A stretch of DNA of 64,000 nt from the NCBI GenBank assembly GCA_015227615.1, contig JAALGZ010000023.1, forward strand, positions 248,001 through 312,000, written 5' to 3'. Position numbers and translations under genes: made by a program. This document shows, piece by piece, positions 1 to 64,000 of the stretch; the stretch's first letter is position 1, and each line of letters begins with the position of its first letter. Source of the stretch: Labyrinthula sp. Ha (taxonomy: Eukaryota; Sar; Bigyra; Labyrinthulida; Labyrinthulaceae). The notes beneath the pieces were generated by a model. The model made no database searches. It saw only the letters and a program-made list of their open reading frames with translations, and was not told where the DNA came from.

Positions 1-2243
1 TTTTTTCCATTAAAACAAAGAGATAGATCAACTTTTAAAATATTTCCAAGTTCAAGTAACATTTTTTTTTTGAAATAAAGTTTGTTTGAATATAATAAAA
101 AGAATAATAAAGGTGAAGAAGAAGTATTGAATAATTTTGTATTGTATGAAATTAAGGAATGTTTAATAAAATATTGAAAAAAAACACAAAATTCATCTTT
201 GAAAGAAGAAGAATCATAACTATAATGATGTATTGATAAAACAAAAAAACCATCAAAATATGATAAATTTTGTGTTTCTTTTGGTCTTAACCAATCAGGA
301 AAATTATAAAATTGAGGAACACAATTTTCACTCTCCATAAAACTTTTTCCAAAATTATTCATACAAAAATCTTCAAATATTTCTATTTTCTTATGATCTT
401 CACTTTGCATTTCATAGTAACTATTTACTCTTTTAGAAAAAAATTTTCCAAACATTTTCTTTACTCTTTCATAACTTTCGTTTGAAGTTTTATCTTTTAA
501 TAAAGATAAACAAATTTCTAAATCATCAGAATCTAATTTAAGAACAAATTCTGTCAAATCTAAACTTTCTTCTTTTCTTATATAAAAACCCTTTTCTTTC
601 AAGAATTTAGTTGCTTGACCAAATTCACCACTAAAAGAAACACAAACAGATTCCATTAAATTTAAACTTTTCTCTGGAAGATTTTCGTGTAAATTACAAT
701 CTGTTTTTTTAACTTGTTTAAGTAAATACTCAAATTGATCTTTTGCTTCAAAAAAACTTTCATTTAAACACATATCCGAATATAATTGAAAAAATATTGT
801 TTTAATTAAACAATTCTTTTCTTCCTTTGAATAATTTTGTATAAACTTTATTAAAGATTTCAAAAATTCTAAGCGTGTTTCAAAAGTAATATATTTTTCT
901 AAAAATCTTTTTAAATCTTCAATACTTTTATTAAAAGTGTATTTTTTAGAATAAAGATAATCTAAAATTAAATAAACATTATCACTTAAATTTTTCTTGC
1001 AAAAGAATTCAAGTACATCTTGATCATTTATTTTTGTTCTTAATTTAAACTTATATTCATCAACTAGGATTTTTAAAATTTCTAAAAAAACAAAAACATC
1101 ATTTTCATAATTTGGAAAATCATTCATAATATTTTTTAATGAAGTATTTAGAAAAAGTTCTAAATCTACAACATTTTCTTTTTTTGCTTGAGAATAAACA
1201 ACTTGAAAAGATTCTAAAGAAATAAATTCTAAATTATTAATTATTTCTTTTTCTTCATTACAAATACTTCCTCCACCATCAAAAAGAGCTTCTAATAAAC
1301 TTTTTGTATTTTTTCTTGTTTTACAGATTGCTTCTTTTACTAAAATTTCATCAGGTTTAAATCCATATGATAAAAATATTCTTAAACATTTTTCTTTTTC
1401 TCCTTCACAATTACATTCAAAAAGTTGAAAAATATAATCGTAAATATTTTCCTGTATATTTAAAAGTTGTTTTTTTTCCTTTATTAAATTCATGAACTGT
1501 TCAAGAACAGTGGAAGAATGTGTACTTAAACAAAGCTGCAAAAAATTTTTTTCAGAATAACATTTTTTAAAAAAATCAACATCAACTTGAAAAAGTAAAT
1601 CAATTAAATCTAAATTTTGAATAAAACATAACTCAATATAAATTCTTCCCAATATTTTCACATTTTCATTTATAAATTCATTAAATCCATGCAATAAAAG
1701 TGTTCTAAAATATTTTTGATCGTTGGCAAACAATAATTGTAATAAAAAGTTAACGGCTAAATCTTCATTTTTGTATGCTTGAAATTTGAACCGACTCAAT
1801 TTTCGTGTGATAGCAAAAAATATTTCATAATTATTAATATCTATAGAAAGTGTTAAAGGAGTGTGAAGTTCAACAGAAGAAAAAATTTGATTATCAGATT
1901 CTGTCGTTTCATCGTCTTGAAAAGTTTCATCTTCTTGTGGATGTTTTTTCACAGCAAGATCAATAGAATCCAAATCCAATAAGAACTCAACAACTTCAAG
2001 ATCTTCGAATAAAATTGCACAATGAAGATAAGTTAGGTCATTTATTCTTTGTGTATTTATTTGGTTTATATCAGCTTTTCCCACTTGTTTTTTTATTTTA
2101 TTTAAATAATTTTGAAATTCTTTGGTGGAAGAATCTCCTGAGATTTTTTTTGAAGGTTTTTTTCGCTTTAAACTTCGATATTCTAAATATTTGAAGAAAC
2201 TAGGTGCTCTTTTAGGTATTTGAAACTTTTCAAAATTGCTCAT
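1..2243 (-). CDS. Ankyrin-repeat-like protein, 3' end outside the window
   Basis: One minus-strand frame stays open from the ATG at 2243 to the window edge, about 747 codons, so the C-terminus is not seen. The protein starts MSNFEKFQIPKRAPSFFKYL. Residues about 59-98 read as an ankyrin-type repeat (INTQRINDLTYLHCAILFED, then a VVEFLLDL helix). A second unit with a TPLTLSIDINNYEI core follows, and later stretches (helix pairs ending in LLLHGF, FLSYGF, LFDGGG) look like degenerate ankyrin helices. The rest is rich in Lys, Glu, Phe and Asn, with no signal peptide or clear catalytic motif. Ankyrin repeats usually mediate protein binding; no function can be given beyond that. The unbroken frame in such AT-rich DNA makes this a real gene; the ankyrin assignment is less sure. 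The DNA upstream of the start carries no recognisable neighbour for 3.5 kb. Confidence 0.8.
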   Translation of the reverse strand, partial: MSNFEKFQIPKRAPSFFKYLEYRSLKRKKPSKKISGDSSTKEFQNYLNKIKKQVGKADINQINTQRINDLTYLHCAILFEDLEVVEFLLDLDSIDLAVKKHPQEDETFQDDETTESDNQIFSSVELHTPLTLSIDINNYEIFFAITRKLSRFKFQAYKNEDLAVNFLLQLLFANDQKYFRTLLLHGFNEFINENVKILGRIYIELCFIQNLDLIDLLFQVDVDFFKKCYSEKNFLQLCLSTHSSTVLEQFMNLIKEKKQLLNIQENIYDYIFQLFECNCEGEKEKCLRIFLSYGFKPDEILVKEAICKTRKNTKSLLEALFDGGGSICNEEKEIINNLEFISLESFQVVYSQAKKENVVDLELFLNTSLKNIMNDFPNYENDVFVFLEILKILVDEYKFKLRTKINDQDVLEFFCKKNLSDNVYLILDYLYSKKYTFNKSIEDLKRFLEKYITFETRLEFLKSLIKFIQNYSKEEKNCLIKTIFFQLYSDMCLNESFFEAKDQFEYLLKQVKKTDCNLHENLPEKSLNLMESVCVSFSGEFGQATKFLKEKGFYIRKEESLDLTEFVLKLDSDDLEICLSLLKDKTSNESYERVKKMFGKFFSKRVNSYYEMQSEDHKKIEIFEDFCMNNFGKSFMESENCVPQFYNFPDWLRPKETQNLSYFDGFFVLSIHHYSYDSSSFKDEFCVFFQYFIKHSLISYNTKLFNTSSSPLLFFLLYSNKLYFKKKMLLELGNILKVDLSLCFNGK

Positions 2244-5200
2244 TTTGTGGTTTTCTGGGTTTTTTAACGTTTTGTTTTGTTGCAGTTTTTGATTCAGTTT
2301 TTCAATCAAAAGTGCCAGAAAAGTCCGTCTGTTTCGGTCAATGCAAAATTCTCATCTATGCCCAGTTTGACCATCCCGATATAATAGCCGAAATACCCGA
2401 TATATATAAATTCAATACGAGAAACTATAAAACGTCTCGCTACTTTTTACTATGAAACCCATATTATGTAGCAGCAAAAATGATATCTCAGTTGATTTAA
2501 AACTCTCGAAAAAAAAAGTCTCGACTTCTTTCCCACTATGTTTTGTCGAAAGAAGTCAATACCGGTAATAAAAAGAAATCGCTCTTCTCAACCAACTAGA
2601 TTAATGTTCCGTTTACTTTGTTTAAAAAGAAGAAGTCTTTATAAGTTTCTGATGAAAAGCTTATGAAATTCAAAGAAACCATAAAAGCCAAAGCAGTCTA
2701 TCTAAAGCTATTGAACTCTTTGGAAACATGAGAAGACAAGACTCTTAAGGTTCACTTTCTTCAGAGCTATACGCTTACAGTTGGCAAGGATTGTCTTCTC
2801 ATCTGTTACAAAAAGTCTCAGTTTTGCAGTAAACTTGGTACAAAAGAAAAGATTTGGTTAGAAAGAAACCAACTCTACGTTGAGGTTGGTCAACGGCAAT
2901 GCATCCAACCTTACGCAAACAAAGAAAAAGTTTCTAGCAGTGTTATTTATTAAACCTTGAGCAAATACGCCCAGTAGAGGTCCATAAAAACAAGAATTAA
3001 GAATTATAATGGAGATAAACGAAAAGTTTCACTATTTTATAAAAGTTTATGCTGCAATCTCTGAAAATTGCTGACTATTAATAAAGATCAGCTTTCATTA
3101 CGTGAGCAAGCTGTATGTGTGAAGAAAATAAGATATTTCAAGTATTGAATACAGTTTATACCACCCAGAAATAAAAGGATAGGTTGTTCACCAGAAAAAT
3201 ATATCCATAGATATCTGAATACAAATTTGTTAACCAGTTGTAAAGCGAAAAGAATGAATTAAATAAACCTGTCTTAGAGTTCATATTCAGGAAAGGAAAA
3301 AAACAAACTTGAAAATATTATACCCATTTTCTCTAAAATCCTGTTTTGATCGATGTATCATCCTCTTCAAGAAGTTCATGACCTAACCTTGCTACGTTTC
3401 AGCTTATTTTTTCCAAGGCAACAAACCGTGGTTTCTGAGGTCAAGCTCTTTCCATTGAGCAGTTGTCGCACCAATAAGCCCAAATTTAGGCCATTTTGCT
3501 TTGAACGTACTAAAATTTACTTCGAGTATAGTCCTTTATTTATAGTGTCAGATAGGTACTGAAATGAATATCTCTGGTGTCACTTTGTTAGCTTTAGGGA
3601 AATGCCTGAACTTTTTATTGTATTAGTTTTGCTTAGTCAACGGATATGATAAAAAATATCAATAATTAAATGATAATTGTTTTGATTCTGATTACCAATA
3701 AAAGAATTAGGATTTTTGTTTTTGTCAAATGATCATGATTTTACTCTGGTTATCAATTGATTATCTGTAATTAAAGGCAATGGTTGGCAAATTGTCAGAA
3801 TCAACCAATAAGAAAAAAGAAGGCTTATTTCTTCTTGATAAATTATTAATGAATCAAATCAAATTCCACCCCTATTTTATCCTGCCATTTGAATTTTTTT
3901 TCTAAGAATTCTACGTTGGATAAATAGGGAATTAGAGAGAAAATTTCTCGGATACTCTCTGAGATTCATCGAAATAGAAAACTTGGGTTGCATTCTTGGT
4001 GTCTAAGTTTAACCTAAATAATCCAAGGAACAATAGATACATTTTTTTGTAAGCAGAATTTATCCAAATGAAGACATCAAAGATCCTGTAAGTGAGAACT
4101 TATATTAAATATCCTGGTTGTAACTGTGAACGGTGCTCAAACACTTAATATCGTTGTTTTTAGATTTAAGCTCTTTTCTAATGCCAACTTATCGATGATA
4201 TCTCTTCATCGTCCCCAGAATTCTCTAAGAGCTTTTCTTTCATCTTGAGGAATTGCTTAGAAGATTCTCAGATACTTATTATGAAAACCTGTTTGAGTCC
4301 GAGCCTAAGCCAGATATCCTACTTCGGCATTCAGCAAGACTAAATGTGCTTAAAACACTGAAGTAACTGTTGTGGTTCTGATCTTAAATGCTTTATGTAG
4401 CCTTCTCTCTGGAAAATATGAAAGTGTCTTAGAAGAAACTTTTTTGAAAAATAATTATATATTGGGCCAAAACAGCGCAGTATACTATTAGAATCTTGTA
4501 TCGTGTATGAGAGGTTTACGGAGTGCCCTGTTACTATGTGAGATGCAATAGTGACACTATGAATATTTAGTAGATATGCCGTCTACACTGTCTTGGGCAA
4601 TGCATAAGAAAAATTTAAAGCATTTAACGGTATACTCTAGCTTAAAGAACTGAACAAGATAGCTATTATATCTCCATAAAAACGCCAATTCTAATGAAAC
4701 TAAACTAGCAAGGGATCATTTATGAAGAATACTGAAAATGGGAACTAATACCTAATTGTTTTTCGAAACAAGTCGAACACAGTTGAATTAGTTAGCCAAT
4801 GTGATATAGTACATTGTTTAACTGACTATCAATACATTAAATTATCTCGGAGACCTGAACAGTTTTCCAGAAAAATTAAACCGGTTAGACAACAAGCAAG
4901 ATGTTTAATCATATCTGTCCATTCAGGAATTATCATTATATATTCAAAAATCAGTGATCTACGACGGTTAGGGGTAACTCAAACAGTTAATAAGAATATA
5001 TAGTTCTAAAATTTAGCTAGGTAAAAATTTATTTTCTTCTAGATTAATGTCATACTTAGGGTCCCTTCAATTTTAAGGGCTGTGGTATTGGCTTTTCTAA
5101 GATAAAGCGTCGATGTTTCCTACTTAGACAGGCTGACACTGTACAGAACATTAGGAATTTAGGGTAACTAAATAGTTCTTATAAGATAAATATTGATTCT

Positions 5201-5750
5201 TATTTGGAAAAATTGGCAATCAACTATTATTCATAAGGTTATTAAATACATCACTTTCACTTTATTATGCATGAGATGACATGTCTAGGGCTAATACTCG
5301 AGAAGCTTGCGTGAGTGCAAAGAAATTAACTTTGGTTAATCTTAAATTATGTTGCTCATTAAAAGTTTAATAGATATATAGCCTGCTTAATCAAGTGTCC
5401 ATTTATGGTCTCAATTTCTCTCTAAGTTATTGCCTTGGGTTCGCATTTTCATTATTCGTATATTCTAAAATAGCAACAAACTGAGAATTTTCCCAAAATA
5501 TCTGCATACCGGAAACCACACCAGATCAACTACCAGGAAAAAAGCAGAAACTAAACAGAAAGACCGTAATTCCTGAAACCTTGCAATCAAATTACACTTA
5601 ATCCAAGGAAAATCTAAACTACATTAAAGGTATATTCCTTAATTTCCATTCAAATCCATATTTCCAAGAATCAAAATATCCAAATCTTTATCTTGTTTTC
5701 CTTAAATATCTTTTCCCCGATTTTCTTATTTCCTAGCTTAAAAAATTTCA
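2244..5750. other. Intergenic region with decayed coding-like debris
   Basis: No intact gene is visible in 3.5 kb. A plus-strand stretch at about 2530-2955 has coding-like composition (its last ~65 codons, about 2755-2952, form a continuous run), but it is interrupted several times and matches no family I recognise. A short coding-like run also occurs near 4265-4365. Both could be remnants of a mobile element or of a host gene. The other short open frames here look like chance. Confidence 0.45.
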
Positions 5751-8450
5751 ATGAAAAGATTCATTTTAAACCGACAACTTTTTGTCCGTTCAAGATACGC
5801 GTATAATTTAAACAGACAACTTTCAACATTTCTTGACTCATACAGTGCGCATGTAAGTGAACGTGCCGAATTAAACATAGTACCAAAACCTTTGGACGCC
5901 ACCCAAACAGCTGACTTAATCTCTGAGTTAAAGTCTTCGAAAGTAGCTGATGATAATTTGTTGAACCTTTTGGAAACCCGTGTACCACCGGGTGTGGATG
6001 AGGCGGCATATGTGAAGGCAAGTTTTCTTGCCTCAGTGGCCCTAGGAGAAACTACTTCGGCAAGCCTTTCTGCCGAGCATGCCGCTAAATTATTGGGTAC
6101 AATGTTGGGAGGATACAATATTGAGCCACTTATAAAACTCTTATCGAGTGATAATTCGGAGATTGCAAAGATAGCTGCAGAAGGATTGAAAAGAACTTTG
6201 TTGATGTTCGATGCGTTTCATGACGTAGAGGAACTTGCTAATGGTGGAAATGAGTATGCGAAAGATGTGATTAAGAGTTGGGCTGATGCTGAATGGTTTC
6301 TGGAAAAGCCCAAGGTTCCTGAAAAATATAGATTAAAGGTTTTTAAAGTCACTGGAGAAACGAATACTGATGACTTGTCACCTGCACCTGATGCATGGAG
6401 TCGTCCAGACATTCCTCTGCATGCTTTGGCTATGTTGAAGAATCCTCGAGAGGGAATTGATGACGCTATGAAGCAGATCGAGGACATGAATGCGTCTGCG
6501 AAGGAGATTGAAGGAAGATCCGGTGAGAAGGTATCAGTAGCATATGTTGGAGATGTTGTTGGAACTGGATCAAGTAGAAAAAGTGCTACAAACTCAGTGC
6601 TATGGTTTTTTGGGGATGAAATGAACTACATTCCAAATAAGAAATCTGGCGGAGTTTGCATTGGAGGTAAAATTGCTCCTATTTTTTACAATACTATGGA
6701 GGATTCTGGTGCTTTACCTTTGGAAATGGACGTATCGAACTTGAACATGGGGGATTTGATCGATGTTTACCCTTATGAAGGAAAAGTGGTTCGAATTGAT
6801 CCGGAAACTTTGGAAGAAAAAGAAGAGATAACTTCATTTGGACTCAAGACTGATGTCCTTTTAGATGAGGTTCAAGCAGGAGGTAGAATTCCGTTGATCA
6901 TTGGAAGAGGATTAACATCAAAAGCTAGAGAGTCTCTTGGATTAGGACCTAGTGATGTTTTCAGAACTGTAGGAGGGGCTTCTGAAGGAGAAAATCAAGG
7001 ATTTACTCTTGCACAAAAAATGGTGGGTCAGGCTTGTGGAGTTGATGGAGTTTTGCCAGGAACATATTGCGAGCCAAAAATGACCACCGTGGGCTCCCAA
7101 GACACTACTGGACCTATGACGAGAGATGAGCTAAAGGATCTTGCTTGTTTGGGTTTCCAAGCGGATCTAGTTATGCAGAGTTTCTGTCATACAGCCGCAT
7201 ATCCTAAACCTGTGGATGTGATAACTCATCACACTCTACCTGACTTTATTATGACAAGAGGTGGTGTTAGTTTAAGACCAGGGGATGGAATCATCCATAG
7301 TTGGTTGAATAGAATGCTTCTTCCTGATACTGTGGGAACTGGAGGTGATTCTCATACAAGATTTCCTCTTGGAATTTCTTTCCCTGCTGGATCTGGATTA
7401 GTTGCTTTTGCTGCTGCTACAGGAGTCATGCCTTTAGATATGCCAGAGAGTGTTTTGGTCAGATTTAAAGGAGAAATGCAACCTGGAATTACGTTAAGAG
7501 ATTTAGTTCATGCGATTCCTTACCAAGCTATTCAGGAAGGATTGCTTACTGTGGAAAAGAAAGGAAAAAAGAATATCTTTAGTGGAAGAATTTTGGAGAT
7601 TGAGGGTCTTGGACACTTGAAATGTGAACAGGCTTTTGAGTTAAGTGATGCGTCCGCTGAGAGATCCGCGGCTGGATGTACCATTAAGTTAGATGAGGAA
7701 CCTATCGCGGAGTACTTGAAGAGTAACATCGTTATGTTGAACTGGATGATCTCTGAAGGATATGGAGATCCAAGAACTATAGAAAGAAGAATCAAGAAGA
7801 TGGAAGACTGGTTGGCAAACCCTGTTCTTCTTGAAGCGGACAAGAATGCTAAATATGCAGCAGAGATTGAAATTGATTTGAATAACTTGAAGGAACCTGT
7901 TCTTTGTGCGCCTAATGATCCAGATGATGCTCGTCTTCTATCCGAAGTAGCTGGAGAACAAGTAGATGAAGTTTTCATTGGTTCCTGTATGACAAATATC
8001 GGACACTTTAGAGCTGCAGGAAAACTTTTAGAGAAACAAACTGGTGAGCTAAATACTCGTTTATGGATTGCTCCTCCTACGAAGATGGACGAAGCACAAT
8101 TGACTGAAGAAGGATTTTATGCAACCTTTGGAAAAGCAGGTGCAAGAACAGAGATGCCTGGATGCAGTTTATGTATGGGAAATCAAGCTAGAGTGAAAGA
8201 TAAATCTACTGTGGTAAGTACTAGTACAAGAAACTTTCCAAACAGATTAGGAACTGGTGCGAATGTATATCTAGCCTCTGCTGAACTTGCTGCTGTTTCA
8301 AGTATCCTTGGAAAACTTCCATCTATAGAAGAGTACACAGAGTACATGAAGGATGTTAATGCAGTTGCTGCTGATACATATAGATATCTCAATTTCAATG
8401 AGATTGACTCATATGTAGCTGCTGCAGAAAAAGCTAAGTCTTCTGCTTAA
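5751..8450 (+). CDS. acnB: Aconitase B (aconitate hydratase 2), mitochondrial
   Basis: 899 residues. Isomerises citrate and isocitrate via cis-aconitate in the TCA cycle; bacterial AcnB also hydrates 2-methyl-cis-aconitate. From residue about 28 the protein is collinear with bacterial AcnB (about 865 residues): an N-terminal HEAT-like domain with [14 protein letters not shown] and [14 protein letters not shown], then the swivel domain with [20 protein letters not shown], then the catalytic domains. The [4Fe-4S] cysteines are present at C746 (GSCMTN) and at C805 and C808 (GCSLCMGN). The extra 27 residues at the front ([18 protein letters not shown]...) are rich in Arg and hydroxyl residues with no acidic residue, a typical mitochondrial presequence. 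The start is the first ATG in frame and gives this presequence. The domain order (HEAT and swivel first) separates it from the AcnA/mitochondrial ACO2 type common in eukaryotes. Its stop lies 2 bp from the stop of the convergent WW-domain gene. Acquisition from a bacterium or a plastid/mitochondrial ancestor is an inference. Confidence 0.97.
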
Positions 8451-8452
8451 GT

Positions 8453-9001
8453 TTAAACACATTTCCATTGAACGATATTCTTAATAGGATGCCAGAAATA
8501 TATCTTGTTCTTTGCTTTGATCAACTTCCACCCTTCTGGAATAATTAGTCCTTTAGATTGACTCCAATCTGGACTTATTTTATCTCCTAATAAAACACTC
8601 GGATCAACGATTGCACAACCAGAACTCTTGTGACGATATACGTCAAACTCAAGCTCATCGAGTCCTACTTTCTTCTTTACAAACCTCCAATTCTTGTTTA
8701 AAGAAATTTGAGGTTTTTTACTAGAGGAAAGAATTTCTTTCAAACCAGTTCCTTCTTGAAGGTTTTTTCGCTTTCTTGTTTGTTCCTTTACTTCTTTCTT
8801 ATAATCCTGTTGTTGAACGGAAGAAGTGTCTCTATGCTGCTTTAGAAGATTAAGGGTATTATCCTTTATTTGAAATATCGAATTTTGTTTTCCATAATGA
8901 TTTAATTCAGATTTTCGTTTTTCACTGGAATTAAAATAATCAAGAGCCTCTTTTCGTGCTTTTTCTGCTTCTTTTTGTTTTTCTCTCCAATTCTTCGACA
9001 T
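8453..9001 (-). CDS. WW-domain protein
   Basis: 182 residues from the ATG at 9001, which is the first true ATG of the frame (MSKNWREKQKEAEKARKEAL). The N-terminal half is a highly charged Lys/Glu/Arg/Gln helix likely to form a coiled coil. The last ~30 residues form a WW domain: IPEGWKLIKAKN, then IYFWHP and VQWKCV, giving W-x(n)-YFW-x(n)-W spacing. The F-W-H-P form of the aromatic block recalls the PQBP1-like WW class of splicing-associated proteins, but that link is only suggestive. WW domains bind proline-rich peptides. The gene converges on acnB with 2 bp between stop codons, and diverges from the beta-helix/RING gene across 126 bp. A decayed copy of its 5' part accompanies the second beta-helix/RING gene near 36.9 kb. 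Confidence 0.75.
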   Translation of the reverse strand: MSKNWREKQKEAEKARKEALDYFNSSEKRKSELNHYGKQNSIFQIKDNTLNLLKQHRDTSSVQQQDYKKEVKEQTRKRKNLQEGTGLKEILSSSKKPQISLNKNWRFVKKKVGLDELEFDVYRHKSSGCAIVDPSVLLGDKISPDWSQSKGLIIPEGWKLIKAKNKIYFWHPIKNIVQWKCV

Positions 9002-9127
9002 TATATTAAATATAATATATCGGCATATCGATAACTTACGGTATATACTATGACACAAATAAATACATAAAATTTCAATACCGTTACTTATCGATACAAC
9101 AGAGATCTACTACCGGTAAATATTCCC
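9002..9127. promoter_or_regulatory. Short divergent promoter region
   Basis: 126 bp separate the start codons of the WW-domain gene (minus) and the beta-helix/RING gene (plus), so both promoters must lie here or inside the genes. It contains two ATCGAT boxes and the palindrome TACCGGTA at 9111-9118, about 10 bp before the plus-strand ATG. The plus-proximal half (from about 9085) is preserved almost exactly upstream of the second gene copy, while the WW-proximal half has diverged there. No TATA box can be assigned in such AT-rich sequence. Confidence 0.5.
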
Positions 9128-11896
9128 ATGAACTTCAAATACAACGGTCAAATTCATGATTCACTCTTATCCGTTATATCACGTTTTCTAGAAGAAAATG
9201 AAAGAGAAGATTTTATTGAGTTTAAAAGCAAAGAATATAAATTTGAATATGACTTGTTGATAGATAGTCAAGGAAAAGGTAAGGCAAGGGAAGAAGGATT
9301 TACGTTTCGAGCACCCAAGAAAACAAAGTTCGTTTTTAATGGAGACTGTCAGATAAAATATGCAAATATAGAAGTTGATGATGAAGTTTATTATAAAGAA
9401 ATTTCTTTGAATATTGCAAGCGGCTGTGGAGGTTTGCAAAGCATGGCTGAAGTTGAATATGCTTGGCTTGTTTTCGAAGGAATCGACTTTGTTTCATCTT
9501 CTCCTGCCAAGGTAAAGATATCTCCGGGGAGTGCTGTTATGTTTAGAAAATGTAATTTCAGTAATATTTCTATATCTTCAAAAGGTATGGTAAAGTGTTA
9601 TGATTGTATCTTTTCAGGAAAATCTGATATATTATTCTCAAGTAAGAAGCCTTGTCTATTGGAAAACTGTGTTTTCAAAAACTCAAACAGTGGGATACTA
9701 ATTCATCTAGGGGATGAAGTTCAACAATATCGTTCAGTTATTAAAAACTGTACTTTCACTGGAATTGATCTTGGAGCAAAAGTCATTGGCGTTGATCAAA
9801 CATTGTGCCAGGCTGAAATTAGGGAGAGCACTTTCAATCAGTGTGGATTTGCAGTTAAAGGTGAGTTTTCTGCTCTCCTACTGTATGAAAATAAAATTAT
9901 CAAACCAAAATATATGGGTATATCTTTGGTAAATTGCACAACATATCTCTCTCAAGTGAAGATAATGGGTGCTCCATGTGGACTGCAAGTAATTGGTCGC
10001 GAGAGTGAAACTGGAATGTATTACTGTGGATTCTTGCAATGCGAAGTGGGTGCTAGCTTCATTTCTGATAAGGTATTGTCCATAGATGAAGAGCTGGACA
10101 ATGGGTTGCTCAGGTTTGTTTCTATTGGTTGCTCTTCATTTGCGCAAAATAAAGTTGGTCTTCATCTGGAGAATTATAGAGGACGAGTTGTCGGATCAAC
10201 TTTTGTCCTGCCAAAGCAAGCTTCGATTCGCTTCAAATATGATGCATTCAACGAAAATCTTACGGGGTCTACAAAGATTACCTTTCCCCTTTATTTTGAA
10301 AGCAACAACTACTTTGAACGTAATAAGTCTGCAGAGCTTGTCAGTATTGAGAATGTGTTGAAACGATATATGGTTCAAGATAAGTTTATCTTCAGTATCT
10401 CATCAAAGGAGCAGTCTTGGCTTCAGATCGAGGCGCTGATTCAACGCATAGAAAATGCACGCTTCTCTTTCAATAGGGTGCAGCGAACCGAGGACATGCT
10501 GCTTCATCTCAATTCTTTGCGGGCAGTGTTTTCATTGGATAAGAGTATTCAACCTCGTGTTATCAACAGGTTTGACTTCCAGCAAGATCTTGGTTGGTCT
10601 TGTTTCCTATGTACTGTCCCAATTGATCCGCAAGAGCGTCACACTCTGTTTCCAGTTTCTGTTCTTCTAGATGTTCTGGATGCTGTAACGCAGATAGATA
10701 AGATTATTCAGCTAGCGACAATACTGGAACAGAAGAAACTTGATAATACAACTGCTTTAGAAGCTATCTCCAATAAGCTAAAACAGTTTCAAAAAAATAG
10801 GCTCAAGATGTTTGTAAGTACAAGGCCAGGTGGACAGTTTCTCTACTTGCAAAATCTATTAGACTCAAGAGACATATCGTCTCTCTTTTACATTTTATGC
10901 TGTTTCAATAAAATACCAGAGTACGGCCTACTACCTAAATCGTGGAAATACAGTACCGAAAAAGTGATAATAACTTTCTTGCTGAGTATTATTGAAGCTT
11001 GTGAAAGCTGTAGTACAGTTTCAGGATTTCATCCTCAGTGGTTGCAGATGACAGCAACTGAGGAAATATTGTCAAACATCGAGGCTAACCTGCATTTTTA
11101 TTCTACTGAGGATGTATATGATGCAGAAAGCTTTCGTCTTTTCTACAAAATTGCTGAAAAGCTGTTATTATCCCGAGAAGCAGTGCCTCAACTTTCTAGC
11201 GTTCTTCAAATTAGGGAACAATCTATCGTAATTCATCGAAATTTGGCGTCTGACTGGTTAGCGCTACTTGACCGCTCAATAAGCCAAAACAATAGGCTCG
11301 TACTATCTAGGAAATGTCCAATCAAATCTGTTTTTTCATCATCGGCATGTCTTATGCCTTCGCCACCACATTTATGGGGACTTCTTAATTACAACAAGAT
11401 GGAAAACCTTGAGTTTGTTCTGTTGAAAATTGCCACGGAGGTCTCGGAGGTTAACACTAGAATCATATTGAGGGAAACAACTGTCTACGATGCTTGCTCC
11501 AGTGACAAAACCCCATGGAAAATAAAAATGTTAGCTCAGAGCAGCGAGTGCTCAATATGTGGTGTCATCATTGATGAACTTTCTATATTGAACCCTTGCG
11601 ACGACATTTCCCATATTTTTTGTCCTGAGTGTTTCCGTTCTGAATTCAAAGGAGTTTGTCCTGGCGGTTGTAAGAAACTTGTGCCAAGATATGTATTGCT
11701 GCAAGGACAAGTAAGGATTGAGGAAATAATCAAATTACAAGCTAAGGTATTTATTGAAACATTCGACAAATACAAAAGTTTAAAAAAAAAGAGCTGGATC
11801 CCATGTCCAAACTATGACTGTCATGGCGGTTGTTCCGCGATGTTTATAAATGAGAGTTTTCAGTGCTGTATCTGTAAGGCACTAGTTGGTATTTAG
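9128..11896 (+). CDS. Beta-helix protein with C-terminal RING/IBR-like zinc fingers, copy 1
   Basis: 922 residues to an in-frame TAG. Residues about 110-340 carry repeated short strand-turn units (RKCNFSN, YDCIFSG, ENCVFKNS, KNCTFTG, RESTFNQCG), the pattern of a right-handed parallel beta-helix of the pectin-lyase/CASH type. A mostly helical middle follows. From C808 a RING-like finger appears (CSIC, then CPECF, then CPGGC), and from about C893 a second Cys-rich block (CPNYDC, HGGC, CCIC) that resembles the IBR part of RBR ubiquitin ligases. A ubiquitin-ligase role is inferred from these fingers only. After the TAG the same frame stays open for 240 codons (see the next entry). The gene is duplicated at 37617-40385, where the predicted protein differs at a single residue (Arg19 against Ser). 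No signal peptide or membrane segment is seen. The start is the first ATG, 126 bp from the divergent gene. Confidence 0.8.
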   Translation: MNFKYNGQIHDSLLSVISRFLEENEREDFIEFKSKEYKFEYDLLIDSQGKGKAREEGFTFRAPKKTKFVFNGDCQIKYANIEVDDEVYYKEISLNIASGCGGLQSMAEVEYAWLVFEGIDFVSSSPAKVKISPGSAVMFRKCNFSNISISSKGMVKCYDCIFSGKSDILFSSKKPCLLENCVFKNSNSGILIHLGDEVQQYRSVIKNCTFTGIDLGAKVIGVDQTLCQAEIRESTFNQCGFAVKGEFSALLLYENKIIKPKYMGISLVNCTTYLSQVKIMGAPCGLQVIGRESETGMYYCGFLQCEVGASFISDKVLSIDEELDNGLLRFVSIGCSSFAQNKVGLHLENYRGRVVGSTFVLPKQASIRFKYDAFNENLTGSTKITFPLYFESNNYFERNKSAELVSIENVLKRYMVQDKFIFSISSKEQSWLQIEALIQRIENARFSFNRVQRTEDMLLHLNSLRAVFSLDKSIQPRVINRFDFQQDLGWSCFLCTVPIDPQERHTLFPVSVLLDVLDAVTQIDKIIQLATILEQKKLDNTTALEAISNKLKQFQKNRLKMFVSTRPGGQFLYLQNLLDSRDISSLFYILCCFNKIPEYGLLPKSWKYSTEKVIITFLLSIIEACESCSTVSGFHPQWLQMTATEEILSNIEANLHFYSTEDVYDAESFRLFYKIAEKLLLSREAVPQLSSVLQIREQSIVIHRNLASDWLALLDRSISQNNRLVLSRKCPIKSVFSSSACLMPSPPHLWGLLNYNKMENLEFVLLKIATEVSEVNTRIILRETTVYDACSSDKTPWKIKMLAQSSECSICGVIIDELSILNPCDDISHIFCPECFRSEFKGVCPGGCKKLVPRYVLLQGQVRIEEIIKLQAKVFIETFDKYKSLKKKSWIPCPNYDCHGGCSAMFINESFQCCICKALVGI

Positions 11897-12616
11897 GAAG
11901 AATGGAGCAACGATTCTGTACCAAGCAATGATGGAAAAATCTCTTTCGTTGGAAATTACTTTTATAAAAGGGCTTGTCAGTCTGGAGAACTGGAATCGTT
12001 GCTTCCAAAGCATATAAGAAAAGAAGTCACAGAATCCTCTGGGAATCTAGACAGAAAACGCTTCTTAGAAGTAGTTGAGTTACTTCCACTCGATGAACAG
12101 GAATCTCAAAAGTTTCTAGGAGACTTAGCTAAAAATCTGATGAGCTGGATTGCAAGTGTTACTAGAAGCAGGTTGCGTCTAGTGAACTTCAGTGCTTGCC
12201 CTACCTTCACCAGAAATATAGTCGATGAGTTAAAATCATATTCAAGACAAAACTTCTTAATATCAGAGTTGAAGATAGAAAGCTATAAACTTGATCGGTT
12301 CAACAGAAAAGATAACTGTTCTGAACGTAGATGGGCTGTTCACCCTTGCCAGTTATCTGAGTGCTTTGACATTGTAAATTCAGGCCAACTCAAGACTTTT
12401 GATCTTTGCGCTGGAGATAAGATCTCACAGGAGAAAGGTATTGTGTTATACAGCAGCTTAAAGTACATTTATAAGAATTTCTATGACAGTGACACTTTTA
12501 GTGCATATGTCATACTTGAAATTGTATTGTCAGAGATTCAACATCTTGGAGAAGCTAAATTCGGATGTAAATCAGATGATTATGTTGTTCGAAATCTTAT
12601 ATTTGAATGGTATTAA
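11897..12616 (+). other. In-frame continuation after the TAG, copy 1
   Basis: Directly after the TAG at 11894-11896 the same reading frame runs on for about 240 codons to TAA. Its composition looks coding (for example LPLDEQESQKFLGDLAKNL and FDLCAGDKISQEKGIVLYSS). There is no ATG near its beginning; the first comes about 80 codons in, so independent initiation is unlikely to explain it. Either the TAG is read through, or it is a stop that cut a once longer protein of about 1160 residues. No domain is recognised. An AATAAA motif overlaps the final stop and another follows at about 12676, so transcription probably ends after this segment. The second copy has the same layout. Confidence 0.6.
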
Positions 12617-12742
12617 TAAACTCTTATTATCCACTTAAGTTGAAACTATTGAACACATTGGCTCTCTCTCTCTTTGTAAAATAAAGACTGATAGAAGATT
12701 ATTCTTCTTCCTTTCTTTGTTCTCAAGAAAATGGTTCTTAGT

Positions 12743-12838
12743 TTTTGTTTCTGTTTATTTTGTTCAAGAATTAAAGTATGTCTGGTATTCTAAACTAACT
12801 CCAGAATACCAACACTAACTAATAATATATATACAACA
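12743..12838 (-). repeat. LTR of the old copia element (3' LTR in sense)
   Basis: Shares its core (TGTTCAAGAATTAAA at 12761, through the final AACA) with the repeat at the other end of the element. It is shorter than its partner because a segment is absent. The TTAGT target duplication abuts its left side. Confidence 0.75.
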
Positions 12839-15800
12839 TCTTCTCTAGTTAGTGGTGGTATACTTTATTATTAAGAGCATTTATTTTATTTCTTTGGAGT
12901 ATTTTAGTCATTACATCAGCAAGGTTTTCTTCAGTTATAATATAGATCAACTTTGCTTTCATGGCTTCAAGCTCTTACTTTGCAAACTGAAAACGGGTAT
13001 CTAAATATTGATTTCTTCCAGCAGCAGTTTCATTCAATGTAATCCTTATATCAGGTTGATTGTCAACATATAAAAACATCAGAAAATATTTATTAAGGCT
13101 ACATAAACTAATAAATATTCCTTTCAATTTGCGGAGGGCTAAACTAATTCCGTCATATTAAGCTTCGGTAGAGTTATTTACAACAACATGTTCAAGTTTA
13201 GATCTAGCAGTAATTAAATTGTCGTTCGGAAGAAAAATAAATTCTTAAACAGAAAGAATTCCAAGTCCATTTGCAAATGAACTATCCACAAAGATCTTTA
13301 AATCATTAGTAAGGTTTAGAGTATCGTATTTGAAAACCAAATTCTTTGTGTCAAATAAATATCGCAAGGTTCTACGCACTTCAGATAACATGTCAGCGGT
13401 AGGAGCAGACATATATCTGGAAAGTATATGTACAGCTTAAGCCACTTCTGGTCTTTCATGTTGCGTTACATAATTAATAATAACGACAACTTGTTTGTAT
13501 TGCTTCTTGTTAAATAATATTTTGAAGGAATCGCTATTGAGTTCATTAGCCAATGGGGTGGTGAGTTTATTCTTAGATACTTCAAGTTGATGGCGAATAA
13601 ATCCTCTTGTAAAATGGTGAGCAACTGATGATAAGCTAGACTGTCCAGAAGTAAAGAGTTTTAATGCAACGTAGGTATCAGCTACAAGAATGAATTTCAG
13701 CTGAAACTTGCTTTCCATAAACTTTTCAAAAATATTTATCATATCATCTGTTCCGGCGCATAGTAAATCATCAACATGAATAAGAACTATTATCTTCATT
13801 CTTTCCCCATTGATAAAAAGACATCGTTCATTCATTGACGCCTTCATTTTAAGCTGCTCCAGTACAGTGGTGAATGTTCCATGCCAAAATTTTGGCGCTT
13901 GCCTTAGACCATAGATACTTGTCGCCGTCTTCCATACTAACGTGTTGTTTTCTTCTTTTTTATGTTCTTTTGGGAGTCCAGGATAAATAGGTTCGTGAAG
14001 ATGACCATAAATAGAAGCTGCTGTTATGTCTATTTATCTCATCCATATACTGAAGCTTAAAGCAATTATAATAAAGATTTGTATTGTTTGAATTGGAGCG
14101 ACGGGCGCGTAGAAGAGTAGTTACTTCGTTGTGTTGCATCGCTCGAGCAAATGCGGGCTTTGGCGACCCAATCACCTAGCAAGTTTTTCTTGCATCTAAA
14201 TACTTCAGTCAATGGGCTTACTATAATATCAGTAGGGGTCTCGGTACAATATCAAAAGATCCGATTTTTTCAATACTATCGATTTATTTTTGATAGACAT
14301 CATACCATAATTTAGCATCAGATCTCGATTTGATACTATGATAACTTCTTGGCGGAATTGTGGAATCAGCTATAGTAGAATTTACTTCTAAATTTAGAAC
14401 TCGTTGCTCCCTATTTCGCTTCTCATGAATAATATTCTTAGGCGTAATATTGAAGTCACCAATTCTATTTTTTTATCAGAAATAGAAGAAGATGAAACTG
14501 GAGTAAAAGACGGAGCTAAATTGGAATTTGGCTCCTCTGCCTTCCCTGGTTTATGATTTTCGTCGCTTTCCTCACTAGAGTCAACAAAATCGATTGTAGG
14601 GGCATCTTTTTCAAGTAGAGTATCATCAAGTTTTCTTCTAATGTTATAGGCGGATGCTTCAAGTTTATTGGTATTTTTTAAGAATTTGGATGTAGTATCA
14701 ATGAAGTGTTCATAAGTTGAGGTAATAGTTCCAATTTCGTCAAGTGTTATAGTTCTTAAACGTTTAACTTTTTTTTATTCTTGGGTCGAAACATAAATGG
14801 GCGAGAGAAGTTTGATCACGGCTAAGATAAACTATTGGAGTAGTCCTAGAGAATTTATCCTTCTTCGTAGATGAAAGAGCGTATCCACGAGATCCAAACA
14901 TTCTAATGCTGTTTATCAGTGGTTTTTTATTGAACACAGTTTCATAAGGTGAGTAGTCTTTCTTTTTTATAATATTATTTAGGATTCATCAGCTGTGAAG
15001 TAGGCAGTAGCACCAGAGCTTGGTAGATACTTTAGCCTGAGCTCGAAAGGTTCTAACCATGAACATAGCAGTTCTATTGTAGCGTACGACTTTGCCGTTT
15101 GCAGTTGAAAAGTAGATGTTGATGTACTCACTTTTTATCCCCTTTTTGTTACAGAGAGAGAGTCTAAACTTGAGAATTCAGTTCCATGATCCGAGAATAT
15201 ACACTTTACTCGTGTGTTATAATTCTTTTTTATCTTTTTCAGAAGTTTTATAATTTTCCAGAGATATTTGATTTGGACTTGGTTAATATTATAGTGATGA
15301 AGTTAGAGTAGTTGCATACCAATAAAGATATGTATTTATAGCCTTGAATAGAAGTATGAAGAGAACCCATAGTATCGACGTGAAGTTTTAAGAAGGGTGC
15401 AGCTTCCTTAATATTCTGGAGCTGTCATAGTTGATGGTTTTCCCTTTTTAGCGTCAGTAAATTTGTCAGCAGCGCAGACAAGACAGTACAACTGTTTCAT
15501 AGGTTGGACTCCTGTGCGTTCTAAATATAAGTTAATGACATGTCCAAGACGGTAGTGGGATAAGTCGGATGGCGAAATATTGAGAAAGTTTATACAGATG
15601 TTGTTCTTATTTTTTAACATAGCGTGCAGGAAAAAATGGTTACTTTTTCAAAACAAGTTGGATATGGTGAGTACATTTTCCTAAATAGTGATATTTTTAG
15701 GTCCTTTGATAATATTCATTACATCGTCCATCAGCTTTGTTTCGGATATGATGAGATATTTTTTTGGTTTGGAACACAAGTTACGTTTTGGAGAAGTAGA

Positions 15801-16544
15801 GATATATTGCTGTTGAGTACAAGAGGAACGTATCCAGTAATGATATTGAACTGTGTGGTTTTTAAAGCACTAGTTATGGAAAAGTTTTTTTTAAGTCTTG
15901 AATTTTTGAGAATGTTTCTATTATTTGCAACGTGTATAGTAGCTTCAGAGTCGAATAGAGATTTAGGGCATTTTTTTTGAATCTGCAAGTGCAAGTTTTC
16001 GATTTTAATCTTATTGATCATGATACTTATTCTTGCTAAACTAAACTTATTTGAAGTTTTTTCAAAGTAGTTATCTTCATCCCTTTCTTGGGGTTCAGTG
16101 TCAAAACCCTCAGAATTTTCATCCACTTTATCTATTTTATTCACCCTTATAACTTTAAAGTGTGAGTCTCGGAGTTTGTGTTCAACAGAACCACATCTCC
16201 AGAATCTGTTCTCTTTTGTGAGAAAACTGGACTTATTATGTCCTCATCCACCGAAAGATATACAGCGGTCATTTTTTATATTCTTTGTCGCTTTGGTTGA
16301 CTTCGATTTTCTTGTTTCTAATGTTGTTTTTGTCTATTATTGGAGTTGTCGAAACATAAGTTCATATTGTTGCTCATGGTTTGAAAAAAAATGAAATAAC
16401 AGCTTCTTAAAAACTAGATGGAAAGAAAGTTTTTTTTTGAACTTAAAAGTAGAATCGGAAATTTGATATAAGAATTCTTCAATTGTTTCTGGGTTTTCCT
16501 TGCCTCCATGGGATATATATTCAGCTAAACGTCATTTACATATA

Positions 16545-16548
<4 letters not shown>

Positions 16549-16583
<35 letters not shown>
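16549..16583. repeat. (TA)n microsatellite
   Basis: About 17 perfect TA units within the gag-side part of the old copia element. A simple repeat with no further structure. Confidence 0.95.
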
Positions 16584-16587
<4 letters not shown>

Positions 16588-17604
16588 TTAGTTCACGAAA
16601 TTGAATAGTGGGAAAATTTATTCAACTTGTTATTAGTGCAGTTTCAATATATTTTTCACAGTGTTATTTAATTCTTGAAAAACTTTCATAAAGATCAAAA
16701 CTTTCGTCGATATAATGAACAAGATCAGTAGATATTGTTCTTCTAACGATATGGAGAACCGATTAGATTTTCATGGCGTGGTTAATTTTTGCTAACTTGC
16801 ATTTTTTTTATCTTTCAATATTTTAGATATGAAGTATTTATATTAAATTAGAGTTCATTCCAGTGACATTTTCATACGAGAGATGGGTGTATTGTCAGGG
16901 TTCTCATTATAATTATTAAACATTTCAATTGCATAGTTAATTTTAAGGTCTGAAAATATTTTTTTTATTAAATCTTCATGTGACAGTTTGTCTTGAATAT
17001 ACTTTGGGCACTGAACAGAATATCTAAGATGTTGGTCAAGTTCTTTTCTTCCAAAATAAGCAAATATAGAGGCTTCCCATTCCTTAAATTGGACTCGAAA
17101 AGGGCCTAGCTTCGGTAATTTATTGAAGTATTATCTTCTTTCATTGTATAGTATTGGTTTTTTGGTATCTGAATAAGTGCGTTGTATTACTCATTTTATA
17201 CAGTTGTATAACGTTCGTCAACCTACATTTTTTGGTAAACTTCAGTTTACAATATTGAGGAGAAAGATAACCAACATAAGGAGCTGTATCTCTAGAGCAA
17301 TACAAACTTATTGGTAACACACATATAGTGTCAATAACTCGCACACAGTGTCGATACCCTAAAAAAGTCTTTATTGTGATACTTTTAGGACCTTTTTTCT
17401 TGGTGAAGACGATAGGTATGTAGTTAGCTATTGTTTCTACATGTAGACAAATTGCAACCAGAACCAAGAATATTTTTTCCATGCAACTATCGTTTTAGCT
17501 TTAAATTTGTGCTTAATAAAGATGTAAATCAAGGGTTTTCGAGGAAGTGGGTAAGCAAAGACGAGGAAGAATAGAATCGGCAGAGATGCTTAGGCTCTTA
17601 GCAT

Positions 17605-17733
17605 TTTCTTGCTGTTTCTGATGTTCAAGAATTAAAATATACATGGAATTCTGAACTAACTTCAGAATACCAACGCTAACTAATAATATACGCACTAAAA
17701 CTAAATACATAAACAATACTTATGAATACAACA
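17605..17733 (-). repeat. LTR of the old copia element (5' LTR in sense)
   Basis: Begins TGTTG when read on the minus strand and pairs with 12743-12838. Its inner edge is approximate. The TTAGT target duplication follows at 17734-17738. Confidence 0.65.
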
Positions 17734-17738
17734 TTAGT

Positions 17739-20610
17739 TATATCAAATTACTCACCATTCACTTGTTGAGTAAAAACCATGGAGAATGGTAAATCTTTAT
17801 AATGATCTTAACCAGGAATTATTCCCTTCTCTTAACTTCTCTAGTTAAGAACTTAATCAAGTCTAGAAGTCTGCAATCTATATAAGCTTTTTATTTTTTT
17901 ATGAAATCCGATTATCAGAGCAGCTTGAATATTCAATCCCTAAAATTTTGTTGCATTTTTCAACATAGTTTGTTAAAAAATTCTGAGGCTTCCAGCAGAT
18001 TAATTAACATATTAACTATTGACGAGGGATGAAGCTGTGGTCATAATCATGTTTTCATTCTTGATTGACACCTTAGAAAACAAGGAGAATAAAGAGAAAA
18101 CAAGAACTATTCATTTATAGTCAAGGAAATAAACTTAGTCTCTTAAAAACATGACTATATCAACTTGCTATTAAACTAGTTTCATTAGAAGATAATAGAC
18201 AGTTCTTTCATAATCTTTTATTCTTTTCAAACTTATTCAAACGGCATAAAGGATCCTTATGCCTATCTAAGTTTTATATAAAGGGATTCAACAACTTGTA
18301 ATAGATTTGTACCATACTTGTTTCAAACAAAACCAATACAAGATACTAAGCATAATACTAGTACGAAACTAGTGATATGATTATGAATAATCTATAATAT
18401 ATTCTATGAAGTATTTGAGAATAAATTAGCTGAATAAAAGAAATTATAAATTTCATTGAATAATGGAAAAGTTGTAGATCTATAGTTATTGTAGCATATA
18501 TATATATATACGGAGTAGATATTCGAATAGAGTATAATGAAATTAGCTGGGCGATCTTGGACTACAAAAACATCATAGGTACGATTGATTACGAAGCAGG
18601 CTTGAATAAACTTTAGTCAATATAGTAATATCGGGTTTCCCGGAGAATATATCCGTGTTGTAGCTTAAATAACGAAGTATTTGTTCCGTTTTAACCCAAG
18701 CAAGTAGGAAATTTAATTATAATTTAATAATTAGCAAAGAGATAGAGTGCAATGAAAAAAATGACGTTTCCTAGATGAGTACCTAAAGATTTTTGCTCAT
18801 CATCGTATCCAAATATGTGGAGAAATTTAAGATTTTCAATGCAAATGTTGCAAGGAACCTACCAATTTATTTTTTTTTGTTCAATAATGGGCAGAGAAAG
18901 GCTTTATATAAGAATAGAAAGTTATTTCTTTTGAAAAAAAATCTGATGAATAAATTGATTAAGACAATTCTATTGATAATGTAGTAATAGAGAGAACCTT
19001 TCTTAAAGATGTTCTTTTTTCCTCTAAGCAGTAGAAGATAAGTATAAAAATATCTCCAGTGTACTTTCTATTTGTCATCAAGAGAGGTTAGGCCATTTAA
19101 TAAATAAAATTACCAATATTATTCGCAAAAAAGACCAATACACAAATGTTGTTATATAGTGAATTTTTCTATGTTATATCTTCCGCGACTCTAGCCACCA
19201 GAATAGAAATACGTCTATTTCTTTACCAAGACAATTCATAATATTTAAGAAATCAAAAAGATAATTATGTTCCTTTTCACACTTTGTTCTTCCTTTATTG
19301 TCAACAATTAGTTTATGAATAGGAATTCTACTTAAATATAACCAGTCCATAAGCGATTTTCTATTTATATTTCTAGTATGGTATAGCTGTTCTATATTCA
19401 TAGGAAACAGTTTTATTATTCTCAAGAAAAAGTACTGATTCTACTCAGACATTTTCTGAAAAACATAAATTTACTTTGATTGAATAATTTTATTTCAGCT
19501 TTCGGTGGTCATATTTCTTTTCGAGATTATATGTTAATCATAATTTCATCTTAGGCTATACTCTCTTTCAAGTTTAATTCAGTATTTTCTTATGGTTTTT
19601 ATTTGAATCTCATAGAAATTATTGCTTGAAGAGCACAGCGGAAAGTAATATTATTAACTTCAATTGTTGAATAATGGGCATCTTTAAATTCTGGAATACC
19701 AAGAATTTCTTTCAAAGAACAATAACTGGTGCCATCACGTTTGTTCTATAGCTCTGTTTCTCTAGATTAACTTCGTTTCGTGCAAATTAAAAAAAATCTA
19801 TGGAAATAATCTAATCTATCAATAATTTATGTTTTCTAAGGATAACAGTTTGTTTGAAATATAGCTGATACCCAATTTGAATTCTTAGAACCCAAAGTAC
19901 TATTTTCTTAGGGCATCTTCACCATAAATGATAACTAAACTAGAATTTTGAATAAAATTACTCTATAATTCTATTGCTAGATTTCTTAAATGATTTGAAA
20001 GGTATTTTTGAAATTATTTTAGCTCCGTTTTTGGCGAGAAAGACACAGAAAAACTAAAGATATTTATCTTTTAATCGGGTCAACTTAGCCATACTTGGGA
20101 CTTGATTCTAATCTATTTGAAATAAAGTACTTAAAGAGAAAGTCGAAACAGCCATACTTTTGAATATCTAGCTCGTGTAATAAACTTAGTACTTTGGCTA
20201 CATATATATGTACCTGTTATTTCAAATCCATAAGAAGATTCCTTTGCATAGAATTGAGTTACACAAGATATACGCTCCTCCAAATATACCAAATATCTTT
20301 TGGGTTGGTTAGATTATTTTCACCTACTAGGAAAACAGAGAAATCGCAATTAATTTCTACCTCTCAATCAGAATAATTTCTTTCTATAATTAATACATGA
20401 TATACTGTTTGATCCATTTCAATAATTATTATTCTAACATAAACTCGAATAAAATACATTCCTTGATAATTGGTCAATAATTTTTAGCTTTACCAATAAA
20501 TCCTCTACTATCTCATATTCACACTTTTGAGTATACATCTACCTAGTAAGAAATGGCGTTTATTCAATCATAAAATCTACTCAAAGACTTTTTTGAGAGT
20601 TACATACTAT
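17739..20610. other. Duplicated flank followed by unassigned sequence
   Basis: 17739-18108 is the continuation of the duplicated 3' flank split by the copia insertion. From 18108 to 20610 I see only short open frames (for example 63 codons at 18793 and 83 codons at 19425 on the minus strand) with no recognisable domain. This is probably decayed repeat or unconstrained intergenic DNA. Confidence 0.5.
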
Positions 20611-21046
20611 TGAGTACGTCTAGTTCTCAATTTACACTTCTAATTTTTATTTCTTCCTTTTCTCCTTGGTTTCTTAAAACTATTGTAAAACTTCTTATCT
20701 ATACTTCTTAAGGCTTAAAAAACTTACTAAAAATTATATTCAGCAAACTACAGTCCGTGTTCGATCATAGCTAAAACTGTATTTCACCAAACTACGTCAT
20801 CAGATTTTTCTCTTCCGTTAACTTCCAATATGACATTACCACCGATTTTATATTTCTAATAACGTCCATTTCCTTTAAATCTAAACAAGCTTACATTTTC
20901 CCACAAGAGCTCCGCTTGGCTCTCAACAAAGGTTCGGATATACCTCACCCACTTAACTAACATCTATATTTATATTTCAATCACTAGAGGTCAGAACATC
21001 AGCTCTTTCTCATACATTTACAAACCAAAACTAACTTATTTCAACA
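20611..21046 (-). repeat. 3' LTR of the Ty3/gypsy element
   Basis: 436 bp, pairing with 27918-28353 at about 99.3% identity. Reads TGTTGA...GTACTCA on the minus strand. The methyltransferase frame ends only 9 bp from its edge, so the purine-rich priming tract lies largely within or beside the end of that gene. Confidence 0.97.
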
Positions 21047-21055
21047 CTGCTTTCT

Positions 21056-21619
21056 TTATAAGCTCGATGCTCCATCTAAACCGATAGTACACCAACCCTC
21101 ACGATAATTCCATCTTCTCCCAAACAATTCTAAATATCTAGCGCCAGGATTTAGTCTTTCAAGCAGTTGATAAACCTCATCTGGCTTCCTACTTTGTTGA
21201 CGAACTTTACTCATTATTACATCTCCACTTCTTGATTTAGATAAAAAGGATTTTCCCTTGACTGACAACAGCAATATCTCTTTATTATGCCGCAAGAACT
21301 GTCCGTGTGAGTGCCAAAGTTTTCCGCTACTGGTCTTTGTTACCCATACCACTACTTCAACTAAACGACATCCCCAAATTTTCAAAATATCGATTCCCTC
21401 CTGCAACTTCGAATTTGTCACCCACAAAGCTACAACTCCAACAGGACAGAGCTCATTAACGGGGATCTGCTTCACTTGGTCTACTTTAATCGTTGGATAA
21501 GTTATTGACAACCCCCTTGTTGGATTTGACGACACTCCATCATCCCAAGCAGGATCAAGTAAAACAACATCATATTTACCTACTACCTCTAAATCCAACT
21601 TCAACACATCTGAAACCAT
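21056..21619 (-). CDS. MT-A70-type N6-adenine methyltransferase carried by the retrotransposon
   Basis: 187 residues in one intact frame with an ATG start, lying inside the LTR boundaries. The MT-A70 family (METTL3/IME4, METTL14, METTL4) transfers methyl from S-adenosylmethionine to N6 of adenine in RNA or DNA. The family signature is clear: a YDVVLLDPAW strand with a D-P-x-W motif at residues 22-25, an LWVTN strand, IWGCRLVEVVVWVTK, a NKE motif after an FLRH segment, then KPDEVYQLLERLNPGARYLE, LFGRR and a GW...G close. Spacing and wording resemble METTL3-type catalytic domains most. It is short because it is only the catalytic core; the usual N-terminal regions are absent. It is transcribed in the same sense as gag-pol and would sit at the 3' end of the genomic RNA, 9 bp from the LTR. 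It may methylate the element's own DNA or RNA, or its target chromatin; that is inference. Family assignment is strong, activity untested. Confidence 0.9.
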   Translation of the reverse strand: MVSDVLKLDLEVVGKYDVVLLDPAWDDGVSSNPTRGLSITYPTIKVDQVKQIPVNELCPVGVVALWVTNSKLQEGIDILKIWGCRLVEVVVWVTKTSSGKLWHSHGQFLRHNKEILLLSVKGKSFLSKSRSGDVIMSKVRQQSRKPDEVYQLLERLNPGARYLELFGRRWNYREGWCTIGLDGASSL

Positions 21620-21643
21620 ATATCTACTCCTTCTGGGTTGCTT

Positions 21644-21940
21644 TCAAAAAGTAAAACATTGTTCCACTACCTTTTCCAAATCATCCAACTTATACAAATT
21701 ATCCCTTATTTCACCTACTCGAACTCCATCAAAGCAATTATTATTATCCTTCAAATATTCCGAAAACGATTTTCTATACATTCTTCTTTCTTCCTTTTTA
21801 CTCAATTCATTCTTATACAAATCCTCCCACTCTTTCAAACATTTATCTCTCAAATCATTCTCAAGAGCATTTATTTCAAAATCAACTATATTACTTCTCC
21901 CCATCAATACATCTACAGGTCTCAGTTTATATTTTTTCAA
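21644..21940 (-). other. Charged segment between the protease-like motif and the methyltransferase
   Basis: An open minus-strand region of the Ty3/gypsy element, rich in Lys, Asp, Glu and Asn (KLRPVDVLMGRSNIVDFE near its start, LDDLEKVVEQCFTF at its end). No domain is recognised. It might be the tail of the protease-like domain or a leader for the methyltransferase. Confidence 0.5.
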
Positions 21941-22215
21941 AACTTTCTCTCATATTATTATTTTATCCATTGATCTCTTTAGCACATATAAACACACCTT
22001 TCCCAAGTTCATTTTTATTCTAGGATGTATCAATTTAATCTCCTTCCAAACATACCCTATTATCTCTAATCTTTTCCCACTTACACCATATACATTACTT
22101 AACTTTACCAACTCTTCCCCCTCAACTTGCAATTCAGATGAAGATATCATATTTATTCCTATGCAAATAATTCCCGCTCCACTGTCAAGCAACACCTTAT
22201 ACCACTTATTCCCAA
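21930..22215 (-). other. Retropepsin-like domain of the Ty3/gypsy element
   Basis: The hallmark VLLDSGAG, followed by an I-C-I-G stretch and a later hydrophobic DKIII region, matches a retroviral-type aspartic protease. In standard Ty3/gypsy elements the protease lies between gag and reverse transcriptase; here it follows the integrase, which is unusual. I see no other DSG/DTG protease motif in the gag-RT interval. Confidence 0.65.
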
Positions 22216-22594
22216 TTTTTGATTTAAAACTATCTTTTGGCCAAGTTACTTCTGCTGCATTATCTTCAATATGATTCACCGATTCTCTAAACTCCTTCTC
22301 TATCTTGAAGTCCTTTATAAAGTTTATCATCTTTTTTATATCCTGAAGTTTAAGACGTGGATTGTTTACATCTGCTACATTTAAAACTGGAATTTCAATA
22401 GAATTTCTATCACCTTGCACCTCAAACTTTTTCTTATAAAATTCCCTTTCCTTACTCAATTCAGATGTTGATCTCTCCTTCCCAGTTCGCACAATAACTC
22501 CACTACGTCTATAAACATTCTTCAAACTATCATTATATTCTTTGATCTTATCAAACTTTACTTTCAACATTCTATATACCCCGATCGACTGACT

Positions 22595-22745
22595 ACCCAA
22601 TGATGCTTGCAATAGAGTCGCCATTTGAGACTTCGTTTTCCCAGGAAGGCAACCTAGTGAACAAATTTCTTTCCAATTTCCTATTCCAAATTTCAAACTC
22701 AATTTTTCAAATACTATCTTCTCTGCCAACGACCAACCTTTAGAT
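22595..22745 (-). other. SANT/Myb-like domain of the Ty3/gypsy element
   Basis: The segment GWSLAEKIVFEKLSLKFG, then GNWKEI and PGKTKSQM, has the Trp/helix spacing of SANT/Myb DNA- or histone-binding domains. It lies between the chromodomain and the protease-like motif. A role in chromatin or target-site recognition is inferred. Confidence 0.65.
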
Positions 22746-22929
22746 CTACTTAAACCTTCTGGCACCCCCTCTGACATCGATCTTATTCTACTTGGATATT
22801 TAATTATTTTTATCCTCTCTTTCAACCAGATATTTTTAGGTACAGTGCTTACACTTTCTGCAATCATATTTACCTCTTTGCTACCCTTATTTCTTTCCCA
22901 TTCTCTGATCAATTTATGAGCATTTTCAA

Positions 22930-24395
22930 AATCTATGGTATCGTCTTTATTTTTCCTTACAAACTCTTTTACTAATTGGGGTACATCCTCGTAAAGTCTA
23001 CGCATGCATTGCCAATTTGAATCACTTTTTTGGAAATTCTTGCCACCAAATCAACACCTCAAATCCATCTATTGTATTTCTCAAATCTAATAACTTTTTT
23101 ACATAATAAGGTCCCTGGTTATAATAAAAACTATGTTTTATCTCTGAGGTTATCTTAAAGTCTTCAGATTTTGACTGATATAGAACCATCCGTTGTGAAT
23201 GTACTACTTGCTCCTTACCCCCAATAGACTTTACTTTATAACAATGTTCACCTTCAACTGCTACTACTATATATGGTTCAATCCATCTCAAACTTATTTT
23301 ATCATTTAACCATGGTGTACCTACTCTAGATATCAATACAAAATCTCCAGCCGCAAAATTTACACTTGACGATCTGAATTTAGCATTGATATATTTTCTC
23401 GACCTGTCTCTGCTTTCTTTAATAATAGGCTCTACTATATTTCTCCTATTCAAAATTGTTTGCATCAACTTTTCTACGGCTGACTTAAACTTCCTAGGAT
23501 CCTTACATTCTCTAAGTTTTCCTTGAGTCACTATTGGCAGGATGTTTATCTCATCAGTTTCTACTATTTTATTCAACCCTCTTGCAGTAGATAAATATGT
23601 GGTCAACTCATTTGGAGAATACCCATGACGTGAACGGCTGTTATTTATAACATCCATCACTTGGGGTAATAACTCACTCCATTTTTCTTTCTCAATCATG
23701 TAACAACTACACAGCTGGCGAAGAACTCGGAGAACGAACCTATTCATCACTTCGATTGATCCGTTACTCCAAGGGCTGTATACTATTGAAAATTTATGCT
23801 CAGCTGGAAACCGTGACTCAAAGGTTTTTAACACTTCGTTGTTAAAATGAGAACCATTGTCCGATACCAAAGTGAATGTGGGTGGCAATCCTATTAATCC
23901 CCTCCACATTACCAATGCCCTTACAACTACTGCTGCACATGGACTGGGATCTTCTATTAACAACACTTTCCTTGACACATCTTCCAATATAACCAAGATG
24001 TATGATTCTTTTACTTTCAAAAAATCTAGATGTAGCACCACCTCTCCTTTAATAGGGTGATATATTTCCCCCAATAGTCTACGAATCATTTTTATATCTT
24101 TATCACAATGCAAACACCATTTCTTCAAATTTTGTGCTAAAATTTTTTGTTTATTTCTAGGTATATTGACGAAAAAGAAGGGTTCTAAAATACACATAAC
24201 TTCATCCACACTGCCATGCCATGAAGCATTATGAGCCGTAACAATGAAGCGTTCAATAAGCTCTCCAGGTATAATTATTTTTCCTTGCTTATTGATCCAG
24301 GCTCCTGACTCGTTTTGGGATGCATCTAAATCCTTCAGATTTAATTCACAAGCTCCTTGGACCTTTACTATTTCTGGAATGGTAAGAATCTTCAT
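22930..24395 (-). other. Integrase with C-terminal chromodomain (Ty3/gypsy element)
   Basis: The zinc-binding HHCC module is seen as AHNASWHG and KWCLHC. The catalytic core has D in HLDFL, D in VSDNGSHF and E in NGSIEVMNR. A GPY/F-like module (RWIEPYIVV) follows. A chromodomain-like stretch then appears (YYVKKLLDLRN, FEVLIWWQEFP, and further on the helix EDVPQLVKEF), which places the element with the chromoviruses. Chromodomains of such elements can direct integration to particular chromatin. Confidence 0.85.
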
Positions 24396-24398
24396 TTC

Positions 24399-26450
24399 CT
24401 ACTTTCTTTTAGGGAAATGAACAGCAACTCTATTTTCCACGAACTTTACTACCTCTGGATCAAACCTCCAACTAGTGCTCTTATTCACTTCTACTTCCAA
24501 CACCTCTTCACCTTCAGGCCCATCAATCATGTTAGCAATCTCCATCTTTTCAACGTCAACATCTCCACTATTCGCAAAAAATGTTATTCCTTTCCATCGA
24601 ATTCTCCAACCCATATCCCCATTGCTGTCTACGAGTTTTGTCTTCAAGTTCAAAGTATCCTCCGACTCCACATATCCCCACCTCGTCAACAGATCCGCCA
24701 GAACATTAGTTTCTCCTGGAAGATGATGAAGCACCGTGACGAGTTCTTGGATGGTGAGTATCCATCTTTGAACCCGCCCAAACGCAGCAGCTTTCATGTC
24801 CTTTTTTGGTGTCATCAGGTATATCAAATTTTTGTGATCTGTATAGAGTTCAATGGGTGTTTGATGGCCATACAAGATGAATCTATACCTTTTCATTAAC
24901 TCAATGATAGGATAGATTTCCTTGTCAGTCATGCTCCAATGAATACTACTTCCTACAAACTCTCCACTTCCAAAATAAATAGGTAATCACCCGTCGCTGT
25001 CCCACAGTCCAAGTACTCCTGACCAGAACTGGAAACTTGCATCCGTGAATATAGCCACCCTCTTATCAAGCTGGTACAACTTTAAACTATTGGCCGCACT
25101 AGAAGAGATGGACTTCAAAAATTTGCGAACATCATCCTGATCCTCCTCACTCCAACACTCTTCCACCGATGCAGCTCTTCGTTGATGCTTATTTAGCTTC
25201 TTTTTATATTTTATTTTTAGATCCCGTTCAAGCTCCTTCATTCTCTTACTAAGGTAGTGACGTTTCCTTGCTAAATCTGGTACGCTGGAAGCTAGCCATG
25301 TGCTCACATAGACCAAATCTTCCAACTGATCCATCTTCCTCACCTCCCCTATATGTTCCAACTTCAAAAAATATTTCTCATCATATCTCCATCTCCCGTT
25401 CTCCAAGATTCTCCCACACCATCCCACTCTACTTTTAATCAAGTCGCATTTATCCAGGTTCAGACGAAAATTCACCTTGATACAGTGGTTTAAAAACTGG
25501 GAAAGAATATCCTTGTATTCTTTCCAGGATGAAGCATAGATCAGTGAGTCATCGATCCACTGCAGGACCCCGTTACCGAACAAGCTATCCCTATTCAGAC
25601 CTCCCAGGACTTGGTTGATCAACCTCTCCTGATATATCTGGGGGGTATTTATATAACCCTGGGGAGCCATCAACATTGTATAACAGCCCCACGGAGTCAC
25701 CATCCCCAAATACTTCTGGGCTCCATCCTCCACTCTCAAATAATCAAATCCACTCAATCCATCAAAACTCCCGAAATATTTCTCAGTGCCCTTGAACCAA
25801 GCTAACTGGGTCTCGAGGTCTGGCAATCCTGCTCCAGTGGGTTTAACTGATCTGTTACACCTGCGGAGGTCGACTACCATTATATATTCATCCCTTTTTC
25901 CTAGTTTCGGCACCATAATTACAGGCGAAGAAAAGAAAGGATTTGGCTCCCTCCTAATCATCCCCATGTCTTCTAATTCTCTTAATTTTTTCTTTAGGGC
26001 CTCCATGCTGACTTTGGACATTGGGTAAGGTTTGCTTACATACTCCGCGACCCCTTCACGTAGCTCAATTTTCATAGGAGTAAGATTATTGAAGTCGCAC
26101 TTAGAGATTTTTGACCCAAAAGCTTCAAGATGATTTAATAAAATGGATTCCAGCTCTTGTGCTTGATCAGAGGTTATGGTTCCTTCTTTCACTCCTACTA
26201 AAACTTTTTCTCTAACTTTATTCCTTAGGTATGCCTGCACTTTATTATCAGTTACATGTGGCTTCCCTACATCTCCTCCAACTTCAAATTCATCCTCAAC
26301 TAAAACCTCCCCTAAATCCACTGGATCCAGAGATCCTACCATAAAATCCTCTGATTCATCCCCATGACTTTCTTCAAGATCCAATACTTCGACTGCTCCT
26401 ACAAATACCGACTCCTCATCCTCCGAATTGCTTTCTTCTGCCTCCAACTT
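24399..26450 (-). other. Reverse transcriptase and RNase H (Ty3/gypsy element)
   Basis: The RT region shows MVVDLRRCNRSVKP, FDGLSGFDYLRVEDG, MLMAPQGYINTPQIYQ and the catalytic box QWIDDSLIYA. RNase H follows (YGHQTPIELYTDHKNLIYL and LHHLPGETNVLADLLTR). An acidic Glu/Asp-rich leader precedes the RT. These are Ty3/gypsy-type motifs. Confidence 0.92.
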
Positions 26451-26529
26451 CTCACTACTCCTTGCTTCTTCTTCAATTTCATTTACCGTCTTCTACTTCT
26501 TAGCATCTCGCTGTTTAACCAACTTACAA

Positions 26530-27861
26530 TCGTCAAATCAATGGTTACTGGTGTAGCAGAAGAGGCACATGTTATGATCCATGCCGTACTGCTTCCTTTT
26601 TTCCTTAGACCAAGTCTTTGGTAGGAAGTGTTTTACAGATCCATCCTCTAGTGTCGTCCTTCTTACCCCTTCTGAGGGGTTTGACTCCCCTCGAGGGTTT
26701 CTTGGACGCTGCTTTGGAGCTAGATCAGACTTCACACTTATTTTATTCTTATTCTTTAGGGGTTCATTAGTCAAAGCTTCAAAGCTGGACTCTGAAGATC
26801 CCATTCCGATATGATCATGGCCGCCTTGTTCAAACCTCTTCTCAATTTTCCCACTGTCTTCCACTTCTTTATCGATTGAGTCTCTTTTGCACTTCCTGAC
26901 CCGAACTCTAAAGGCAATTTTTTGATCACCTTCAAACAGAACTCCCTCTCCATCGACTTGGTCTCCCACTTAATCCCTCTTACCATATCTGTAACTTGTT
27001 TTAAAAAGTGAGTCATGGACTTCATAGGCGTGCCCTCATTAGACCACATCAAGTTCTCTACCTTTCTCATTAGTATTTTTTCTTTTCCTTTATTTTGTAG
27101 CCGATTGATGTTATTGAGGTACTTCATTACAGACCTCCTTCTCATCACACTTACTCCCTCATCTTGCAACATCACCTGCACCTGATTGCTCAAACTTAAA
27201 GAAATATCAGCATTAGGCAGCTTCAACCTCCCTCTGACCACATTGGTCTCATGCACCTGAAATTCTTCCAAAAACGATGCCACTTTACTAGGCTCCAGGG
27301 ATCGCAATATTGGCTTTCCCTTGTACTTCTCCTCTCTCGCCCTCTTTCTCTCACTCTCTCTCAAGCCTCTGTTATCTCCAACATCATCCTCTGACTCAGC
27401 CGAACTCAAAGAAGAGGCCGAAAGATCACTACTCTCAGAATTTGAGTCCTCTACCTCCAACACATTTCTCCTCTTATCTTTGACCTTGAACAAATCCTTC
27501 CTAACTTTTTTATTGCTTCCTGTTGATATATTTGCTTTTACTTGCTGAAGTAAAGTGCTCATTTGAAGTTGCAGAGTTTCATAATTTTGCTGAAGCTGCT
27601 CCCAACTTTCGCGGGTTACTACTACATGATCCGGGGTTGTAATATTTTCTCCTGGATCAGAAACGCTCCTGTACACTTCACTGGTGTCTCGTATATCTCC
27701 TTGACTGCTATTTTACTCAACCGCAACCTGATTCAACTCCTGAGGAGTTTCCGTATCCCGGGTGATTATGTTCCTGGAACTGATTTCTGCAATCACCCTT
27801 CCTCCTAACTTTCCACCACTCTCCGATCTTAAAACCGGAGGCTCACTTCTATTCTTATTCA
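26530..27861 (-). other. Gag region of the Ty3/gypsy element
   Basis: A coiled-coil-like Gln-rich start, an acidic Ser-rich stretch (SNSESSDLSASSLSSAESED) and a basic capsid-like middle are followed by a CCHC-type zinc knuckle beginning CLFCYTSNH near 26.55 kb. Gag assembles the virus-like particle and the knuckle binds the element's RNA. Confidence 0.75.
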
Positions 27862-27917
27862 TTTTTTTTCATAACTATTATAATTCGTACTATTTATACG
27901 AATATTGGATCCAATAT

Positions 27918-28353
27918 TGAGTACGTCTAGTTCTCAATTTACACTTCTAATTTTTATTTCTTCCTTTTCTCCTTGGTTTCTTAAAAATATTGTAAAACTT
28001 CTTATCTATACTTCTTAAGGCTTAAAAAACTTACTAAAAATTATATTCAGCAAACTACAGTCCGTGTTCGATCATAGCTAAAACTGTATTTCACCAAACT
28101 ACGTCATCAGATTTTTCTCTTCCGTTAACTTCCAATATGACATTACCACCGATTTTTTATTTCTAATAACGTCCATTTCCTTTAAATCTAAACAAACTTA
28201 CATTTTCCCACAAGAGCTCCGCTTGGCTCTCAACAAAGGTTCGGATATACCTCACCCACTTAACTAACATCTATATTTATATTTCAATCACTAGAGGTCA
28301 GAACATCAGCTCTTTCTCATACATTTACAAACCAAAACTAACTTATTTCAACA
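27918..28353 (-). repeat. 5' LTR of the Ty3/gypsy element
   Basis: 436 bp, partner of 20611-21046. The 7-bp repeat ATACTAT follows immediately outside. The promoter for the element's minus-strand transcript is expected here. Confidence 0.97.
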
Positions 28354-31300
28354 ATACTATTATATCACAGTATGACATTACTGTAAATACCGCCTAACAA
28401 TTAAGCTATCAATCAAAGACACAAATGTACAAATTATTCATTGACTCGTATTTCAACAAATACTTTGAGTTAGAAGACATTATTTATATAAATTTAAAGC
28501 TCTAAACTTGAATCTTAAGCATTTGCACTTTTCTAACTACTTACTTAAACTGTTACTTAGTATACGTCTTTTTTCTCTCACTTGGTTGCGATGTAAACGA
28601 CGACGCCACAGGAGAAAGTGCGCGGAGAATCAAGTTCTCAGGATGAAGAAGCTTTTATTTTAGAGGAAATTACCCTCAAATCAAAACCAATTTTAATTAA
28701 AGGGAATGAAGTTGATCTTGATAGCTACAAGTTAGCCAGAAAACTACTTGAGAACCTCACCAAATCAACTGGAAAACACAGCTTTTCCGGCCTAAAACGA
28801 GCTGTAGAACTCTACCTTTTGGCACTATTACTAACAGTAGAAGGGAGACCTTTAAGAAATTACTTTAAAGGTTTCAAAGATCCATGATTGACGACATCAT
28901 TGAATCTTACGATCCCACCTCTCCTGGTTCTAGCACAAGAATCTACGAACTGGATGAAGATTTGGACGACAACCTGAGCGACGACCTAATTTCAATCTGG
29001 CAAAAAGACATTGAATTTTTGTCTACAGTTAGAACACCACATCGATTCAACAAGATCTTAAGAAGAATCGGTGCAAAGCATTTTCTACCTTCAGAAACAA
29101 GAAATCGTGTTGCTTTCCAGAATCTCTTACAACTAATATGGAAAGAAGAATCCCCGATCGCTGATTTCATCAAAACATTTGAGAAGTTACTACAGAAATG
29201 CAACGAAGTAGAACTTTTTCAAAACACAAAATATCAAATGATTCTGTTTCAAACGAAGATTCTACAACAAAGCTCGAGAAACAATACACTCTTTAATCTG
29301 GTGACCCATCCCGATCGAATCAAACCAGAATTACTAATGGACTACATGACTGAATTTCATCAAGAAATCCTACAAAAGAACCCCAGCGTTTTGATTCCGT
29401 TTGATGTTTCATTTCAATCAGTTGCAGCAACATCAACTAACTCAGCAGGCAAGAAAAGATCATCCAAGGTTTGTGGACATTGTGGTGAGACTAAGTCTCA
29501 CAGCAAGGAGCAATGTCCAGCCATTGGTTACAAGTGCAAACTCTGTTCCAAGATGAACCACTACGAAAAGATTTGCTCAACAAATCCAAAAAGTCCACTT
29601 TACAGACAAAGATCTTTTAGAAAATCAGCAGCAATTACTAGTACATCACAGCAGAGTAGCTTTGATCCTTTTTCCTTTGCAAGTTCACTCTCTACATCAC
29701 TTCATGAAAATTTTGCTGGACTCGACTCATGTAGCGATGTCTTCATTTTCAAAGACAAGAGATTTTTTAGGAAACTAAATCCTGACTCAACTACATTACA
29801 GCAAACAGTTGACTCTATACACAGCGCTGGTTCGGGAATTGCATGTTTTTCATTTAGAGAAGCACCTACAATGAAATTTTAGGTAAACGCATTGTACATC
29901 CCTGAAAGTGCTTTTAACATCCTGTGCAATTTTGATCTTGAAACTAGAAACATCACAGTTCAACATGGCCCTAATCCTTTCATCAACTTACCAAACGGAA
30001 AACGATTCAACGCTACATTGTTAGGTAAAAAGACTTTTGTCGAAATCCTACCACTTGGTTCGGCATCATTAGCTACTTCAGATCCTAGCATTTGGCATCG
30101 TTGACTGATGCATGTTGGATCCGACAAATTAAGAAAACTTAACTTGACAAAGAAAATTTACAAAACAGGTGGCTGTCAAACTTACATCCATTCCAAAGCT
30201 GTACAACGTCAAGTTAAAAACTTTGATCTTAACAAAAAGCATGTCCCAGTCAATGTTGGTGACACATTAGTCATGGATCTACTAATTCCTTCTAAAGCAA
30301 AAACCAAACAAATCAATGGAATCATTGCTGCAATGGTTCTAGTTGATGCAAAAAGCAGACTAGTTGAAACAACCCCAGTTAGATAAACTACCGTTAATTA
30401 CGTTACAAAAGCCTTTTTTAGATGAGTCTCAAACTTACAGATTTCACCAAAGCTTCTAGTCACTGATCGACAACCAGCCTTTACATCCTCAACATTTGTG
30501 AACAACCTCAGCACAAGAAATACTAAAATTAAATTCGTACCAAGGGAGAGACATGATATTTTTAATAGAATTGCAGAAAAAACCTTTGGTGTTCTAAAAA
30601 CAATGTCCACAGCTGGAATGATCAATGCCAAACTTGATGATTCCTTTTGGGGCTACGCAATGAACTACGCAGAATTTATCAAGAACAGATATCATCAATC
30701 GTCATTAAATGATGAGATTCCTTTTGAGAAGTATTACAAAAAAGAATCTAGAGTTAAAAATCTCAAGATCTTTGGTTCACTTTGAACTGCATTGAAAGCT
30801 AAAACCCATAGATAGAAATACCAAGAACAAGCAAATGCGCGTTTATTTTTTGAATTTCAACCTCATGCTAGTCATAACAAAGCAATCATTTGCCACTTAG
30901 AAACTGTCAAATTCATCCGTGTTAACTTAACAGACGTCTGGTTTCAAGAATTTAGCACGCATCAGGAATTCAGTAAGAATCAAAAGCTTTCCTTTGGAGA
31001 AGCCAAATTTTTGCTAAATTGCCAAAATTCTGAATCTGACGATGATGATGAAAATCTTAATCAAAATAGAGTCGATGCACATGTTGAAACGGCTCCAAGC
31101 CCTGAAAACAAAGAAAATCAAGAATTTCGAAATTTTCAAAAATCTCAAAATTTTGAACCTCAACATGAAAATTCATCTAATCTCAACGATGACGAAAATT
31201 ACACCGAAAACATACATAAGTCAGTCCAAAAGCCTTTTAATGAGCAAATTCGAGAAAATTTCATGGATCTAGAGCATGATGATCATTCTGGACATTCAGA

Positions 31301-33115
31301 TGTTGAAGTAGATACCAGTCAAAATGAGCAACAAAATGACCATGAAGAGACAGTTCCAACTCAGGAGAAGCAACTAACCAGAAAAACAGCTACAAACAAA
31401 CTCTGTTAGCAAAACCAAGAGCTAAAACCGTTACAACTAGATCTGGAATAAATGCCACAATGTTAGATCTCAGAAAAGCAACTGCTCTTACTATGAAGAC
31501 AACAGAGGATGGAACCTACAAAATTAAACCAAAAACAACTGGAGAAAAGAAAAGGTTAGAGCAAAAAATCATTGAATCAAAGTTGAAGAACCTTCCGAAC
31601 GTTTATAAAGACATTTTAGATCATCCTGAAGAAAAACTTTACTTAGAAGCAGTGCGAAAGGAAATAAACGCTCTTGAAACTAGAGGTGTCATGAAACTAG
31701 TTCCAAGGTCAACTCTTCCACAAGACGTGCTCATTGGGAAGTGTACCATGTTGGTAAAGAAGAAACGTAATGGAAAGCATAAAGCATGTTGCGTTTACAA
31801 TGCTCGAAAACAACGCTACAAAATTACTACACACCGAAGCTCACCAACACTCAATGCAGAAAGTCTAAGCGTGGCTCTCGCAATTGCTGCAAGCAGAGGT
31901 TTTGACTTTAACTCACTGGATGTCAGTACATCTTTTCTTTACGCAGATCTTCCACCAAACACGGAACTCTTTTGCGAAATTCCTGATGGTCATCCGCTAC
32001 AGCATGAAAACAAGACAATGGTGATGAGAATCTGCAAAGCGCTTTACGGATTAAAAGAAAGTCCTAAACTATGGCATGACAATGTAACAGCAAACTTACG
32101 CAATTTGGGTTTCCTTCAAGCAAAATTTGATGAATGTGTTTACTACAAACAAAACTTAATTTTACTCTTGTACGTGGATGATGTTTTGATGTTAGGAAAC
32201 AAAAACGAAATTTCAAAATTCATTAAATCATTTCAGAAGTTTTACACATGCACAGTTGGAAATCTTAATGAATCTGTGGATTTCTTAGGAGTTAACATTT
32301 CTAAAAACAGCAAAGGAGATTTTGAAATTGATCAAACTAAGTACATCAACGGATTACTGAAGAAGTTTAAACATTTAGTTGCAACACCTAAAGACACACC
32401 TCTTCCAACTACATTCAAACCACTAGTCGATCCTGAACACAAGTCAAACACGAAATTTCCTTACAGACAAATCTTAGGATCTCTCATCTACCTTAGACTA
32501 ACAAGGTTAGATTTACTTTTTGCGTTACACGCTCTTAGCAGGTACACCTAAAATGTAACCGAAGAGGTAATCAAAGCCATTAAGAACACCCTAGGTTACT
32601 TAAAACAGACAAGAAATCAAAAGAGAAGATTCTTCAATGGAACTGAAAATGTTCAAACTAAACTATTCGCATTCTGTGACGCAGAATGGGTTGCTAACAA
32701 ATTAAATCGAAAATCGGTTAGCGGAAACTTAATTTACTTAGGTCAACCTCTAGTCAGTGGGAAAAGAAAAGCACAAAGTGTTGGAGCAACCTCAGCTGCA
32801 AGTGCCGAGTTGACGGAGATTCAATCAACAGCTAAGCAATTACATGGAATTGTAGGACTTTTCGAGTAGTTACATTTGGAATTTGATTCTTCAACTGTAA
32901 TCCTCACTGATTTCAAAACATGCGTTAGTACATTAGAAAAGCCAGTCAGCGCAAAGCAAAACATTTAAGTGTTCAGATTCATTTCTTGAAGGATTTGATT
33001 AAAGAAAAGAAACTGAAAGTGGTTTACGTAAAAAGAAATTTCAACATTGGTGATTTACAAACTAAACAACTGACCAAAGCCGATTTCAAAAGGCTTTTGA
33101 AACAAGCAGTTTGAA
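28354..33115 (+). mobile_element. Ty1/copia LTR retrotransposon, broken
   Basis: Plus-strand copia element with all main parts in order: gag (about 28.6-29.6 kb) ending in two zinc knuckles (CGHCGETKSHSKEQC and CKLCSKMNHYEKIC), protease (LDSCSDVFIF, about 29.7 kb), the gag-pre-integrase motif WHR...LMHVGSDKLRKL (about 30.1 kb), integrase (30.2-30.8 kb), an Asn/Glu-rich spacer, reverse transcriptase (31.5-32.55 kb, with SLDVSTSFLYADL and YVDDVLML) and RNase H (about 32.6-33.1 kb, FAFCDAEWVANK). It is broken in roughly eight to ten places. I could not pair its LTRs by eye. The Ty3/gypsy element sits at or just before its 5' end and may have landed in its 5' LTR. Confidence 0.88.
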
Positions 33116-36100
33116 AATTGTAAGAAAATATTTAGGAACCATGTTTTGCTCATTAAATGTGAATTCCTTTCTTTGCTGTTGTATTCACTTATTCCTTATA
33201 TTGAAAGTATCCAAGGTTGTGTTTGCCTTCTAATTATCTCACTATCCTATTATATATTTCTAACTTCATGTTCGTATATTCTGTCTGGTACTTTACACTC
33301 TTTTTATGTGTTCCAAGTGTTATAACAATATATATTCAGTACAATAATATACTATCACGAACTATGTACACATCATTGAATACTGATAATACGTTGTATT
33401 CTTTATATTATCTTTTGTGTGTTTACTTTGGCTACACACGTCTTGTTTACTTGAGTTACAAAGAATAAAAACCTCAGTACATGCTTGAAATACCTCTATA
33501 TTTTGTTTAAAATAATCAGGCATAAAATGCGGAGGAATGCAACATTTAGATATCTGGTTAAGGGTGGTGACATGTAGTGATTTAATAGTTCAGATATACC
33601 ATATTCAAAAAACAGAGATAATTGGGACTCGGTAAAACCGTTCTTAGAAATAGAGAATGAATTGTTAGAGATATATTAATGATTTAAACACAAAGCAAGG
33701 TGAATTTCAACATTTTTTCTAATAATACAAAGAAATAAAAACAAGTAATTGTAGTGGAGAATTAACCGCAGAACCAGTACTGAGAAGAACTAAATACTTC
33801 AAAAATGTGTAATATTCCTGTTCATTGTAATTTTGCACGAATTAGAAGATAAGAAAAAAATTATCGAGTTGAGAATAAGGATCGAATGTTGAATGATGTA
33901 GAATACATTCTTGGTTTCAGCCTATAGATAGAAGTATCTTACGTGCTTTCGACCATGTATGGTACAGCGAAAATTAAAATTGTTAAGACCAGACGATACA
34001 AAAATTATAAGGAGCACTAAGCCGGTTTTCCGAATATATAACAATAACATTTCGATAAAATCAATACTTTTAAAATCCATGGTCATATTTTTCAAGAGAT
34101 TGTTGAACGATTGGGATATAGAAAGTAAGGGTAATACAATATTGGAATATGATCCCATAGCGAGAATTGATGACGTCCTGTGGTGAAATACAGTCTTAAA
34201 GATAACTCAAAACTAGTTTTAGTGTGCTATTCCAAGTATATTATTTGCTTTTTACATGATTAAAGAGAGATTGTATATAAAATTTTAAAAAATTTGCGCT
34301 ACATTCAACGGAAACAGCATTACAAATTAATCAAATTAAACAACTATTTAGAGAATGCGTGAAAATTCAAGAATTTTTGGCAGATTAGTAATCAAAGGTC
34401 AAGGATGCAGTCATTTTAAAGGGAGAGGCAGATAATAAAGAATTAAACCCGAGTCAAAATCTTATTTAATAGTACGATATCTGAAACTATGACATGGTCC
34501 CCGAAGAAGTGAATCAGGACGTTCAAGAAAGGAAAAGATTAACATGGTTGAGCTTATATCAAATAGTGGGCATTATTTCACAAAAATTTAACTATGTTGC
34601 ATCTTTATCTAGAAAGATACGCTAATACATGCGAATTGATTGTGAAGATATTCTGATAGAAAGTGCGGGAGAATAGGAGTTTGGAAATAATTATTATAAA
34701 CAATATTAAATTATCGGAGGTATGAAAATTCTTTGAACTTTGTTTTTCAAAATTAGTCAAACGGCAATATGAACCACATACTAACTGTTTGGGTTTTAAA
34801 ACAAATGAAGTTACAAGGCAGGTGTTCGAGCTAATGTATCAGGACTTGCCACTACCATAAATAGAATACGTAGAAGTAGAGGTATAAGGTAAAAAGAAAA
34901 AGGTACACTTCTTGGTTCTTAATGAAAATATTGACATAACGAAATATGACACAATGGAAAATAGAAGAGTAATCTGAACCTACAATCCAGGTATTTAGGA
35001 TACAAGAAACTGGAGGACTTAAATATATCCTTGAAGGTGATACCTTGACCTGATATGTAGAAGAAATGAGGTTTTATGATCATCAATCCATAATTTAGAT
35101 TATGGATGTCACACAAATTATTCAACAAGAAGAGCATTGCCGTTCAGGAGCAAGAATTGGTTTTCAATATGGCTATAACGTATTTTCAGCCTTCAAGCTT
35201 TTGGTTATTTTATGGAATGAAATTAGTAGTTAAGGAGGTCCCGAATTTTCTGGCTAAACATTTTGGGAGGTATCTTCTCTATAAGAATCAACCGGACCTT
35301 CAGTACTATGATTGAAAAATAACATGTTCTGCAATTGTTTCAGCAAGAAATGAGATAATATGGTGATTTTAAGTTTGCCGTTCCTTACTTTCAATGCTTA
35401 GCTGATTTGAAGCATTCTAAGTTACTAATTACAGAAGATGATGAGCCATATGTATTGAAATGTATGTATGACAAGAACATTCGAAGCGAACAGGAGTAAG
35501 TAAGGACATTGTTGTGTTTTACTTAATATGTACCCTACATTATTTTCGACAACTCATATCCTTTTGATAAGATACACCGTTTCTTTTTTGAAAACGATGA
35601 TGTTTGGATAACACTAAGTTCAAAACATTTTATTTCTGTTTTTACTGTATAAAAGAAAAATATATCGTGTTGAAAGAAGCCTTTTAAAAACGGGTTTGAA
35701 CAAGTTTGGAGTAGTCTGGTTTTAGATTGAATAAAAAAACATGTCAAGCTTATTTTTGTAGGAATAGAATCTCAGCGAAAGCTTATTCCAAAATACTTAG
35801 GTGGCAATCAATTTAATGTTGCTGAAAGTTTAACTGCAGTATATTTCGAACCTCCATTGAAGATTATTTATATTACTGATATTCTCGAGTTGAAACTCTT
35901 CACTCTAAACATTTAATAATATTTTATTTCAAGCCATATTTATAGATCCTTTATGGAATGATAGAAATAAAAATCATACTCGTGGATTATCTTTGAAGTA
36001 TCCGACTATATCTTTTAAAGAATTGAAGAAACTACCCTTGCCTTCTACGAATTAACCTTATGGATCACACTTCTTTGCTATGAGTACCCGGAAAGCAATT

Positions 36101-36850
36101 ATTATCTAATAACTTAAAAATTCAAAGAGAAGTTTAGCTTAATCGAGTATATCACTTGGACCAAATAAACGAAGAATTGAATTTCTTTTTTAAGTAAAGG
36201 TCACTTTTATTGCATTCGTAGGAAATTTGCCATGCTTGGAAAAGAAAGAATTCGCCTGATTTAACTTACACGGATATTCTTGGGGGTGTTAAAAGAAATA
36301 GTTTCGATTCCATATTTAAAATCTACGCCACCCGAAATGTTGAGAAACCTGAATCATTATAAAATACTCTGGAGAGATTTTATCCCTAAGCCAAGAAGGT
36401 CAAAATGTTTTCATATTGCAATAACGTACATGCTAATTTGGACTTCTTTTGGCTTATACCTCAAGCCAAGGAGAAATTTTTCATTTTTGTCTTCTGATCG
36501 TAGAAAATCTCTATGAGTGAGAATGTCCATGTAAAACTCGAAAAACACGGATTGCTGCTAGAATGCCCGGATTTGAGATAAAATATTGGAAAATATATAT
36601 CTGTTACAGAACATACATTTATCGGCTAACGGACATACTACCTAGTCACAAATGACTTAATCCTTACACCAAAGAACTTATAAGAGCTATCATTGTAATT
36701 CCAGGAAGGCAAGTGTGAATATCAGCTAAGAATAAATAAATAGTATGAGTAGACCTTTTGCATAAGAAGATTATAATTGCACCTTAGCAAGTAATTGATA
36801 ATTTGCACAAAATATATATTTAGTTGTGACTTCTAAATGTGTAATTGATA
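33116..36850. other. Repeat-derived debris with no intact gene
   Basis: 33116-33480 is AT-rich and may include the 3' LTR of the copia element. Plus-strand coding-like fragments occur at about 33959-34186 and 34490-34620. The fragment at 35106-35310 (SHKLFNKKSIAVQEQELVFN...) resembles the RNase H region of Ty3/gypsy elements. The interval therefore probably holds a strongly decayed gypsy-type copy with many breaks. No host gene is supported. Confidence 0.5.
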
Positions 36851-36854
36851 ACTA

Positions 36855-37000
36855 AATGCTTAAGAACATCAAGGGTATTTTCGTTGATTCAAAATATAGA
36901 ATTTCCCTTCCCATGCTTATTCAATTCAGATTTTCAGCTTTCACTAGAATTAAAATAGTTAAGAGCTTGTTTCATGCTTTTTCTGCTTCTTTTTGTTGTT
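36855..37000 (-). pseudogene. Decayed 5' remnant of the WW-domain gene
   Basis: This stretch aligns with 8840-8990, the coiled-coil part of the WW-domain gene (shared landmarks: AATTCAGATTTTC, GAATTAAAATA and TGCTTTTTCTGCTTCTTTTTG), but differs at about a quarter of positions with small indels, so the frame is lost. The 3' half with the WW domain is not found. The piece matching the start codon region (CTTCGACATT) lies some 470 bp further on, near 37480, so an extra segment separates them. It is the remains of the neighbour copied together with the beta-helix/RING gene. Confidence 0.7.
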
Positions 37001-37470
37001 ATTTACTGGGGACATACCTGCGAGTAGTCAGACACTCATTTATGAGTCGCAGAAACTAACAGAAGTGCTAGGTTAAGGTACTGATATGATTCCGGCTGTA
37101 TTCCGCTAGATAATGCGTAATAAAACACAAATAAGTCTTGTGAGGCGAATTCAAATACCCGAAAAGGTTGAAAGGTATTAATTAAATTCTTGCATAAATA
37201 ACTTAGGCTATATCCCAAGTTTTGTTACTCGAATGAATCTTTTGGTTTTGCTATTACCTAAATAAGATAGGTCTTTTTCTTTTTGTTGTTTTGCTTATTT
37301 AGTTTATCTGAGCATAATTGGCTATACCTTAATTTCCCAGAATATTGTATTACTCTTGATATTGATAACAAATATCGATAACCAATAACTGATAAATCTA
37401 CAACTACTTTGTTAACATTAATATTTCATATATTAGCTTAGTATGCTTCAGATTAATATACACATCTGTT
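37001..37470. other. Extra segment inside duplication copy 2
   Basis: About 470 bp present only in copy 2, between the coding remnant and the start region of the WW pseudogene. It is flanked by similar CTTTTTGTTGTT-type stretches (near 36990 and 37285). No coding content or terminal repeats are clear. It may be a small non-autonomous insertion or a diverged replacement. Confidence 0.4.
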
Positions 37471-37616
37471 TCTCTCGAATGCTTCGACATTCTACAAAGT
37501 ATTAGTTGACTTCATACCATTAACTATCGGTATATATTATCACACAAATAAATAGATAAAATCTTAATACCGTTACTTATCGATACAACAGAGATCTACT
37601 ACCGGTAAATATTCCC
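37471..37616. promoter_or_regulatory. Upstream region of the beta-helix/RING gene, copy 2
   Basis: Corresponds to the divergent promoter of copy 1. The last ~45 bases, including the TACCGGTA palindrome at 37600-37607 and an ATCGAT box, are identical to copy 1. Further upstream the two differ at many positions. The WW gene on the other side is dead here, so this promoter is now one-sided. Confidence 0.5.
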
Positions 37617-40385
37617 ATGAACTTCAAATACAACGGTCAAATTCATGATTCACTATTATCCGTTATATCAAGTTTTCTAGAAGAAAATGAAAGAGAAGAT
37701 TTTATTGAGTTTAAAAGCAAAGAATATAAATTTGAATATGACTTGTTGATAGATAGTCAAGGAAAAGGTAAGGCAAGGGAAGAAGGATTTACGTTTCGAG
37801 CACCCAAGAAAACAAAGTTCGTTTTTAATGGAGACTGTCAGATAAAATATGCAAATATAGAAGTTGATGATGAAGTTTATTATAAAGAAATTTCTTTGAA
37901 TATTGCAAGCGGCTGTGGAGGTTTGCAAAGCATGGCTGAAGTTGAATATGCTTGGCTTGTTTTCGAAGGAATCGACTTTGTTTCATCTTCTCCTGCCAAG
38001 GTAAAGATATCTCCGGGGAGTGCTGTTATGTTTAGAAAATGTAATTTCAGTAATATTTCTATATCTTCAAAAGGTATGGTAAAGTGTTATGATTGTATCT
38101 TTTCAGGAAAATCTGATATATTATTCTCAAGTAAGAAGCCTTGTCTATTGGAAAACTGTGTTTTCAAAAACTCAAACAGTGGGATACTAATTCATCTAGG
38201 GGATGAAGTTCAACAATATCGTTCAGTTATTAAAAACTGTACTTTCACTGGAATTGATCTTGGAGCAAAAGTCATTGGCGTTGATCAAACATTGTGCCAG
38301 GCTGAAATTAGGGAGAGCACTTTCAATCAGTGTGGATTTGCAGTTAAAGGTGAGTTTTCTGCTCTCCTACTGTATGAAAATAAAATTATCAAACCAAAAT
38401 ATATGGGTATATCTTTGGTAAATTGCACAACATATCTCTCTCAAGTGAAGATAATGGGTGCTCCATGTGGACTGCAAGTAATTGGTCGCGAGAGTGAAAC
38501 TGGAATGTATTACTGTGGATTCTTGCAATGCGAAGTGGGTGCTAGCTTCATTTCTGATAAGGTATTGTCCATAGATGAAGAGCTGGACAATGGGTTGCTC
38601 AGGTTTGTTTCTATTGGTTGCTCTTCATTTGCGCAAAATAAAGTTGGTCTTCATCTGGAGAATTATAGAGGACGAGTTGTCGGATCAACTTTTGTCCTGC
38701 CAAAGCAAGCTTCGATTCGCTTCAAATATGATGCATTCAACGAAAATCTTACGGGGTCTACAAAGATTACCTTTCCCCTTTATTTTGAAAGCAACAACTA
38801 CTTTGAACGTAATAAGTCTGCAGAGCTTGTCAGTATTGAGAATGTGTTGAAACGATATATGGTTCAAGATAAGTTTATCTTCAGTATCTCATCAAAGGAG
38901 CAGTCTTGGCTTCAGATCGAGGCGCTGATTCAACGCATAGAAAATGCACGCTTCTCTTTCAATAGGGTGCAGCGAACCGAGGACATGCTGCTTCATCTCA
39001 ATTCTTTGCGGGCAGTGTTTTCATTGGATAAGAGTATTCAACCTCGTGTTATCAACAGGTTTGACTTCCAGCAAGATCTTGGTTGGTCTTGTTTCCTATG
39101 TACTGTCCCAATTGATCCGCAAGAGCGTCACACTCTGTTTCCAGTTTCTGTTCTTCTAGATGTTCTGGATGCTGTAACGCAGATAGATAAGATTATTCAG
39201 CTAGCGACAATACTGGAACAGAAGAAACTTGATAATACAACTGCTTTAGAAGCTATCTCCAATAAGCTAAAACAGTTTCAAAAAAATAGGCTCAAGATGT
39301 TTGTAAGTACAAGGCCAGGTGGACAGTTTCTCTACTTGCAAAATCTATTAGACTCAAGAGACATATCGTCTCTCTTTTACATTTTATGCTGTTTCAATAA
39401 AATACCAGAGTACGGCCTACTACCTAAATCGTGGAAATACAGTACCGAAAAAGTGATAATAACTTTCTTGCTGAGTATTATTGAAGCTTGTGAAAGCTGT
39501 AGTACAGTTTCAGGATTTCATCCTCAGTGGTTGCAGATGACAGCAACTGAGGAAATATTGTCAAACATCGAGGCTAACCTGCATTTTTATTCTACTGAGG
39601 ATGTATATGATGCAGAAAGCTTTCGTCTTTTCTACAAAATTGCTGAAAAGCTGTTATTATCCCGAGAAGCAGTGCCTCAACTTTCTAGCGTTCTTCAAAT
39701 TAGGGAACAATCTATCGTAATTCATCGAAATTTGGCGTCTGACTGGTTAGCGCTACTTGACCGCTCAATAAGCCAAAACAATAGGCTCGTACTATCTAGG
39801 AAATGTCCAATCAAATCTGTTTTTTCATCATCGGCATGTCTTATGCCTTCGCCACCACATTTATGGGGACTTCTTAATTACAACAAGATGGAAAACCTTG
39901 AGTTTGTTCTGTTGAAAATTGCCACGGAGGTCTCGGAGGTTAACACTAGAATCATATTGAGGGAAACAACTGTCTACGATGCTTGCTCCAGTGACAAAAC
40001 CCCATGGAAAATAAAAATGTTAGCTCAGAGCAGCGAGTGCTCAATATGTGGTGTCATCATTGATGAACTTTCTATATTGAACCCTTGCGACGACATTTCC
40101 CATATTTTTTGTCCTGAGTGTTTCCGTTCTGAATTCAAAGGAGTTTGTCCTGGCGGTTGTAAGAAACTTGTGCCAAGATATGTATTGCTGCAAGGACAAG
40201 TAAGGATTGAGGAAATAATCAAATTACAAGCTAAGGTATTTATTGAAACATTCGACAAATACAAAAGTTTAAAAAAAAAGAGCTGGATCCCATGTCCAAA
40301 CTATGACTGTCATGGCGGTTGTTCCGCGATGTTTATAAATGAGAGTTTTCAGTGCTGTATCTGTAAGGCACTAGTTGGTATTTAG
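37617..40385 (+). CDS. Beta-helix protein with RING/IBR-like zinc fingers, copy 2
   Basis: 922 residues to the same in-frame TAG as copy 1. The two proteins differ at one residue (Ser19 here against Arg19), and the DNA shows only two substitutions near the start and none that I find through the remainder. Domain layout is the same: beta-helix repeats at about 110-340, a helical middle, a RING-like finger from C808 and an IBR-like Cys block from about C893. Ubiquitin-ligase activity is plausible but inferred. Unlike copy 1, this gene has no intact divergent partner and no retrotransposon just downstream. Near-identity of silent sites next to diverged flanks indicates recent conversion by the other copy. 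Confidence 0.8.
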   Translation: MNFKYNGQIHDSLLSVISSFLEENEREDFIEFKSKEYKFEYDLLIDSQGKGKAREEGFTFRAPKKTKFVFNGDCQIKYANIEVDDEVYYKEISLNIASGCGGLQSMAEVEYAWLVFEGIDFVSSSPAKVKISPGSAVMFRKCNFSNISISSKGMVKCYDCIFSGKSDILFSSKKPCLLENCVFKNSNSGILIHLGDEVQQYRSVIKNCTFTGIDLGAKVIGVDQTLCQAEIRESTFNQCGFAVKGEFSALLLYENKIIKPKYMGISLVNCTTYLSQVKIMGAPCGLQVIGRESETGMYYCGFLQCEVGASFISDKVLSIDEELDNGLLRFVSIGCSSFAQNKVGLHLENYRGRVVGSTFVLPKQASIRFKYDAFNENLTGSTKITFPLYFESNNYFERNKSAELVSIENVLKRYMVQDKFIFSISSKEQSWLQIEALIQRIENARFSFNRVQRTEDMLLHLNSLRAVFSLDKSIQPRVINRFDFQQDLGWSCFLCTVPIDPQERHTLFPVSVLLDVLDAVTQIDKIIQLATILEQKKLDNTTALEAISNKLKQFQKNRLKMFVSTRPGGQFLYLQNLLDSRDISSLFYILCCFNKIPEYGLLPKSWKYSTEKVIITFLLSIIEACESCSTVSGFHPQWLQMTATEEILSNIEANLHFYSTEDVYDAESFRLFYKIAEKLLLSREAVPQLSSVLQIREQSIVIHRNLASDWLALLDRSISQNNRLVLSRKCPIKSVFSSSACLMPSPPHLWGLLNYNKMENLEFVLLKIATEVSEVNTRIILRETTVYDACSSDKTPWKIKMLAQSSECSICGVIIDELSILNPCDDISHIFCPECFRSEFKGVCPGGCKKLVPRYVLLQGQVRIEEIIKLQAKVFIETFDKYKSLKKKSWIPCPNYDCHGGCSAMFINESFQCCICKALVGI

Positions 40386-41102
40386 GAAGAATGGAGCAAC
40401 GATTCTGTACCAAGCAATGATGGAAAAATCTCTTTCGTTGGAAATTACTTTTATAAAAGGGCTTGTCAGTCTGGAGAACTGGAATCGTTGCTTCCAAAGC
40501 ATATAAGAAAAGAAGTCACAGAATCCTCTGGGAATCTAGACAGAAAACGCTTCTTAGAAGTAGTTGAGTTACTTCCACTCGATGAACAGGAATCTCAAAA
40601 GTTTCTAGGAGACTTAGCTAAAAATCTGATGAGCTGGATTGCAAGTGTTACTAGAAGCAGGTTGCGTCTAGTGAACTTCAGTGCTTGCCCTACCTTCACC
40701 AGAAATATAGTCGATGAGTTAAAATCATATTCAAGACAAAACTTCTTAATATCAGAGTTGAAGATAGAAAGCTATAAACTTGATCGGTTCAACAGAAAAG
40801 ATAACTGTTCTGAACGTAGATGGGCTGTTCACCCTTGCCAGTTATCTGAGTGCTTTGACATTGTAAATTCAGGCCAACTCAAGACTTTTGATCTTTGCGC
40901 TGGAGATAAGATCTCACAGGAGAAAGGTATTGTGTTATACAGCAGCTTAAAGTACATTTATAAGAATTTCTATGACAGTGACACTTTTAGTGCATATGTC
41001 ATACTTGAAATTGTATTGTCAGAGATTCAACATCTTGGAGAAGCTAAATTCGGATGTAAATCAGATGATTATGTTGTTCGAAATCTTATATTTGAATGGT
41101 AA
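40386..41102 (+). other. In-frame continuation after the TAG, copy 2
   Basis: As in copy 1, the frame after the TAG stays open, here for about 238 codons; the last codon is Trp, whereas copy 1 has one extra Tyr. No ATG lies near its start. An AATAAA motif follows the stop at once. The shared layout means the TAG was either present before the copies were homogenised or copied by it. Confidence 0.6.
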
Positions 41103-41900
41103 TAATAAACTCTTATTATCCACTTAAGTTGAAACTATTGAACACATTGGCTCTCTCTCTCTCTGCAAAATAAAGAATGATAGAAGATTATTCTTCTTCC
41201 TTTCTTTGTTCTCAAGAAAATGGTTCTTAGTTATACCAGATTACTCACCATTCACTTGTTGAGTAAAAAACCATGGAGAAGGGTAAATCTTTATAATTAT
41301 CTTAACCAGGAATTATTCCCTTGTCTTAACTTCTCTAGTTAAGAACTTATTCAAGTCTAGAAGTCTGCAATCTATATAATCTTATTATTTTGTTTTTACG
41401 AAATCCAATTATCAGAGCAGGTTGAAAATTCTAACCCTAAAATTTTGTTCCATTCTTCAACAGGCTTTGCTAAAAATTCCTGAGGTTTCCAGTAGATTAA
41501 TTAATTTATTACCTATTGACGAGAGATGAAGTTGTGGTCATAATCATTCTTTGATTCTTTGTTTAACACCTTAGAGAACAAGGAGAATAAAGAGAACTCA
41601 AGAAATATCTAAGCAAAACAATAAAACCAAACTATAGATATCAACATTAATATTCTAGGGAAACATCCGCTAACTATTGTTGATTTGATGTAAAATAAAG
41701 ATGGTACAATTCTATTACTTGCTGTTGACATCTTTGATATAAAGAATGGATGAAACATATATATCTGTTAAGTATTTGAACAAGTTTGAAGAAGAAATAA
41801 AGTTAGATGGAATTATCTACACCCTTCTATTGTAATCTACCTTGAGAGAAAGCGGACACAGTATTCTATTTTAAATTCGTGATCTTTGCAAAAAGATTTT
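41103..41900. other. 3' flank of duplication copy 2 and unassigned sequence
   Basis: 41103-41231 matches the 3' flank of copy 1, including a CT-repeat that is slightly longer here. 41232-41609 matches 17739-18108. From 41610 to about 41900 nothing recognisable is seen. Confidence 0.6.
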
Positions 41901-44900
41901 TTTTTGAACAAAAAAGGAATAATGATCAATATTTCCTGTGGCTTGATATTCTGAAAGATTTAGAGAATGTTTGGATTATATCAAAGCGAGTCGTGAAGAC
42001 CTTTTAACCAGAGACAGATGGTGTTTTGTTTATGAGAGTATGCAAAACTTTAGATTCAACCAGACAACCTTTAGAAACATTACAGCTCAGTGAAAAAAAA
42101 GTGCAGATACAAAGTAACACCCAAAATGACGCTCTGATTTTTCAGGATTTCAAAAATCATGACTTAAAGGTTCTGGAAAAGAAGAAAGTAGAGATATTTA
42201 TTTATTAATATGAAAGACTATCCCTGCAACAGCAAACAGTGATAAATCTAACACAGTTTGTCGATTTAGATCGCTTTGCTTACTTAAAAAGGTTGGAAGT
42301 TATTGGGTCTAATGATGAGCTTATGAACTAATTGAAAGTCCTTTTGCTAGAAATGAAAGAGCAAGTAGGTTGAGTTTAAATTCTGCTCTTGCTGGGGTGT
42401 ATCATGCGCAATTACAGAAAAATGTTTTAAACTTTTTACCTCTACCGTTTGTGAGAAAACGAGATGAGGAAAGGTTTTAGTTTTAAGAATATTCAACTAA
42501 GGATGTTCAAGGAATCTAAACCTTTTGAAAGGAACGAAGTGGGAACTAAATCCGATAAGAAAAACAGGTTACTCTTACAAAGGGACCTTGCGGCGATGTC
42601 CCAGATTTGTGCATACATTGTTGGGTTTATGTTCACAAGATTTTTTTCAACTTTAGGTACATTTGGAGCTACTCAAAACTGAAAAAAAAACTTCCGCGTT
42701 AGTTAAACCGAATGAAAAAACGTAGAAAAATCGGTTCTTGAGGTATAAGGAAAATAAAAATAAAGGTTCAAGACGACTTTTTAACGAGTCATGCAATGGG
42801 TCGACCTATCCTACCAATTAGATCTTCCCGGTGAATGAAGCTGTAGTTAGAAACGTAGAAACAGATATCATAAAAAAAGATACCACTGGAGATATTTAAG
42901 AAGTGGTTATTGTATTACCCACTGAAATAGCCAACGCGAAAGATTGGAACGTAGCTTAAGATGAAATAAATCATGGTAAAGCGCATTCAATCCCAGAAAC
43001 AAGAAAAGACCTAGTAGTTATAGATGGGATTCCTGTCCATGGAGTCAAGAAAACCTCAGGTGCACAAAAATTATTCAACAAATATTGTTGGAAAATAGAA
43101 TACATAAAGAGGAAGAAGTTTTTCTTAGTGGGAAGCGGAAATTTGAATCCGGTATTGAAGGTATGTCATTTGCTTCTATTTGCGTACATTCCTACTTTTA
43201 GTGACTGTTACTTGGATCTTCTAGCACTCTTATTAGTTGAACGGATCATTAACTGGACAAAACTTTGAATTGAAAGGAAAGTGTTGAAGTTCCATGGCTT
43301 GATTCAAATGCAGATCCTATCTCATAGATTGAGAACCACGGGTAGTGAAAATGCCTCAAAATTGAGAGAAAGGTAACGGAACCAGCAAAATATTTTAAAG
43401 AAAGCTGCGAAATAAATAAATGTATCACTGTGGAGGGTGTTTATTTAGCTTTTTGGTTGAATAGCAATCTATTTCGAGACATCGAACTCGATATCGGTAA
43501 CACGATAGCTAGAAGTCCACAAGTCCTTAGTGACTAAGGATTTGGGATTCTTGTTTAACTACAAAGAATTATAATGGGGGATTTCGAAGTTGAAAAGAAC
43601 AAGTTAAGTTTAGCAGGAAAATCTCTGTTGCCAAACCCTAATACATTTAATTTTAGCCTTGATGTAGACTTAGAATAACTAACTGGGGTTGGATTAAACT
43701 TAGGTGTTTCTCGTGAAACAAACCAAGTATGGGTGAAAGAAAACTTCAAGGAAAAACTGGAATCAATATCAGCGCAATTATTTAAATGAATGAGAGTTTA
43801 AGGACAAATTTCAATTATTTGATCTTAAATAATCTGACTGCTTTTGATGATGATTTGTCATGAGCACAGTTATCACTCTTGAAGCATATGAGATATTCCT
43901 TAATGAATGGAAAATCTACAGGAGCTTCAAACAAATTGATCTTCTAATTGAGAAAGAAGACTTTATGAAGGAAAGAATGAACCAAATATTTAGAGACAAT
44001 ATACTAGAGGTGAACGATGGTTCCAGCACTTGTATGCAAGAATTTATGGTCCCGAGAAATGGCCTAAGAATATTATTTAGTGGTTGATTTTATATCAGTG
44101 AACGCAGTCACTAAGAAGGTCATAAACAATTTCCCGAATATTCATCAACAGGTTACAAAGCTTAAGGGGAATATTATTGTGAAAATCTTGATCTGCTGAG
44201 CGAATTCAACTTTTTTTCTAAGAAAAGCGACTAGCAAAATTTGTTTACTTTTAGATCCGCTTGGGGAGTTTCTTGGTTATTTATAGGAGTAATCAAGGGT
44301 AGTGTAATGTTTAATCTTTATTTTCACAGAGGGAAATTACACATGTTAAGACAACATCATCTTCTTTGACTGATCATTTCTTGTAATAAATTGACGATAC
44401 AGTTTTGTTAGCGCGGGACTTAAAAACGTACATTACATTACTAAGAAAATTCATGGCAGTTACTAAAAAGATATTTGGGTTGAACATAGAAAAATTTTTA
44501 TTTAATTGCGCAAAGTGAATTATTTTGTGGTCAAAAATTATCAGAAGATAGTTATCACTTAGATGACAATTATTTAATTAAATAGTTGGGAGATAAAAAC
44601 ATTTTTTATGCATGAATTAGCGCAATTGATTAATTTGAGGAATTGGATTTTAAAATGTTAAAAGTTTTTTAAAAATTAAGAAACAGAATTAAAAAAGATA
44701 CTTACATTTATGGTTTACTTGAAGTCCTAGAGAGAACAAGAAAAATTATGAATTAGAGAATAGAAATGGGCCATGCTTATGAGCACTTGATGAAGAGTGC
44801 CAAACTAGCTTTTTGGCTTTTTGGGTTTATTATGGCCAAAAACTATATTAATTTATATTTTTCAAACCGTAAAAGTCTTATAGGAGTTAACATATGTACC

Positions 44901-47100
44901 AAACTGGTAAGAAAATACAGTACCAGATTGATGCTAATAATGATCTTGTATTCTTGACTTCGGGAACACTTAGGGGCAGTTTGTTATACTGGTATATATC
45001 CTTAATAAGATCACCCCATGTAGTTATTATTGCAGAAAAGTATTCATATTTTTTTTGAATCGAAAGAAAAAAAGATTCTTTTTAAATGTTTCAAGGATAT
45101 ATATATTTATTTTAAGCGATGTTAAGGTATCTAGAAATTACGTTCGGAGCCAATAACATGTCTGAGCTTAATTTTCCTGTATTTATATTTGTAGATACAC
45201 TATAATCCAGGGAATAAAATATATAGAAGCAGATATTCTATATCTTTGATTAAGCTTCGGGTTAAAAAGAGTCTGAAAAGGTATGGTTATGCTGGCAGCT
45301 GTCAAACATTTTAGTATACAACATTAATGGGACAAACTAGATGAACTACATCTTGGTTGAAGAAATTTTGTCGGACATGAAATATGGAGGGGGGATTGCC
45401 AGAAATTATTTTTTTATTTTTTTAAGTTAAAAAACAAAACGCAAAAACTCATAGAAAATAATTTAATGTAGCATATTGGCAATTTATTTACTAGAAGGTT
45501 GATTTTGTCAATTATTATTTATTCACATTTGCGCTCCGGTCACGGGGAACTAGATCTAGAGCTTAAACTGTTTTCAGTTGATTATGTTATAAAAAAGGAG
45601 GAAAAGTAATTATCTAAGTAAGCTACAGACAAGTTAAGAATCCGAGTTGACATTATCAGCGTTCATTAAGAATTGTTAGACGAGCTTTGGCAAATGATTT
45701 ATCACAAGATGAATGCAGAGCAGTCTTAATGATTAATTATTTATATATTTCACCAGAAAATGGTTATTTAATGATAATTATAGATGTCTTGTCAAGAGTT
45801 TCTATTTTGAAAAATTATAAGAATGTTAATGAAGGAAATAGCATAAATATTTTACTAGCTTAGAATACGAGACATAATTTGACATATGATTTTATTTCAT
45901 TATCTGATAAAGGGGCACATTATACGAAGGTATTTGTCAATACATTTGCTAGACAATATGGAAAAATAGAAGTTTACAGTTGCTTATGCTGTTCACACAA
46001 ATGTAGCTGTTGGGATACAGAGAAAACAGATCTTATAACACCTTCGAGCACTAATCCTGAAATAAAAGTTAAAAGCTGAAGATTTGCCAGATTTATTAGC
46101 ATAAGTTCAATACTCTCTTAAATAAAAGTTTTTAAGAAATTGAAATTGTTTTACATATCTTTAAATTATATTATATAAAAACTGAAAATAGATCCAGTAT
46201 GGAGGAAAAGGAACTTAAAGCTAGTTTATATGCAGATGAATAAGCTTACTGAATTGCCAATCAAATTGGGACAAAGAATAAGAGAACATATAGATGACTT
46301 TTTATTTCCAGGAATGTTACCCCAATATTCCAACCTTGTTTATAATAAAAATATAACCTAACTTCAATATGTTTTAAATTTGAGGAATTTACATTGATGA
46401 GAGGGACAACACATCGTTCCAAAGTCAAACCTCAATGGACAAGTTTACTCCAAGCTATACAGCAATTAGAATTACACCTATATCTATTAAAGAGTTTATT
46501 CAAGAAAGAGGAGGAGGTAGATTTTTTCTAAAATTTTTGTTGCTTCATCATATTTTTTAGCTTCATCAAATACGAAGATTTGATATTATAATTATACAGA
46601 AAACTTGAGATGAAAAAATTATGTAAGATCAAGAAAAAGACCAATGGTTATTATTCCCTGGTTCAATGAATAAGTTTCTTATAGATAATTTAACATGAGT
46701 ACCGTTTCAAATCATTTTATAAATTTTACCGCAGCTATTAATTAGATATTTACTGAAGAAGAAACTGCAAGGAACTAAAATGGATTTAACTCGATTGTGT
46801 TTTGCAGACCCAAATTCCAAGGTGCGGGTAACTAGAATACATACAGTAGACCTTCGTGGTGTATATATTATAGATAAAAAATTGGATGATCTGATGAGTT
46901 TAAGTCATTTATTTATTTGTGATATCTATTTTCAATCCTATTTTGAGAAGAGATGAGGTAGAGATGTATATTCTGAAGTAATATAATCTTAATTTTGATC
47001 TTAACAGGTACATAGAATATATTAAAATTCTTAATAACAAACAAAGAGGTAGATTTGTGATAAACTGTGATGCTTGGTATCTAGAAAAAAGATTTCTAGT
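41900..47100 (+). mobile_element. Strongly decayed Ty3/gypsy LTR retrotransposon
   Basis: Plus-strand remains of a Ty3/gypsy element. Gag-like coding debris lies at about 42.0-42.7 kb. Reverse transcriptase is recognisable at about 44.08-44.7 kb (VVDFISVNAVTKKV, then the IDDTVLLA catalytic box near 44.4 kb). Integrase lies at about 45.68-46.06 kb (YLMIIIDVLSRVSI and LSDKGAHYTKVFVN). It is broken in very many places (dozens), with no LTR pair that I could find, so it is old. Both limits are approximate; further coding-like fragments of unclear origin continue to about 48.25 kb. Confidence 0.75.
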
Positions 47101-50100
47101 TATAATAATGTGTTATATATTTTGAACAAGGAGAAAAAGACAGCGTTAAATTGCACGGGTTCAAATATGTTATAGAAAAATAGACTTCAATTAAGAATCT
47201 CATCTGTTTAAATTGGGAGTTTTAGCCACATTTTACTAGACAAAACTCCATAGATTTACTACAGAAACAGCTAATGATGTCAAGATAAGAGACCATTTCA
47301 ATTGTAGCTAAACTAAAGAAAACACGCTGCTTATTGGGTTTATAAAAGCGAGAAGCAGATCAGCATCATTTCCTTAAACAGATTCAAATAACGTTCAAAA
47401 CGAAGTTCAGGGTTGGAACACAAGGTTGAGATAAGTCATAAGATTTGAGAATGGAACGATATCAAGAAAAAAATAAGTAGCTAATATTATTAACGAAATA
47501 AGATGTTTTTTAAGATGTGTAAGAATAGTGCCAAAATGTAAACATATATTTGATGAAGAGAGAAAAAATGTTAAAAAATCATACGAGTTTAGAAAAGAAA
47601 ATTCTATAAAGCAGCGGTGAATTGTACATATAAGTTTGGAAGTTATAACTTTGATGGGAAGTGCTTTATCAGGAGAAACAAAGGGAATATCTTCGATGTT
47701 TTTCATCTGAATTTGCCGTGTAAGTTCCTTGCAAAGAACCCTGTGCAAGGAGTGGCCAATCATTATGATGCCATGTCTGACTAGAATTTGAAGAATCCGG
47801 TTTACACTAATTTAATGAATAATATAGCGGTATTCACTTATACCTTTCCTAGTAAAATGTCTTTAGCAATGGATACTTACGATAACGAAAATATGAGATA
47901 TATGGATCGTCTACTATGGACTAAGTTAGCGGTTAAATGGAAGATGAACTCTGATTTAGGAAAGCTAACCCAAAACTACAGTGAAGATTTTTAATTGACG
48001 TCTATGGAATTTTTACCGATTATTTAAATAGTAGAGATTTTGTAAAACAAAAAATATTTGCAGGAGTTGTAGGAAATGGTTTCAAGCCAGAATATTCTTT
48101 TAAATAATTGAAGCTAACTTTGAAGTGAATAACAAAAAATGAACTTGATTGGCAGAAACGGACCTTCGTTTAGAATGGTTAAGTATGTGAAGTGAACCCT
48201 AGTAATAATAATGGGGAAGTTTTATTCTGAGGTAAAATAAAGGTGGCGCAAATCTATAATTTGCTTTCGCGATCTTTGATATATAGCTTAAATTAGATAT
48301 ATAAGAACTCTTTCTAGTTTCGATCCAAACTCGATATTACAGGTCAGGAGCCCAGCTGTGTTATCTATTTAAGTTCAACTCCACGACCTTCTTTAGTTTT
48401 TGTGTCAAAAAATAAATAGAGATTTTGTGTTCTTTTAGGATTTAGTAGTAATATTCTTATTCATACGAGAGAAGTCATATGAATTACTACAAAACATTAT
48501 TCTTGATATATTGGGTTTGATGGAATATTATCACCTCATAGTTGAAAAACTGTCCCAATGGTGTATTGAGATATTAATGTCAAAAGAGTTTTATCAGAGT
48601 CTTGTGCATATACTGGAGAACTTTCCTAAGTGGAAATATACATATGAATAGCAAAGAGTTTCGGCTTTATATACTTAGAATAATATGTAAAAACAGAAAA
48701 ATTCTGGTACCAAGACGTTTTTTTGACCGTTTTGATTTACAATTTCAAATTGGTTTATTAAACATGAACAAGTTTCCCTGTGATTCAGCTTTACTTATTA
48801 TAACCTTAACATTAGAATATGGAGCAGAAAACTTACTGTGTATTTTATTTATCCATTGAGAGATGGAATTATTATATGGGCCCTGAGACGAGAACATATC
48901 ATATACGTGACTATATTAACTTAATCATGAAACAGGGCTAGTCCGATAAATTAAATCTTAATGTCTTCAGCTTAGATTTATTTATGAGAGAAAATCGCAT
49001 ATATTTGTTACAAATATTCGAGTATCTTACATATTTTTTTCTATCAGTTCTAGAAGCTTAAGTGAGCCCTCTGCACAGCTGAAATTAACCATTATCGGAT
49101 TCTGATCTTGAATTTATTCATCCACGTTAATCCCTTCTACGGATCTAAATCTTATAAGAATCCATTAGGATTTGATTGATACTAAGATAAAATTTCGGGA
49201 AACTATAAATCTAAGTTTTCAATAATTGGATTAAATATACGTAACAAATAGGTACTGTTTTGATTTCAATATATGCTCTTACATCTAACGAAAGACGTTG
49301 ATATGTTATTCAAAGGGGCTTAGAAATAATATTTACCTTCTTGCGCGAAGGATATATAGTTCTTAAAACTACTTAGATAACCCACTCTGAAGTTTTTTGA
49401 AAATAACTTCCAAAAAATTTTAGTCTTTGGAATTGTGTAGTATAGTTTGAGAACTCAATGAGTTCAATTGTTATTTTGGACATGTAAGTCACATATGGAA
49501 AAAGAATTTATACTTTGTTCCCGTCTTCATTAATTAATGTTACCATATTTTGCAACGGGATTACCCAGTAACCTGTTTCTGCCATTGGAATTCATATCTT
49601 ATTCTCATCATGCCATGCAACTGAATATGATAATATTGGATGAAATTATCTTGAATTAAAGTAATTTTGATAAGGCATACTTATTGTATTTAATTCTTCT
49701 CATTATAATAATATACTGATCGACCATATCTTTTAGAATGGCAAAACCAGTAATTACAAAAACACAAGCCTTGGAAAATATACCAAGTAACTGTTCAATG
49801 CCTCAAGCTTAACGTACACATTCATGTAATGTTGTTTTATCTTGCATTGACTTTTTTCTTTTACAATATGAATGCTATTATTTTATTTCGATTCTTCACG
49901 TGGACACACCGAGTACCTTATGAGATGTTTTGACTATGGGGTGGGGTCCTTCTTCAGATAAATCTCTAGGATAAGTACATACTTTCTCTAATGTCATTGA
50001 TTCATGATGCCACCATAATCACAACAAGAGGTATATTAATATCAAGGAATAGTTTTCCTATAAAGAGCTCTAGAGAATAGCACAGCACGTCTATTATTAT

Positions 50101-51228
50101 ACTAATTCACGATATAGTTTGTTCTTATGGTAAGTTATTCAATTGAAAAAGCAAACTACCACCCTAAATTAAAAATGAATATCCCTTCATATTCTTGTTA
50201 AACTTAACTTACAAATTTTAAATTTAAATTTGCAAATAACAAGATATTAAACTAAGGAGAAAATTAAGGAAATTTGTTTCCATGTATTAATCTTGTGTTC
50301 CAGATATTAAAACAAAATTTTATGCTACTTCCTATACAAATTAACTTAATAACATGACTGAATTTATTTAGATCTTGTTTTTAGTACAGAAATGATAGTA
50401 TATAAATCAAAATAAAAAAATTATGCTTCTTTTGTTTTTGAATTTTCAGTCCTAACAACATTATATTTTCTGTTCTTGAATAAAAATAAACCAAGGAACA
50501 CAACATTGTATATAGAAAACCTGGCATAGAGATGAAAATAAGCAAATTAAGTTTTTTTCTCTAGTTTATTGTTGTACTCTAAATGACTTTTAAGAACTTT
50601 GAAAGGGATTTAGTACTGATTTATTGATATGTATATATATTCTAGGCTATTTTAAACCATTGAGAGTTTGTACAGAGATTCCGTATTTTGAGAAAAATTA
50701 AGAATTTAATCTGAGTGACTTCTAAGTCAATAATTTATTAAGTTCAGAATTATCAATGTCTTAAAATCCATACTTTTTTATTATAAACAACAGCTTGCTT
50801 ATTCTAAGGCCCCGCTTATTCCATGCTAAGTTTTTCCTTACATGAAATTAGTACAGAGTAACAAATGTGAATTGATAAAACAAAAAATTAGAAATATATA
50901 TCTAACTATATATTATATTTTACATTATATTTTTCTCATGGCAGGCTTCAAACCCTACAATCATTTGTATTTCAGGATAATTTGAACATAATACTGTTCT
51001 ATATAAGAACCTACACATACTATTGTTTTATTTATTTAAACTTAGTTAATCTAGTTTAATTAAACAATAATATATAATATATCTGATATTTCAATTAACT
51101 CAAACTCTTTTCTATAAGTATGTTTTCTCACAAGTTTCTTCTTTTAAACAAATTCCTTTAAAAAATATCTAAAAATAACATTTCGGGAATTTCCCAAAAT
51201 CTGTATCTTCTCTAAAAAGAAAAATCAC
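47100..51228. other. Decayed and unassigned intergenic sequence
   Basis: 47.1-48.25 kb continues the repeat debris. A coding-like plus-strand stretch at about 48450-48660 and an open frame of 85 codons at 48602-48859 match no family I know. From 48.9 to 51.2 kb there is only AT-rich sequence with no gene, RNA gene or repeat that I can support. Confidence 0.5.
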
Positions 51229-54200
51229 ATGACATCAGTCCAACAAGACTTGAACAATCTTGACCTATCGCAACTCGAAGCAAAGCTTCAAGCCCTTTCT
51301 AATCCAAGTACTCCTGCTCATCAACGAGCACAAGTTGATAAAGATCTTACAGAGTTACGCAATAATCCAGCATCTTACAAATATATCCCTTCACTACTCC
51401 AAAACCAGAATTCTTCACTCAATGTTAAGTTCTTCGCTTTATCTGTGCTCCAAGAGACAGTCAAGTTCCGTTGGAATGCTTTACCAAGAGAAGAAAAAGA
51501 TGGTTTGAAAAATTTTATTGTTCAACAAGTTCTCCAGCTGGCAAGCAACTCGAATGCATCCAACTTTAACACCTCACAACAAAAGATATTCTTAAATAAA
51601 TTCAACGTGGTTCTTGTTGACGTTCTAAAGCAAGATTGGCCTGATAATTGGCCAGATTTTCTTCCTGATATTATTAACTCTTCTACAACTTCTGAATCTC
51701 TTTGCTTAAATAATCTTTCTATTCTGAAACTTTTAACGGAAGAAATCTTCAGTTTCTCGAAAGATAGTCTAACTCAGCAACGGACAAAATTTCTTAAACA
51801 GGAGTTGATTAGTCAATTTCAACGGATAGTCGAGCTGATTGCAATGATACTGTCTCAATCTGGCAACCAAGAACTTTTGTCCGTTGCTTTACAAACGTTA
51901 ACAAATTTTGTTGAATGGATTCCGATTGATTTTATATTTACTTCAAAGTTACATGAGAGCGTTGTTAGCTATTTAAATTCTCCTTCACAAATTTATGCAA
52001 TTTCTTGTTTACGGGAAATTTGTTCTTTGAACTTGAATAACGTTCAGCAGGAGAGTAATAAGTTGAACTATTTGCGAATTGTGATGAATCTTTTTCAAGC
52101 AGTAGTACAAAATATAAGTCAGACGAAGCATGCTTCACAAAAATTTAAACAAGAATGTGCAATGTTCATCTCAGCGGTTTTGAACTTGTACTTTAACGAG
52201 CTGGAATCGAATAATGTACAAGAACTTTTCGTTTCATTGGATATCTTACTTGAGATTACTGCCTGTGATCAGAAAGAAGAAAAAGAGTTGTTCATTATCT
52301 GCGTTGAGTTTTTCAACACGTTTTCTAATCAGCTATATAAGAGAACTAAAAGTGCTTTGTTTAATAATTCGCAACCAAATCCTGCTGTCTACAAAGCACA
52401 TTTATCTAAATTAAGGCAGATATTAATCCCGAGGATGAGCAAGCCCTCCGAAGTGCTGATTGTGGAAGATGAAGATGGAAGTATTATAAGAGAAACAAAC
52501 TCAAACACTGAAGATCTGACTACTTACAAACTACTCAGGGAAACCCTTGTCTATTTAACACATCTTGATCCTCTTGATACCGAGCAAATAATGCTTCGGA
52601 TTTTAACAGGACAATTTGCGGAAGGTGGATTTAGTTGGAATGGATTGAATACACTCTGTTGGGCAGTTGGAAGTATCAGTGGAAGTATGACAGAAGACAG
52701 TGAGAAAAGCTTCTTGGTTACTGTAATTAAAGATCTGCTGAGTCTTGTAGAAGTTAAGAAGGGAAAAGATAACAAAGCTGTTGTTGCTTCTAATATTATG
52801 TATGTTGTTGGACAATATCCCAGATTTCTGAAACAGCATTGGAAGTTTTTGAAGACTGTCGTGAACAAATTATTTGAGTTTATGCATGAACTTCATCCAG
52901 GAGTTCAAGACATGGCGTGCGACACATTTCTGACTATAGCAAAATCCTGTAGAACTCAATTTGTTACAATGCAGGTTGGTGAGTCGGATCCTTTTATCTC
53001 CACTCTGATAAACAAGCTTGCTGAAATCACTTCACAGCTTCAACCCCACCAGACTGTCACCTTTTTTCAATCTTGTGCCTCTATTTTATGTGCTCCTGAA
53101 CTCGGAAATCAAGTAGAGCAATATCTGGCTCGCTTGATGCAAACTCCAAATACTGAATTTGAGAAGCTATTATCTGAAGCAACGCAGCTAACAAGTATTG
53201 ACGTGGTGAAAGCAATCGTGTTCATTTTGCAGGTGAACGTGAGAGTCTGTGAAACGCTCAAAGCCAATTACAGTGCTCAATTTTGTAAAATATTCTTGTC
53301 CTTGACAAATCTGTACACGAGCTACACGCACTTTCAAAATTCAACACAACACAATCCCCATGATTTTCTGTTTAAATCTATACGCTCTCTAAAATCAAAG
53401 ATCATCACACTCTGTTCTCTATTTGTACAGTATGGGAACCCTCAAAAGTTTGTCGTTGAAGCAATTAATGTATTTTCAACCCCATTAATGGAAGACTATG
53501 CAAAATCAAAGCCAGAAGAAAAACTCTCATCGACGCTAGGTTTTTTTTCTACTGTCTTGGACTCAAGTAATGGACAGATCGATGGTATAATTCCAGCTTT
53601 GTTTAATTCAGTTGTTCAAGAATGTTTGAAATTAATTACAAATAATTTTACTGACTTTCCAGAACATAGAATAAATTACTATAGTCTAATTCGATCGCTT
53701 ATTTTTAATGGAAACAACTTTCAAAAGTTATTTCAAGATGTTAAACAAGTTGATCTGACTGTGAATAGCATATTGTGGGCAATTAAGCATACAGATCGAC
53801 GAATAAGTGAAAAAGGGTTGGAAATACTGGAGAAACTTTTATTTAATGTGCAATCCATTCCCTCAAATGACATCAGAGGTTCTTTTTGGGGAAAATTCTA
53901 TTTACCAATTTTGAAGGATCTTCTCGAAGTGTTGACTGATCGGTTGCATAAGAGTAGTTTCAAGATGCACTGTGTTATCTTAAAGCATTTAATCTTAGGA
54001 GTTCAAACTGGGCAAATTCAAGCAATAAGTAAACCAGAGTTAGAAAATAATATATGTGGGTTGATGGCTTCTGAGTTTCCAGATGTAGGGAAAGGAGTGA
54101 TACAGACATTTGTCTCCCAGATGTTTGATCTGAGTCAAGCAGGACAAGAAGAATTTAAAGAACACATGAGAGACTTTCTGATCAAGCTAAAGGAATTTAG

Positions 54201-54333
54201 TAAAGATGGAGATGATAACCAAAAGTTGTTTTTAGATGAAGAGGAACAAAGAAAGAAGCAAGAAATGATGGAAAAAGCAAAAGTTCCAGGTTTATTGTCC
54301 CAGAAAGATCAAGATGATTTAGCTGATCTCTAG
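51229..54333 (+). CDS. XPO1: Exportin-1 (CRM1), nuclear export receptor
   Basis: 1034 residues, close to the family's usual 1070-1080. Exportin-1 binds leucine-rich nuclear export signals together with RanGTP and carries cargo through the nuclear pore. The N-terminal Ran-binding region shows SYKYIPSLLQNQNSSLNVKF and FRWNALPREEKDGLKNFIV. HEAT repeats fill the rest. The export-signal groove (HEAT 11-12) is strongly conserved: NTLCWAVGSISGSM, SFLVTVIKDLL, KGKDNKAVVASNIMYVVGQYP, WKFLKTVVNKLFEFMHELH and VQDMACDTFLTIAKSC. The cysteine of that last motif, Cys564, aligns with human Cys528, the leptomycin B target. The C-terminus is acidic and ends in a short KVPGLLSQKDQDDL tail typical of the family. 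No intron interrupts the 3.1-kb frame. Its TAG stop is 2 bp from the stop of the convergent scramblase gene. Confidence 0.98.
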   Translation: MTSVQQDLNNLDLSQLEAKLQALSNPSTPAHQRAQVDKDLTELRNNPASYKYIPSLLQNQNSSLNVKFFALSVLQETVKFRWNALPREEKDGLKNFIVQQVLQLASNSNASNFNTSQQKIFLNKFNVVLVDVLKQDWPDNWPDFLPDIINSSTTSESLCLNNLSILKLLTEEIFSFSKDSLTQQRTKFLKQELISQFQRIVELIAMILSQSGNQELLSVALQTLTNFVEWIPIDFIFTSKLHESVVSYLNSPSQIYAISCLREICSLNLNNVQQESNKLNYLRIVMNLFQAVVQNISQTKHASQKFKQECAMFISAVLNLYFNELESNNVQELFVSLDILLEITACDQKEEKELFIICVEFFNTFSNQLYKRTKSALFNNSQPNPAVYKAHLSKLRQILIPRMSKPSEVLIVEDEDGSIIRETNSNTEDLTTYKLLRETLVYLTHLDPLDTEQIMLRILTGQFAEGGFSWNGLNTLCWAVGSISGSMTEDSEKSFLVTVIKDLLSLVEVKKGKDNKAVVASNIMYVVGQYPRFLKQHWKFLKTVVNKLFEFMHELHPGVQDMACDTFLTIAKSCRTQFVTMQVGESDPFISTLINKLAEITSQLQPHQTVTFFQSCASILCAPELGNQVEQYLARLMQTPNTEFEKLLSEATQLTSIDVVKAIVFILQVNVRVCETLKANYSAQFCKIFLSLTNLYTSYTHFQNSTQHNPHDFLFKSIRSLKSKIITLCSLFVQYGNPQKFVVEAINVFSTPLMEDYAKSKPEEKLSSTLGFFSTVLDSSNGQIDGIIPALFNSVVQECLKLITNNFTDFPEHRINYYSLIRSLIFNGNNFQKLFQDVKQVDLTVNSILWAIKHTDRRISEKGLEILEKLLFNVQSIPSNDIRGSFWGKFYLPILKDLLEVLTDRLHKSSFKMHCVILKHLILGVQTGQIQAISKPELENNICGLMASEFPDVGKGVIQTFVSQMFDLSQAGQEEFKEHMRDFLIKLKEFSKDGDDNQKLFLDEEEQRKKQEMMEKAKVPGLLSQKDQDDLADL

Positions 54334-54335
54334 CG

Positions 54336-55184
54336 TTATCCATCTATACTAGTATCAAAATATATCATCTCCAGATGGAGAATCGTCAGTAAAATTAATA
54401 TCCTTTCCTCTGGGTCAAAGGCATCTGGAAAATCAAAAACGTAATTTGACGTATTGGAAAACCAAGTACCTGTGGAACTATAAACTCTCTTTATCAAGAC
54501 ATCCTCATCAAGCTTACCTACTGGATTCATTCGATATCTGGCTACTTTTTTACATGGAGATGGAGAACAGCAATTATTGAATTCACCAAAACATCCTCGA
54601 TTTACTTGTAGATTGAACACTTTTCTTCTGAAGGAAGACTCATCAATTGAGTAAATGCTATAAAACGATGTACACATGCAACAATGCTGCAACCATCTCT
54701 GGCAACCTAATTTAGGTTCTTGTTTCAACAAATCACAAGATAGTTCTTCAATTATTTCTCCCTTTGGAAAGTTTTTAACAACAGCTTCTGATGAATGTGG
54801 CATGAAGCAACAACAGCATCCACCCAGAGAGAAAGGTCTATTAAACTTGAATAATTCTGTGTCATCAGAATATGCTGTGAATGATCTTGGAGATAAGTTA
54901 TCACATCCAATGCAGAATAGAAAAGCTTTCAAGAATTTAGGGGAATATGTTTCATAAAGTTCTATTGAATCTTTTGAGTCATCCAGATGAAGGTTGTATC
55001 GACTTTCATAGGCATACGGAACAGCTAGAAGATGATACAACAACTTACCTGTTGAGTAATTCTGAGATAGAATAGCTGATTTGACTTCTTTTAAGTAAGA
55101 GATACTTTCTACATCTTCTATAACACGTTGCTCTTCAAAACTTGGAGCTTGGGGTGAATTTGGACTCTTTTCTTTCTCTAGCAT
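54336..55184 (-). CDS. Phospholipid scramblase family protein
   Basis: 282 residues. Scramblases of the PLSCR family move phospholipids between membrane leaflets or act as membrane-bound signalling proteins. The family pattern is visible: FKFNRPFSLGG followed by four cysteines (C123-C126), then FPKGEIIEELSCDLL, QRWLQHCCMC, the FSIY-type strand (SFYSIYSIDESSF), further paired cysteines, VGKLDEDVLIKRVYS, and a C-terminal hydrophobic helix at about 261-276 (RILILLTILHLEMIYFD) matching the usual inner-helix end. The Cys cluster at 123-126 is a likely palmitoylation site, as in PLSCR1. The N-terminal 30 residues are Pro/Ser/Glu-rich. The gene converges on exportin-1 with 2 bp between stops, and its ATG is 39 bp from the ATG of the divergent aldo/keto reductase. 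Confidence 0.8.
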   Translation of the reverse strand: MLEKEKSPNSPQAPSFEEQRVIEDVESISYLKEVKSAILSQNYSTGKLLYHLLAVPYAYESRYNLHLDDSKDSIELYETYSPKFLKAFLFCIGCDNLSPRSFTAYSDDTELFKFNRPFSLGGCCCCFMPHSSEAVVKNFPKGEIIEELSCDLLKQEPKLGCQRWLQHCCMCTSFYSIYSIDESSFRRKVFNLQVNRGCFGEFNNCCSPSPCKKVARYRMNPVGKLDEDVLIKRVYSSTGTWFSNTSNYVFDFPDAFDPEERILILLTILHLEMIYFDTSIDG

Positions 55185-55223
55185 TTTGGCTTTGAAAACA
55201 CTGAGTCATGGTTCAACAATAGA
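55185..55223. promoter_or_regulatory. 39-bp divergent intergenic region
   Basis: Only 39 bp separate the scramblase and aldo/keto reductase start codons, so the two 5' leaders and promoters must be extremely short or lie within the opposite gene. No defined promoter box is recognised. Confidence 0.5.
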
Positions 55224-56207
55224 ATGAGTCATGATTCGATTATGCTTCAAATGAAAAGAAGAGATCAAAAGATAGAAGAGTCAATGAAGAATCAAGGACT
55301 AAGTAAACTTCCACGATTCTACAAGCTTAGCAATGGGATTAATATTCCTAGTATTGGAATAGGAACTTTTCAAATAAAATCATATGAAGAAATATCACAT
55401 TGTCTCCAAACCTCTCTTGAAAACAACATTTCTTTGGTTGACACAGCTTCAGGGTATAAAAACGAGCACCTTATTGGAAAATTCTTTTCTTGGAACTCAA
55501 ATTATCCAAAAATTTCCAGAAAAAATATTTTTTTAACTACTAAAGTTGGTCCTGAACATCACGGTTATGAAAAAACTTTACATTGCGTAACGAACTCTTT
55601 GAAGAATCTCTACAATAAAGAAAAACTTTCTGAAGAGGAATATTTAGATCTTGTTTTAATTCATTGGCCAGGTAGAACAGGAAAAAAAATTATTGATAAA
55701 GAAAACCCAACATTTAGAAAGCAAACTTATCAAGCACTTGAAGACTTAGTTGTTCAAGGAAAGATAAAATCAATTGGTGTGAGTAATTATTCAAAAAAGC
55801 ACTTGGGTGAACTTTTGTGCTATTGCAGAATATTTCCAGTTATTAATCAAGTAGAAATTCATCCACATTTTCCTCAAATAGAACTTATGGAGTATTGTAA
55901 AGCGAAACATATCTTAATCCAAGCGTATTCTAGTTTAGGTACTACTGTAAGAAATGGAGAAAATCCTCTTCTAGGAGATAATATTGTTCGAAAAATAGCA
56001 GAAAAAAGAAGTTTAAGTTCTGCAGAGGTTTTATTAAAATGGGCTCTGCATAAAGGTTTTGCAATTATTCCCAAGAGTACAAATAGCAAACACATTGCAG
56101 TTAATGCAAAAGTTATGGAAACTTATTTGGAAGAGGAAGATATGATATTACTTGATTCTATTCAAGTTCAAAAAAAGTATTGTTGGAATCCAGAAGTTAT
56201 TTTATAA
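55224..56207 (+). CDS. Aldo/keto reductase
   Basis: 327 residues, the usual length for the family. These NAD(P)H enzymes reduce aldehydes and ketones in the cytosol. The catalytic tetrad is complete: D73 and Y78 (VDTASGYKNE), K107 (TTKVGPEH) and H147 (LVLIHWPG). Cofactor and barrel motifs follow: GKIKSIGVSNYS, INQVEIHPHFPQ, IQAYSSLGT, LLKWALHKGFAIIPKSTN. The N-terminal ~30 residues are an extension before the first barrel strand (LSNGINIPSIGIGTFQI). The start is the first ATG; Met7 and Met10 are alternatives. Substrate cannot be predicted. The gene is divergent from the scramblase. Confidence 0.95.
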   Translation: MSHDSIMLQMKRRDQKIEESMKNQGLSKLPRFYKLSNGINIPSIGIGTFQIKSYEEISHCLQTSLENNISLVDTASGYKNEHLIGKFFSWNSNYPKISRKNIFLTTKVGPEHHGYEKTLHCVTNSLKNLYNKEKLSEEEYLDLVLIHWPGRTGKKIIDKENPTFRKQTYQALEDLVVQGKIKSIGVSNYSKKHLGELLCYCRIFPVINQVEIHPHFPQIELMEYCKAKHILIQAYSSLGTTVRNGENPLLGDNIVRKIAEKRSLSSAEVLLKWALHKGFAIIPKSTNSKHIAVNAKVMETYLEEEDMILLDSIQVQKKYCWNPEVIL

Positions 56208-59200
56208 TTCAGAGAATACAGGGTAAGTAAGCAATGGTGGAGTGTTTTATGAATGATGATACTTGAATGAATAGTTAAATAAATCTAGAAAAGAAGGTGG
56301 ACAAAATAAGATGGTGAAGATCATGTTGAAGTAGTCTTATATTAACAGCAAAAGTAGAGTAATTTTTCGAAGAGTTAGTGGAATTGTTGAGAAATTCCAA
56401 GTCTAATCTGAATACTTGTTCTTATAGAAAAGTCTACAAATTTCAAAGGAAACTTAACACTAAATGGTCTTTGGGGATTGATAGTGTTAAGAAATGTTTG
56501 AAAGTGTTTAAATTTAGATTATCGAAATTCCACTGATTAAAGCATTTTATATGAAAAAAATCATGAGAAAGTTAATTATAGCAAATCTTGACTGAAAGGA
56601 TGAATAAAGGAATACTTAGAATAACATAAGTACATAAAAATTAGGAACAGTGGTTATGGAAACATGAGAAAGCAAATGAACAAAACTCGAACCGAAGATG
56701 GTAGACGTCCAAGTACCAGTTCAAGGTAAAACACTGTAGAATAGGACCGTAGGTAACTATTCTACGTCAGAAGAAATACTGAAGGTGATAAAGAGAGTCG
56801 TCAATGGAAGCTTTAAGAAAAAAAAATCTTGCTTCTCAATACCTTGAAGAGAAAATTAGCCACGAAAAATAGTGTTTGGGCAGCAAGAAATTTAAAAGCT
56901 GAAAAACAAAACATTTTTTTGATGAGAACTGAGCGTTTGAATTAAACATTAAGTTATAATGTGACACATCTATTTATGGGCTCCCCATATTCAAAGAAAA
57001 TCAATGCAATCATGTATTAAAAGCGATTGATAATATAATAAATTGTCTTCAGCAGTTTGGAGAAGAAGCGGTGATAATGATTAAATAGTTACGAGTGGTT
57101 GACACTAAAATTGCACCACCAGATGTTACTCTGCGTCTCAAATTTTCAGTCCCATTGCTTGAAAAATCAGCGGTGAGATGCATCATGAAGAGCTCTGCAT
57201 TGGTAAAAAGATACGATCTTTGGTAAGTTGAGAGGCTTAATTAGACACGATAAGGTATTTTCGGATGAGGATGATGAAATGTATCTGAAGGAGTTGAGGT
57301 TGATCAAAGGTTATTTCATCATAAAATATTTGAGTAAGGCCTTTTTTAAGTAACCCAATACCACGAAAATATAATATATCTTAGAGAACGAGGTTAGGCT
57401 GGTATAAAAATATCTTCGTGCTGTCGTAAGATATGATATTTGGAGTAATCTTTGCTCTCCTATTAGGTACTGTGCTAGATACTGTTATAGTAAGATGGTT
57501 GTTACCTTGACATAAACCACCTTTCATTTGGCTGGATGACTAAGGTGGTCCTTAGTTTAGTTTGGGAATGAAAACATGAGATGTCTCACTTCAAAATTAA
57601 AAACAGACTTGGAATTCAAAATAAAGTTTTCATTAGCTAATCTTCGCGGAATTCCAAGAGAAATGGATGTAAAGCACTTAAACCTCATCGCTGCCTGTAG
57701 AGCACGCTATCAAGACGCAAAATTAATCAGCAAAACCTGGAACAAAGTCTACGTATCTAAACCTCTCCATGATTTATATGACTCTTAAACAGTTTCTTTT
57801 TCTAAATTTTTTACTTTTTTAAATTCAATAAGCAAACCACCAACCCCAGTTTTATGTATATTCGAACTGCCCTTTTTTCTGTCCTATACGGTTTGTATTG
57901 AATATGTTCTCTTGAAACATCATTTCATTTTCACATCCTTTTCTAAATTAAGCTTCCGGTGATCTCATTTTCCTTAAAACTCTACACAATCGAATATCCA
58001 TATCTGTAGCAACCCACTGCTCGCAGCATCTTATCACTCTAATCTACCTATCAGAACGATATACTCCTGCTCCTGTTTAATCCTTTGTGTATGGTTCTAT
58101 GCCTTTAGTCCATCCAGGCTTCACTACTGTACAGCTCCACAAGGACATCTCATACTTCATCTTACCGGTTGAATACAATATTTCCACCTTAAACCTCATA
58201 AATTCACACAGACTGGTCCTAGTATCTAAGATAGATTTTAATGTGAGCCGTTCCATCATGCATACGGGCATAGTAACTCTATTCATCCCTAGTTCCTTTA
58301 AAGGGAGAAAACGTGGTAATTCTTAAGAGTATAGCTGCTTTTAAAGATAGTCCAGATGAAAGATTCCCGAAGAGAGATGAATTATGGAAAAAGGGTGTGA
58401 TTATATCTGATTCGCCGAGGAAAAAAGAGGAGAATGAAGGTATAGTGGGAAAGTAATCTGACTCATTGTTTCTTAGACCTAGAATTCACTGCTGATCCTC
58501 AAGATATTACCTATAAATTTGAAATTAATTTCCCCCTTAACTGTAGTATCAAGGATTTAATATGACATGGTTTCGCCTTTGTACTGAAGCCTTATTATGA
58601 TCTCTTTTTAGATTTCTTAGCACCCAATGCATATATGGAACTGTTTCGAAATCCATGAGACTAGTTGATTTATGATCCTGTGCTTAATATTTTATTATCC
58701 AAGTCTCCTAGTAATATTTTGTAATAGATTTTAATAACCCTATCCTAACAAATTCAATTTTAAAACAAGAAATCCATCCAGAGATTGTAATAGACATAGT
58801 CTTTGAGAATAATTCTACCCATTCAAAAGCAAGTTTACCTAAAAACAGGGCAAAAGCTAACTGTTTGTGTAGCTCCCCAAACAAATATTTTCTTCAATTG
58901 ATAAATTTCAAAAAACTCATTTTTTCGATGAATAGGCGCCGGTGAAAATTATCATAATCAGATTTTCAATATCTGTGCTTCATGTGTTATATGTGTATCT
59001 CTTATAGGTCCAATTTTTATTTTATTGACAATTATACCTTGTTTTTCTAAACTTTACTTTCTAAATGTGGAATTTGAACCTCTAATTTTGTTTTTGTATT
59101 TAAATCTGTCGCGGTTTACTAGTTCTTTGGCGAAGCGATTTGCGCAGCCTTGCAATGGAACTAAGGAGATTGTGAGGTATCTAACTCCAGAGAAAATGAA

Positions 59201-62200
59201 TTATACTTGCACAGAGACTGATAGAATCAATTTCTTTGCTTTTGAAAAGAGAAATAATATCATAATGCTGTTGGAAGCAAAGTCATAAATGAAATAAAGC
59301 TGTTTTTTTTTATAAATCAACATGGCAACTCTGATTTTGGTTATCTTAAATCATTAATTACTTATATCTTAAGCAAATGCGATGAAGTTTCTTAGAAACT
59401 TTGAATATTATTTCTATATAAAAAACTCCATTAATAATTTTTCTGCTCTATGTTACAGCAATGAGCTTTTTGAGCGATACTATTACGAGACACTACAATA
59501 TCGATCCGCATTAACATACCTTTATTTGAACAGATAATTTAATAGGTGCGGAACATTGACTTAAAATGATATGAGAATAGTTTTATTAACGTTTAGCTGT
59601 TAATTTTTTCTAGTTTCACCACTACCCACTCTCAATAGATGTGTCAAAGTAAAGAAATAATATATACAGGGTTTTGCATACAATATGGTATTGTAAGATT
59701 ATTCAGTAGCTAGGAAAAAATTTCCCAGACAATTTTATTAGACTCATACAGTCAAATGTCATTTTTTCTTCTTGGGTAGAAGTGATTTGAATGAAACAGC
59801 AAATTCAAAGAAGGTATTGTGTATACTTGAAAAAACATCTCCAGGTTTCGCGTTGGATATTAAATCGATGAGAAACAAACCAATAAGAATGGGTAGCATT
59901 GGCTGGTATGATAACTATAAACAAAAATCATATAGAAAATGTAGGAAACTTTGGATATGCTTTGCAAGGGATTTAAGCTTAAATGAGATCATCATGATGA
60001 CATCTTAAATATATATATTTCATGTTCGGAATTAATTAGATATATGATCGCATTATTACATTTTGCTGAGAGAGATATGCCATGGTAGATGTAGGTGATT
60101 GTTCTACGGTTGCACTCAGTTTCTTATATTCTGCATGGTATCCTGGCTGCATAACATATGTCTATGTTAGCTAGCTCAATAAGAAGCATTTATTATTTTT
60201 TTTACTATTGGTGAAACAATATAAAGTAATTTGTGTTGTTATCTACGCACTGATTTGCACTAAATTTAATATCATACCGATTCCGCTGTATACACGACCA
60301 GCATAATTAGGATTCACATGCCTAAAGACCAAAGATGGCGTCTGATGTATGTGTTGCATTGCTATATCAGCTCTTGCTTGTTCATCCATTTTCTTATTTA
60401 CTGTATTTTTCACTACAGCAGATATAAAGATGCCGGCAATGCAACAAATGAACGAAACTTAGGCTGCAGAATACAATAAGTAGCATGTATCTTGAACGTA
60501 ATAAATCCAATTCAAAGAAGAAATTAAGTAAATGAGAAGTGTAAGAATTAAATGGATAAAGTAATAGACTTAGCAAAGTTGAGATATATTTTCAACTTCA
60601 AAATGTGTAAAGATGCTGCACGGTGATAGCGCTTAACACGCTTATCTCATTTATTCAACCTCCTTGTAACTTCCAACTATCAACTCATAATAGAGAAATA
60701 CCAGAAGAGAACCCAACAAAATGCACCTGCAGAATAGAAATTTCTAGAGTAAATGAGGAAATCAGAAAACTGGACCAAAAGTTACCATAATGACAAACAT
60801 ATGATCTATAAACCGCTGAATTAAGCATCTAGAGCCTACATAACCTTAGAATTCCTCCTATAAAAACACCGTAATCTCTTATCTATGCTGTGGATATCCA
60901 TCGCACCTCTTCAAACATATACCAGATGAGATCAGATGTAACAATCTCTAATTATTCTGGGAAAGTTAGTGCCGGCTCTAGATATCAGTCCATCCATTAC
61001 CACATTAACAATACAAAAAAGCAATATTAATTACCAAACAAGTGCCAAAACGGACTTATGAAAATAGTTTTTGTGGATACTTAAAAACATCTCATGAGTA
61101 GTAACTAGAAGGGAATTTCACTGCATCACCACCGAAGTATTAATACAAATTCAAGTAGAGGGCAAGTGCGAGTAAACGTTATGGAATATCAGATTTAACC
61201 ATCATTTTTGATAAACTGTTAAGTTTGTTTCATACATCTTGAGTATAATTTTCGTTTCATATCAGGGCATCTAGCTGTTCTCTTGTATAAGTCTTATCAG
61301 TTATTGATATTAAGCTATATTTTCAACAAAGTTGTTTTGCAACTAACTTATGTATACATCTCAGAAAATTAAATGAACGTGTCGAGAAGTATGCGAAGGA
61401 CCAGGAAGGCAATTCTTCGATTTTTCATAATATCACGCCAACGAAATGGAGCCAGAAGCTAATTTATTTACTCAAGAGCGCCATTTAAGAGTGGGCACTA
61501 AAGGGTTATAGACTGATATCTTTTAAGGATTCAATTAACAAATCAATAAACTATGCTAACTAATAAGAAGTGTTATTTTTCTTACCTGGTAGGAATAAAC
61601 CTTTGCCCGAGGAAACTGCATATGAAGCGGTTTTTTACTTTGGAAAGGAGGTATTAAGAACCGAAGATATGTTTCTAATCGCTGTGATTTGTCACTTTTA
61701 CCTACCCTAGATGAACTTACTGATTCTCTCCACAGGTTTCTGACATGATTGTGTCATCTTATATTTACCTGTGAGAACAGACATATCGAAAATCAAGCTA
61801 CTCATGAACATTGCTGAATATACTCAACTAACACTTTCTAACTAGACTCATATTCAACACGTTGCTTTTTTGGTAACCAACAATGTGGGATTAGAGACTG
61901 TTTGGTGCTATTTTTGAATACTATGTCAGCTCATATTTTTTAAGGTAGACAGATTTCTATTTTGTGTCTTGCAGGATAAACATTAAATTGACAGTTTTCA
62001 ATACACACAGTAAATACAGTTGAGACTTAAGGGTTGGAAATAGTAAACTAAAAGATTTTTATGGTGAAACCAAGTATATATCAACCAATAAGTACTTATT
62101 AACTGCTAAGGTTGCATGTCTATAGAAAGTATATAAATTTAATTGTTGACTTATTCAAATCTTTACATCTAGAAAAATAGAACTATGGTCGAGCTTCTCC

Positions 62201-64000
62201 AAATTTGGGTAATTAGAGGACGCAAATGCAGTGGGATTCCACAAAAGAGTTTATTCCATTAGCAAAATTACGAACTCCCGCTGTTTAGCGAAGCTCAAAT
62301 CTAGTATGCAAAACAGGGCAAGAAATCAGATTATTTGAATTGAGAAGCGTTGAAGTAGTCAAGGCTTCGTAATGGAAGATAGAATGGATATGAGTTCTGT
62401 GTGAAATCTAAATCTTCAGGAGGAATGTGCTCTTGATAACGTATAATCTTGCTATATGGTAGATATATTTCTGGATGTGTTGATATAACTTTCTGGGTGG
62501 ATGTGCTCCAGCCCCCAAGTATTCTTGAGTACTTCAATGTATATGAAGAATGGCAACTAGCTCGCTATCTAAAAGAGACAATATATAAACAAAATTCTTG
62601 ATGTTACAAGAAGGCATCGGCATTGATGAAATTCATTATTAATAATTTGATAATTGCTAAGACTTTTGATTAACACCAAGAAAAACGAGATTTTAATTAG
62701 TATCAAATTATTCTGAATTTGTTCTGGCTGTCAGTATTAGACTGGCCAAGAAGCTTCCATCATTCTTGCACTGCAAGAAAACCAATATATATATGGAGAA
62801 ACGACTCGGGAATAATCAGGTGACAGGATACAGCTGAACCACAATGGCTATTTCTTAAAGATTTTCCTACGATGCAAAAGTAAAATATTTTATTGATCAT
62901 TCAGCTCAAGGCCTTGTGGTCCATTCTTGTATGATAATTAATTGATAATCAATCAATAAAAAAGTTAGGCACAATTTATTGATAAATATTAATAAATCAA
63001 ATCCAATCACAAAGTGCAAGCAGTCTAATGTAAGGCCATGTCTTGAGGAGAGCGGTGTCTGCATATGCGGGCAGATTCTTCTAGCAATTAATTCGGTACA
63101 AGATATGGATAAATCAGTTCATGGTTGACGACTTGTATTTAACATGTGTATAAAGTTGTTAGAATCTTGGATTGACATCGATATCCTTAGGCTCGGAACG
63201 TTAGTTCACACTAGTTAAAAATGGAGATCTAGGTAATCATTAATTCATAATGTATTGGAAAATTTTAGTATTACACACACACAAGACTAAAGCTCACCAA
63301 TCAAGTAGAGTTGCAAAAAATGTTCTTAAGCAAACAAAAGATGGAGCCTGCAGGTATAACAGAGTTTAGTTTGTGGAAGCTGGAAGTTGCTATTGATAAA
63401 CACCTCCTAATTTATCCGCTACAGTTTGCCTTGGTTTTAGTGCAAGGTTTTTAATACTTTCTAGTTTGAGTTTTGATATGAAAAATAAGTAATGAATACA
63501 TTTAAAAATGAAGAGGGAGCCTGTAGTGTATCAAAGTCAACACTTTCAATGTTGAGGATTACAATTTCAATCTTGGAAGATTGATTTTGTTGAACGGTTT
63601 GATACTTAGAAGTTTTGTGGCATAAAATTTGAATGATGATATCAAAGCAAAGATCTGAAATTGACTAAATTTCATAGAAAGACTTATTAAGAGATGAATT
63701 TTTTAACTATACAAGTAGTAGCTAGCTCCCCATCATCTAGAAACCCAGCTCTGCAATATTACCAGTTATCTAGTCTTTCTTAAACACCTAGTGTCTTGAA
63801 TTGTATGTTTATTGCAGGCTCCATCCTCATGTTAGTTATTGTTATTAAGATGTTTCTTGTTTCCAGAATGTTTCAACGTGGCTTATAATGAAGAAGCACG
63901 AAATTCAGGCGACATAAATCTCCATTCTATACAAGGATCAAATTGCGTAGTGCTGGCATTAGAGCCTGGTGTTAGAACTAACACCAGGCTCAAACGTGAA
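56208..64000. other. Long gene-poor region with decayed fragments
   Basis: No intact gene is seen in 7.8 kb. Plus-strand coding-like fragments lie at about 56930-57790, including an open frame of 70 codons at 57576 (IPREMDVKHLNLIAACRARY), unassigned. At 59086-59280 a stretch reading LSRFTSSLAKRF...IVRYLTPEKMNYTCTETD resembles the end of a Ty1/copia reverse transcriptase, so a decayed copia copy is likely near 58-59.3 kb. Coding-like debris also occurs near 61.4-61.7 kb. Other short open frames appear to be chance. Confidence 0.5.
63962..63991. repeat. Perfect 14-bp inverted repeat with a 2-base loop
   Basis: GAGCCTGGTGTTAG, then AA, then CTAACACCAGGCTC. The arms are perfect reverse complements and more GC-rich than the surroundings. 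It could be the end of a palindromic element continuing beyond the window, a cruciform, or a hairpin transcript; no terminator T-run follows. Confidence 0.85.

What the first reader, a model, noticed from the sequence alone, without database searches (positions are those of the whole stretch)
20611..28353. Young Ty3/gypsy element carries an MT-A70 adenine methyltransferase
Seen: an intact 187-codon frame with MT-A70 hallmarks (D-P-x-W, NKE, KPDE...PGA, LFGR, GW) lies inside two 436-bp LTRs, in the same sense as pol, and stops 9 bp from the 3' LTR. Known: some eukaryotic retrotransposons have captured cytosine methyltransferases (described in dinoflagellates and charophytes), and MT-A70 enzymes make N6-methyladenine in RNA or DNA. 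Inference: this element acquired a METTL3-like catalytic core that could mark its own RNA or DNA, or change silencing of new insertions. I know of no described chromovirus-type element with this cargo, but could not search.
Basis: partly seen in the sequence, partly recalled or inferred. Interest (0 to 1): 0.92.

Follow-up and report, generated by a model that had tools for sequence, protein, structure and literature searches.

The report
Retrotransposons carrying a DNA-adenine methylation module
In a single-celled eukaryote, a large and diverse group of jumping genes carries, at the end of its main protein, look-alikes of two parts of the machine that writes the DNA mark N6-methyladenine, which raises the testable idea that these elements mark DNA, perhaps their own, to stay active.

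Summary
In detail: an LTR element at 20608-28353 (minus strand; 439-bp LTRs, 4-bp target duplication ATAC) carries an MT-A70 domain (Pfam E 3.5e-36) ending 9 bp from the 3' LTR. The window copy is decayed: two frame changes and seven in-frame stops break its gag-pol. The domain is no one-off. I listed 205 MT-A70 places in the genome; of 20 high-scoring loci fetched, 19 are LTR-flanked, and the twentieth is the host's own AMT1. Five loci read gag-to-MT-A70 as one open frame of 2278-2363 codons, with LTR identity up to 100%. The domain is under strong purifying selection (dN/dS 0.05; RT 0.04). The main new point: 128 of 150 MT-A70 domains have a Myb-like domain 0.7-1.5 kb upstream (control 1 of 150), whose best solved relative is p1, the DNA-binding subunit of the AMT1/MTA1 DNA-6mA complex. 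So the elements carry p1-like plus AMT1-like domains: a likely DNA 6mA writer rather than a METTL3 core. A metagenomic relative has the same layout. In the window's clade the protease lies after the chromodomain. Catalysis, substrate and benefit are inferred; the window clade has DPAW instead of DPPW. I saw no published precedent in my literature searches.

The parts
20604..20607 (.). target-site duplication ATAC, left copy
20608..21046 (-). 3' LTR (439 bp)
   Evidence: 99.3% identical to the other LTR, 3 mismatches
21047..21057 (-). purine-rich stretch next to the 3' LTR (AAAGAAAGCAG), likely polypurine tract
   Evidence: sequence; same stretch before the 3' LTR in the 7 relatives printed before the script stopped
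21059..21643 (-). open stretch with AMT1-like MT-A70 methyltransferase domain (domain 21077-21574); C-terminal domain of the polyprotein in better-preserved copies
   Evidence: PF05063 E 3.5e-36; AlphaFold model of this stretch pLDDT 85.3, matches MTA1 and METTL3
21743..21862 (-). helix-rich linker before the methyltransferase
   Evidence: long helix predicted at the matching place of relative L050, in a model of low overall confidence; no significant match to the AMT1 N-terminal region
21953..22231 (-). retropepsin-like protease (DSGA motif), located after the chromodomain
   Evidence: coordinates; profile of the region in relatives matches ASPRV1 E 3e-5; aligns with the upstream protease of P0127
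22505..22828 (-). p1-like Myb/homeobox-like domain (core 22529-22747)
   Evidence: family profile matches p1 (AMTP1) E 1.9e-20
22958..23126 (-). chromodomain, interrupted by a frame change in this copy
   Evidence: coordinates; Chromo hits in relatives: L050 1.2e-5, L031 9.4e-4, L034 0.0047
23772..24035 (-). integrase core (rve)
   Evidence: E 4.3e-6, below the curated cut-off
24744..24983 (-). RNase H
   Evidence: PF17917 E 5.4e-15
25413..25868 (-). reverse transcriptase (RVT_1)
   Evidence: E 3.9e-13
26541..27712 (-). gag region in two frames, with the start of a zinc knuckle at 26541-26567
   Evidence: full CX2CX4HX4C knuckle seen in L034
27915..28353 (-). 5' LTR (439 bp); TGGATCC... just inside it is a possible primer binding site
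28354..28357 (.). target-site duplication ATAC, right copy

Best explanation
A large, diversified group of Ty3-like LTR retrotransposons carries, as the C-terminal part of Pol, a DNA-6mA writing module: a p1-like DNA-binding domain followed by an AMT1-like MT-A70 methyltransferase. Shown by sequence: the architecture, its repetition, its selective maintenance and its kinship to p1 and (less firmly) to AMT1. Inferred: after polyprotein processing the module binds double-stranded DNA, most likely the element's own cDNA or new insertion held by the integrase-chromodomain complex, and methylates adenine (perhaps at ApT), alone or with host AMT1-complex partners such as p2 and AMT6/7. Because AMT1-made 6mA marks transcriptionally permissive chromatin in many protists (PMC12695648, passages), the likely benefit is to keep new insertions expressed.
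For: Module position: 128 of 150 MT-A70 hits have a p1-like domain 714-1524 bp upstream on the same strand, against 1 of 150 downstream or on the opposite strand. With ciliate p1 itself as query, 122 of 150 scored hits have MT-A70 downstream; with a generic Myb model, 0 of 89. p1 kinship: 1.9e-20, 75.6 bits over 81 ungapped positions, against at best 23.3 bits for a single domain of the next protein. AMT1 kinship: L034 133.8 against 104.4 bits for METTL3. P-x-R-G insertion: 117 of 118 cellular AMT1-like rows and 29 of 31 element rows (the other two have one letter changed); METTL3 has a gap there. Selection: dN/dS of MT-A70 0.05, p1 domain 0.10, RT 0.04, gag 0.04 (L050 against L045); window's clade 0.09-0.30 in the 19 pairs with dS over 0.1. 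MTA1 residues D209, S332 and R357 that contact SAM are invariant in 46 rows and N360 is at 90% or more (roles from passages of PMC9852454). Layout found again in metagenomic P0126.
Against: No activity, expression or methylation data. The window's clade has DPAW, not DPPW. Other SAM-contact residues are not kept: N370 in none of the 6 element rows, E371 in 2 of 6, D182 in 4 of 6 (by eye). MTA1 needs p2 to bind SAM (PMC9174199, passages); I did not search for p2 in the elements. No significant match to the AMT1 N-terminal region that binds p1 and p2. The DNA-binding lysines of p1 are only partly kept (by eye). The tree leaves the origin open: element branches are very long, and METTL3 joins one element clade with 88/84 support, flagged as a possible long-branch join. 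For L050 METTL3 scores as well as MTA1, and the fold does not separate the two. 22 of 150 MT-A70 hits have no listed p1-like hit in place.
Confidence: 0.6

Rival explanations
1. The MT-A70 domain works on RNA like METTL3: it m6A-marks the element's own genomic RNA to favour packaging, translation or evasion of RNA surveillance.
For: L050's domain scores METTL3 and MTA1 alike; one element clade joins METTL3 in the tree; Gag and RT handle RNA.
Against: The AMT1-type P-x-R-G insertion and a p1-like domain; p1 is reported to co-occur exclusively with AMT1 (PMC12695648, passage). The METTL3 join is flagged as a possible long-branch join.
Confidence: 0.15
2. The module is not a productive writer: it binds DNA or host AMT1-complex partners and blocks or redirects host 6mA (decoy or dominant-negative), most likely in the DPAW clade.
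For: DPAW in the window's clade; an eroded motif (NALW) marks the non-catalytic partner MTA9 (PMC9852454, passages); some SAM-contact residues changed (by eye); no match to the AMT1 N-terminal region.
Against: The other families aligned keep DPPW, apart from P0003 with NPPW; key SAM-contact residues are kept; constraint equals that on RT.
Confidence: 0.12
3. p1-like domain and chromodomain serve mainly to choose integration sites (linker DNA near active genes); methylation is secondary.
For: Both lie after the integrase; AMT1-made 6mA marks linkers near transcription start sites (PMC12695648, passages).
Against: It does not explain why the methyltransferase domain is as constrained as RT.
Confidence: 0.11
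4. A one-off capture, host gene fragment or assembly artefact.
For: The window copy itself is broken and its MT-A70 stretch stands alone.
Against: 19 of 20 fetched loci LTR-flanked, 4-bp duplications in 14 of 16 loci, uninterrupted long frames, metagenomic relative P0126, host AMT1 only 37% identical.
Confidence: 0.01

Closest known systems
MTA1c / AMT1 complex (AMT1/MTA1, MTA9 or AMT6/7, p1, p2), the eukaryotic DNA-6mA writer
   Same: MT-A70 domain with the AMT1-type P-x-R-G insertion and several SAM-contact residues; p1-type Myb domain
   Different: The p1-like and AMT1-like domains are fused in one retrotransposon polyprotein; window clade DPAW; no match to the AMT1 N-terminal region; p2 and AMT6/7 not looked for
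Retrotransposons with cytosine DNMTs (dinoflagellates, charophytes; PMC5890265, abstract start and passages)
   Same: A retroelement that carries a DNA methyltransferase domain
   Different: Adenine-type MT-A70, not C5-cytosine; accompanied by a domain like a DNA-binding subunit of the same host complex
DIRS elements with Dam-like methylase (PMC5890265 and PMC6338049, passages)
   Same: A retroelement with an adenine methylase domain
   Different: DIRS Dam is bacterial-type and, as recalled, DIRS use a tyrosine recombinase; here MT-A70 and a DDE-type integrase
Chromodomain-bearing Ty3 elements (chromovirus-like)
   Same: RT-RNase H-integrase-chromodomain order, LTRs
   Different: Adds p1-like and MT-A70 domains; in the window's clade the protease lies after the chromodomain
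ParB-methyltransferase gene in a brown-algal Sola1 DNA transposon, similar proteins cited for green and red algae (PMC12477816, passages)
   Same: A mobile element with a DNA-binding domain plus a methyltransferase predicted to make 4mC or 6mA
   Different: DNA transposon, separate gene, domains typically prokaryotic

Membership tests
Ty3/gypsy-type LTR retrotransposon | LTR pair with target-site duplication | tested here: met
   439-bp LTRs, ATAC duplication; 14 of 16 loci tested with 4-bp duplications
Ty3/gypsy-type LTR retrotransposon | RT-RNase H-integrase order | tested here: met
Ty3/gypsy-type LTR retrotransposon | protease between Gag and RT | tested here: not met
   Window clade: no Pfam hit upstream of RT in the frames scanned; retropepsin-like domain after the chromodomain. 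P0127 of the same genome has it upstream (residues 410-509); P0126 shows no protease hit
Ty3/gypsy-type LTR retrotransposon | RT phylogeny inside Ty3/Metaviridae | not tested
   no RT tree built; hence 'Ty3-like'
Chromovirus-like elements | chromodomain after integrase | tested here: met
   Chromo 1.2e-5 in L050, just above the cut-off; weaker in L031 and L034
AMT1/MTA1 methyltransferase | catalytic DPPW | tested here: not met
   Window clade has DPAW; most other family rows have DPPW
AMT1/MTA1 methyltransferase | P-x-R-G insertion after DPPW, absent from METTL3 | tested here: met
   29 of 31 element rows; 117 of 118 cellular rows; gap in METTL3
AMT1/MTA1 methyltransferase | SAM-contact residues | tested here: inconclusive
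   D209, S332, R357 invariant and N360 90% or more of 46 rows; N370, E371 and D182 lost in some or all element rows (by eye)
AMT1/MTA1 methyltransferase | placement inside AMT1 in a tree | tested here: inconclusive
   long branches
AMT1/MTA1 methyltransferase | N-terminal helix that binds p1 and p2 | tested here: inconclusive
   no significant profile match
AMT1/MTA1 methyltransferase | 6mA activity on ApT DNA | not testable with these tools
   needs enzyme assay
p1 (AMTP1) | p1-type homeobox-like domain | tested here: met
   1.9e-20; reverse test with ciliate p1
p1 (AMTP1) | DNA-binding lysines K44, K46, K47 | tested here: inconclusive
   partly kept, compared by eye; role from PMC9852454, passages
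p1 (AMTP1) | C-terminal helix-turn-helix that binds AMT1 | not tested
   the profile stops at p1 residue 100
METTL3 (RNA m6A) | no P-x-R-G insertion | tested here: not met
   29 of 31 element rows have it
METTL3 (RNA m6A) | N-terminal CCCH zinc fingers | not tested
   no METTL3 zinc-finger test was run
DIRS-Dam retrotransposon | tyrosine recombinase instead of DDE integrase (recalled) | tested here: not met
   rve hit in the window and relatives, no recombinase hit

The most novel reading that the evidence does not exclude
An old lineage of LTR retrotransposons acquired two working parts of the eukaryotic 6mA writer (AMT1 catalysis and p1 DNA binding) as a fused, self-contained module, radiated with it into many families, and uses the host's mark of active chromatin to mark its own DNA, so that new insertions stay expressed.
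Probability: 0.35. Interest if true: 0.94.

Novelty: new variant of a known kind. Interest (0 to 1): 0.87.

Why it matters
Retroelements with cytosine DNMTs and with bacterial-type Dam are known. In my paper searches no title, abstract start or passage that I saw describes one with a eukaryotic MT-A70 writer; I opened seven papers, each by passages only. [quoted passage not shown] here the domain stands at about 200 places in one genome and in diverse families. AMT1-made 6mA goes with transcription rather than silencing, so the system makes a clear question testable: can a transposon write an activating DNA mark? The p1-AMT1 fusion may also be a compact enzyme for biochemistry, since the ciliate complex has four subunits.

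Tried and rejected
Reading TGA as a sense codon: the window's pol frames end often at TGA, which suggested a recoded genome; rejected because relatives read through the same places as one open frame of 2278 codons, so the window copy is simply decayed.

One-off capture or assembly artefact: rejected. The single fetched locus without LTRs, L037 at C91, is the host AMT1 (E 3.7e-73 to Tetrahymena MTA1).

METTL3 as the obvious parent: weakened, not excluded. A 50-row tree with one METTL3 row did not resolve the origin; I chose those 50 from 152 domains. AMT1 N-terminal region: no significant match. The fold of the L050 C-terminal 704 residues was poor (pLDDT 47.8) and I did not search it. Relatives of P0126 in viral contigs: 28 stretches matched a pattern, none a relative. 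Protein search with the C-terminal part of L034 found one hit, the EukProt model P0001. Generic Myb model: 89 hits, 0 with MT-A70 downstream. Host naming rests on AMT1 alone: the named labyrinthulomycete proteins P0006 (Mucochytrium quahogii) and P0027 (Hondaea) are 65% identical, several unnamed environmental rows 64-67%, most other listed rows lower, with a loosely supported group in the tree; hence 'perhaps a labyrinthulomycete'. The rRNA search did not complete three times and I did not repeat it.

Limits: scored of candidates were 150 of 354 for PF05063, 100 of 629 for RT, 40 of 55 for the LTR, 122 of 447 and 150 of 419 for MT-A70 queries, 150 of 330, 321 and 317 for p1, so counts are lower bounds. 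27 of 100 RT hits had neither a listed p1 nor a listed MT-A70 downstream; some may lack the module. dN/dS pairs with dS under 0.1 in the window's clade scatter up to 0.83, and pairs across its two subgroups were saturated.
Full report
WHAT IS IN THE WINDOW. The element lies on the minus strand at 20608-28353. Its LTRs are 439 bp with 3 mismatches, flanked by the 4-bp duplication ATAC. The frames give RT (RVT_1 3.9e-13), RNase H (5.4e-15), integrase (rve 4.3e-6, under the cut-off) and, last, MT-A70 (3.5e-36). The stop lies 9 bp from the 3' LTR. Compared with L034 in three pieces, this copy has two frame changes and seven in-frame stops, so it is young by its LTRs but not intact.

IT IS NOT ALONE. 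The window is part of a 50.8-Mb genome of 153 contigs. PF05063 gave 150 scored hits of 354 candidates; my joined list holds 205 distinct places, the host AMT1 included. Counting by eye in the table, 25 of 150 hits lie in a frame of at least 1900 codons without a stop inside the match. I fetched stretches of up to 10 kb for 20 of the first 21 hits, the window's own left out. 19 of 20 have an LTR pair, 80.9-100% identical; the twentieth is the host AMT1 gene. Five loci have one open frame of 2278, 2333, 2333, 2358 and 2363 codons. 14 of the 16 loci tested, the window included, have a perfect 4-bp duplication; I left out L035, L042, L043 and L046 (cut or diverged LTRs) and L037.

ARCHITECTURE. 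Pfam on open copies reads RT, RNase H, integrase, chromodomain, then MT-A70 at the end. Between chromodomain and MT-A70 I saw a Myb-like stretch. A profile of it from eight rows, including metagenomic P0126, hit PDB chains of p1, the homeobox-like subunit of the ciliate DNA-6mA complex, at 1.9e-20 with 81 ungapped positions; the next protein, SNAPC4, reaches 2.8e-13 by summing several Myb repeats, none above 23.3 bits. p2 appears at 0.0047. The reverse test agrees. Ciliate p1 searched against this genome gave 150 scored hits of 317 candidates; the best two (C100:136075, C1:1284467) are not near any listed MT-A70 and are candidates for host p1, while 122 of 150 have MT-A70 0.2-3 kb downstream. 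A generic Myb model found 89 hits, 0 with MT-A70 downstream. From the MT-A70 side, 128 of 150 have a p1-like hit 714-1524 bp upstream on the same strand, against 1 of 150 on the wrong side or strand; 22 have none listed. RT hits lie 3.0-7.0 kb upstream of 66 of 150, with only the top 100 RT hits of 629 candidates in hand.

A MOVED PROTEASE. In the window's clade no protease hit lies upstream of RT in the frames scanned. A retropepsin-like stretch (DSGA ... I-x-G) lies between the p1-like domain and MT-A70; Pfam alone sees it weakly (0.032 to 0.14). A profile of it, which included the P0127 protease as one of six rows, matches ASPRV1 at 3e-5 and Ddi1-like proteins at 0.03. P0127, from another family of the same genome (its MT-A70 part is identical to C113), has the protease in the usual place (residues 410-509), and the two align. 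P0126 shows no protease hit. The simplest reading is relocation within the window's lineage.

WHICH MT-A70. The window's family (L034) scores Tetrahymena MTA1 at 133.8 bits, METTL3 at 104.4, METTL14 at 41.8 and the 'Methyltransferase-like protein 2' chain 7cv6 at 34.9. L050 gives 112.4 against 110.9, and with the bare domain 109.8 against 111.3 in favour of METTL3. The P-x-R-G insertion after the catalytic motif is in 117 of 118 cellular AMT1-like rows and 29 of 31 element rows, while METTL3 has a gap there. A model of the window's own domain (pLDDT 85.3, pTM 0.85) matches MTA1 first in Foldseek, but by Z MTA1 and METTL3 are tied (23.9 and 23.6). In the tree the elements do not nest in cellular AMT1 and their branches are very long; METTL3 joins one element clade with a warning. 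So AMT1 kinship rests on the insertion, the p1 partner and the window family's score, not on the tree.

IS IT KEPT? Between two open copies, L050 and L045, dN/dS is 0.05 for MT-A70, 0.10 for the p1-like domain, 0.04 for RT, 0.04 for gag, 0.21 for protease and 0.32 for the linker before MT-A70. In the window's clade, the 19 pairs with dS above 0.1 give 0.09-0.30 for MT-A70, although DPPW is DPAW there. D209, S332 and R357 of MTA1 (SAM contacts, PMC9852454, passages) are invariant across 46 aligned rows and N360 is at 90% or more. Against this, of the six element rows, none keeps N370, two keep E371 and four keep D182 (by eye).

ELSEWHERE. The RT search of the protein collection gave 26 hits. 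Four have both RT and MT-A70 domains (P0122, P0123, P0126, P0127); P0126 is from an ENA metagenome contig, RT 38% identical, with Myb 5.4e-5 and MT-A70 6.6e-30, and the other three are EukProt models, taken to be of this species. P0125 (37%) has no MT-A70; whether it is cut short I cannot tell. The host AMT1 is 65% identical to Mucochytrium and Hondaea proteins over about 62% of its length, so the host may be a labyrinthulomycete; this is not established.

MECHANISM. Papers, read as passages only: p1 is a homeobox-like protein required for MTA1-complex activity and thought to bind DNA (PMC9852454); p2 activates SAM binding by MTA1 (PMC9174199); p1 and p2 co-occur exclusively with AMT1, and AMT1-made 6mA goes with permissive chromatin (PMC12695648). 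The most likely reading is a DNA-6mA writer that acts on the element's own DNA during or after integration. DNA as substrate, own DNA as target and anti-silencing as benefit are inference. Dependence on host p2 and AMT6/7 is likely but untested. Rivals are RNA methylation, a decoy of the host complex, and integration targeting.

NOVELTY. Known: cytosine DNMTs in retroelements (PMC5890265, passages), Dam in DIRS (same, and PMC6338049, passages), a ParB-methyltransferase in a brown-algal DNA transposon (PMC12477816, passages). My searches for MT-A70 or AMT1 with retrotransposons showed no such element in titles, abstract starts or the passages I read; I did not open most of the papers listed, and most subscription papers and all preprints are outside that library. 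I recall that Iyer, Zhang and Aravind (BioEssays 2016) surveyed adenine methylases in eukaryotes; I did not look it up, and it may mention mobile elements.

Noticed in passing
8980-12743 and 37469-41232: A 3764-bp direct duplication, 99.2% identical, about 28 kb apart, holding a 941-codon frame with a beta-helix region and a downstream frame.
   Followed up: partly
31346-32551 (+) and 13437-14033 (-): Two Ty1/copia-type RT remnants (RVT_2 8.1e-30 and 5e-21); the first lies about 3 kb from the element.
   Followed up: no
window clade (L031, L034, L045, L050) against P0127: The aspartic protease lies after the chromodomain in one clade and before RT in another family of the same genome.
   Followed up: partly
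G000 C100:136075 and C1:1284467: Two p1-like frames not near a listed MT-A70, best matches to ciliate p1; candidate host p1 genes.
   Followed up: partly
RT hits such as C132:1429713, C46:72071, C66:1085390: 27 of 100 RT relatives have no listed p1 or MT-A70 downstream; they may lack the module and would serve as natural controls for a 6mA map.
   Followed up: no
window clade MT-A70, 21077-21574: DPAW instead of DPPW at the catalytic motif, yet the domain stays under constraint.
   Followed up: partly
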